Assembly: GCA_024278345.1 (NCBI GenBank)
Contig: JAJRTK010000270.1
Span: forward strand, 1-41,638
Direction: 5' to 3'
Length of the DNA stretch: 41,638 bases
From: a bacterium
GTDB taxonomy: Bacteria > CSSED10-310 > JAJRTK01
Shown here: in pieces, positions 1-41,638 of the stretch
Numbering within the stretch: position 1 is the stretch's first letter
How the letters are laid out: each line of letters starts with the position of its first letter
Program-made: the position numbers and the translations under genes
Notes under the pieces: generated by a model
What the model was told of the DNA's origin: nothing
Seen by the model: only the letters and a program-made list of their open reading frames with translations
Database searches by the model: none

Positions 1-81
1 CGGAGGCTCCGCCTCCGGACCTCCGCTGGGAGCGCCGCTCCCAGACCCACGCCAGGGAGCCAGCTCCCTGGACCCACATCT
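1..81. repeat. array of short triloop hairpins (edge repeat, copy 1)
   Basis: Three successive near-perfect inverted repeats are visible: 1-17 (CGGAGGC, loop TCC, GCCTCCG), 26-44 (CTGGGAGC, loop GCC, GCTCCCAG) and 52-71 (CCAGGGAGC, loop CA, GCTCCCTGG). The second and third are followed by ACCCAC. No coding pattern is convincing here. The third module recurs near 279 and at the end of the window. The function is unknown; this looks like a modular intergenic palindrome family. Confidence 0.7.
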
Positions 82-85
82 TTGT

Positions 86-103
86 GCGCTGCGCGCTTTT
101 TTC
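86..103 (+). terminator. possible small intrinsic terminator
   Basis: A short GC-only stem (GCGC, TGC, GCGC) is followed directly by a run of six T. The stem is short, so this is a weak candidate for ending a transcript that enters from upstream of the window. Confidence 0.25.
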
Positions 104-156
104 GGGTGGCCGGTACCATGACCGAGGCCGTACCGGCCACGGTTCAGATTTCAGGC

Positions 157-310
157 CATCCACGCAAGGCGGGACACTTCAAGGATTGTGGAAAATCCAA
201 TCGTCTGGGCAACGCCTCGCTCCGCTTGGCGGTCGTCCGGGGACTCCGTCCCCCGCCCCCTGGCAGGGCTTTGCCCCGCACCCACCAGGGAGCCAGCTCC
301 CTGGACCCAC
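157..310 (+). repeat. edge repeat, copy 2 (about 150 bp)
   Basis: This stretch aligns along nearly its whole length with 41461-41638 in the same orientation. Both begin CATCCACG, pass through GGATTGTGG, GGGCAACGCCTCGCTCCG, GGGGACTCCGTCCCC and GGCAGGGCTTTGCCCCGC, and end at a CCAGGGAGC/GCTCCCTGG palindrome plus ACCCAC. Much of the element is made of small hairpins with three-base loops. The later copy has one extra hairpin module. No open reading frame here is believable. Confidence 0.8.
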
Positions 311-336
311 ATTTTTGTACGGTGGGCCTCGCTTAT

Positions 337-382
337 GCTCGGCGTCTCGCTTCGCTCGGCCCCGAGTTTTCCTTTTTTTCTG
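337..382 (+). terminator. possible intrinsic terminator
   Basis: CTCGG and CCGAG arms lie either side of a GC-rich loop and are followed by a T-rich tract (TTTTCC then seven T). The loop is long and there is no upstream gene in the window, so this is tentative. The rest of 383-620 shows nothing recognisable. Confidence 0.25.
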
Positions 383-639
383 TTCTGTCCCGGCTTAAGT
401 GGATACCCGAAAAAGGCGAGCAGCGGCGGACGGATTGCCGCCGATGTGAGCGGAAAGCAACCCAAAAGAGAACTTGCCTTGTGGCGCTGGAGACCGGCTT
501 CGAGAAATGAGAGGGCCGAGGAAGCTCACCGACAACTGTTGTGTTTCCCTGGTGGCGTGATACACCATGAGAGGCCGAATTGGAAAATGGGCGGTCGCGA
601 CTTGTGTCGGTCACGGCCGGAACAGAGGTGAAACGGCTC

Positions 640-1746
640 ATGGACATGCCCACCAGAGCGACGGTCGGGGGCACCACTCGTTTCCGCGCGAGGATCGGGC
701 CTTCGGCCGGGGATGGCTTCTACCGCCAATGGGGTGGACTGACGCTTTCGGTGCTGGGAATTGGGACCTATCTTGGAGAAACGAACACTTACACCGACGA
801 CTTGGTTCACGATGCGGTAGTGGAAGCTGTTCGTCTTGGCGCAAACGTGATTGACACGGCCATCAACTATCGGTATCAGCGGTCGGAGCGTGCTATTGGG
901 CGAGCGCTCCACACGCTTTACCAAGGAGATCGGGTGGAGCGGGACGAGCTTTTCATCTCGACGAAGGGCGGATTTGTTCCCTTTGATCGTCTGGCGCCGG
1001 TGAACCCCGTGCGCCATTTGCAGGAAAAGTTCCTTTCCACCGGGATCCTTCCGCTGGAAGAGCTTGTGGGCGGTTGCCATTCTCTCCACCCGCGTTTCCT
1101 TTGTGCTCTGCTGGATCGGTCGTTGGAAAATCTGAGGCTTGGCGCCGTGGACCTCTATTACCTGCACAACCCGGAGACGCAGCTCATGACGGTGGACAAG
1201 CCGGAGTTCGAGCGGCGGATGCGCCGGGCGTTCCAATGGCTTGAGTCCGAGGTTTTGGAGGGCAGAATTGCCTGTTACGGCACGGCGACATGGATCGGTT
1301 ACCGGAAAAGGCGGGGGGCGAAGGAGCTTTTGTCCCTTGCCGCACTGGTGAGGCTTGCACGGGAGGTGGCGGGATCGGAGCACCATTTTCGGGCGATCCA
1401 GCTTCCATTGAGCTTGATGATGCCAGAAGCCGTGACACTGCCAAACCAGATTGTGGATGACGAGGTCGTGACGATCCTGGAGGCGGCGGAAAGGCTGGGC
1501 GTTGGGGTTTTCGTCAGCGGCCCGCTGGCGCAGGGTTTGTTGGTGGAGGGGCTTCCTGGCACGATGCGACGGAAGTTGCCCGACTTCCCAAGTGACGCCC
1601 AACGATCGCTCTACGCCGTGACGAACGTCCCTGGTGTCACGAGCGTGCTGGTGGGGATGAAGAAACCGAAGCACGTGAAGGAGAATCTTGAGCTCCGTTC
1701 CAGGCCCCGAGGGGATTGGGCTCTCCTCCAAGACTCTTTCTGGTAA
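640..1746 (+). CDS. aldo/keto reductase family protein
   Basis: The 368-residue protein has the aldo/keto reductase TIM-barrel pattern: an early GLGTYLG-like segment (LSVLGIGTYLGE), then DTAINYRYQRSE with the catalytic Asp and Tyr, a STKGG strand with the active-site Lys, and YYLHNPE matching the usual LHxP strand. The C-terminal region ends with a NVPGVTSVLVGMKKPKHVKENL segment, as is usual near the cofactor phosphate site. Family members reduce carbonyls with NADPH; the substrate cannot be read here. The ATG at 640 is preferred because AGAGGTG lies nine bases upstream; an in-frame ATG at 580 lacks a ribosome site. A transporter operon begins 113 bp downstream, so co-transcription is possible. 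Confidence 0.85.
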   Translation: MDMPTRATVGGTTRFRARIGPSAGDGFYRQWGGLTLSVLGIGTYLGETNTYTDDLVHDAVVEAVRLGANVIDTAINYRYQRSERAIGRALHTLYQGDRVERDELFISTKGGFVPFDRLAPVNPVRHLQEKFLSTGILPLEELVGGCHSLHPRFLCALLDRSLENLRLGAVDLYYLHNPETQLMTVDKPEFERRMRRAFQWLESEVLEGRIACYGTATWIGYRKRRGAKELLSLAALVRLAREVAGSEHHFRAIQLPLSLMMPEAVTLPNQIVDDEVVTILEAAERLGVGVFVSGPLAQGLLVEGLPGTMRRKLPDFPSDAQRSLYAVTNVPGVTSVLVGMKKPKHVKENLELRSRPRGDWALLQDSFW

Positions 1747-1754
1747 AGGGGAGC

Positions 1755-1787
1755 GGAGAACCCTTGAAAGGGGAATGGAGAACCCTT
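1755..1787 (+). repeat. pair of 11-bp direct repeats
   Basis: GGAGAACCCTT occurs at 1755-1765 and again at 1777-1787. The 22-bp period is two helical turns. The pair sits between the reductase stop and the binding-protein start, so it could be a small operator; nothing else supports this. Confidence 0.3.
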
Positions 1788-1859
1788 GGCGTCATCAAAC
1801 GCGGAACTCTCGGCTGGTTGAAGGACATGTTAAAAGTTGCTCGAAGGAGGCTCTTGAGA

Positions 1860-3821
1860 ATGCGAAAGAGGAAAGAAACTTCGTTCTGTTTTACCACGCT
1901 GATTGGCTCCTTCGCCCTGTTGGCCGCGGGCTTCTTGGCGCCGGCTTCCGGCGGATACGCCGGCCGGGCCGATGCGCCGCCGAAGCCGGACAAGGGCGAG
2001 TACAAGTGGGAAAGCCCCAAGAAGGGCTGGACGCCGCCAACGAGAAAGGAGCTAGAGGGCTGGAAATGGGCCGATGGACCCATCGTCACGGGCCACGAGC
2101 TCGGGGCCAAACGGTTTGCCGGCAAGAAACCGCCCCTGACGGTGGACCAAGCGCTAGAGCTGAAGAACGACAGCCGAGCCGCCAACGAAAGAATCCTGGC
2201 AACACTGGGAATGCCACCAGCTAGCGCCGAACAGGTGGACTGGGACGCCACCTTCAACCGCATCTCCCCCGGGGCTCCATCGACCCTCAACCCGCTCCTG
2301 CAAAGCTCCATGTACGAGATGGACATCCTTGACCTGTTGTCCAGCAATCCGTTTCTCTTCGACTGGGACTTCAAGGCTTACGGCAATGGCGAGTTCATCG
2401 TTTCCTGGCGCCGAAACCCCATGGCGGAAATGGTTCTGCTCCGCGATGATCTCTACTGGGAAGATGGAACGCCCCTCACGGCCTACGACATTGAGTTCAG
2501 CTACCACGCCATTATGGACGACCGGATCTCGATTCCATCGGTTCGATCCGGTACTGACGAACTCAAATGGGTCAAGGCTTACGACGCTCAGACCCTGGTT
2601 TTCTTCCACAAGGAACCGCTGGTCACCAACGTCTGGAACTGCCTTTTCCCCATCATTCCCAAGCACATTTATTCTTCGGGCCTCACGGCGGATCCCACCA
2701 TGCGCGCCTCGGAGTGGAATGTCTACTGGAACCTCCACCCCCTCTCCAGTGGCCCCTATGCCTTGACAAAACATGAAACAAAGCAATACCTCATCCTGGA
2801 ACGGCGGGAAAACTGGTATGTGAAGGATGGCAAGCAGACCCGGGCGAAACCCTACATCAAGCGTCTTCGATTCCGGATCATCGAGGACACCAATTCGGCG
2901 CTCCTGGCTTTCAAGAAGGGGGATCTGGACGAAATGCGCCTTCTGACCCGCCAGTGGGTCAAGGAGACCGATGATGCCAAGTTCAAGGCGCATGGCATCA
3001 AGGTCAATGGTGTCAACTGGGGATACTCTTACATCGGCTGGAACCAGCGCCCCATCCCCGACGCACCCTTCTTCAAGGATCGCCGGGTGCGGCTGGCCAT
3101 GACCTACGCCATGAACTACGAGGAGCTCCTTCAAGAGATTTACTTCGGCCTTTACGATCCCGGCGCCGGCAACTTCCACCCCACCTCCTGGATGGCCAGT
3201 CCCAACGTCAAGCCGTTCGAGCAGGATCTGGACAAGGCCGAGGAGCTCCTGGAGGAAGCCGGCTGGGCGGACTCCGACAACGACGGGATTCGCGACAAGA
3301 CCATCGACGGCAAGAAGTGGAGCTTCCACTTCACCATGAGTGTGCCCCAGGGTGGCACGGGGGACCGCGTGGCGATCCTCCTCAAGGAAGACCTTGAGAG
3401 CATCGGAATCAAGATGGAAATCAAGATGCTGGAGTGGGCCACCTACCAGCAGCAGACCTACGAGCACCGGTTCCAGGCCAGCACTGCCGCATGGGGCACC
3501 GGCGTCGATCCAGACACGTCGAAGAACCTGTGGCAGACAAAGATGTACGACCAAGGCCGCAACTACGTGGGCTACTCCAACCCCGAAGTCGATGAACTCT
3601 TCGAGAAGGGCGCCCGAGAATTTGACTTCGAGAAGCGCAGGAAGATCTACCAGCGGATCCACGAGCTCATCGCCCAGGATCAACCGTACACCTTCCTCCT
3701 GTTCCGGCGGGACTTCTGGGCTTTCAGCAAAAGGGTCCGAGGCTTCGCCTTTTCGCCCCGCAATCCCTTCGGGTACTCCCCTGGATTCTCGGCGCTCTGG
3801 ATCCCCAAGACCGGGAGCTGA
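1860..3821 (+). CDS. ABC transporter substrate-binding protein, peptide family (SBP_bac_5)
   Basis: This 653-residue exported protein begins with a basic N-terminus and a hydrophobic stretch (TTLIGSFALLAAGFLAPASG), a typical Sec signal. The ATG at 1860 has AAGGAGG nine bases upstream and gives this clean signal; longer in-frame starts overlap the reductase. The body fits dipeptide/oligopeptide-binding proteins: LLRDDLYWEDGTPLTAYDIEFSYH, then SSGPYALTKHE, then DRRVRLAMTYAMNYEEL, and the family's usual Asp-rich turn before a DGI segment (EEAGWADSDNDGIRDK). It would capture peptides or similar solutes in the periplasm for the two permeases that follow (6-bp gap to the first). At about 650 residues it is longer than the usual 520-550, mainly at the N-terminus. 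No lipobox was seen. Confidence 0.88.
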   Translation: MRKRKETSFCFTTLIGSFALLAAGFLAPASGGYAGRADAPPKPDKGEYKWESPKKGWTPPTRKELEGWKWADGPIVTGHELGAKRFAGKKPPLTVDQALELKNDSRAANERILATLGMPPASAEQVDWDATFNRISPGAPSTLNPLLQSSMYEMDILDLLSSNPFLFDWDFKAYGNGEFIVSWRRNPMAEMVLLRDDLYWEDGTPLTAYDIEFSYHAIMDDRISIPSVRSGTDELKWVKAYDAQTLVFFHKEPLVTNVWNCLFPIIPKHIYSSGLTADPTMRASEWNVYWNLHPLSSGPYALTKHETKQYLILERRENWYVKDGKQTRAKPYIKRLRFRIIEDTNSALLAFKKGDLDEMRLLTRQWVKETDDAKFKAHGIKVNGVNWGYSYIGWNQRPIPDAPFFKDRRVRLAMTYAMNYEELLQEIYFGLYDPGAGNFHPTSWMASPNVKPFEQDLDKAEELLEEAGWADSDNDGIRDKTIDGKKWSFHFTMSVPQGGTGDRVAILLKEDLESIGIKMEIKMLEWATYQQQTYEHRFQASTAAWGTGVDPDTSKNLWQTKMYDQGRNYVGYSNPEVDELFEKGAREFDFEKRRKIYQRIHELIAQDQPYTFLLFRRDFWAFSKRVRGFAFSPRNPFGYSPGFSALWIPKTGS

Positions 3822-3827
3822 GGAAAG

Positions 3828-4817
3828 ATGCTCGAATATACCTTGCGACGCCTGGGCTGGGGCGTGCTGACACTCTTCCTTATTTCCCTGGTCGTCATGG
3901 CCCTCATCCGTTCCATGCCGGGCGATCCCATCGCCCTCATGGCCATGGGCTCCAGCGAACGCGGAAACGATAAGGCCATCTCCAGCGTCTACTTCGAAAA
4001 GATGCGAAAGAACCTGGGCCTGGACAAACCCTGGTACCACGGCTACTTCATCTGGGCAAAAAACCTTTTCAAGGGAGATCTGGGCCGCTCACTCTACGAT
4101 CAGAAGCCCGTCGCCGCCAAAATTGCCGAGCGGATCGGGCCCACGCTCTGGCTCTCCCTCACGTCGCTCTTCCTGGCCTACCTTCTGGCCATCCCGTTGG
4201 GCCTGTACTGCACGGCAAGAAATGGCCGCTGGCAAGAAAAGAGCATCAGCACCGCTCTCTATGCCCTGTACTCTTTCCCATCCTTCGTCATGGCCCTCTA
4301 CCTGCTCATCTGGCTGTCGCTCAAACTCGACCTCTTTCCACTCCGGGGAATGGTTTCTGACAACTACGGCGAGTTGAGCTTCGCCGCGGCGGCGTGGGAC
4401 CGGTTCCTCCACATGGCGCTGCCGGTCATCTGCTACACCTACGGCTCCCTGGCCTATTACACCCGCTTCATCCGGAGCAACATGATGGAGGTCATGCAGC
4501 AGGACTACATCCGAACCGCCCGAGCCAAGGGAGTCGATGGCAAAACGATCATGTTCAAGCACGCCTTCCGGAACTCTCTCATCCCGCTGGTCACCCTCGT
4601 CGGTCTGACACTACCCGGCCTGTTGGGCGGCAGCGTCATCCTGGAAAGAATCTTCGCCTGGCCAGGGATGGGCAACCTCTTTTTCGATGCCATCACGCAA
4701 CGGGACTATCCCGTGATCATGGGCCTTACCATGACCTTCGCAGTCCTTGTGATGATCGGGAATATCCTGGCGGACCTCCTGTACGCCGTAGTCGATCCAA
4801 GGATTACGTTGGAATGA
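3828..4817 (+). CDS. ABC transporter permease, DppB/OppB-like
   Basis: The 329-residue membrane protein starts with the classic DppB opening (MLEYTLRRLGWGVLTLFLIS) and the conserved RSMPGDP segment after helix 1. About six transmembrane helices follow. The cytoplasmic EAA loop is clear (QQDYIRTARAKGVDGKTIMFKHAFRNSLIPL), and the C-terminus has the family ending (ILADLLYAVVDPRITLE). GAGGAAAG lies just before the ATG. It forms half of the inner-membrane channel with the next gene. Length is normal for the family. Confidence 0.9.
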   Translation: MLEYTLRRLGWGVLTLFLISLVVMALIRSMPGDPIALMAMGSSERGNDKAISSVYFEKMRKNLGLDKPWYHGYFIWAKNLFKGDLGRSLYDQKPVAAKIAERIGPTLWLSLTSLFLAYLLAIPLGLYCTARNGRWQEKSISTALYALYSFPSFVMALYLLIWLSLKLDLFPLRGMVSDNYGELSFAAAAWDRFLHMALPVICYTYGSLAYYTRFIRSNMMEVMQQDYIRTARAKGVDGKTIMFKHAFRNSLIPLVTLVGLTLPGLLGGSVILERIFAWPGMGNLFFDAITQRDYPVIMGLTMTFAVLVMIGNILADLLYAVVDPRITLE

Positions 4818-4852
4818 TGCGGATCCGAGAGCCTGAAGCAAACTAGAGAACC

Positions 4853-6457
4853 ATGAAAAAAGAACCATCTCAAAGTTTTTCCGCCCTGGTCTGGAGGCGC
4901 TTTCGCAAGAACCGAGTCTCCATGACCGGAGTCGCCATCCTCTCCCTTCTGGCCCTTGTAGCCCTGTTCCATCCCTTGCTGGCCGGGACCAAGCCCATCG
5001 TCTGCAAATACAAGGGAAAACTCTACTTTCCCATGATGAGCTACTACAGTTCTTCTTGGGAAAACCCCATCTTCGGAATCTCCGGAGACAAGTTCCGAGG
5101 CGCCTACCCCGACAACCTGAAGAAAAAAGACCCCGATTCATGGGCCATCTGGCCTCTTGTCTACCAGGACCCCTACCGCAAGGTCCGGACCCGGGAGTGG
5201 CGGAAACTGGGCAAGGAGCTGGAGCGGCAAGAACACCTCGGCATCCTGAAGGCGGAACAGAAACGGCGTAAGGCTGGCGCCGCACCGCCACCGCTTGCCG
5301 CCGAGGCAACTTCAGAAACAGGTTCCGGATCGGACGAAGAAGGTGCCTCCGGCACAGCCTCGAAAAGAAGCTCCAAAGCCGACTTCGCCCACCTTGCCAA
5401 TGCAATGGAGCTGGTGGAGCTAGAGGCGCAAATCCGCCAGCTGGAAGCAAAGGACCCTGGCTGGAAATATCCGCCTTCAGTCAGGTGGCGTGAACGGCCG
5501 GGGAACAAGAACAATTCTCCCCCGACGCCCGTCAATTACTGCGGGACGGACGAATTCGGGCGGGACGTCTTCGCACGGCTAGTCCACGGCACGGCCATCG
5601 CGCTGCTGGTAGGATTCGTCACCATGGGAATCGCCGCCGTCATCGGCATCATCATCGGTTCCAGCGCAGGCTATTTCGGAGACGACATGCTCCGCCTCAA
5701 CATCGTGGGAATCCTGGGCGGCCTGGCCGCGGCTTCGTTCTTGGTGAACCACTGGATGGGATTCGGAGCGACCGCCACAAGCGCCGGAAACGGGGCGGAG
5801 GGACTGACCTTCGTGGGCATCCTGCTGGAGCTCTTCTGGATCATCGCGGTCATCGCAGCCATCGGCGCCGCCCAGTGGATCGGGTTCCGGCTTTCGGAAC
5901 CGGTACCGGCTCTGGGAAAGGAGATCCTCCCTGTCCCCCTGGACCTCATCCTCACCCGCTTCATGGACGTGGTCCTCTCCATCCCGGCGCTCATCCTGAT
6001 CCTGGCCCTCATCGCCATTATCCCCAACCCCACCATCTGGCACATGATGGCGGTCATCGGCGCCACGAGCTGGGTGGGCATCGCACGTCTCATCCGAGGC
6101 GAGTTCCTCAAGCTCAAGAACACCGAGTTCATCATCGCCGCCCAAGCTCTGGGAGGCGGCCATTTGCGGGTGATGTTCCGACACCTGCTCCCCAACTCCC
6201 TGGCCCCGGTCCTGGTCTCCATCAGCTTCGGCGTCGCCGGGGCGATCCTCATCGAGTCAGGCCTCTCCTTCCTGGGCTTCGGAGTCCAGCCACCTACGCC
6301 CTCTTGGGGCGCCGTCCTTCGCGACGGGTTCCGGGACCTGACCCAGTGGTGGCTCGTCTTCTTCCCGGGCCTCTCCATCTTCGTGGCCGTCTTCACCTAC
6401 AACCTGGTGGGCGACGGGCTCCAAGAAGCCCTGGACCCCAGGCTCAAGAAAGGGTGA
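4853..6457 (+). CDS. ABC transporter permease, DppC/OppC-like, with two insertions
   Basis: At 534 residues this DppC-like subunit is much longer than the usual 280-320. Helix 1 is at about residues 22-45. Residues about 46-220 form a hydrophilic, highly charged insertion rich in Lys, Glu and Ala. The family core resumes at GTDEFGRDVFARLVHG. A second insertion of roughly 80 residues, with two extra hydrophobic segments, lies between the core's second helix (GIAAVIGIIIGSSAGYFGDD) and the segment beginning LILTRFMDVVLSIPALI. The EAA loop (RGEFLKLKNTEFIIAAQALG) and the late GLSFLGFGVQPPTPSWG motif are intact, so the protein should be functional. It pairs with the upstream permease. No ATP-binding subunit follows. 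Confidence 0.88.
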   Translation: MKKEPSQSFSALVWRRFRKNRVSMTGVAILSLLALVALFHPLLAGTKPIVCKYKGKLYFPMMSYYSSSWENPIFGISGDKFRGAYPDNLKKKDPDSWAIWPLVYQDPYRKVRTREWRKLGKELERQEHLGILKAEQKRRKAGAAPPPLAAEATSETGSGSDEEGASGTASKRSSKADFAHLANAMELVELEAQIRQLEAKDPGWKYPPSVRWRERPGNKNNSPPTPVNYCGTDEFGRDVFARLVHGTAIALLVGFVTMGIAAVIGIIIGSSAGYFGDDMLRLNIVGILGGLAAASFLVNHWMGFGATATSAGNGAEGLTFVGILLELFWIIAVIAAIGAAQWIGFRLSEPVPALGKEILPVPLDLILTRFMDVVLSIPALILILALIAIIPNPTIWHMMAVIGATSWVGIARLIRGEFLKLKNTEFIIAAQALGGGHLRVMFRHLLPNSLAPVLVSISFGVAGAILIESGLSFLGFGVQPPTPSWGAVLRDGFRDLTQWWLVFFPGLSIFVAVFTYNLVGDGLQEALDPRLKKG

Positions 6458-6463
6458 GACGAT

Positions 6464-6480
6464 GGCCGCCGTGTTGGCGG
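6464..6480. other. small hairpin between convergent genes
   Basis: CCGCC and GGCGG arms flank a short GTGTT loop in the 37-bp gap between the permease stop and the stop of the opposite-strand Uma2 gene. There is no T run, so termination is only a guess. Confidence 0.25.
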
Positions 6481-6494
6481 TTCGCCTGATCTCT

Positions 6495-7574
6495 TCAACC
6501 GGTTTTCGCGGCTTCCAGCTCGTGAATACGGGCAAGGAGGCGCTCTCGCTGCTCATCGGCGACTCTGGCCCTTCGCTCGGCGGCTTCCGCCCGCTCTTTT
6601 TCCGCTTCGGCTCGGTCTCTCTCAGACCGGGCCACTTCTTCGGCGGCTTCCGCCCGCTCTTTTTCGGCTTCGGCTCGGTCTCTCTCAGACCGGGCCACTT
6701 CTTCGGCGGCTTCAGCCCGTTCTTTTTCCGCTTCGGCAGCAGTGGGAACCAAGTTGCCCTGGCCGTCGTAGAGGTGGAGCCAATCGGCCTCGATGCCCCA
6801 ACGTTTTTCCCGGAAAGGCCCCAGGAAGGCGCCAAGGGTTTCGCTCCAGAGACGCCCCTCGGGGCTCGCGGGGATTGGATGGTAATCGCCGTTATCAAGA
6901 CGCCAGCCCATGAGTTCCGCACCTTCACGCCCGTAACAGAAATACTCCGGCGTCCGGAAAACGTCTTGGTAGAGGCGTTTCTTGGTCACCAGATCCTCCT
7001 GGCGGGTGGAGGGAGAGAGAAGCTCCACAATGAGGTCGGGGTAGCGGCCTCCCTCCAGCCAGACAACCCAACCATCCCGGTCTTTTGTCCCATCGACCCC
7101 CAAGACCAGGAAATAGTCGGGGCCTCGGTAGTCCCTATTCCGAGCCTGCTCCAGGTTGAAGTAAATGAACATGTTGCCACCGACGTAGAAGTCCTCCCCG
7201 GGCAAAAGATGGCAATGGGTGAGCTCGATGAGAAGGTTCATCTGAAAGCGGTGCCAGGGTGATTCCATGGGGATTCCATCGTGGAAGACAAGCTCAAGCT
7301 CTTCCAGTTCGCGGATCAGCCTCTGGGCGAAGAGTTCTTCCTTCGTACGGACAGGTTCGACAGCCATGGAAGAGGCAAGCTCGGCTTCGGAAGCCGGAGA
7401 AGCCGCTGGCGACGGGCCAGCCAATTCCTGGCCCGATGCTTCGGGTGGCCCGGAAGCGGGAGAAAGCTCCCGGGCGATCTTTGTGCCGGGCGCTTCGGAA
7501 CGTTGAGGAACTCCGGGAAGCTCTGTCGTAGTTTCGGCGCCGGGTGGCTCCATGATGGTGGGGGAAGCAGGCAT
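6495..7574 (-). CDS. Uma2-family (DUF820) PD-(D/E)XK nuclease-fold protein with coiled-coil tail
   Basis: This is a 359-residue protein. After a Pro/Ser/Ala-rich, low-complexity N-terminus of about 80 residues comes a Uma2 core: FHDGIPMESPWHRFQMNLL, then RGPDYFLVLG, then the catalytic-type PDLIVELLSPSTRQED and KKRLYQDVFRTPEYFCYGRE. The last 85 residues are a charged helix with a 21-residue unit (AEKERAEAAEEVARSERDRAE) repeated about 2.6 times, predicted to be coiled coil. The ATG at 7574 has AAGGA upstream; an in-frame start 26 codons earlier is less likely. The role of this family in cells is poorly known. It is on the same strand as hypB, 141 bp downstream of it, and is probably unrelated to the hydrogenase. 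Confidence 0.85.
   Translation of the reverse strand: MPASPTIMEPPGAETTTELPGVPQRSEAPGTKIARELSPASGPPEASGQELAGPSPAASPASEAELASSMAVEPVRTKEELFAQRLIRELEELELVFHDGIPMESPWHRFQMNLLIELTHCHLLPGEDFYVGGNMFIYFNLEQARNRDYRGPDYFLVLGVDGTKDRDGWVVWLEGGRYPDLIVELLSPSTRQEDLVTKKRLYQDVFRTPEYFCYGREGAELMGWRLDNGDYHPIPASPEGRLWSETLGAFLGPFREKRWGIEADWLHLYDGQGNLVPTAAEAEKERAEAAEEVARSERDRAEAEKERAEAAEEVARSERDRAEAEKERAEAAERRARVADEQRERLLARIHELEAAKTG
6573..6737. repeat. 63-bp tandem repeat inside the Uma2 gene, about 2.6 copies
   Basis: The same 63-bp unit is read at 6573-6635 and 6636-6698 with few differences, and partly at 6699-6737. Because 63 is divisible by three, each unit adds 21 residues to the predicted coiled coil without shifting the frame. 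Copy number could vary by slippage. Confidence 0.85.
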
Positions 7575-7715
7575 GGCGGATCCTTGGCTCAGTAAGAGGC
7601 CACAAAAAGGATAGCCAACCTTCCAAAGCGACGCAAAAGCTGGTCTTGGCACGACGGAATGTCAGGGGGGAAGACTCTCCAAACTTTGGGATTTTGCAGG
7701 TTCCAAAACCATTTG

Positions 7716-8438
7716 TTACGACGAGGCTCCACCGATGAAGGCGGCCTTCCCCGACCTTCCCGTGGCCAGGCCTTCCAGCCAGCGGATCCATTCCTTGACG
7801 CCAACCCCTGAAACCGCGGAAAACTCGATGATGCGGGGACCGGGCGTCACCTTCGCCAGGTTGGCGTAGAGTTCCTCCATCTCGACACCCGGCAGATGGG
7901 GCAAGAGGTCCACCTTGGTGATCAGCACGAGCTCCGCCACCCTGAACATCACGGGATACTTGAGGGGCTTGTCCACACCTTCGGTCACCGACAGGGCCAC
8001 CACGTTCGCTGTCTGCCCCAGGTCGTAGATGGCCGGGCAGACAAGATTCCCGACATTTTCGATGAAAAGGAAGTCCAGGACATTCCACGGAGCATCGTGG
8101 AGAGCAGCGTGGACAAGGGTGGCATCCAGGTGGCACGCCGAGCCGGTGGTGATACCCACCGATGGGATTCCCACCGCCTTCAGGCGCTCCGCGTCCCGTT
8201 CCGTGGCCAGATCCCCCGTCATGGCGCCAAGCCTCTTTTCTCCGCTTCGCCGAGCCGTGGTCTCCAGCACCGCCGTCTTCCCGGCCCCCGGAGAGCCCAT
8301 GAGGTTGATGGCCACCATTCCTGCCCCAGCGAAGTGTTGGCGATTGTGAGCTGCACGCTCATCGTTGCTCGCCAAGATTCGCTCGTGGATCTCCACCGGC
8401 ACGAGGCCGGGGTCACCGCAACCACACGATTCACACAT
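7716..8438 (-). CDS. hypB: hydrogenase nickel incorporation GTPase HypB
   Basis: The 240-residue protein begins MCESCGCGD, the Cys-rich metal-binding start of HypB. The P-loop is NLMGSPGAGKTAVLE. TGDLATERDAERL, GITTGSACHLDATLV and FIENVGNLVCPAIYDLG match the nickel/GTP switch region, and ITKVDLLPHL is the base-specificity motif. It hydrolyses GTP while handing nickel to the hydrogenase large subunit with HypA. The ATG at 8438 shares a base with the hypA stop and has GGAGG seven bases upstream; a GTG one codon earlier is the alternative. It is the last maturation gene of the cluster. There is no long His-rich nickel-storage stretch. Confidence 0.96.
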   Translation of the reverse strand: MCESCGCGDPGLVPVEIHERILASNDERAAHNRQHFAGAGMVAINLMGSPGAGKTAVLETTARRSGEKRLGAMTGDLATERDAERLKAVGIPSVGITTGSACHLDATLVHAALHDAPWNVLDFLFIENVGNLVCPAIYDLGQTANVVALSVTEGVDKPLKYPVMFRVAELVLITKVDLLPHLPGVEMEELYANLAKVTPGPRIIEFSAVSGVGVKEWIRWLEGLATGRSGKAAFIGGASS

Positions 8439-8782
8439 CACGGAACCTCCAATTCAATTCTGTCCAGTAGAATCTCGTCGCCACACGCCAATTGCGCGGG
8501 CTTCTGGCAGATTTTGCACCTTAGCACCTCTCCTTTTGAGATCTCAGTGTCACAGACGCGGCATCGCCAGGCGGCCGGGATCTCCCGGATCTGGAGCTGT
8601 GCGTTCCGGCAGAGGGGAACCATCTGCCGAAAAAGCTCGAAGGCCGATAAAAGCAACTCGGGATCGACCCCCGACAGCTCGCCCAAGCCCACGGTAATCC
8701 TGTCCACAGCCCGAGCTTTGTGCGCTAACGCTTCCGCCTCTACACGCTGCATCAACGATTGTACCACGGAGTATTCGTGCAT
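8438..8782 (-). CDS. hypA: hydrogenase nickel insertion protein HypA
   Basis: The 114-residue protein starts MHEYSVVQSLM, where Met1, His2 and Glu3 are the nickel-binding start of HypA. The C-terminal half has a zinc site from two CxxC pairs (CRVCDTE and CKICQKP). It delivers nickel to the immature large subunit together with HypB, whose gene overlaps its stop. GGGAGG lies a few bases before the ATG. Length is normal for the family. Confidence 0.96.
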   Translation of the reverse strand: MHEYSVVQSLMQRVEAEALAHKARAVDRITVGLGELSGVDPELLLSAFELFRQMVPLCRNAQLQIREIPAAWRCRVCDTEISKGEVLRCKICQKPAQLACGDEILLDRIELEVP

Positions 8783-8809
8783 TGTACGCCTCCCGTGCCA
8801 GCACTGGTT

Positions 8810-9850
8810 TCAGCAGATTCTTGGCAGAAGCTCCCCTTGGGGCTCAGCTAGAAGGCGCCGGCCAAAACCGGTTTGGAGAATCACGCGACCGCGGTGTTCG
8901 GGAATAGAGCGACCGATGATCCTGGCTTTCCGGCCCAAAGGATGGTCCCGAAGCGCCGCCAACACCTTGTCCGCCACGGCGGGATCGACGCCCAGGACGG
9001 CCTTTCCCTCGTTGGCCACGTGAAGGGGATCGATCCCCAGGAGCTCCCCCACAGCCGCCGCCTGGGGCGTGATGGGAATGCTCGACTCCTCCAGGAGGAC
9101 ACCGACCTTCCCCTTGGCCGCCATCTCGTGGAGCGCTCCAGCAAGGCCGCCTCTGGTGGGATCCTTCATGGCGGTCACCCCTCGCTCGTGAGGCTCCGCG
9201 GCCACCAGTGCCCGATGAATCAAGCCGCCCACCGGGGCGACGTCAGACACCAACTCGCCCTCGAAATCGAGCTCGTGGCGCGCCACCATGACCGCCAATC
9301 CGTGCTCGCCCACGTTTCCCGTGACGATGATCCGGTCCCCCGGCATCAATCCCGAATCCAGAATCAGCCGGTGGGCAAAACCGATTCCCGTGGTATTGAG
9401 GATGATGCCGTCCAACTCACCGGAGCCCATCACCTTCGTGTCCCCCGTGACAATCGGCGCCACCGCCTCCCGGCATGCTTCCACCATGGAACTCTGGATC
9501 CGCTCCAGATCCGCCAGGGAAAAACCGGCCTCCAGCACCACCGCGCACGTGAGAGCCAGCACCTCGGTGGCGCCCATCATGGCCAGGTCATTGACGGTTC
9601 CACAGACCGCCAGCCGCCCTATGTCACCGCCTGGAAAGAAGGGCGGCTGGACAACGTGGGAATCGGTGGTCAAAACGAGCCAGCGGTCGCCCACCCGCAA
9701 AGCAGCTCCGTCGTCCATGGCGGCGATGCCGATTCCCTCGAAGGGCAACGTTTCCAGATCCCGGATCAAGACTTCCTGGATCAGGCGCCGCATGGCCGCT
9801 CCGCCAGCGCCGTGGCGAAGCGCGACGACTTCTTCAGTGCCTCTCTTCAT
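8810..9850 (-). CDS. hypE: hydrogenase maturation protein HypE
   Basis: The 346-residue protein ends in PRIC, the invariant HypE tail whose Cys carries the thiocarboxamide that becomes cyanide. The N-terminal part has the expected RHGAGGAAMRRLI and the AIR-synthase-like ATP region (DGAALRVGDRWLVLTTDSHVV, then GDIGRLAVCGTVNDLAMMGA). HypE dehydrates the carbamoyl group received from HypF and passes the cyanide to the HypC-HypD iron complex. The ATG at 9850 has GAGGA just upstream; a start 32 codons earlier would overlap hypD and adds no conserved sequence. Confidence 0.96.
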   Translation of the reverse strand: MKRGTEEVVALRHGAGGAAMRRLIQEVLIRDLETLPFEGIGIAAMDDGAALRVGDRWLVLTTDSHVVQPPFFPGGDIGRLAVCGTVNDLAMMGATEVLALTCAVVLEAGFSLADLERIQSSMVEACREAVAPIVTGDTKVMGSGELDGIILNTTGIGFAHRLILDSGLMPGDRIIVTGNVGEHGLAVMVARHELDFEGELVSDVAPVGGLIHRALVAAEPHERGVTAMKDPTRGGLAGALHEMAAKGKVGVLLEESSIPITPQAAAVGELLGIDPLHVANEGKAVLGVDPAVADKVLAALRDHPLGRKARIIGRSIPEHRGRVILQTGFGRRLLAEPQGELLPRIC

Positions 9851-9884
9851 GGTTTCCTCAAGTCCGGACGTGAAAACTCTGGAG

Positions 9885-11024
9885 TCAAATGTCGCTGAGA
9901 TCCGGATGGCCACCGTAGTGGTGCCAGATTCGGCAACTTCCTTCACTGCTCACCATGCACGCACCCACCGGGTCTTCCGGAGTGCATTCGTGCCCGAAGA
10001 GCTCGCAATCCCTCGGAGATGCCAGGCCCGCCATGATGTTGCCGCAGATGCAGCGATCCACCCGCGCTCTGGGAGCTTGTGTCCAAAGTCCCGTCATGTC
10101 AATCTTGAATCGCTTCCGGGCATCGGAGTGGCTCCACTCTTCCCGGAGGCGCAGATTGCCGTCTGGAATTTCCGCTATCCCCCGCCAGCGGCCAGCCATG
10201 GTCTCGAAAACCTTCCACATGGCTTCTTGTGCCCTCTGGTTGCCATCCCGCGTGACGCAGCGAGGATACATATTGTCCACGACCGCCTTCCTGTCGCGCA
10301 CAAGCTCCAACAGACGCGCAACACCGGCCAAAATGTCCAACGGCTCGAAACCAGCAACCACGACGGGCATTCCATGCTTCGCGGCAAAATCAGCAAAAAT
10401 GCCCCAACCGGTAATGGTCGCCGCATGCCCCGCGGCCAGGAAACCTTCCACCCTGGAACCGGGGATCCGCGCAACCAGCTCCATGGCCGGAGGCACGTAT
10501 TTGTGGGCCGAAAGAACCAAGAAATTGTCAGGAACACCACCCAAAAGCGCTGCCGCCGTTGCCACGGCCGTCGTTTCAAAACCGGTGGCAAAAAAGACGA
10601 CCTCTTCTTCCAGTTTTCGCGCAAGCTCCACAGCCTGATGGACACCGTAAACGATATCGACCTTGGCACCGGTGGCACGCGCATCCGCCAAGGACTTGGA
10701 ACTCCCCGGCACCCGGAGCATGTCCCCATAGGTCACGATCCGCACGCCAGACTCCGCCAGAGCAACCGCTTCATCGACCTCGGGCAGATCCGTGACGCAG
10801 ACCGGACAACCAGGACCCATGATGAGATCGAGCTCCGGAGGCAAAGCGGAGCGAAGCCCATACTTGGCGAGGGCTTGCTCATGGCTGCCACACACATGCA
10901 TGATCGTGATCCCGTCGCGGCCTATCTCACGACAAATACGACCGATGGCAGCCGACAGATCCCGGCCGGTCTTCGAGCTCCTGAACTTCAGTTGTCGGGA
11001 GGCATCCTCAAGTTTTTCTTGCAC
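9885..11024 (-). CDS. hypD: hydrogenase maturation protein HypD
   Basis: The 379-residue protein has the HypD signature segments: IMHVCGSHEQAL near residue 45, IMGPGCPVCVTDLPEVD, VTYGDMLRVPGS and FFATGFETTAVATAA. Near the C-terminus are CICGNIMAGL and the Cys residues that hold the iron-sulfur cluster. It is the scaffold on which Fe(CN)2CO is assembled with HypC. The start is a GTG at 11024 with GGAGG nine bases upstream. It follows hypC after a 183-bp gap that contains a dispersed repeat. Confidence 0.96.
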   Translation of the reverse strand: MQEKLEDASRQLKFRSSKTGRDLSAAIGRICREIGRDGITIMHVCGSHEQALAKYGLRSALPPELDLIMGPGCPVCVTDLPEVDEAVALAESGVRIVTYGDMLRVPGSSKSLADARATGAKVDIVYGVHQAVELARKLEEEVVFFATGFETTAVATAAALLGGVPDNFLVLSAHKYVPPAMELVARIPGSRVEGFLAAGHAATITGWGIFADFAAKHGMPVVVAGFEPLDILAGVARLLELVRDRKAVVDNMYPRCVTRDGNQRAQEAMWKVFETMAGRWRGIAEIPDGNLRLREEWSHSDARKRFKIDMTGLWTQAPRARVDRCICGNIMAGLASPRDCELFGHECTPEDPVGACMVSSEGSCRIWHHYGGHPDLSDI

Positions 11025-11071
11025 GTCTCGCGACCTCCATTCGGGTCAAGGGCGGTGAGAAGCGGATGACG

Positions 11072-11132
11072 GAGGCCGATGGGGGGAACTCGCGCCGAAG
11101 GCGTGGGTCCTGTCGGGAGCGGAACACAACCC
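11072..11132 (+). repeat. degenerate dispersed intergenic repeat, copy 1
   Basis: The core GGGAGCGGAACACAAC matches cores at about 14740 (opposite strand), 24130 and 36800, and more weakly 41318. It occupies the hypC-hypD gap. The alignment was made by eye and the upstream half is poorly conserved. Confidence 0.45.
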
Positions 11133-11207
11133 TCAGAGAAGCAAACGCTTGATCATGAAAATGCCCATCAACTGTCCGAGCATCCCGGCCTTCAGTCTGG
11201 AACGGTA

Positions 11208-11510
11208 CTACTTTCCCGCGTTGGAAAGAGGGTGCTCGGGTGAGCTTCCCGCCAGCTCGCCACGCACGTCCGCTGCCATGAGATCGCTGGAAACAGCTTC
11301 GAGAAGCTCTTCGTAAAGCTCCAAAGTGGCCTCCACTTCCGACGGAGGAATGCGGCGTATGGCATAGCCAACGTGGTTGAGGATGGTGTCACCAACGCTC
11401 ACGGGCTCGTCCACGATGTCCAGCCTCACTTGCTTCCGGACACCCCAAAAATCGACAGTGGCGATGAAATCGTCAATCTTGACGATCTTGCCCGGCACAC
11501 CCAAGCACAT
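11208..11510 (-). CDS. hypC: hydrogenase maturation chaperone HypC
   Basis: The 100-residue protein begins MCLGVPGKIVKIDD, the HypC/HybG start in which Cys2 becomes the N-terminus and binds the iron precursor and HypD. The ATG at 11510 is chosen over the one two codons upstream (11516) because HypC needs Cys at position 2, and because GGAGG is eight bases from it. The OB-like body (GVRKQVRLDIVDEPVSVGD and VGYAIRRI) is standard. The C-terminal tail after about residue 75 is slightly longer than usual. It lies 19 bp after hypF. Confidence 0.95.
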   Translation of the reverse strand: MCLGVPGKIVKIDDFIATVDFWGVRKQVRLDIVDEPVSVGDTILNHVGYAIRRIPPSEVEATLELYEELLEAVSSDLMAADVRGELAGSSPEHPLSNAGK

Positions 11511-11529
11511 AGACATGACCTCCTGCTCT

Positions 11530-13815
11530 CTAATTGCCACTCTCTTGAATAACAGCGTGAGCGACGGCGAGCTGCCCCAGGGCCAGTCCGCCATCGCCGG
11601 GGGGGATTTGTTCGGGGAAAAAGACCTCGTGGGCGCTCCCCAGGGCTTGGCTGACGCGCTCCACCAAAAGCTCGTTTTGGAAGCAGCCTCCGGTGAGGAC
11701 GATGGGCCGTGCGCCCTTCCGGGCCACCATCGAGCGAATGACCCCGACGATAGCAGCGATGAGGGCATTGTGAAACTTCGCGGAGATCTTCTCCGCCGAT
11801 TCGCCGCCATCAAGATCCTCTACCACTGCCCGAATCATGGGCCGGTAGTCCAAAACCCAGGGATCCATTTCCCGGTCCGGAGCAAGGGGGTAGCTGGCTT
11901 CCTCGGAAACGTCGGCCACAAAATTCCAGGCCAGGGCCAGCTCTCCCTCGAAGCTCGCCAGCGGGCGGGCCAGGCAAAGCGCCGCAACTCCATCGAAAAG
12001 CCGGCCCACTCCGCGGACAAGAGGTGTCTGGAACCGACGCTCCAACATCCGCCCGACAAACTTGAGCTGGGCGGGATCTACCTGCCGAAACAGCGAATAC
12101 TTGACCCAGGAAAGCTGGGCGCCGAAGGCCTCGTAGAGCAGAGCGGCCGCAATTCTCCAGGGCTGACGGATCGCCACGTCGCCGCCCGGCAGAGGAATCG
12201 GGCGAAACGTCGCCACCCTCGTGAACGATCCATAATCCGCCCACAGGAATTCCCCACCCCAAGCCGTGCCGTCGGTTCCGTGGCCGGTCCCATCGAAGGC
12301 AACCCCAATGACCGGCCCCTGAAGGCCATGTTCCGCCATGCAGCTCGCCACGTGAGCATGGTGGTGTTGAATGGCGATCTTCCGGCCAGGACGCTCCCGG
12401 GCCACACGGGTCGAGGTATAGCCGGGGTGGAGATCATGGGCGATGAGGTCGGGCTTGACGCCAAGAAGATGCTCCAAATGGCCGACGGCTTCCTCGTAAG
12501 ACTCCAGCGTCGCCATATCGTCCAGATCGCCCACGTGAGGCCCTAGATAGGCCAACTCCCCAACGCCCACGCAAAAAGCGTTCTTCATCTGCGCGCCACA
12601 AGCCAGAATCGGTCGCTCCAGACGAAAGGGAAGCTCTATCGGACTGGGCACAAACCCCCGAGCGCGTCGAAACACCACCGGCCTCCCCGCCATCACCCGT
12701 AGCACCGAATCATCGCACCGAGTCTCAATCTTCCTGTCGTGAAGAAGAAAGAGGTCCGCGATGCCCTGAAGCTCCGTGAGTGCTTCCCCATTGGCGCGGC
12801 AAATCGGTCGCCGGGAGAGATTGCCCGACGTCATCACCAAAGGTCGGCGCACCAGCCGGAGAAGCAAGTGATGGAGAGGAGTATAAGGCAGGAAAATTCC
12901 CACCAGCGGATTCCCCGGAGCAAGGTTCTTCGCAAGCCTGCTCCCTGTCCGCCGCCGAACCAGAACAATAGGCGCCCGGGGCGACGTCAGCAAGCGGCAT
13001 TCCTCCCGACTGAGAACGGCGATCCGCCCCGCATGCTCAAGGCTCTCCACCATGGTGGCAAAGGGTTTCGCGGGCCTCCGTTTTCGGCAGCGCAGTTCGC
13101 CCACGGCCTCGGCCGAAGCGGCGTCACAGGCCAGATGGAAGCCCCCAAGCCCCTTGATGGCAACGATCTTCCCTTCCCGCAAGGCAAGGGCAACCGCTTC
13201 AAGGGGGTCCTGGCAATGAACCGGAGCCCCGCTAGCATCCACCAGCTCCAAAGTCGGACCACAGCCGGGACAAGCGTTGGGCTGGGCGTGAAAACGGCGG
13301 TCCTCCGGCGAGTCGTATTCTTCCTGGCAGGCAGCGCACATCCGAAAGCTCGCCATGGTCGTCAAAGGCCGATCGTAGGGAAGATCCCGAACGATAGTGA
13401 ACCGAGGCCCACACCTGGTGCAGTTGGCGAAAGGGTAACGGAACCGCCGATCCTCCGGAGCCAGGACCTCCCGGAGGCAATCTCCGCAGGTGGCCAGGTC
13501 CGGCGGAATGGAAACCCGCCGAGCCGCCGACAGCACGCTTGAGACGATTTCAAAGCGCTCGACGGCTTCATAGGCCATGGCACGCAGCTCAAGATCCTGT
13601 ACGAAAGCCGGAGGCGGCGCCGAGGATCGGAGCCTTTCCACGAAGGCGCGCAGCCGTTCCCCGGGTCCGAACGCCTCGATAAAAACGCCTTCGCCATTGT
13701 TCCAGACACGACCGGAAACGCCCTCTTCCAAAGCCGTGGTGTACACCCAGGGCCGGAAGCCCACCCCTTGGACGGTGCCGTGAATCTCCATGCGAAGGCC
13801 TTCCAGACCCATCAT
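11530..13815 (-). CDS. hypF: carbamoyltransferase HypF
   Basis: The 761-residue protein has the full HypF layout: an N-terminal acylphosphatase domain (MEIHGTVQGVGFRPWVYTTA), two zinc-finger units (CGDCLRE with CTRCGPRF, then CAACQEEY with CPGCGPTL), a YrdC-like domain (KGLGGFHLACDA) and a C-terminal Kae1-like domain (HHHAHVASCMAEHG, GVAFDGTGHGTDG). It makes the carbamoyl group for the cyanide ligands from carbamoyl phosphate. The start at 13815 overlaps the endopeptidase stop in an ATGA arrangement, which favours it over a longer in-frame start at 13905. Confidence 0.96.
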   Translation of the reverse strand: MMGLEGLRMEIHGTVQGVGFRPWVYTTALEEGVSGRVWNNGEGVFIEAFGPGERLRAFVERLRSSAPPPAFVQDLELRAMAYEAVERFEIVSSVLSAARRVSIPPDLATCGDCLREVLAPEDRRFRYPFANCTRCGPRFTIVRDLPYDRPLTTMASFRMCAACQEEYDSPEDRRFHAQPNACPGCGPTLELVDASGAPVHCQDPLEAVALALREGKIVAIKGLGGFHLACDAASAEAVGELRCRKRRPAKPFATMVESLEHAGRIAVLSREECRLLTSPRAPIVLVRRRTGSRLAKNLAPGNPLVGIFLPYTPLHHLLLRLVRRPLVMTSGNLSRRPICRANGEALTELQGIADLFLLHDRKIETRCDDSVLRVMAGRPVVFRRARGFVPSPIELPFRLERPILACGAQMKNAFCVGVGELAYLGPHVGDLDDMATLESYEEAVGHLEHLLGVKPDLIAHDLHPGYTSTRVARERPGRKIAIQHHHAHVASCMAEHGLQGPVIGVAFDGTGHGTDGTAWGGEFLWADYGSFTRVATFRPIPLPGGDVAIRQPWRIAAALLYEAFGAQLSWVKYSLFRQVDPAQLKFVGRMLERRFQTPLVRGVGRLFDGVAALCLARPLASFEGELALAWNFVADVSEEASYPLAPDREMDPWVLDYRPMIRAVVEDLDGGESAEKISAKFHNALIAAIVGVIRSMVARKGARPIVLTGGCFQNELLVERVSQALGSAHEVFFPEQIPPGDGGLALGQLAVAHAVIQESGN

Positions 13816-14426
13816 TCGGCGGGTCCTGACGAAATCTTCTCCGCGGCTTCCCCGGAGCCATGGGTGCAAGATTCGCAAAATGGATCCGAAGAAGATGCCT
13901 GCCAAGTTTTCCCGTCAGCCCGCAAAACCGCCTTTTGGGGCAAAAAGCGAAAACCCATCTGGTGGGCCTCCACAGCGATTCGAGCCAACAAATCCGGCAG
14001 CCCGGCCTCAACCACCGGCGAAAGCCCCAGCTTCAACTCGATGCTCTCCGGCACCATCCCCAGCAAGAGAACGCTGGAGGGATAGCACCCCAGCATCCGG
14101 GCGCTCTCCATGAGATCCGCAACCCCAATCTGATGCACCGAAAGGCGATTCCTCACCGCAAGCCCTACCGCATCGCCCTCAAGGCGAACCGGTGAGCCCG
14201 GCGGTTCACCTGTGAATACGGCGTCGATCAAGAGCAGCCGCCGAGCCTGCTGAACATAGGGCAAAAGGGACAATCCCAACGTCCCCCCGTCCAGAACGCG
14301 AACGCCAGGGGGAACCTCATAGCTTCGAGGAAGGAGCTCCACCGCGGCAGGACCGAGCCCGTCGTCCCCACAAAGCATGTTTCCCAACCCCAAAACCAGC
14401 AGTTCCCAGCGTTCCTCCTCCACCAT
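13812..14426 (-). CDS. hyaD: [NiFe]-hydrogenase maturation endopeptidase, HyaD/HybD type
   Basis: The 204-residue protein has the M52 peptidase pattern: VLGLGNMLCGDDGLGPAAVELL at the start, LLLIDAVFTG with the second metal-binding Asp, and SVHQIGVADLM with the His ligand. It removes the C-terminal tail of the large subunit after nickel insertion. The first acidic position reads Asp in GDDG, where HyaD and HybD usually have Glu. The C-terminal tail of about 40 residues beyond the core has two Cys and is not conserved in the families I know. It precedes hypF with a 4-bp overlap. Confidence 0.92.
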   Translation of the reverse strand: MVEEERWELLVLGLGNMLCGDDGLGPAAVELLPRSYEVPPGVRVLDGGTLGLSLLPYVQQARRLLLIDAVFTGEPPGSPVRLEGDAVGLAVRNRLSVHQIGVADLMESARMLGCYPSSVLLLGMVPESIELKLGLSPVVEAGLPDLLARIAVEAHQMGFRFLPQKAVLRADGKTWQASSSDPFCESCTHGSGEAAEKISSGPAE

Positions 14427-14535
14427 GTCCCACTACCCTTCCAAATAAGAGCCTAAGAGATCTCACCTCCCCGTTTTGCCACCCCTGTCGCCCTCCCCCC
14501 TCAGCTCCAAGTGCCACCAACCTTGGGCATGGCCG

Positions 14536-14714
14536 GCACGACGACCACATCCCATGAAGGGCATGTTGGCCTTGGTCATCATACTGGCCAGGAACCAGGC
14601 AAGGAGGGCGTAGTCGCCCGCGACTGCAATGGAAATGGCCTTTTGCACGGCCAAGAGCGGCTGGGCCACATGAGGTGGGCAGCACGACGATCACATCCCA
14701 TGAAGGACATGTTG
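14536..14714. repeat. 33-bp direct repeat pair, 146 bp apart
   Basis: 14536-14568 and 14682-14714 differ at only two of 33 positions; both contain CACATCCCATGAAGG. On the minus strand each copy would read NM(P/S)FMGC(G/D)RRA, but in different frames, so this looks like a non-coding duplicated element. Confidence 0.75.
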
Positions 14715-14738
14715 ACGGCAAACCGCCTTCTTTTCTTT

Positions 14739-14790
14739 GGTTGTGGTCCGCTCCCGTCGGGCGGCAGCCGCCACCCGCCACTCGCCCACA
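14739..14790 (-). repeat. degenerate dispersed intergenic repeat, copy 2
   Basis: Read on the minus strand it runs GGCGAGTGGCGGGTGG, a GC-rich palindromic centre (CGGCTGCCGCCC), then GACGGGAGCGGACCACAAC. The same order of blocks appears at 24097-24142, 36770-36813 and 41311-41357. Confidence 0.5.
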
Positions 14791-14793
14791 AGC

Positions 14794-15501
14794 TCATTCC
14801 CCAAGATCCAACTGCTCCTTCTCCACGGTTTTCCAGCCGGAGAAGATGGATCCTATCACGCCGTTCCGCTCTAGCGCCGAAACCTCAATGGTGCTGAAAA
14901 CGTGGTTCACCACAAACAAGAGGATCAGCCACATCCCAAAATGGTGGAGCCAGCGAGCCGACTGGAGGCCTCCCACCAGGGGAACCAAGAAACCGAATGC
15001 CCCCATGGGATAATCGACGTGGGCGCTCACCGAATAGATAGCCAAACCCGTGATGATCATCATCAGATAGAGCAAGAAAACCCCGACATAGGCGACCCCG
15101 GCAAGAGCATTGTGCCCGACGGTTGGCGGCGGGTTACGTCGCAGAAAGAGGTAGTAAGAGAGCATGTCGGCCGCGCCTCTCACGCGGCGGGTGGATGTGG
15201 GCACGAATTGGTTCCACCGGGCGTACGCATTTCCCAATAACATCCAGAGAAGCCTGGTGACCACGGCTAAACTGAACACGATGGCCCCGTAGAAATGAAT
15301 GAGCTTCGCGGTTCCCATGTAAAAATTGTCCGACGCCTCGCCTGGAGCGATGAGGAAAGGGTTCCCCATATAGATGCCGGTCCCCGCAAGGACCAGCACC
15401 GACAAGGCGATGAGCCAGTGCGTCAGGCGCACCGGCGCTTCCCATACATAGACAAGAACCTTGTCCTTGCCGGAGTCTTGAACCATGATCGGCTGTTTCA
15501 T
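14794..15501 (-). CDS. hyaC: Ni/Fe-hydrogenase b-type cytochrome subunit
   Basis: The 235-residue membrane protein has about four transmembrane helices and the HyaC/HupC heme-ligand pattern: VRLTHWLIALSVLVL in helix 1, LIHFYGAIVFSLAVVTR, and a late WLHHFGMWLILLFVVNHV. It anchors the small/large dimer to the membrane and passes electrons from H2 to quinone. Its ATG at 15501 overlaps the large-subunit stop by 4 bp, so translation is coupled. Length is normal. Confidence 0.94.
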   Translation of the reverse strand: MKQPIMVQDSGKDKVLVYVWEAPVRLTHWLIALSVLVLAGTGIYMGNPFLIAPGEASDNFYMGTAKLIHFYGAIVFSLAVVTRLLWMLLGNAYARWNQFVPTSTRRVRGAADMLSYYLFLRRNPPPTVGHNALAGVAYVGVFLLYLMMIITGLAIYSVSAHVDYPMGAFGFLVPLVGGLQSARWLHHFGMWLILLFVVNHVFSTIEVSALERNGVIGSIFSGWKTVEKEQLDLGE

Positions 15502-17204
15502 ACGACCCTCACTCGCGTGACTTCCTTGCCTTCGGCATCCAAGACGTGGACTCCGCAGGCCATGCAGGGATCGAACGAATGGAGCGTCCGCAGTAATTCG
15601 ATGGGCTGCTCCAGATCAGCGACGGGCGTACCGATGAGGGATTCTTCGTAAGGCCCGCGCTTCTCGTCCCCATCCCTGGGCCCCGCGTTCCAAGTGCTGG
15701 GCACGACGCACTGGTAGTTGGCGATGACTCCATCGACGATATGGACCCAGTGGCCCAAGGCCCCCCGCGGGGCTTCATGGAAACCCGCGCCGGTGGCATC
15801 GGCGGGCCAGGTGGAGGGATCCCATTTCGAGTTGTCGTGAATCCTCAGGTCGCCGGATTTCATGTTCTGGGCAAGAGCATCGACCCAATGGTCGAGCTTG
15901 TTGGCCAGGAGAAGGGTCTCTACGCCCCGAGCGGCGACTCGGCCCAGGGTCGAGAAGAGGGCTTCAGCGCCGACGCCGAGCTTGGCGAGGACACCGTCCA
16001 CCAATTCCTTGACCTGCTGGTGACCGGAGGCGTACGCCACCAGCATCCTGGAAAGAGGACCGACTTCCATGGGCTCTCCGTCGTAGCGCGGAGATTTTAG
16101 CCAACTATATTTCTTGTCCAGATCCAGGCGTTCGTACGGCGGCTTCGGACCCGTGTAGTTGGGCGAAGTCAGGCCCTTCGACGGGTGCAGTCCCTGATCT
16201 CCTTCGTCGGGATAATCGTACCAAGAGTGCTTGACGAACTCCGTGATCTTGGACGGATCGACTTTTTCGATCTTCGTCAGGTCCCTATTTCGTATGATTC
16301 CCGCCGGAAGGAAAAGCTCCGGATCGGGGCCATCGTTCTCGGGGTATTCCCCGTAGACCATGTAATTGCCGACGCCGCCTCCATAGCCGGCCCAATCTTT
16401 GTAGAACGAGGCCACGGCCAGAAGATCCGGAATGTAGACCCGCTTGACGAAGTCTCGAGCCTTCGCCACAAGACTCCGAAGCTCGGCGATGGTTCCCAGG
16501 TTCAACGAGGCTTGCTCATTGGGGTCCACTGGCGTCGCCATCCCGCCCACCAGGAAGCTCTGCAAGTGCGGGTTCTTGCCGCCCAGCACCGCGTGGATCT
16601 TGATGAACTCCCGTTGCCAATCCAGGGCCTCCAGATAGTGGGCTACGGCCATGAGATTCGCCTCGGGCGGAAGCTTGTAGGCGGGGTGTCCCCAATAGGC
16701 GTTGCCGAAGGGGCCGAGCTGGCCTCGATCAACGAAACCTTTCAACCGTTTCTTGACACTGGCGAAATAGCTTTGGCTCGAAAGATGCCAATCCGAGATG
16801 GATTGAGCCAGCGCCGACGTACCCGCCGGGTCCGCGGAAAGCGCGGAAACCACATCGACCCAATCCAGCGCGTGGAGGTGGTAGAAGTGGACCACGTGAT
16901 CCTGGACGCACTGGGAGGCAATGACCAGGTTCCGGAGCACGCGAGCGTTGGGGGGAGGCACGGCTCCGATGGCATCTTCCACCGCCCGGATGGACGCGAT
17001 GGCGTGGACGGTGGTACACACGCCGCAGATTCGCTGGGTGATGACCCAGGCATCCCGAGGATCGCGGCCTTTCAAGATCAACTCGATGCCCCGGAACATC
17101 GTCGAAGAAGACCAGGCGTCTACCACCTTCCCATCCTCGACCTTCGCTTCCACTCTCAAGTGCCCCTCGATTCGGGTGACGGGATCGATGACAAGATGAG
17201 TCAT
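15498..17204 (-). CDS. hyaB: [NiFe]-hydrogenase large subunit (group 1 type)
   Basis: The 568-residue protein has both nickel-binding Cys pairs: RICGVCTTVH near residue 60 and DPCMACGVH near the C-terminus. The 15 residues after that His (VLDAEGKEVTRVRVV) form the tail removed by the endopeptidase, which shows that this is a nickel-bearing catalytic subunit. The start matches the family (LVIDPVTRIEGHLRVEAKVEDG). With the exported small subunit and cytochrome b it forms a membrane-bound uptake enzyme in the periplasm. Its ATG overlaps the small-subunit stop by 4 bp. The exact subgroup was not determined. Confidence 0.97.
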   Translation of the reverse strand: MTHLVIDPVTRIEGHLRVEAKVEDGKVVDAWSSSTMFRGIELILKGRDPRDAWVITQRICGVCTTVHAIASIRAVEDAIGAVPPPNARVLRNLVIASQCVQDHVVHFYHLHALDWVDVVSALSADPAGTSALAQSISDWHLSSQSYFASVKKRLKGFVDRGQLGPFGNAYWGHPAYKLPPEANLMAVAHYLEALDWQREFIKIHAVLGGKNPHLQSFLVGGMATPVDPNEQASLNLGTIAELRSLVAKARDFVKRVYIPDLLAVASFYKDWAGYGGGVGNYMVYGEYPENDGPDPELFLPAGIIRNRDLTKIEKVDPSKITEFVKHSWYDYPDEGDQGLHPSKGLTSPNYTGPKPPYERLDLDKKYSWLKSPRYDGEPMEVGPLSRMLVAYASGHQQVKELVDGVLAKLGVGAEALFSTLGRVAARGVETLLLANKLDHWVDALAQNMKSGDLRIHDNSKWDPSTWPADATGAGFHEAPRGALGHWVHIVDGVIANYQCVVPSTWNAGPRDGDEKRGPYEESLIGTPVADLEQPIELLRTLHSFDPCMACGVHVLDAEGKEVTRVRVV

Positions 17205-18319
17205 GCTTCTTCTCCTTTCCCACTAGTAGAGGCTGCGCTTTCGGCAATTACCCTCGATTTGCTGCCAGCAATTTTTGCCACCGCGTGAGCCGCGAAGGCC
17301 CCACCAAGTCCCAACGTCGCCCAAAAACCCACCTTGTCAATGTTCGGCTGGGCCCCAGTTTTATCCAGAGCCAAATGGTTGTAGTAAGGGGCCATGCTGT
17401 CCCAGAAATTGGGCTCGGCGCAACCAAGACAGGGATGGCCGCAACCGATAGGCCAGTTCGTCCCGGAATTCCACCGGATGTTTGGACAATTCTGGAACGT
17501 CACGGGTCCCTTACACCCCATCTTGAAGAGGCAATAGCCCCGCCGATGTCCGGGGTCGCCCCACTGCTCCACATACTGCCCCGAATCGAAATGGGCTCGG
17601 CGCTCGCAGTTGTCATGAATAGACTTGCCATAGGCGAAAAGAGGCCGCCGATACCGATCCAGATCCGGCCAGCGGTCAAATGTGAGCCAATAGACTAGAA
17701 GAGCCGCCAGATTCTCCGCATTGGCCGGACAGGCGGAAAGATTGATGAGGTTCTTCAGGCCAGGTACCGCTTCAGCGACGCTCAGGGCCCCCGTGGGATT
17801 CGGTGACGCCGCTGGCAATCCGCCGAAGGAAGCACACGTACCGATGGCGATGGTGGCCCCGGCCTGACTGCAAACCTCATTGGCAATGGAGAGCGCCGAC
17901 CGGCCTCCGATGGTGCAATAGGCTCCGCCGGCCCCCGTGGGAATCGAGCCCTCCACCACGGCGATGAACTTGCCCTTGTTCTCTTCCACGGCTTTTTTCA
18001 GAGCTTCCTCGGCACGATGCCCCGCTGCCGCCATCACGGTCTCGTGATAATCGATGGAGAGGAGATCCAAGATGATCTCTGCCGCCGACGGCTGGCCCGC
18101 TCGCAGGAAAGATTCCGTATTCCCGCAGCAGTCCTGGAACTCGAGCCAAACAAGAGTCGGCTTCGGCTTCGTGGCCACGGCCTTCGCAATCTCCGCCTCC
18201 GCCTTACCGGGCAGGGCGAACGACGCGGCCACCGCCGCACAAAAGCCCAAGAACTCCCGCCTGGACACCCCCCGTGCGTTCAATTCTTCCAAGAACTGGT
18301 CGTTCACTCGCTTGTCCAA
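17201..18319 (-). CDS. hyaA: [NiFe]-hydrogenase small subunit with Tat signal
   Basis: The 372-residue protein opens with a twin-arginine signal (SRREFLGFCAAVAASFALPG) that exports the folded dimer. Cluster ligands are visible: GTCASFGG and LSACPAN (proximal), HDNCERR with CLFKMGCKGP (distal), and FQNCPNI with HPCLGCAEP (medial). A C-terminal helix (FWATLGLGGAFAAHAVAKIAG) anchors it. The first proximal motif reads DCCGNTES (Cys64, Cys65, Gly66, Asn67), so the usual second Cys of CxxC is Asn. At the position of the extra Cys found after GTC in oxygen-tolerant six-Cys enzymes it has Gly. The start is TTG at 18319 with AGGAGG five bases upstream. Confidence 0.96.
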   Translation of the reverse strand: MDKRVNDQFLEELNARGVSRREFLGFCAAVAASFALPGKAEAEIAKAVATKPKPTLVWLEFQDCCGNTESFLRAGQPSAAEIILDLLSIDYHETVMAAAGHRAEEALKKAVEENKGKFIAVVEGSIPTGAGGAYCTIGGRSALSIANEVCSQAGATIAIGTCASFGGLPAASPNPTGALSVAEAVPGLKNLINLSACPANAENLAALLVYWLTFDRWPDLDRYRRPLFAYGKSIHDNCERRAHFDSGQYVEQWGDPGHRRGYCLFKMGCKGPVTFQNCPNIRWNSGTNWPIGCGHPCLGCAEPNFWDSMAPYYNHLALDKTGAQPNIDKVGFWATLGLGGAFAAHAVAKIAGSKSRVIAESAASTSGKGEEA

Positions 18320-18693
18320 CTCAACCTCCTGCCTTTGCTCTGAATCAACTTGAACTTGACAGCGCCGTGCCGAGCCCGGTCAGAGCGCCAAAAATCACCC
18401 GTCAACCTTCCCTAACATTAGCCCAGAAACCTTATAAAAACTCATAACCTCAAGAGGGGCCTGGCGTCAAAGAAACGAAATAGAAAAGAAAATCTCCGGC
18501 GCAGGGTGGCCTGTTTTTCGCGGCGGAACTTGAGGATCGAAGGCAGCGCGAAAGGCGCCCGCCGGGCGGCGGATACCGCACGATGGGATTCGGAGACCAA
18601 CTCAAAGGAACATTTGTTTTTTTGAAGAAGCTGCTTTCTTGCGTTAGAGTATGGATCGCTGGAATTTGTGATGCCGAATCGAGGAGGTCGGAC
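18320..18693. other. 374-bp divergent intergenic region
   Basis: This region must hold the start signals for both the hydrogenase genes (minus) and the second ABC importer (plus). A plausible plus-strand sigma-70-type promoter lies at 18622-18650. On the minus strand there is an AT-richer tract around 18410-18500, but I found no convincing -35/-10 pair and no -24/-12 element. Confidence 0.5.
18622..18650 (+). promoter_or_regulatory. predicted sigma-70-type promoter of the second ABC importer
   Basis: TTGAAG (18622-18627) and TAGAGT (18645-18650) are separated by exactly 17 bases, and each matches four of six consensus positions. Transcription would start near 18657, about 24 bases before the GAGGAGGT ribosome site at 18681. 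Confidence 0.45.
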
Positions 18694-20994
18694 ATGGCGG
18701 ATCGCCGCTGGCTAGGTCTTGTGGCTGTTTTTGTGGTGACGTCCGCCGCGGGTTGCCTCTATGATTCAGACAGAGCGGCGGATCTTTTGGAAACCAGGCC
18801 GTCGCTGTCGAGCTTGGTAAAGGCCGAGGTCCAGCGGTTGTTGACGCTCTACGGTGCCGGACTTCCCAAAGAGGACGAAAGGGGCTACCTCCGTTCCGTT
18901 CCCGATGCCTTCAACGATTTGGTGAAAGAGAAGTGGGTTCCGAAGGCTAAGGACACGGGGGGAACGATTCGGGTTCAGACTGAATCGGAGCCCAAGCGGC
19001 TCAACAGCTACATGGATTCTTCGGCGGTGACCCGCCGGATCAGCGGCTACTTTTACCGGCCTCTACTCAGGACGGACCCCGAGACGAACGACCTTTTGCC
19101 CGATTTGGCCGAAAGCTGGGAAACGGCGGACATCGTCTGGCTTCGGGGGCGGCGGCCGGATTCGGTCTTTGAGATCCGGGAAAAACCCGAAGATCCCGCA
19201 GGGGACAACGACTACCTGGTGGGGCGTATCAACCCGGATTCTATCGTCTGGGCCGCCAGGGACCAGGGGATTGCCGAGAGTCTTGAAATCGTCGTGGAGG
19301 GTCAAAAGCGGGTGTTGACCCGGGAACAAATGCGGGTCCGGGTGAACCAGGATGGCTCGTACCGGCGGATGTTCGACCGAAACGTCGTCTTCACGTTCCA
19401 TCTTCGGAAGGATGTTCGTTGGCATGATGGAAAACGGTTCACCGCCGACGACCTGATCTTCACCCTGGACGTCATCAAGAATCCGTACATCCCGGAACAG
19501 ACGCAGACCAGAGGCTCCTACCAGAGCGTCAAGTACTGGGAAAAGCTGGACGACTTCACCGTTCGCATCTGGCATGACGAGCAGTATTTTCGCGCACTGG
19601 AAAACTACTCCGATTCCGCCACTTTTTTCTTTGTCCTGCCCAAACATGTCTTCATGCCGGAAGGTCAGAAGTTCACGGAAGAGGAATACGCCAAATACTA
19701 CCGGGACCACCCGGCTCACGATGCCCCCGTAGGCTGCGGTCCCTACGTCTTCCCGACTGAGCAAGTGCTGCCGCGCTACAACCCGGGAAAACTGAAGGGT
19801 TGGGAACGGGGCGCCTACATCAGGCTCCTTCGGAGCGGCGATTTTTACGATCCAGAACGCCGAGGCTACCTCGACGAGATCCGTTTTGTCTTCATCCAGG
19901 AGGCAGACCAGACGCTCCGGGCGCTCCGATCGGGGCAGATCGACTTCACGCCCCGGTGGCTGGGCTCAGAGGAGCTATTCCGCAAGACACTGGACGACGA
20001 CTTCAAGTCCCGGTATGCCAAGATCCTCTTCTACACCGGCAACTACAGCTACGTGGGCTTCAACATGAAGAAGCCGTATTTTCAGGATGTCCGGGTCCGG
20101 AAGGCCTTGACGCTGCTTCTGAACCGGAAAAAGCTCCTGGAAACCGTCCGGTACGGGGTGGGCATCATCGTCTCGGGATCCCAGTATTACTTCGGGCCGG
20201 CCTACGACCGGTCGATCCCACCGTGGCCGTACAACCGGCCGGAGGCGGTCGGCCTGCTCAACGAGGCCGGGTGGATCGACACCGACGGCGACGGCCTACG
20301 GGACAAGGATGGGATCCCCTTCGAAATCGAATTTCTTATCACTCAGGGCTCCACGTCGTCCGAAACCCTTGCCGCCATGCTGGAGGAAGAACTCCGAACA
20401 CTTGGCATTCGGCTCACTGTCCGCCGGTTGGAGTGGGCCTCCTATCTGGAGCACATCGACGACCGGAAGTTCGACCTCATGAGCCTGGCCTGGTCCACTG
20501 GCGTGGAGTCGGATCCCTTCGAGCTTTGGCACTCGTCCCAATGGCAAAGCCGAGGTCAGAACCTCACGGGTTTCTCCGATCCCGAGGCCGACCGCCTCAT
20601 TGGGGCCATCCGCAGGGAAACCGATCCGGCGCAGCGTTACAAGTTGCAGCACAGGCTCCACGCTATCCTTTACCGGGAATGCCCCTACATCTTCTTGTTT
20701 TGCGCGCCGGAAAAAGGGGCGTATGCCAAGCGCTACCGCAATGTCCGGTTCTACGGTAAAAGGCCGGGTTACTTTCTGGAGGAATGGTTCATTCCCCAGG
20801 GACTCCAGACGGATCAGGAGCGGAAGCGGGCGAAACTCCTGATAGAGGCCAGAAACTCTGGCCGTTCCGCCGCCGAGCCGGGTTTGGAGTCCCCCCGCAT
20901 GCCTGGTGGCCCGCGCGATCCTGAAGAGCCAGCCACACCGGAGACGCCGGCCGCAAGCGCTCCTCAACCAAGCTCTTCTGAAGGCGGTTCTTAG
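18694..20994 (+). CDS. ABC transporter substrate-binding lipoprotein, peptide family (SBP_bac_5)
   Basis: The 766-residue protein begins MADRRWLGLVAVFVVTSAAGC, a lipoprotein signal with a relaxed lipobox (AAGC). The ATG at 18694 has GAGGAGGT five bases upstream; a longer in-frame start would bury this signal. Family segments are present: TFHLRKDVRWHDGKRFTADDLIFTLD, GCGPYVFPTEQ, DVRVRKALTLLLNRKKLLETV and NEAGWIDTDGDGLRDKDG. It is long for the family, with an extra charged stretch of about 70 residues before residue 230 and a Pro/Ser/Glu-rich C-terminal tail. It resembles the binding protein at 1860 in plan, so the two importers are probably paralogous. Ligand unknown. Confidence 0.88.
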   Translation: MADRRWLGLVAVFVVTSAAGCLYDSDRAADLLETRPSLSSLVKAEVQRLLTLYGAGLPKEDERGYLRSVPDAFNDLVKEKWVPKAKDTGGTIRVQTESEPKRLNSYMDSSAVTRRISGYFYRPLLRTDPETNDLLPDLAESWETADIVWLRGRRPDSVFEIREKPEDPAGDNDYLVGRINPDSIVWAARDQGIAESLEIVVEGQKRVLTREQMRVRVNQDGSYRRMFDRNVVFTFHLRKDVRWHDGKRFTADDLIFTLDVIKNPYIPEQTQTRGSYQSVKYWEKLDDFTVRIWHDEQYFRALENYSDSATFFFVLPKHVFMPEGQKFTEEEYAKYYRDHPAHDAPVGCGPYVFPTEQVLPRYNPGKLKGWERGAYIRLLRSGDFYDPERRGYLDEIRFVFIQEADQTLRALRSGQIDFTPRWLGSEELFRKTLDDDFKSRYAKILFYTGNYSYVGFNMKKPYFQDVRVRKALTLLLNRKKLLETVRYGVGIIVSGSQYYFGPAYDRSIPPWPYNRPEAVGLLNEAGWIDTDGDGLRDKDGIPFEIEFLITQGSTSSETLAAMLEEELRTLGIRLTVRRLEWASYLEHIDDRKFDLMSLAWSTGVESDPFELWHSSQWQSRGQNLTGFSDPEADRLIGAIRRETDPAQRYKLQHRLHAILYRECPYIFLFCAPEKGAYAKRYRNVRFYGKRPGYFLEEWFIPQGLQTDQERKRAKLLIEARNSGRSAAEPGLESPRMPGGPRDPEEPATPETPAASAPQPSSSEGGS

Positions 20995-21005
20995 GAGGTT
21001 CACCG

Positions 21006-22010
21006 ATGTTTGCTTATCTCGTTCGGCGCCTGCTCTACATGGTCTTCACCTTCTTCGGCATCGCGCTTCTGAGCTTTTTCATCATCAAGCTGTCCCCTGG
21101 TGATCCATCCCGGCAGTTCGAACGTTCGGCAGGGCAGATCGCCAGCAAAACGGAGCAGATTGCCAGCGAGAACGTGGAGGAATTCCGGCGGCTCTACGGC
21201 CTCGACCTTCCGCTTCCCGTACAATTCTACCGGTGGTTCCACCGATTGCTGACCTTCGATTTCGGACGCTCCATCATCTACAAGAACGAACGGGTGAGCT
21301 CGCTTCTACTCAGCCGGCTGGTGACGACCATGCAGATCCAGCTTCTGGCGATTCTGCTCATCTACAGTCTGGCAATCCCCGCGGGAATTGTGCTGGCTGT
21401 GAAAGAAAACACGCTTCTGGATCGGCTGTTGACGCTTTTTTTGTTCCTTCTGTACTCGCTGCCCTCCTTTTTTATCGCCATCCTGCTCCTGAGCTTCTTC
21501 TCCAGCACCCAGTATTTCAACTGGTTTCCGGCGCTGGGCATGAGCGATCCAAACTTGCCGGCTTCGGCAGGCTGGTTCGCGTGGTTCATGGACCGGTTGC
21601 ACCATCTGGCGCTGCCGGTGGCGGTGACCGCTATTGGGGGGCTGGCCTACCTGGCGATGCAGATGCGGTCCAACATGCTGGAAGTGCTTCGGCAGCAGTA
21701 CATCACAACGGCCCGCTCCAAGGGGCTCCAAGAGCGGGTGGTCATACTCAAGCACGCGCTCCGGAACTCGCTCATACCGATCCTGACCATCTTCGCATCG
21801 GTTTTGCCTATGATGGTCGGGGGGAGCGTGATCATCGAGTTCATTTTCCAAATCGATGGGATGGGCAAGCTGGCCTTCGAGGCGATCCTGCAACGGGACT
21901 ACAACGTTATCATGGCGACCACGGTGCTCTCGGCGGTCCTGACCCTGTTGGGCATCCTGATCTCCGATATTCTCTACGTGATCGTCGATCCCAGGATCAC
22001 CTTTGACTAG
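21006..22010 (+). CDS. ABC transporter permease, DppB/OppB-like
   Basis: The 334-residue protein opens MFAYLVRRLLYMVFTFFGIALLSFFIIKLSPGDP, the standard DppB start. About six helices follow. The EAA loop is intact (QQYITTARSKGLQERVVILKHALRNSLIPIL), and the end reads DILYVIVDPRITFD as in the permease at 3828. GGAGG lies seven bases before the ATG, 11 bp after the binding-protein stop. It should form the channel with the next gene. Confidence 0.92.
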   Translation: MFAYLVRRLLYMVFTFFGIALLSFFIIKLSPGDPSRQFERSAGQIASKTEQIASENVEEFRRLYGLDLPLPVQFYRWFHRLLTFDFGRSIIYKNERVSSLLLSRLVTTMQIQLLAILLIYSLAIPAGIVLAVKENTLLDRLLTLFLFLLYSLPSFFIAILLLSFFSSTQYFNWFPALGMSDPNLPASAGWFAWFMDRLHHLALPVAVTAIGGLAYLAMQMRSNMLEVLRQQYITTARSKGLQERVVILKHALRNSLIPILTIFASVLPMMVGGSVIIEFIFQIDGMGKLAFEAILQRDYNVIMATTVLSAVLTLLGILISDILYVIVDPRITFD

Positions 22011-22056
22011 ACCTTCCGATTTCCACGCCTAAAAAAAGCCCTCCGAGGTCGCTCCA

Positions 22057-24054
22057 ATGCAAACCGGCGAAACCCCGCAAGACCAAGAAAAACCCGGCGA
22101 AGCCAAGGCCCCCATGGGGGAGCCCATCCACTCCGCCGACCGAAACGGAGAGCCGGTCATCCATGGTGGCGCCGACTCTGCCAACAAGCAAGATGTGCGA
22201 TCCTCCCAGAAAAGCGCATCTCAGGCCGTCGTCTGGCAGCAGTTCAGGAAACGGAAGATGGGGCTTTGGTCCCTCTACGCCATCTTGCTCCTGTTTGCCC
22301 TGGCCATTTACGCCCCATTTCTGGCCAATGAAAAGCCTCTGGCTCTCTGGACGACGTACGGCGGTTTTTACGACTATGCCTTCGCCGGCTGGGCCAGGAT
22401 CCACGACACTCTGATAGAAGGACTTTCCCACCGAAAAGACCTCGAAGCCCAGGCCCGACAAGCACTGGAAGGATTCGAAGCCGAAAAGAAAGAGCTCCGG
22501 AATCTCCACGACGGGCTCAACACCATCGGAGACCGGTACGACGAGCTCCGAACCCGAGTCAACAGCCTCCAGGGAGAGTTGGATCAGCTCTTTGCCGAAA
22601 AGGAGGAGCTCCGGAAAAACGGCACCGACAACGCCTCCATCCAAAGCCGCATCGACGAGCTGACAAAGGAAAAGAAACCCCTGGAAGCCGAGCGGAAAAA
22701 AATGGGCGCCCAAAAGGCGCGGCAAAGAAAGAGCATCGAAAGCCACCGGCAGGCTCAGGAAGCTCACAACAGGGTCCTGGCCCGCTGCCGCTTTCGCCTG
22801 GATTTCCAGAAGATGCACCGCTTCCTTCTCAGAAACCTCCAGACCATGCAGCTCTTCGTGGACGAAAGCACGGGGGCTAGGCTGGAAGAGGTCCGCCGGC
22901 ACTACACTTCGGAGCTCAAGCCTCTCTACGGCGGAAGTGCTCCGAAGAAAATCCAGGCCCTCGCCGCCAAAATCCAGGACACCATGCACTCCGAATTGTC
23001 GCCGACCGCGATCCGGAAGCATCTGGTATACCGGTGGACCTTCCCGGCCTTGTCGGAGCTGGGCCTGGGCGAACGTCTTTTCATGATAGGCTACGCTCTC
23101 TTGGGGCTTCTCATCCTTTTCTGGAAACGGCTCGGCTCGATCCAGGCTTTCGACCGGGTGGTGGGCACACTGGCACTGAGCCTGCTCCTGGCCTGGCTTT
23201 CTGGGCTCCTGAGCCTGGGGTTCCCCGACGCTAGCTACAAACGGATGTTGGTGAAGAACATTCAATCGGGCTGGACGGAGAGTGTGGCCTACTTCCCGCC
23301 GGTTCCCTTTGGCTACAATGAGAACAACCTGGAAGAGCACTACCAGCCGCCGGCCTTCGTATCGGTGGAAGGGCGCCATGGACGTCATCCACTGGGGACG
23401 GACAACAACGGCCGGGACGTGATGAGCCGCATGATCTGGGGCGCGAGAGTCTCCCTTTCCGTGAGCTTCGTCGCCGTGAGTATCTACCTGGCCATCGGTA
23501 TCTTTTTCGGGGCGTTGGCGGGCTATTTCGGTGGATGGGTGGACATGGCCATCTCCAGGTTCATAGAGATCGTCATCTGTTTCCCCAGTTTTTTCCTGAT
23601 CCTGGCGGTGATCGCCTTCTTGCAGCCAAGCATGTACAATGTGATGATCGTCATCGGCCTGACAAGTTGGACCGGGGTGGCCCGGCTAACTCGCGGGGAG
23701 TTCTTGAAGCTTCGGGGCCAGGAATTCGCCGTGGCTGCCAAATCCCTGGGCGCCGGGAACTTGCGGATCATGTTCCGCCACATCCTACCCAATGCCCTGA
23801 CTCCGGTGATGGTATCGGCGGCGTTCGGATTTGCTGGAACAATCCTGGTGGAGTCGGGTCTCTCGTTCTTGGGCTTCGGGGTGCAGGAGCCGAACCCGAG
23901 CTGGGGCCAGATGATCAACTCGTCCCGCGGTTCTCCGCTCCTCTATTGGTGGCTCTTTCTGGTCCCGGGGTTGGCGCTCTTCGTCACGGTGACTCTTTAC
24001 AACTTGGTGGGCAACAGCTTTCGGGATGCGGCGGACCCGCGACTGCGGCAGTAG
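22057..24054 (+). CDS. ABC transporter permease, DppC-like, with long coiled-coil insertion
   Basis: At 665 residues this is more than twice the usual DppC length. A hydrophilic N-terminus of about 65 residues leads to helix 1 (LWSLYAILLLFALAIYAPFLA). Residues about 125-240 are a heptad-rich, Lys/Glu/Arg/Leu-rich stretch predicted to form a coiled coil, probably periplasmic. Two extra hydrophobic segments follow (RLFMIGYALLGLLILFWKRL and VVGTLALSLLLAWLSGLLSL). The normal core then starts at HPLGTDNNGRDVMSRMIWG, with an intact EAA loop (RGEFLKLRGQEFAVAAKSLG) and GLSFLGFGVQEPNPSWG. The core is complete and probably active; the insertion may contact the binding protein or another envelope part. 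No ATPase gene follows. Confidence 0.88.
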   Translation: MQTGETPQDQEKPGEAKAPMGEPIHSADRNGEPVIHGGADSANKQDVRSSQKSASQAVVWQQFRKRKMGLWSLYAILLLFALAIYAPFLANEKPLALWTTYGGFYDYAFAGWARIHDTLIEGLSHRKDLEAQARQALEGFEAEKKELRNLHDGLNTIGDRYDELRTRVNSLQGELDQLFAEKEELRKNGTDNASIQSRIDELTKEKKPLEAERKKMGAQKARQRKSIESHRQAQEAHNRVLARCRFRLDFQKMHRFLLRNLQTMQLFVDESTGARLEEVRRHYTSELKPLYGGSAPKKIQALAAKIQDTMHSELSPTAIRKHLVYRWTFPALSELGLGERLFMIGYALLGLLILFWKRLGSIQAFDRVVGTLALSLLLAWLSGLLSLGFPDASYKRMLVKNIQSGWTESVAYFPPVPFGYNENNLEEHYQPPAFVSVEGRHGRHPLGTDNNGRDVMSRMIWGARVSLSVSFVAVSIYLAIGIFFGALAGYFGGWVDMAISRFIEIVICFPSFFLILAVIAFLQPSMYNVMIVIGLTSWTGVARLTRGEFLKLRGQEFAVAAKSLGAGNLRIMFRHILPNALTPVMVSAAFGFAGTILVESGLSFLGFGVQEPNPSWGQMINSSRGSPLLYWWLFLVPGLALFVTVTLYNLVGNSFRDAADPRLRQ

Positions 24055-24096
24055 GTGCCCCTGATCGGGGCGGGTCGTGGCCCGGAATCGGGGTCG

Positions 24097-24142
24097 ATGT
24101 GCGACGGACGGGAGCGGCTGCGAGTGGCCGGAGCGGAACTCA
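24097..24142 (+). repeat. degenerate dispersed intergenic repeat, copy 3
   Basis: Blocks GACGGGAGCGGCTGCGAG and GGCCGGAGCGGAACTCAAC match the order seen at 36770-36813 and, on the opposite strand, 14739-14790. It sits between the permease stop and the oxidoreductase start. Confidence 0.45.
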
Positions 24143-24219
24143 ACGCTGAAAAGGGAGCTGGTGAGCGTCATGGTTTTGGGGTGATGGGGAACAAAGGCCG
24201 GGGTTGAATGGAGTGGAGA

Positions 24220-25443
24220 ATGCTCGGGAAACCGCTTGAGCTCGGATGTGGTGTGAGTCTGTCGAATCGGATCGCCAAGGCTGCGATGACCGAGTGTCTT
24301 GCCGACCTGAAAAACCGTGCCACTGATGGCCTCGAAAGGCTTTATCGCGTTTGGGGGAGGAGTGGGGCGGCCCTCCTTATGAGCGGCAATGTCATGGTTG
24401 ACGGTCGTTATTTGGAGCACCCGAGGAACATCGTCTTGGAGGACGACCGGGGGCTTGACGAGCTTCGGCGTGTTGCGGAAGCCGGTAGGGCGGAGGGTGC
24501 GGAGCTTTGGATGCAGATCAACCACCCCGGCCGCCAGACCCAGCGGCTGATCGCATCGCGGCCCGTGGCGCCATCGGCGGTTGGGGCGGTGAAGATGTTC
24601 AAGGCATTCGCTCGGCCAAGAGCATTGGAAGCGCGGGAAATCCGGGAGATCGTTCAGCGCTTCGCGCGGACAGCGGCCCTGGCAAAGGAGGCTGGCTTCA
24701 CGGGCGTTCAAGTTCACGGCGCCCACGGCTACCTGATCAGCCAGTTTCTTTCGCCGCTCACGAATCACCGTGCAGACGAATGGGGCGGTTCGCTGGAAAA
24801 CCGTGCGCGCTTTTTGCTCGAAGTCGTCCAAGCGGTGCGGAAAAGCGTGGGGATGGGATTTCCTGTCTCGGTCAAGCTCAACTCCGCGGACTTCCAGCGG
24901 GGCGGTTTTTCTGAAGAGGACTCGATGCAGGTGTTGGAGATGCTGGACGGAGAAGGCGTCGATCTCCTGGAGGTGTCTGGCGGCAACTACGAGAGTCTGG
25001 CAACACTGGGATTGAATCGGGAGCGGAGAACAAGCAGGGCAAAACGGGAAGTCTACTTTTTGGAGTATGCCGAAAAGGTGCGGATGGTAACGAAAATGGC
25101 GCTGATGGTGACGGGCGGATTTCGTTCCAGGCGCGTCATGGAAGAAGCGCTGAAGTCGGGGGCTCTCGACGTCATTGGCGTTGCCCGGCCGCTGGCTCTC
25201 GATCCGTCGTTGCCCCGGCGATGGGTCTCTGGAGAAGTGGATCGGTACGAGGGCGAGCCGGGGCGGCTCCGGTACAGAAAGCTAGCGGCTATCGCGGAAC
25301 TGGGTTACTATGTCCGGCAGATCCATCGGCTTGCCGATGGACAAAACCCAAGGCCACGGATGAGACTGCTCTCATCGGCTCTCTGCCATCTTGGTTCCGA
25401 ATTTTGGGGAGCGTTCCGCTGGAGACAGGGCCATAAGAGGTAG
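24220..25443 (+). CDS. NADH:flavin oxidoreductase, Old Yellow Enzyme family
   Basis: The roughly 407-residue protein follows the OYE FMN barrel in order: SLSNRIAKAAMTE near the start, LWMQINHPGRQT, the catalytic-type VQVHGAHGYLISQFLSPLTNHRADEWGGSLENR, FPVSVKLNSADF, LEVSGGNYES, and phosphate-binding strands MVTGGFRS and DVIGVARPL. No C-terminal iron-sulfur or FAD/NADPH domain is present, so it is the short form. Such enzymes reduce activated alkenes or related electrophiles; the substrate is not evident. The ATG at 24220 has GGAG six bases upstream; an ATG at 24208 is the alternative. It converges on the regulator gene. Confidence 0.9.
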   Translation: MLGKPLELGCGVSLSNRIAKAAMTECLADLKNRATDGLERLYRVWGRSGAALLMSGNVMVDGRYLEHPRNIVLEDDRGLDELRRVAEAGRAEGAELWMQINHPGRQTQRLIASRPVAPSAVGAVKMFKAFARPRALEAREIREIVQRFARTAALAKEAGFTGVQVHGAHGYLISQFLSPLTNHRADEWGGSLENRARFLLEVVQAVRKSVGMGFPVSVKLNSADFQRGGFSEEDSMQVLEMLDGEGVDLLEVSGGNYESLATLGLNRERRTSRAKREVYFLEYAEKVRMVTKMALMVTGGFRSRRVMEEALKSGALDVIGVARPLALDPSLPRRWVSGEVDRYEGEPGRLRYRKLAAIAELGYYVRQIHRLADGQNPRPRMRLLSSALCHLGSEFWGAFRWRQGHKR

Positions 25444-25449
25444 AAAACC

Positions 25450-25535
25450 TTATCGGAAACTTCTACCCGCCCTGGTGCGATGTCGGTTTTATCGGAGCTA
25501 AAGCTATCGGAGGCGGGGGTTTTCGATAGAGTCTA
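25450..25535. other. convergent gap with repeated TATCGG and a weak hairpin
   Basis: TTATCGGA or CTATCGGA appears three times in about 65 bp. The last copy forms CTATCG/CGATAG arms around a GGGGGTTTT loop. This may be a weak bidirectional terminator between the oxidoreductase and the response-regulator gene. Confidence 0.3.
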
Positions 25536-25553
25536 ATGGCAAAAGGTGGAGGT

Positions 25554-27053
25554 TCAGGCGGTCTGTTTCCGTCCGATTCCGTATTCTTTCAGCCGGCGGT
25601 AAAGAGTGCGCCGGGGCATTTTGAGGAGCTTCGCGGCAGCGACTTTGTTGCCTCCGGTCATCTGGAGGACGCGCAGAATGTGGGTACGCTCCACGGCAGC
25701 GAGGTCGAGAGTCTGTTCCGAAGGCTTCGCGGAAAAAGAAGCTTTCCCACCGGATTCCCGGGTTGCATCGGGCGCCGGCGTGCCGTTCTCTTGCATGGGG
25801 CGAACCTCAGACACCCCCCTGGCCTGGACCGCTTCGAGGACCTCTTGAGGTAGATGATCGAGGGTAATGGTACCGGAAGACAAGATGACAGCGCGCTCCA
25901 AAACATTGAACAGCTCGCGCACGTTCCCGGGCCATCGGTAGGCGGCCAAGGCTTCCAGTGCTTCGGGTTGGATTCGGTAATCGCGGGCCCGAGAGATCGG
26001 CGCGGTTGTTTGGAAGTGGTTCGCCAGCAGAGGAATGTCCTCCAGCCGGTCTCGCAAGGGCGGGATCTCGATGTGGAAAACGTTGAGGCGGTAGTAGAGA
26101 TCGGTACGGAAAGAGCCTTCGAGGGTCATCTTGTGGAGGTTCCGGTTCGTGGCGGCCAGGAAACGGACGTTGACGGTGAGTTCTCGCTCTCCGCCTACGG
26201 GCCGAACGGTCCCGGACTCCAGAACCCGAAGGAGCTTTGCCTGTGCGGCAAGGGGCATCTCACCGATCTCGTCGATAAAGAGGGTTCCCTTGTCAGCGAG
26301 CTCCAGCGCTCCCCGGCGAGGCTCGGCGGCGCTGGTGAAAGCGCCGCGAACATGCCCGAACAGCTCGCTCTCCACCAGACCTTCGGGAATAGCGCCGGCG
26401 TGGAGAACCACGAAGCTGCCTCCCGACCGGGAGCTACCGTGGTGGAGCGCCCGCGCGACGAGTTCCTTGCCCGTGCCGCTTTCCCCAAGGACGAGGACCG
26501 TCGATTCCGTGGCTGCAACCCGTTCCACGAGTCGTCGAACCTCGACAATGGCACCGGAAGTTCCCACGAGCTCTGCCGAGGGTTCGATCCGCCGGATTTG
26601 TTCTCGAAGGCGCGTGCTTTCCAGCCAAAGCCGACGCTTCTCCAGCGCGCCTGCAACCGCGTCCTCCAGCTCTGATAGTCTACACGGCTTGAGCAGATAG
26701 TCGTAGGCACCCTTTTTCATGGCTCCCACAGCCGTCTCCACCGTCGCGTGCCCCGTGATCAGGATCACCTCGAGCCCAGAATCAATTTCTTGGAGTCTCT
26801 CCAGAAGCTCGATGCCGCTCATTCCGGGCATTTTCATATCGACAAGAGCAACGTCGAAGCTCCTTCGCCTGGCCAATGTGGCGGCGGCTTCACCATCTGC
26901 CGCGCTGGTGACATGGTGCCCCAAATCTTCCAAATGTTCGGCGACAACGGTGCGAAAATCCTCTTCATCGTCAACGACCAAGAGTCTGCCCTCTTCCAGT
27001 CCCGAAACTTCCGGCAGCTTATTGCCACGATGTTTTTTTGTTCCTTTTTTCAC
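25554..27053 (-). CDS. sigma-54-dependent response regulator, NtrC/ZraR type
   Basis: The 499-residue protein has a receiver domain (LLVVDDEEDFRT, phosphorylatable Asp in VALVDMKMPGMSG, Lys in YDYLLKPCR), an AAA+ domain (Walker A GESGTGKELVARAL, Walker B LFIDEIGEM, then RFLAATNRNL and YRWPGNVREL) and a C-terminal Fis-type helix-turn-helix (GGNKVAAAKLLKMPRRTLYRRL). When phosphorylated it should open sigma-54 promoters. The loop that touches sigma-54 reads GAFTSA, not GAFTGA. The GTG at 27053 with GGAGG eight bases upstream is preferred to a TTG at 27077. It lies 40 bp after the kinase gene, with which it is probably co-transcribed. Confidence 0.94.
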   Translation of the reverse strand: MKKGTKKHRGNKLPEVSGLEEGRLLVVDDEEDFRTVVAEHLEDLGHHVTSAADGEAAATLARRRSFDVALVDMKMPGMSGIELLERLQEIDSGLEVILITGHATVETAVGAMKKGAYDYLLKPCRLSELEDAVAGALEKRRLWLESTRLREQIRRIEPSAELVGTSGAIVEVRRLVERVAATESTVLVLGESGTGKELVARALHHGSSRSGGSFVVLHAGAIPEGLVESELFGHVRGAFTSAAEPRRGALELADKGTLFIDEIGEMPLAAQAKLLRVLESGTVRPVGGERELTVNVRFLAATNRNLHKMTLEGSFRTDLYYRLNVFHIEIPPLRDRLEDIPLLANHFQTTAPISRARDYRIQPEALEALAAYRWPGNVRELFNVLERAVILSSGTITLDHLPQEVLEAVQARGVSEVRPMQENGTPAPDATRESGGKASFSAKPSEQTLDLAAVERTHILRVLQMTGGNKVAAAKLLKMPRRTLYRRLKEYGIGRKQTA

Positions 27054-27093
27054 GATTCGACCCTCCGAACTCCTCAATCACAAACCTGCTCCA

Positions 27094-28665
27094 TCAGTTG
27101 CTACGGACTTGGCAAGGAAGAAAAACTTCGAAGCGAGCTCCATTCCCAACTTCGGAGACCACTTCCATGCGTCCTCCAAGCTGTTCCAAAAGAGCCTGAC
27201 AGATGCTCAATCCCAGCCCCGTCCCCTTACCAGCGGGCTTGGTCGTGTAGAAGGGACGGAAGATCCGCTGGGCTTCCTCGTACCCGATCCCCGGACCGCT
27301 GTCGGTTACGGATAGGCGGACAAAGGTTTCGTGGTCCACAGCCTCGATCACTACGGAATCCCCTGATTCAGTAACATCGAGAGCATTGGACAGGAGGTTG
27401 ACCAGCACCTGCGCCACTGAGTCGGGGTCGGTGACCAGGTCGGGCAATCCATCCTCCATCTGGAGCGCGATGGAGACACCGCGGGTCTCCGCGTCGGCCT
27501 CCACCACGGCCATCGCCTCGTTGACCACATCCTTTAGATGGATTCGCCGAGGTTTGAACGGTTTTTCTCGCGCAAAGCTCAAGAGGCTCCGCGTGATTTG
27601 CTTGCAGCGATCGGTGTTTCTAAGGATCCTCTCCAGGTGGCTTGGAAGCCGGCGCTTCAACCTGTCGTCATCTCGTTCCATCAGGTCGAGTAACTTCTCC
27701 GCCGACGCCGCCACCGATGCAAGGGGGTTGTTCAGACCGTGGGCCAAGCCCGCGGCCAGCTCTCCCACCGCGGCCAAGCGGTGGGCTCGAACGAGCTGAG
27801 CTGTCCGCGACTGGATTTCGCCTTCAAGAGTTCGTGCGTGCTCTTCTATCTGTCGGCGAGATTTCCCCAATTCATTCATGGCTTCAGCGTAGGCATTTCG
27901 GACTTCCCCCAGCTCATCGGTGCCCAACTTGGGAAGCGCCATTTGTGGCCCTCCACGCTTCACTTGTTCCATGGCACGACGGAGCAGGGCCAAGCGGCGA
28001 ATGACGATTCGATCGACCAAAAAATTCACCGCCACCGCCAAGACAAGGGCCAGCACCAACGAAAACCCCAAGTTTCGCGCCAAGGACTCCCAAGCAAGCT
28101 TCGTGATCGTGTCGTAGGGCTCGAGATAGAGCAAAGACCACCCCATCTCTCCATGCCCGGCGTAACCGGAAAGCGATTCCCTCAGAAACAGGTAGGACTC
28201 CCCGGCCAATCCAACCGTCCTAAACTTGTCCGAGCTTTTCTGAGGCGCCTTCCAACTCGCCACGACGTCAGGCGGTATTTCTCGGCCCATCCAATCGGGC
28301 TCCGTGCTTGCCATCACGACTTCCCTTGGATCGAGCATGAGCAGGATGTGGCGCCCGCTCCGCTGATGGTCGAATCGCCGCATATGTCGATCCACGGCCG
28401 CGGAAAACTGAGACAGCGCCTGTTGCGCCCTGGATCGGTCTTCCATGGAATCTACAAAAGAAAGGATGGCCGCGACGTTTTCACCCATGTGCGCGTGGAG
28501 CTGATCCATGAGCATCCGTGTTTCGATGCGGTATCGCCAGAGGGAAGAGAGGAGGGAGACAAGGAAGATTGCCGCTGAGGTCGCCAGTCCGATTCGCCGG
28601 CCCAGGGCGCTATAGCCGAACCGCCGGCCAACTGGGCTGGAGGAGCCAAAGGAATTCCCGCTCAT
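27094..28665 (-). CDS. membrane sensor histidine kinase (ZraS/NtrB-like)
   Basis: The roughly 523-residue protein has a first helix (IGLATSAAIFLVSLLSSLW), a periplasmic sensing region of about 140 residues, a second helix (LGFSLVLALVLAVAVNFLVD), a HAMP-like linker, a His box (ELAAGLAHGLNNPLASVA), and an ATP-binding domain with N box (NLLSNALDV), G1 (DSGPGIG) and G2 (GKGTGLGLSI). The residue after the phospho-His is Gly where Glu or Asp is usual. The ATG at 28665 is chosen because the predicted sigma-54 promoter starts transcription near 28711, too close to the other in-frame starts (28704 and 28716). From its position it probably senses envelope metal. Confidence 0.92.
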   Translation of the reverse strand: MSGNSFGSSSPVGRRFGYSALGRRIGLATSAAIFLVSLLSSLWRYRIETRMLMDQLHAHMGENVAAILSFVDSMEDRSRAQQALSQFSAAVDRHMRRFDHQRSGRHILLMLDPREVVMASTEPDWMGREIPPDVVASWKAPQKSSDKFRTVGLAGESYLFLRESLSGYAGHGEMGWSLLYLEPYDTITKLAWESLARNLGFSLVLALVLAVAVNFLVDRIVIRRLALLRRAMEQVKRGGPQMALPKLGTDELGEVRNAYAEAMNELGKSRRQIEEHARTLEGEIQSRTAQLVRAHRLAAVGELAAGLAHGLNNPLASVAASAEKLLDLMERDDDRLKRRLPSHLERILRNTDRCKQITRSLLSFAREKPFKPRRIHLKDVVNEAMAVVEADAETRGVSIALQMEDGLPDLVTDPDSVAQVLVNLLSNALDVTESGDSVVIEAVDHETFVRLSVTDSGPGIGYEEAQRIFRPFYTTKPAGKGTGLGLSICQALLEQLGGRMEVVSEVGNGARFEVFLPCQVRSN

Positions 28666-28709
28666 GTGATCACCGATCTCCCTAAAATAGAACCTCTGCG
28701 ACATTTCTT

Positions 28710-28738
28710 TTGGCACCAGTGCGCAAAAGACGTGCCAA
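28710..28738. promoter_or_regulatory. 7-bp inverted repeat overlapping the kinase promoter
   Basis: TTGGCAC (28710-28716) and GTGCCAA (28732-28738) are perfect inverted arms with a 15-base spacer. One arm contains the -24 element of the minus-strand sigma-54 promoter. It may be an operator or a leader hairpin. Confidence 0.4.
28722..28737 (-). promoter_or_regulatory. sigma-54 (-24/-12) promoter of the kinase/regulator pair
   Basis: The minus strand reads TGGCAC, five bases (GTCTT), then TTGCG: a near-perfect match to the RpoN consensus, including GG-N10-GC. Transcription would begin near 28711, giving a leader of about 45 bases before the kinase ATG at 28665. A sigma-54 activator encoded in the same operon suggests self-regulation. 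Confidence 0.75.
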
Positions 28739-28890
28739 CACCAAAGCAGACATTTTTTCAGTTCCTGGTCTTGTTTTCCCGGGTTCCTTGATCACCGGGT
28801 GGGCTGTGGCTTGGGAAGGCCGCGCCAGGCTGAGGTCCGTTTGGATGGATCAGATCCGGCCCTGCAAAGGAAAAGGGTCCGGGGGTGTCA

Positions 28891-28905
28891 GGGCCAGATT
28901 GGCCC
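28891..28905. promoter_or_regulatory. palindrome, candidate activator site
   Basis: GGGCCA, GAT, TGGCCC is a perfect inverted repeat with 6-bp arms. It lies about 155 bp upstream of the kinase -24 element and 200 bp upstream of the efflux one, a distance range used by NtrC-type activators. Assignment is by position only. Confidence 0.35.
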
Positions 28906-29035
28906 AGATTGGGATGATTTGGCACACCCGCCACTGGCAGCCCCGTCTCTAGCAGCCCGGAGATGATTTTAACTACATTTCATTGCTAAAGCATGGTTTG
29001 TCGGAAGGAAAAGTGTGCCGTTTTGGCAATGCCGC

Positions 29036-29047
29036 TCTCTCGAGAGA
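29036..29047. promoter_or_regulatory. 12-bp perfect palindrome, candidate activator site
   Basis: TCTCTCGAGAGA is a perfect 12-bp palindrome ending 60 bp before the efflux -24 element, a plausible upstream activating position. It could equally be chance or a site for another regulator. Confidence 0.35.
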
Positions 29048-29107
29048 TCCGTTGTCATTCTATTTTATCCTGTTATTTCATGGCATTACCATGATCCAGA
29101 GAATGAC

Positions 29108-29123
29108 TGGCACGTTCTTCGCT
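29108..29123 (+). promoter_or_regulatory. sigma-54 (-24/-12) promoter of the metal-efflux genes
   Basis: TGGCAC, five bases (GTTCT), then TCGCT keeps the GG-N10-GC spacing, with one departure from TTGC. It is identical at 12 of 16 positions to the kinase-facing element on the other strand. Transcription would start near 29133, about 68 bases before the first efflux gene. Confidence 0.65.
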
Positions 29124-29200
29124 AATGGGGGTGGGACCGAGGATTCACCTGATGTGAGTGCGAAGCCGATTGACTTGTTACTGGAAGGGATGTGAGAGCC

Positions 29201-29656
29201 GTGGAAAAGCCAACTCTGTCGAACAAGATCCTGTGGACGGCGCTGCTCTTGGTTCTGGGCCTTGGCTACCTCCTGGCGGTGATACAGATCATCGTAACGA
29301 CGGGAGTGACTCCGGGGGCAATTCTGGAGCATTTTCGGGGCGATGGGGAGATGATTCAAGCGATGGATCTGGATCGGTTGGTGATGCTTTCTCATGTCCA
29401 CTTGCTGGGAATGCCGCTCATCGTCTTTCCGGCTGCTTGGATCTTCAGCCAGAGCCAGTTTGGGGAGCGGTTCAAGGCGACCCTCATCGGCGCGGCCTTT
29501 CTTGGAATCGTCCTTGATGTCGGTTCCTGGTGGGGACTCCGCTACGTGGGCGGAATGATGGTGGCTCCTCTTATTCTTGGAGGCGCTCTGTTGGGCGTCA
29601 GCTTTGCGAGCATGACCCTGCTCAGCCTCATGACAATTTGGAGAACGAAATCATGA
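29201..29656 (+). CDS. four-helix membrane protein of unknown function
   Basis: I do not recognise the family. The roughly 151-residue product has about four hydrophobic helices: ILWTALLLVLGLGYLLAVIQ, VHLLGMPLIVFPAAWIF, ATLIGAAFLGIVLDVGSWWG and LILGGALLGVSFASMTLLSL. The segment MLSHVHLLGM puts two His and Met residues at a membrane edge, which could bind metal or heme. GTG at 29201 has AAGGGA ten bases upstream; GTG at 29192 is the alternative. It is the first gene after the sigma-54 promoter, and its stop overlaps the next start (ATGA), so a role in the metal response is inferred from position only. Confidence 0.75.
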   Translation: MEKPTLSNKILWTALLLVLGLGYLLAVIQIIVTTGVTPGAILEHFRGDGEMIQAMDLDRLVMLSHVHLLGMPLIVFPAAWIFSQSQFGERFKATLIGAAFLGIVLDVGSWWGLRYVGGMMVAPLILGGALLGVSFASMTLLSLMTIWRTKS

Positions 29657-30282
29657 AGAAACTCTTGTCCCTTGCCAGTTTGGCGCTTTTTCTCACTGCA
29701 TTTTCGGTGAGTGCCCACAAATCGGTGGCAACTCAATCTGAACGTCAAGTCCTGGCCAGCATTCTTCCCAATGGTGAGAAAGCGTCACCAGAAACCATCG
29801 AGTGGCACGGGGCATCAGAAGAATTGGTTGCCAAGATCCCGCGTCTGAAAAAGCTGTCACTGGCGAATGCTTCGGAAAAAGGAGGCGAGAGCGCCGTTCA
29901 TCTGGCCCGGTTCACCGTGCAGGGCGACTGGGGCCCCATCGAGGCGCTTGCGGCAATCCAGGACGGGAAGCTCCTTGGCCTCGGCATCCTCTCGTTCACC
30001 AAGCACAAGGGCGACATCGTGACGAAGGAGGTTTTTCTCCGACAATTTCGCGGGTTGAAGCTCGCCACGATTCGAGCGGCCAAATTGAAAAAGATCCCGG
30101 CGGAGCCTTTGGCTGTGGAGGCGCTTCGCGCCGGGCTCATTGGAGTGAATTCCGCCTTGGAAAATGCCGGTTCGGAAGGAGAAGATCACCATGGTGGCAA
30201 GGAAGGTCATCATGGCGGCGATGCTTCAATGCCCAAGCACCACGATGACGGGCATTCCGAGAAGGGCGGAGGCCACCGGTAA
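29653..30282 (+). CDS. exported His-rich protein, possible FMN-binding-like fold
   Basis: The 209-residue protein starts with a clear signal peptide (MKKLLSLASLALFLTAFSVSAHK). The middle (VHLARFTVQGDWGPIEALAAIQDGKLLGLGIL, then FLRQFRGLK) loosely resembles the FMN_bind domain of RnfG/NosR, but the usual SGAT attachment motif is absent. The last 40 residues are His-rich (EDHHGGKEGHHGGDASMPKHHDDGH), as in periplasmic metal-binding proteins. Its ATG overlaps the upstream stop by 4 bp. It probably binds copper or another soft metal before export; any redox role is a guess. Confidence 0.8.
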   Translation: MKKLLSLASLALFLTAFSVSAHKSVATQSERQVLASILPNGEKASPETIEWHGASEELVAKIPRLKKLSLANASEKGGESAVHLARFTVQGDWGPIEALAAIQDGKLLGLGILSFTKHKGDIVTKEVFLRQFRGLKLATIRAAKLKKIPAEPLAVEALRAGLIGVNSALENAGSEGEDHHGGKEGHHGGDASMPKHHDDGHSEKGGGHR

Positions 30283-30372
30283 AATCCTGACACCTCCGCC
30301 ACACCAAGCGGATCACTTTTTTCCGTCGCCGACCAGAGGTTTCTGGCCACTAGACCGAGAGGAAACGACGCA

Positions 30373-32736
30373 ATGTCCGATTCATGTTGTCATCATTCCG
30401 CAGCCGAAAAGGTCGATAAGGGTCTGGCGATGCGCCAGCCAGAGAGCGCTTTGGAAGGCAAGGAAGGTTCAGGCGAGGATCGTTGCCACCATTCGAAGGC
30501 AGAGAAGGCAAAGAGTCAATATACCTGCCCCATGCACCCGGAGGTTCGGAAGCCCAAGCCGGGCTCCTGCCCGGAGTGCGGCATGGAGTTGGAGCCTGTC
30601 CATCCTCTGCCAGCGGCGGGGAAAACCGAATACACCTGTCCCATGCACCCGGAAATTGTTACCGATGAGCCGGGTTCATGCCCCATCTGCGGGATGGCGC
30701 TAGAGGCCCGAACGGTGGAGATCGAACCGGAAAACGCCGAACTCCTGGACATGCGCCGCCGTTTCTGGGTGAGTGCTGTTCTGACCTTGCCGGTTTTTGT
30801 CACGGCCATGGCGGAGGCGATTCCTGGTGTGTCACTGGAAAGAGTCGCTTCCCCTCAATCGCTGGCACTCTTTCAGATGCTGCTAGCCACTCCCGTCGTC
30901 CTATGGGGTGGCTGGCCCTTCTTTGTCCGCGGGGTTCGCTCGGTGGTGACGCTGAAACTCAATATGTTCACTCTCATCAGTTTGGGCATTGGCGTCGCCT
31001 GGGTGTACAGCGTCGTGGCGACCTTGCTGCCCGGGATCTTTCCAGCCTCATTCCGGGGCGCGACTGGTGGGGTGGCCGTCTACTTTGAAGCTGCGGCAGT
31101 CATCACCACGTTGGTTCTTTTGGGTCAGGTCCTGGAGTTGATGGCCCGGAGTCAGACAAGTGCGGCTATCCGGGCGCTTCTGGGACTTGCCCCCAAGGTT
31201 GCCCGGCGACTCAATTCCGATGGAAGCGAGGAAGATGTTCCATTGGACCAGGTTCAGGTGGGCGACAAGTTGCGGGTTCGACCGGGCGAAAAAATCCCCG
31301 TGGACGGCACGGTCTTGGAGGGCGCCAGCTCCGTGGACGAAGCAATGGTCACAGGAGAACCCATGCCGGTCCAAAAATCCGCGGGTGACAAGGTCATCGG
31401 CGCCACGGTGAACGGGACGGGCGGCATGGTGGTTCAGGCTGATCGAGTTGGCTCCGACACACTTCTTTCGCAAATCATCCAGATGGTGGCGGAGGCACAG
31501 CGCAGTCGCGCCCCCATTCAAAAGCTTGCGGATCGTGCGGCGGCCTACTTTGTTCCGGCGGTCATCGCGGCCTCGGTTCTCACTTTTGCCATTTGGGGCA
31601 TTTGGGGACCCGAGCCCAGGATGGCCTTTGCGCTGATCAATGCGGTGGCCGTGCTGATCATTGCCTGTCCTTGCGCCTTGGGCCTGGCGACCCCCATGTC
31701 GATCATGGTGTCGACGGGAAAGGGGGCAACGGCGGGAGTTCTCTTCAAAAACGCCGAGGCCATCGAGGTCTTGCGAAAGGTGGATACGCTTGTGGTCGAT
31801 AAGACGGGAACCCTCACCCAGGGCAAGCCGAAACTCGTCTCCATCGTTCCCGCCAGCCACTGGAACGAGGAAGAATTGCTGAGGCTTGCCGCCAGTCTTG
31901 AGCGGGGCAGCGAGCATCCTCTGGCCGAAGCCATCGTCCAAAGTGCCGAGGATCGGAAAGTAACCCTTGCAAAGACCCATGAATTTGACTCCTTGACCGG
32001 AAGAGGCGTCATGGGGACCGTGGACAGCCGCAAGATTGTCCTTGGCAACCTCCGCCTCATGGATGAACAAGGGGTTTCTACCGGTGAGTTGCTACAAAAA
32101 GCAGAATCTCTCCGGACAGAGGGACAAACCGTGATGTTCACGGCCATCGACGGGAGGCTTGCGGGTCTTCTTGGCGTCGCCGATCCCATCAAAGAGACGA
32201 CCCCGGCGGCCATTGAGCGGTTGCACAAAGAGGGAATCCATGTGGTCATGCTCACGGGAGACAGCAAGACCACGGCGAAAGCGGTAGCCGCCAGGTTGGG
32301 GATCGACGACGTGGTGGCCGAAGTTTTGCCGGACCAGAAAGCCGAGGCTGTCCGCCGGTTCCAAAAAGAGGACCGTATTGTCGCCATGGCTGGCGATGGG
32401 ATCAACGATGCTCCGGCTCTGGCCCAAGCAAACGTCGGAATCGCCATGGGCACGGGCACCGATGTCGCCATGGCCAGTGCAGGCATCACCCTTATCAAGG
32501 GCGACTTGGGAGGGATTGTCCGAGCGCGCACCCTTTCGAGGGCAACCATGCGCAATATCCAGCAGAACCTCTTCTTTGCCTTCATCTACAATACGCTTGG
32601 GATACCGGTTGCCGCCGGGGTTCTCTACCCTGTCTTCGGTCTCTTGCTTAGCCCCATGATCGCGGCGGCTGCCATGAGCTTCAGCTCGCTCTCGATCATC
32701 GTCAACGCGCTACGGCTCCGATCACTCCAAGTCTAG
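30373..32736 (+). CDS. copA: copper-translocating P-type ATPase (P1B-1), CopA/SilP-like
   Basis: This 787-residue pump has an N-terminal tail with two CHHSxAEK motifs (residues 5-13 and 38-45), then two heavy-metal-binding domains of the YTCPMHPE...CPxCGM type (about 50-75 and 87-113), not ferredoxin-like CxxC domains. The catalytic core is complete: TGE loop (VTGEPMPV), CPC in the membrane (432-434), DKTGTLTQG with phosphorylated Asp476, the SEHPLAEAI nucleotide motif and [10 protein letters not shown]. The late helices have YN and MSFSSLS, as in Cu(I) pumps. It moves Cu(I) or Ag(I) out of the cytoplasm to the periplasm, where the RND system takes over. AGAGGA precedes the ATG. Confidence 0.93.
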
Positions 32737-32758
32737 CTTCGACCCACCGGGAACTTCC

Positions 32759-34534
32759 ATGAAGACTCTATTCTACCGATTCTCCGTGTTCCTTGCCGCC
32801 CTCGGGATCGCCGGCTGCGCTCGGACACTCCCCTTTCGGGCCACTGGTGCCCAAGCTGCCTACGAACGGGCCTGGGTCGATCAAGATTCCAAGGAACCCG
32901 AAAGTCAGAAGACCCGAGACGGACAGCTCCGACTCGCCGCCAACAAGGAAGGTTCTACCCCACCTGACAAAATGCACCGGCGCAATTCAGGGCGCCCCAT
33001 TCATCGGACCGAGCTGGATGACGAGGCCATGCCGGTACTGGACAAGGAAGCCGATCTGGACGATTACCTGGCCTACGCAGCCTTGAAGAATCCAGGGCTG
33101 CAAGCAGCCTTCAATCGATGGAAAGCCGCCCTGGAGAGAATCGCCCAGGTGGAATCACTCCCTGATCCAAAGCTCACCTACGGTTTTTTCATCCGGCGGG
33201 TGGAGACCAGAGTGGGGCCCCAGCGCCAGCGACTCAGCCTGTCTCAGGCAATCCCCTGGCTCGGCAAGCTAAGGCTCCGGGGCAAGCGGGCCGGCGAAGC
33301 CGCGGAAGTGGAAAAGCGCCGCTACGACCAACTTGAGCTCGAGCTCTTCGACAAGGTCAAGAATGCCTACGCCGAGCTCTACTATCTGGGCCGCTCAATC
33401 ACGATCACCGAAGACAACTTGATCCTGCTGGCCAACTGGGAAAAAGTGGCTCGCGCCAAGTATCGAGTGGGAACCGCACCTCATGCAGCGGTGATCAAGG
33501 CCCAGGTAGAGCTGGGCAAGCTCGAAGATCTTTTGGAAACTCGAAGAAAGCTGAAGCCGCCTTTGGAGGCTCGCCTCAACGCACTCCTGGGTCGCCCGGC
33601 GCCAGCCAGAATTCCATGGCCCGAGAGTCTTCCCCACGACCCGATCCAGGTCGATGTAGATGATCTGTTCGCTGAGCTTGCCGAGTCGAACGCCGAGTTA
33701 AAGGTTTACGACGCCAAAATCTCTACGGCGAACGTCGGCATTGCCCTTGCCAAGGAAGATTACTATCCAGATTTTGGTGCCAGCCTCTCCTACAACGAGA
33801 CCGGAGGCGCCTTGAATCCGGATGCCGACGATTCAGGGAAAGACGCCATCATGGCCGCGTTCAGCGTCACGTTGCCCGTCTGGCGAAAAAAGCTCCGCGC
33901 CGGTCTCCTGGAGGCCCAGCTCAGAGAACGGATGGTCCGCCTCCAGCGCGAAGATCGAGTCAACCGCCTCGAATCTCAGCTTGCTGGCGCCTTCTTCCAA
34001 CTGGACGATGCCCAGCGAAAAATTTTCCTTTACCGCGACACCTTGCTCCCACTGGCAATGGAGTCTCTCAAAGCGACGGGCGCGGCTTTTGCGGCCGGCC
34101 GCACTGATTTTTTGAACTTCATCGATGCCCAGCGGATTCTCTTGGAGTTCGAACTCTCCCTCGAAAGAGCCCTCGCCGATCATCTCCAGAGCCAAGCGAC
34201 AATCGAGCGCCTCATCAATCGGCGCCTGACAGCGAAGACGAACACTGAAGCCTCAGACCCATTGGCCCCGGCTCATAACGAAACCCTACCAAAAGATGAT
34301 GTACCTGTGAGGCATGAAATCCCGGCGAAAGATGGACTTCCCGCGGACGAGCCCCCCACGACGGGCAATGGCCTCCCGGCTGACAGCCAAGGATTGCCGA
34401 ACTCACCCTCGGCGCCCGAGAGACCCTTTGGCAAACCGGACACGCCTTTTGGCAAGCCGGAGTCGAAGTCCCCAATCCGTCCGGCTACGACCAGACACTC
34501 GGATGCAACTGACGAGAAGGAGCCTCAAAAATGA
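32759..34534 (+). CDS. outer-membrane efflux channel, TolC/CusC family
   Basis: The 591-residue protein starts with a lipoprotein-like signal (FLAALGIAGCA). The body is a typical outer-membrane factor: paired helical repeats beginning LAYAALKNPGLQAAFNRWKAALERIAQVESLPDPKLTYGFF and LSLSQAIPWLGKLRLRGKRAGEAAE, and ending LLPLAMESLKATGAAFAAGRTDFLNFIDAQRILLEFELSLERALAD. A Pro-rich, low-complexity tail of about 90 residues follows, with two PFGKP units; this is not usual for the family. It forms the exit duct for the adaptor and pump encoded next and overlaps the adaptor start by 4 bp. Confidence 0.9.
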   Translation: MKTLFYRFSVFLAALGIAGCARTLPFRATGAQAAYERAWVDQDSKEPESQKTRDGQLRLAANKEGSTPPDKMHRRNSGRPIHRTELDDEAMPVLDKEADLDDYLAYAALKNPGLQAAFNRWKAALERIAQVESLPDPKLTYGFFIRRVETRVGPQRQRLSLSQAIPWLGKLRLRGKRAGEAAEVEKRRYDQLELELFDKVKNAYAELYYLGRSITITEDNLILLANWEKVARAKYRVGTAPHAAVIKAQVELGKLEDLLETRRKLKPPLEARLNALLGRPAPARIPWPESLPHDPIQVDVDDLFAELAESNAELKVYDAKISTANVGIALAKEDYYPDFGASLSYNETGGALNPDADDSGKDAIMAAFSVTLPVWRKKLRAGLLEAQLRERMVRLQREDRVNRLESQLAGAFFQLDDAQRKIFLYRDTLLPLAMESLKATGAAFAAGRTDFLNFIDAQRILLEFELSLERALADHLQSQATIERLINRRLTAKTNTEASDPLAPAHNETLPKDDVPVRHEIPAKDGLPADEPPTTGNGLPADSQGLPNSPSAPERPFGKPDTPFGKPESKSPIRPATTRHSDATDEKEPQK

Positions 34535-36639
34535 CCCACGACCAAAACCCTTCCCCAAACAAAACAAACCCCGATTCCGACGACCTTGGAGCTCATCAAG
34601 GCACTCGAGAAGCAACCGGTCACACAGGCCCAGCCAAGCCAAAGCGATGGAAAACGATCATGCTGGTGGCCGCTGCGATCGTTTCTGGATACTGGCTACG
34701 AGGAACGCCACAGCCAATTCCGGCGCGTGCCGCGCAAGAAGAGACAGGTTCTGAAGAAGCCAAGAAACCCACCATTTGGACCTGTTCCATGCACCCTCAG
34801 ATCCGCCTGCCCAAACCCGGCAAATGCCCCATCTGCGGGATGACTCTCATTCCGCTGGAAGAAGGATCGGATTCGGGGCCGGAAGAGGGTCCTCGGGAGC
34901 TTCGCATGAGCGAGACCGCCCGCTTGCTGTCGGAGATCCTGACTGCGCCCGTGGAGAGAAGGCAGGTGGAGGTTCAAGTGCGGATGGTGGGGAAGCTTGA
35001 CTACGATGAAACGCGGACGGGAACCATCACGTCGTGGGTTCCCGGACGGCTGGATCGGCTTTATGTGGACTACACCGGAGTCCCGGTGAAGAAGGGTGAC
35101 CACATGGTTTACCTGTACAGCCCCGAACTCTTGAGTGCCCAGGAAGAGCTTCTACAGGCCGTAAAGACAGCCAAGGAGCTTGAGGGAAGCCGGGTGAGCA
35201 TCGCCCGAGAATCGGCGGAAGCGACCGTTGAGGCGTCCAGGGATAAGCTTCGGCTCTGGGGGCTAACAAAACGGCAGATCGCCAACATCGAAAAGCGGGG
35301 AAAGACTACGGACCATCTGACGATCTATGCACCCATGGGCGGAATCGTCATCCACAAGACGGCTCTGGAAGGAATGTACGTCCAGACCGGCACAAAAATC
35401 TACACCATCGCCGATCTGAGCCACCTTTGGCTGAAGCTTGACGCCTATGAATCAGACATGGCCTGGATCCGGTACGGTCAGAAGGTGGAGTTCACCACCG
35501 AAGCCTATCCCGGCGAGGTTTTCGAAGGGCGGATCTCCTTCATCGATCCGATTCTCAATGAAAAGACGCGAACCGTCAAGCTGCGGGTCAACGTAGAGAA
35601 CCCGAACGGTCGTCTCAAGCCTGGAATGTTCGCCCGAGCCGTAGTAAAAGCACGGGTCTCTGGCAAGAATGTCGTCATCGATTCGGCACTGGCGGGCAAG
35701 TGGCTTGGCAGGATGCATCCTGAAATCGTCCGAGACAAACCTGGCAGGTGTCCCGTCTGCGGTATGCCCTTGGTCAAGGCCGAAACCCTTGGTTTCGCTA
35801 AAGAAACAGACGCCGAGGCTGCGGCCCCGTTGGTCATTCCGGTGACAGCGCCGCTGATCACCGGACTTCGAGCGGTGGTCTACGTGGAAATACCGGACAG
35901 AAAGCAACCCACCTATGAAGGGCGGGAGGTCGTTCTAGGTCCCAGGGCAGGTGACTACTACGTCGTCAAGAGCGGTCTGGAAGAAGGCGAACAGGTTGTG
36001 GTCAGCGGCAACTTCAAGATTGACAGCGCCATCCAGATCGCCGCGAAGCCAAGCATGATGTCTCCCGAAGGTGGAATGGCACCCTCCGGGCACAATCACG
36101 GATCTTCTGGCGATCGGGCGGGAGCCAAGAAAACCACCGGCACCAAAGGGAAGGCTTCTCCGTCTCCAAGGGCGGTTCCCAAAGGATTTCAAAAGGCCCT
36201 GGGAGCTGTTTACGAACGCTACCTGGAAGTTCACAAGGCTCTGGCAACCGACGACGAACCCGGTGCCAAGAAGGCAACGGAACAGCTCCTTGCCACTCTG
36301 GAGAAAGTTCCCATGAAGCTGTTGGCCGGTGCCGACCACATGGCCTGGATGCCCCATTCAACGGAAATCAAGGAGAGCGCCCGACAGCTTCAGGCCGCCT
36401 CGGGGCTCAAGGACCAGAGAAACGGTTTCGCCCTTTTGTCCGAGTCGCTGGCATCGGCTCTGGACGATTTTGGTTTTCAGGACGCCAAGGAAGCGTACAA
36501 GATGAAGTGTCCCATGGTTTTCCAGGGCCGCGGAGCGATATGGCTCCAGTCCGAAACAAAGGTGGCAAACCCCTATTATGGGACGGCGATGCCAGGTTGT
36601 GGCTCCAAGATCGCGGAAATAGGGAAAAGCAGCGAGTAG
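34531..36639 (+). CDS. RND efflux adaptor, CusB family, with two metal-binding domains and a fused DUF3347-like domain
   Basis: The 702-residue protein has a membrane anchor (TIMLVAAAIVSGYWLRG), a first heavy-metal-binding domain (WTCSMHPQ...CPICGM, about 83-108), the adaptor core (GRLDRLYVDYTGVPVKKGD, LTIYAPMGGIVIHKTALEGMYVQTG, IADLSHLWLKLDAYESDMAWI), a second metal-binding domain (MHPEIVRDKPGRCPVCGMPL, about 395-415), a His/Gly linker and a C-terminal helical domain ending CPMVFQGRGAIWLQSE and NPYYGTAMPGCG. The last part matches DUF3347 and is repeated as a separate gene at 40704. CusB-type adaptors capture Cu(I)/Ag(I) in the periplasm and pass it to the pump. The length is well above the usual 400. 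Confidence 0.92.
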   Translation: MTHDQNPSPNKTNPDSDDLGAHQGTREATGHTGPAKPKRWKTIMLVAAAIVSGYWLRGTPQPIPARAAQEETGSEEAKKPTIWTCSMHPQIRLPKPGKCPICGMTLIPLEEGSDSGPEEGPRELRMSETARLLSEILTAPVERRQVEVQVRMVGKLDYDETRTGTITSWVPGRLDRLYVDYTGVPVKKGDHMVYLYSPELLSAQEELLQAVKTAKELEGSRVSIARESAEATVEASRDKLRLWGLTKRQIANIEKRGKTTDHLTIYAPMGGIVIHKTALEGMYVQTGTKIYTIADLSHLWLKLDAYESDMAWIRYGQKVEFTTEAYPGEVFEGRISFIDPILNEKTRTVKLRVNVENPNGRLKPGMFARAVVKARVSGKNVVIDSALAGKWLGRMHPEIVRDKPGRCPVCGMPLVKAETLGFAKETDAEAAAPLVIPVTAPLITGLRAVVYVEIPDRKQPTYEGREVVLGPRAGDYYVVKSGLEEGEQVVVSGNFKIDSAIQIAAKPSMMSPEGGMAPSGHNHGSSGDRAGAKKTTGTKGKASPSPRAVPKGFQKALGAVYERYLEVHKALATDDEPGAKKATEQLLATLEKVPMKLLAGADHMAWMPHSTEIKESARQLQAASGLKDQRNGFALLSESLASALDDFGFQDAKEAYKMKCPMVFQGRGAIWLQSETKVANPYYGTAMPGCGSKIAEIGKSSE

Positions 36640-36898
36640 CGCTCCGAATCAGCTTTGCTCACTGGTGGCCGCCCCTGGCGGCTGCCGGTAAGGGGATTCA
36701 CCCGCCCTTGAGAAACGGATGCTCTCCGCTTTTCGGGGCAAATGCCTAGTCGTGGGATGACTGTAAGCGAGTAGCAGGAGCGGCCGCGAGTGATGGGAGC
36801 GGAGCACAACCATAAGAATAAATATCGTTTTTGGCCTCCTTTTGAAGCACAAGGGTGAGGCCACCCAGGATTTTTTGAGTTCTCAGGAAAGGACCATA
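36640..36898. other. 259-bp gap between adaptor and pump genes
   Basis: Adaptor and pump genes are usually adjacent, but here a GC-rich palindromic stretch (36667-36690) and a copy of the dispersed repeat intervene. No gene was recognised. It may attenuate or re-initiate transcription between the two genes. Confidence 0.4.
36770..36813 (+). repeat. degenerate dispersed intergenic repeat, copy 4
   Basis: The blocks AGCGAGTAGCAGGAGCGG and GCGAGTGATGGGAGCGG followed by AGCACAACCA are the clearest copy of the family seen at 11072, 14739, 24097 and 41311. Confidence 0.5.
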
Positions 36899-39800
36899 AT
36901 GGCTGAACACCAGCAACCAGCGGCTTCGGCTTCCTGGATCGACAAAGTTTTGCGCTTCAGCTTGGAAAACAAGCTGGTCATTGGCATGCTCATGATCTTC
37001 GTCGTGATGTGGGGCATCATGGTGGCGCCGTTTGATTGGGACATCGACTGGATGCCGCGAGACCCGGTGCCCGTGGATGCGATTCCGGATATCGGTGAAA
37101 ACCAGCAGATCGTGTTCACACGGTGGATGGGTCGGTCGCCGCAGGACGTCGAGGACCAGATCACCTATCCGATGACGGTCTCACTCCTGGGCATCCCGGG
37201 GATCAAGACGATCCGAAGCTACTCTTTCTTCGGTTTTTCCAGCATCTACGTCATTTTCAAGGAGGACATAGACTTTTACTGGTCGCGCTCGCGGATTTTG
37301 GAGAAGCTCAACAGCCTGCCGGCGGGAACTCTGCCACCGGGCGTTCAGCCGACACTGGGGCCAGACGCCACGGCTCTCGGCCAGATTTACTGGTACACGC
37401 TGGAAGGCCGGGATGAAGAAGGAAACCCCACGGGCGGCTGGGATCCTCACGAGCTCCGGACGGTGCAGGATTGGTACGTACGCTACGCTCTCATGTCGGC
37501 CGATGGCGTCTCTGAAGTGGCGTCGGTGGGCGGTTTGGAGAAAGAGTATCAGATCGACGTTGATCCCGATGCCATGCGTGCTCACGGTATCAAGCTCGAA
37601 GAGGTTTTCATGGCCGTACGGATGTCGAACCTGGACGTGGGCGCAAGGACCATCGAGGTCAACAAGGTAGAGTACATCATCCGCGGAATCGGCTTCGTCA
37701 AGAAAGTAGAAGACCTTGAAAACTCCGTCATCAAGGTCAATGACAACGTTCCCATCTACCTGAGAAATGTGGCGACCGTATCCCTGGGACCAGCTCTTCG
37801 ACGAGGCGCGCTGGACAAGGGGGGCACGGAAGTAGTGGGCGGCGTCGTCGTCGTCCGGTACGGCGAAAACCCTCTGACCACCATCAAAAACGTCAAGAAA
37901 AAAATCGAGGAAATCGCCCCTGGCCTGCCGAAAAAAGTGCTGCCGGACGGGCGAACCTCGCAGGTGACCGTCGTTCCCTTCTACGACCGGACCGGACTCA
38001 TTTACGAGACCTTGGGAACTCTTGAAACAGCGCTGTCAGAAGAGATTCTTGTCACGATCATCGTTGTGGTGGTCATGGTGATGCACCTGCGGAGTTCGAT
38101 TCTGATTTCGGGGCTGCTCCCCATTGCCGTCTTGATGTGCTTCATCGCCATGAAGCAGTTCGGCGTGGACGCCAACATCGTCGCGCTTTCTGGAATCGCT
38201 ATCGCTATCGGGACCATGGTGGATATGGGGGTGGTGGTCTGCGAAAACATCCTCAAACACCTGGACCGAGCCGTGCCCGAGGAGGACCGGCTGGAGGTGA
38301 TTTACCGTGGGGCCAGCGAAGTGGGCGGAGCGGTGGTGACGGCCATTTCCACGACGGTCGTGAGCTTCTTGCCGGTCTTCACCATGGAAGCGGCTGAAGG
38401 GAAGTTGTTCAAGCCTTTGGCCTATACGAAGACGTTTGCGCTCATCGCATCGGTGGTGGTGGCGATTACCATGATACCGCCGCTGGCCCATCTGTTGTTC
38501 ACGAAACCTAACGGTCGGAAAAAGAGAGCGGGGCATTTCACCGGTCTCCTTCTGCCTCTTGGACTCCTGGCAAACCTCTATGACCGGGTGTTTAGGCGGA
38601 TTCCACCGGCAATCAAGCGTTTTTCTTCCCTGCTCCTCAACGGCATCGTGGTGCTGGCCGTGGGCTTGCTCTTGAGTGAGCACTGGCTGCCGCTGGGACC
38701 GGAGAAGGGAACGCTTTTAAATTTTATCTTCGTCGGCACCCTCCTGGGCAGCCTGTTGTTGGGAATCCAACTTTTGCAGCGGATTTATTCGCCCGTGCAA
38801 TGGTGGTGCTTGAGACACAAGATGGCTTTTCTTTCTGTTTCCGGCGCCTTGATCCTCTGGGGTGGAGTGGTCTGGCTGGGCTTTGGAACAATGTTTGCCC
38901 CTGTCCCCAAGCTCCTTGGGAAAGCGGGGATCGATCCAGATAAAATCGTCCGAAGCGGTATCTGGACCAGTGCATCGGAAGAATTCCCGGGTATGGGCAA
39001 AGAGTTCATGCCACCGCTAGACGAGGGATCCTACCTCTTCATGCCGACGAGCATGCCCCACGCCTCCATCGGAGAAGCGCTGGACGTGCTGCAAAAGCTG
39101 GACATGGCCATCAACTCCATTCCCGAAGTCGATCTGGCCGTGGGTAAGCTGGGCCGCGTGGAAAGCCCTCTCGATCCGGCACCCATTTCCATGATCGAGA
39201 CGGTCATCAACTACAAGCCAGAGTACATCACCGGGAAGGATGGGCATCGTCTCAGTTTTCGGTACGACGAGGCCACCAGTCAGTTCGTCCGCGACGAACA
39301 AGGCGAGCTCATTCCCGATCCCGACGGGCGCCCCTTCCGGCAGTGGAGGCCCGAGATCAAGAATCCCAACGACATTTGGGACGAGATCGTCCGGGTCACG
39401 AAGATCCCAGGAACAACGTCGGCGCCGAAACTCCAACCGATTGCGGCCCGCATCGTCATGCTCCAGAGCGGGATGCGTGCGCCCATGGGCATCAAGGTCA
39501 AGGGACCCGACCTGGAAACCATCGAGAAGGTGGGTTTACAGCTTGAACAATATCTCAAACAGATCCCCTCAGTGGAGCCCGCGGCTGTCTTTGCAGACCG
39601 GATCGTCGGCAAACCCTACCTGGAGATCGTCATCGATCGAAACGCCATCGCCCGGTACGGCATCAAGCTCAAACAAGTCCAAGACGTCATCGAAATCGCC
39701 ATTGGCGGGCGAAAAATCACGACAACGGTGGAGGGACGGGAACGGTACGGCGTCCGCGTCCGATACCGGCGGGAGCTCCGAGACAACATCGAATCCCTGG

Positions 39801-40675
39801 GCCGGATCCTGGTCCCCGCCCCTGATGGCGCCCAAATTCCCCTTATCCAGATGGCCGAGATCACATACATCCGCGGCCCCCAGGTCATCAAGAGCGAAGA
39901 CACCTTCCTGGTGGGGTACGTTCTGTTTGACATGAAGCCAGGCGAGGCCGAAGTAGATGTCGTGGAAGACTGCATGCGGTTCTTGCAAGAGAAGATCGAC
40001 AGTGGCGAGTTCCGGCTTCCCGCCGGCGTGAGCTACACCTTCGCCGGAAGCTACGAAAACCAGATCCGGTCGGAAAAAAAGCTCACGGTCGTTCTCCCTC
40101 TGGCGCTCTTCGTCATTTTCATGATCCTCTATTTCCAGTTCAAGGCCATCAGCACGACGCTTCTGGTTTTCTCGGGAATCCTGGTGGCGTGGGCCGGAGG
40201 CTTCCAGATGCTTTGGTTTTATGCGCAGCCCTGGTTCCTGGATTTTTCGGTCTTCGGCGTGAATATGAGGGATCTTTTCCAGGTTCATCCCATCAACCTC
40301 AGCGTCGCCGTCTGGGTCGGGTTTCTGGCCCTCTTCGGTATCGCCTCGGACAACGGCGTCATCATGGCCACCTACCTCGATCAAGTTTTCGAGGAACGAG
40401 ATCCCGACAGTCTCCAGGAAATCCGCGAAGCGACAGTCTTCGCCGGAATGCGCAGAATCCGCCCCTGCCTCATGACCGTAGGCACAACGATTCTTGCTTT
40501 GATCCCCGTTCTTACCTCCACGGGCCGAGGAGCAGACGTGATGGTCCCCATGGCGATCCCCTCCTTTGGCGGGATGAGCGTTGTGCTCATCACGGTCTTC
40601 CTTGTCCCCACACTCTACTGCTCCATCAAGGAGCGCCAATGGAAGCGGCGGCAACGATGGAAAGACGCCGCTTAG
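36899..40675 (+). CDS. cusA: heavy-metal efflux RND pump, CusA family
   Basis: This 1258-residue inner-membrane pump has the HME-RND pattern: FSLENKLVIGMLMIFVVMWG in helix 1, DPVPVDAIPDIGENQQIVFTRW, SPQDVEDQITYPMT, proton-relay Asp in AIGTMVDMGVVVCENI, and MPPLDEGSYLFMPTSMP. By alignment from memory with CusA, two of its three metal-channel Met positions appear kept (SYLFMP and RIVMLQSG), while the middle one does not. It is about 200 residues longer than CusA: two extra hydrophobic segments follow the first six helices (LLNGIVVLAVGLLLSEHW and LLNFIFVGTLLGSLLLGIQL), and an extra loop lies before WDEIVRVTKIPG. The ATG at 36899 has GGAAAGGA five bases upstream. Confidence 0.93.
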   Translation: MAEHQQPAASASWIDKVLRFSLENKLVIGMLMIFVVMWGIMVAPFDWDIDWMPRDPVPVDAIPDIGENQQIVFTRWMGRSPQDVEDQITYPMTVSLLGIPGIKTIRSYSFFGFSSIYVIFKEDIDFYWSRSRILEKLNSLPAGTLPPGVQPTLGPDATALGQIYWYTLEGRDEEGNPTGGWDPHELRTVQDWYVRYALMSADGVSEVASVGGLEKEYQIDVDPDAMRAHGIKLEEVFMAVRMSNLDVGARTIEVNKVEYIIRGIGFVKKVEDLENSVIKVNDNVPIYLRNVATVSLGPALRRGALDKGGTEVVGGVVVVRYGENPLTTIKNVKKKIEEIAPGLPKKVLPDGRTSQVTVVPFYDRTGLIYETLGTLETALSEEILVTIIVVVVMVMHLRSSILISGLLPIAVLMCFIAMKQFGVDANIVALSGIAIAIGTMVDMGVVVCENILKHLDRAVPEEDRLEVIYRGASEVGGAVVTAISTTVVSFLPVFTMEAAEGKLFKPLAYTKTFALIASVVVAITMIPPLAHLLFTKPNGRKKRAGHFTGLLLPLGLLANLYDRVFRRIPPAIKRFSSLLLNGIVVLAVGLLLSEHWLPLGPEKGTLLNFIFVGTLLGSLLLGIQLLQRIYSPVQWWCLRHKMAFLSVSGALILWGGVVWLGFGTMFAPVPKLLGKAGIDPDKIVRSGIWTSASEEFPGMGKEFMPPLDEGSYLFMPTSMPHASIGEALDVLQKLDMAINSIPEVDLAVGKLGRVESPLDPAPISMIETVINYKPEYITGKDGHRLSFRYDEATSQFVRDEQGELIPDPDGRPFRQWRPEIKNPNDIWDEIVRVTKIPGTTSAPKLQPIAARIVMLQSGMRAPMGIKVKGPDLETIEKVGLQLEQYLKQIPSVEPAAVFADRIVGKPYLEIVIDRNAIARYGIKLKQVQDVIEIAIGGRKITTTVEGRERYGVRVRYRRELRDNIESLGRILVPAPDGAQIPLIQMAEITYIRGPQVIKSEDTFLVGYVLFDMKPGEAEVDVVEDCMRFLQEKIDSGEFRLPAGVSYTFAGSYENQIRSEKKLTVVLPLALFVIFMILYFQFKAISTTLLVFSGILVAWAGGFQMLWFYAQPWFLDFSVFGVNMRDLFQVHPINLSVAVWVGFLALFGIASDNGVIMATYLDQVFEERDPDSLQEIREATVFAGMRRIRPCLMTVGTTILALIPVLTSTGRGADVMVPMAIPSFGGMSVVLITVFLVPTLYCSIKERQWKRRQRWKDAA

Positions 40676-40703
40676 TGATTTTCTCAAGCATAAGGATGAA
40701 ACC

Positions 40704-41225
40704 ATGAGATTCAGTCGATTTCTTTTCTTCATCACCCTCTCCGCGGCAACTCTGGCGGTCTCGCCAACAACTCATGCCTCCGCTACGAAGGACGGTGCCT
40801 CCTCCGTGGTTAACGCCTATTTGACCGTCCATACCGCCCTGGCGGGAGACGATCTCCCGGCGGCACTCAAGGGCTTTATCGCCGTTCAAAAAGCCACCGC
40901 CCACGCCAAGGGCGGGCATGGCGTTTCGGTCGATCTGGCGGTTTCCATCGACAAAGCCGCCTCCACGGGCACCGGATCGAAAAGCCTGGACGAGGCCAGA
41001 AAAGCCTTCAAAGAATTGTCCGTAAAGGTTATCGAGCTGGCAGAGAAGGCGCCTGACGCGGAGCTCCGCGTCGCTTTCTGCCCCATGGTCATGGGCGGCT
41101 CCAGGTGGATCCAAAAAGGGGACACGGTCCAGAACCCCTATTATGGCAAGGCGATGCTGGGCTGCGGAACCGTCGAGGGTCCCGTGGGCAAAGCTGGTGG
41201 CCACAAGGAAAAACATGACCACTAG
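40704..41225 (+). CDS. exported DUF3347-like protein
   Basis: The 173-residue protein has a signal peptide (FSRFLFFITLSAATLAVSPTTHA) and a helical body (VVNAYLTVHTALAGDDLPAALKGF) ending CPMVMGGSRWIQKGD and NPYYGKAMLGCGTVEG, the DUF3347 pattern with conserved Cys, Met and Tyr. The same domain forms the C-terminus of the adaptor at 34531. The tail is His/Lys-rich (GGHKEKHDH). It is probably a periplasmic metal-binding helper of the efflux system; the family has no settled biochemical role. AAGGA lies seven bases before the ATG, and it is the last gene of the locus, 28 bp after the pump. Confidence 0.85.
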   Translation: MRFSRFLFFITLSAATLAVSPTTHASATKDGASSVVNAYLTVHTALAGDDLPAALKGFIAVQKATAHAKGGHGVSVDLAVSIDKAASTGTGSKSLDEARKAFKELSVKVIELAEKAPDAELRVAFCPMVMGGSRWIQKGDTVQNPYYGKAMLGCGTVEGPVGKAGGHKEKHDH

Positions 41226-41240
41226 TTCTTTCCCCCGCCA

Positions 41241-41265
41241 AGCCCTCTCCCGCCAAGAGAGGGCT
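41241..41265 (+). terminator. hairpin after the efflux locus
   Basis: AGCCCTCTC and GAGAGGGCT are perfect 9-bp arms around a CCGCCAA loop, 16 bp after the last efflux stop codon. There is no T run, so it may be an mRNA 3' end stabiliser rather than a true intrinsic terminator. Confidence 0.5.
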
Positions 41266-41310
41266 ATCCCAGTTCTTACCACGAATCGTCCGCGGGGCAC
41301 CGATCATCGC

Positions 41311-41357
41311 CACGGCCCGCTCCCATCGGGCGCCGACCGACACCCGCGACTCGCCAT
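41311..41357 (-). repeat. degenerate dispersed intergenic repeat, copy 5
   Basis: Read on the minus strand: GGCGAGTCGCGGGTGTCGG, a GC-rich centre, then CCCGATGGGAGCGGGCC. The first block and GGGAGCGG match the other copies; the ACAAC end is not kept. Confidence 0.4.
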
Positions 41358-41460
41358 TGTCGCCTCTCGATCCACTGCCCTAAGGCCGGAGCAACGCCCG
41401 GAATTCGGGCGCAGGCCTTCCGGCCTGCGCCCGCTTCTTGGCGGCGGAGACGTATTGGGG

Positions 41461-41638
41461 CATCCACGTAAAGTGGGACACTCCATGGATTGTGGCACTG
41501 CCAATCGTCCGGGCAACGCCTCGCTCCGCTTGGCGGGTAACGCCTCGCGTTACTCGGCGGTTGTCCGGGGACTCCGTCCCCGGTCCCCTGGCAGGGCTTT
41601 GCCCCGCACCCACCAGGGAGCTCGCTCCCTGGACCCAC
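41461..41638 (+). repeat. edge repeat, copy 3, running to the window end
   Basis: This aligns with 157-310 in the same orientation. It carries one additional module at 41537-41553 (GTAACGC, loop CTC, GCGTTAC), exactly a triloop hairpin, which accounts for most of the 24-base length difference. The element ends with CCAGGGAGC, TC, GCTCCCTGG and ACCCAC at the last base, so it probably continues beyond the window. Confidence 0.8.

Follow-up and report, generated by a model that had tools for sequence, protein, structure and literature searches.

Predicted back-to-back sigma-54 promoters between a two-component gene pair and a Cus/CopA efflux operon

Described systems closest to the locus

Textbook accounts of Cus control, in which CusRS or CueR acts with sigma-70, derive from enteric bacteria. 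The locus described here lies in a window of 41,638 nucleotides (the whole stretch of DNA that was analysed) and resembles the CusRS-CusCFBA locus of E. coli in that the two-component genes and a Cus RND operon diverge. The E. coli regulator CusR belongs to the OmpR type, whereas the regulator in the window is NtrC-type and is accompanied by sigma-54 elements; unlike cusCFBA, the operon in the window also includes CopA and DUF3347 genes. No full match to CusR was found in the locus, no OmpR-type regulator stands beside its cus genes, and there is no CusR box near the promoters, only weak matches elsewhere in the window.

In Myxococcus, CorSR is a copper-responsive pair of kinase and response regulator, and a sigma-54 interaction domain is part of CorR; upon deletion the copper induction of cuoA and copA falls, most of the induction by copper in Myxococcus xanthus was shown to require the system, and four sigma-54 promoters have been predicted (PMC3707914). 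The locus in the window shares with it a membrane kinase, a regulator composed of receiver, AAA+ and Fis-type HTH domains, a copper P1B ATPase, an exported His-rich protein and predicted sigma-54 promoters, a likeness that concerns the architecture as published. However, the CorSR pair is located inside an operon with a multicopper oxidase and without an RND pump, whereas in the window the pair diverges from the genes of a Cus RND pump and of CopA, and no multicopper oxidase was found by Pfam among the genes of the window operon.

ZraR of E. coli is likewise a sigma-54 activator, and its targets are zraP and zraSR (PMC7657598). The initial annotation had called the pair in the window ZraSR-like, and at the level of organisation there is a likeness: a kinase and a sigma-54 activator, a divergent sigma-54 target, a predicted autoregulation and a link to metals. 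Nevertheless, the target in the window is an efflux operon, the regulator belongs to another branch of the tree, and no ZraP-like family is present among the neighbouring genes scanned with Pfam. The N-terminal half of the kinase has no significant similarity to ZraS (best E value 0.65 over 42 amino acids). Membership of the ZraSR family was rejected on the tree and on the sensor comparison, and the description was given up. A further parallel is found in Desulfovibrio, where activator genes commonly diverge from sigma-54 promoters (PMC4641369) and, as in the window, the activator gene is transcribed away from the sigma-54 promoter. There is no copper or efflux entry in the main text on the sigma-54 regulome of Desulfovibrio vulgaris (PMC4641369), and a cross-phylum survey of sigma-54 mentions ZraR and no copper genes (PMC12316311). 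Our search, which left most subscription journals outside, found no description of a Cus RND operon under sigma-54 control.

Two sigma-54 elements and the genes that they face

The initial annotation had described two sigma-54 elements lying back to back and sharing 12 of 16 bases, and both their location and the count were reproduced (table 1). Each differs from the consensus TGGCAYRNNNNTTGCW by one mismatch, and both keep the GG-N10-GC core in the TGGCAY/TTGC context, each pointing toward the gene downstream of it; the plus element deviates in its -12 part, which reads TCGC where the consensus has TTGC. The distance from the end of the minus element to the start codon of the kinase (ATG 28665) is about 57 nt, and the plus element ends 70-80 nt upstream of the first gene of the efflux operon (GTG at 29192 or 29201), each in the correct orientation. 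No other site in the 41.6-kb window comes within one mismatch of the consensus. Sites with two mismatches, 11 in number, are at chance level (13 sites in total, compared with 14.2 expected from shuffles). Across the 6.06 Mb of the genome, a fragmented assembly of 550 contigs, 179 sites come this close to the consensus, while a reversed control pattern gives 108 sites within one mismatch; at the genome-wide rate 0.016 sites would be expected in 535 bp, and the probability of two or more is about 1.2e-4. No sigma-70-like site faces the efflux operon.

Table 1. Positions of the genes and predicted control elements in the window
Feature	Positions	Strand	Remarks
NtrC-type response regulator	25554..27077	minus	Pfam and motif; exact start uncertain
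Membrane sensor histidine kinase	27094..28665	minus	Pfam and sequence; ATG likely start
Sigma-54 -24/-12 element TGGCACGTCTTTTGCG	28722..28737	minus	faces the kinase/regulator genes
Inter-promoter region, presumed to hold activator sites	28740..29107	no strand	~370 bp
Sigma-54 -24/-12 element TGGCACGTTCTTCGCT	29108..29123	plus	faces the efflux operon
Small multi-span membrane protein with HVHLLGMP segment, first operon gene	29192..29656	plus	no Pfam/NCBIfam family
Exported protein with His-rich C-terminus	29653..30282	plus	no known family
CopA-type Cu P1B ATPase	30373..32736	plus	two HMBD motifs, CPC, MSFSS
CusC-type outer-membrane efflux protein	32759..34534	plus	
CusB-type adaptor	34531..36639	plus	HMBD domains and C-terminal DUF3347
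CusA-type RND permease	36899..40675	plus	
Exported DUF3347 protein	40704..41225	plus	resembles the C-terminal domain of CusB

The genome encodes rpoN, and the sigma-54 activator domain has about 26 strong matches in it, compared with 4 OmpR-type DNA-binding domains; MerR matches number 7. With RpoN and this number of activators present, sigma-54 wiring is an ordinary option for the host organism. Its phylum is sparsely sampled, and none of the seven other species covered here is closer than the phylum level. Within the spacer between the promoters, palindromes at 29078-29094, 29034-29049 and 28891-28905 are candidate enhancer sites, whose number is not significant, as 31 of 300 shuffles (10%) reach it.

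The reading of the regulator as an NtrC-type sigma-54 activator is borne out by its Pfam domains, which are a receiver, a sigma-54 AAA+ domain and a Fis-type HTH, the composition of an NtrC-type enhancer-binding protein. In the AAA+ domain (26067-26570) the sigma-54 contact loop GAFTGA is replaced by GAFTSA; Desulfovibrio activators carry GAFTDA and GAFTHA, substitutions reported to be compatible with activity (PMC4641369). The same GAFTSA is seen in another activator of this genome (C76, L182). The kinase has two transmembrane segments (read from the sequence), a periplasmic region of about 150 amino acids, a weak HAMP domain, HisKA and HATPase. The mechanical open reading frame has an alternative start, GTG 28716, but this codon is downstream of the -12 element and still upstream of where the transcript is expected to begin, which makes ATG 28665 the likely start of the kinase. 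The H-box reads HGLNNP instead of HE/DxxNP, with Gly at H+1, the position occupied by Glu or Asp in 33 of the 36 kinases of the fetched loci; the cus-linked kinase of locus L066 also deviates (HALRNP). Judged from the sequence, the Gly at H+1 and the GAFTSA of the regulator are warning signs, neither of which would exclude function. In the sensor region of the kinase there is neither a recognisable copper motif nor a match to any Pfam family, and no relatives emerged when genomes were initially scanned with the kinase sequence. Structure models of the sensor and of the His-rich exported protein had mean pLDDT values of 48-49 and were left unused.

That the efflux locus is of the copper type, as had been proposed, is supported by CusA, by CopA and by the HMBD domains. 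CusA has 408 identities with E. coli CusA over 1047 residues and keeps M573, M623 and M672, which form the metal site, together with E625, D405 and M403, as expected of a Cu(I)/Ag(I) permease. The pump is Cu(I)/Ag(I)-like in that all three of these methionines are kept, and the CPC and MSFSS motifs of CopA mark the Cu(I) class. The operon opens with two genes of no known family (29192-30282), and the terminator-like hairpins within it (30295-30312 and 36853-36866) are at chance level. To the left of the locus, open reading frames at 7716-18319 resemble a [NiFe] hydrogenase cluster with large and small subunits, a b-type cytochrome and maturation genes; this region contains no near-consensus sigma-54 site.

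Related cus loci and the descent of their regulators

CusA was searched in 386 genomes, of which 38 gave a strong match, and a named genome collection contributed the 80 loci nearest to the CusA of the window, which are not a random sample. Within the fetched flanks, many of them on short contigs, an NtrC-type regulator is located near the cus genes in 15 of 116 loci including the window, and a full OmpR-type match in one (L149). The NtrC-linked loci are the window, L035, L040, L050, L051, L054 (same phylum), L055, L066, L072, L081 and L084 (Scalindua), L085 (Hydrogenedentota), L093 (Desulfoferrobacter suflitae), L122 (Gemmatimonadales) and L129. They include a kinase, and the contig stretch of L093 begins inside the regulator. 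The initial annotation had considered sigma-54 control of copper efflux through a ZraSR-like pair an unusual wiring, which is overstated given the precedent of CorSR (PMC3707914) and the ratio of 15 NtrC-type regulators to one OmpR-type near related cus loci. When equal lengths are compared, activators beside the cus block do not significantly outnumber those in the outer flanks (11 versus 7), a comparison in which several of the outer activators, that of the window included, belong to the same block a few genes away. The argument therefore rests on the position of the promoters and on the counts of NtrC-type versus OmpR-type regulators.

With regard to promoter position, a sigma-54 site separates the regulator from the cus genes, or immediately precedes the first gene of the operon, in L051, L054, L066, L072, L093 and L122; the sites of L054, L093 and L122 are perfect and that of L072 has two mismatches. 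Such a site also precedes the cus genes in L059, L096 and L152, where no regulator gene is in view, while the sites of L085 and L129 are on the far side of the regulator and may be promoters of other genes. For 89 loci, sites were counted in a fixed stretch of 2.5 kb ahead of the cus genes, with dinucleotide shuffles providing the expectation; naive gene calling was dropped for these counts because false open reading frames covered intergenic regions, including the plus element of the window. In the sense orientation, 11 sites have one mismatch or none, compared with 1.95 expected, and the difference from the 5 antisense sites is weak (P 0.1). A sense site is present in 5 of the 14 regulator-linked loci and in 6 of the 75 others (Fisher P 0.013); with the window removed, the linked loci give 4 of 13 against the same 6 of 75 (P 0.037). 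All three perfect sense sites belong to regulator-linked loci.

In a tree of 43 activators, whose deeper forks are mostly open and whose bootstrap had not converged, the regulator of the window pairs with a regulator of genome G031 (47% identity, support 100/88). The kinase and regulator of G031 form the closest homologous pair; a functional link through them was dropped because the genes around them are not copper genes. E. coli ZraR groups with the regulator of the Desulfoferrobacter cus locus L093 (support 99/98), the regulators of L051, L081 and L084 form a supported group, and those of L054 and L122 form another. Since the cus-linked regulators belong to different lineages scattered over the tree, their sequences suggest repeated recruitment, the events of which the tree does not allow to be counted. 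The kinases of L035, L040, L051, L081 and L096, which stand beside cus genes, share a membrane N-terminus (roughly IY.R.YY.PIIL....FGL.GG) that the kinase of the window does not have.

Proposed mechanism and alternatives

The locus is probably a sigma-54-driven two-component unit for the Cus/CopA pump, which we regard as the best reading. So read, it represents control of the CorSR kind in a variant whose target is an RND efflux operon, and the variant is also seen beside similar pumps at other loci, in several unrelated phyla. Of the reading proposed in the initial annotation, the sigma-54 elements, the NtrC-type activator and the copper-type efflux operon stood and were joined by rpoN, while the likeness to ZraSR did not stand and the claim of unusual wiring was too strong. 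The membrane kinase would sense a periplasmic signal, which may be copper or silver, or a periplasmic metal stress, and would phosphorylate the NtrC-type regulator. The phosphorylated regulator could then bind within the region of about 370 bp between the promoters, where its ATP hydrolysis would open sigma-54 RNA polymerase at both of the back-to-back promoters. The minus promoter would drive the operon of the kinase and regulator, so that autoregulation creates a positive feedback. The plus promoter would drive, probably as a single transcript, the genes for the transmembrane protein, the His-rich exported protein, CopA, CusC, CusB, CusA and the DUF3347 protein.

It is unlikely that the neighbouring regulator drives both sigma-54 promoters in response to zinc or lead, or to general envelope stress, with the pump as one output among others. 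A sensor domain without a recognisable copper motif or Pfam family would suit such a signal, as would the suggestion that ZraSR of E. coli is possibly a broader envelope stress system (PMC7657598); yet the output genes are of the copper/silver type in the methionine triad, CPC, MSFSS and HMBD, and the pair is located outside the ZraR clade and without ZraP. The two elements are alike, face outward and stand alone in the window, no sigma-70-like site faces the efflux operon, and sigma-54 sites precede cus genes in unrelated loci. These observations make it very unlikely that the pair controls itself and other targets while the efflux operon depends mainly on another regulator acting from another promoter, the plus element being weak or accidental, although the TCGC in its -12 part, the absence of copper genes beside the G031 pair and the presence of MerR-type regulators in the genome would all be consistent with that arrangement.

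The reading as a sigma-54 unit for the pump leads to a wider proposal, which is possible but which we hold only tentatively, that sigma-54 together with an NtrC-type pair is a common and repeatedly recruited form of Cus control outside enterics, more usual there than OmpR-type CusRS, and that the window is one case of it, in which back-to-back promoters switch sensing and export together. Should it apply to Desulfobacterota, Planctomycetota, Gemmatimonadota and phyla that are less well known, the switch for export there would be a promoter that stays silent unless its activator is present and that can be opened only at the expense of ATP, and a testable rule would be available for annotating 'ZraR-like' regulators beside cus genes.

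Two further peculiarities concern the composition of these operons. A receiver-like sequence follows the sigma-54 site immediately and begins the cus operon both in L054 (MKIAIIDDDTALLRSLNI, at about 7920 on the minus strand), where it is joined to the reading frame of CusC, and in L096 (MRIVIIDDDMALLKTLEM, 6307-6681), where it is free-standing. In the window, the C-terminal DUF3347 part of CusB (CPM...NPYYG.AM.GCG) is repeated after CusA as a separate exported protein, which could be a CusF-like metal carrier, and several related loci have an additional match to the same part of CusB, placed between CusB and CusA.
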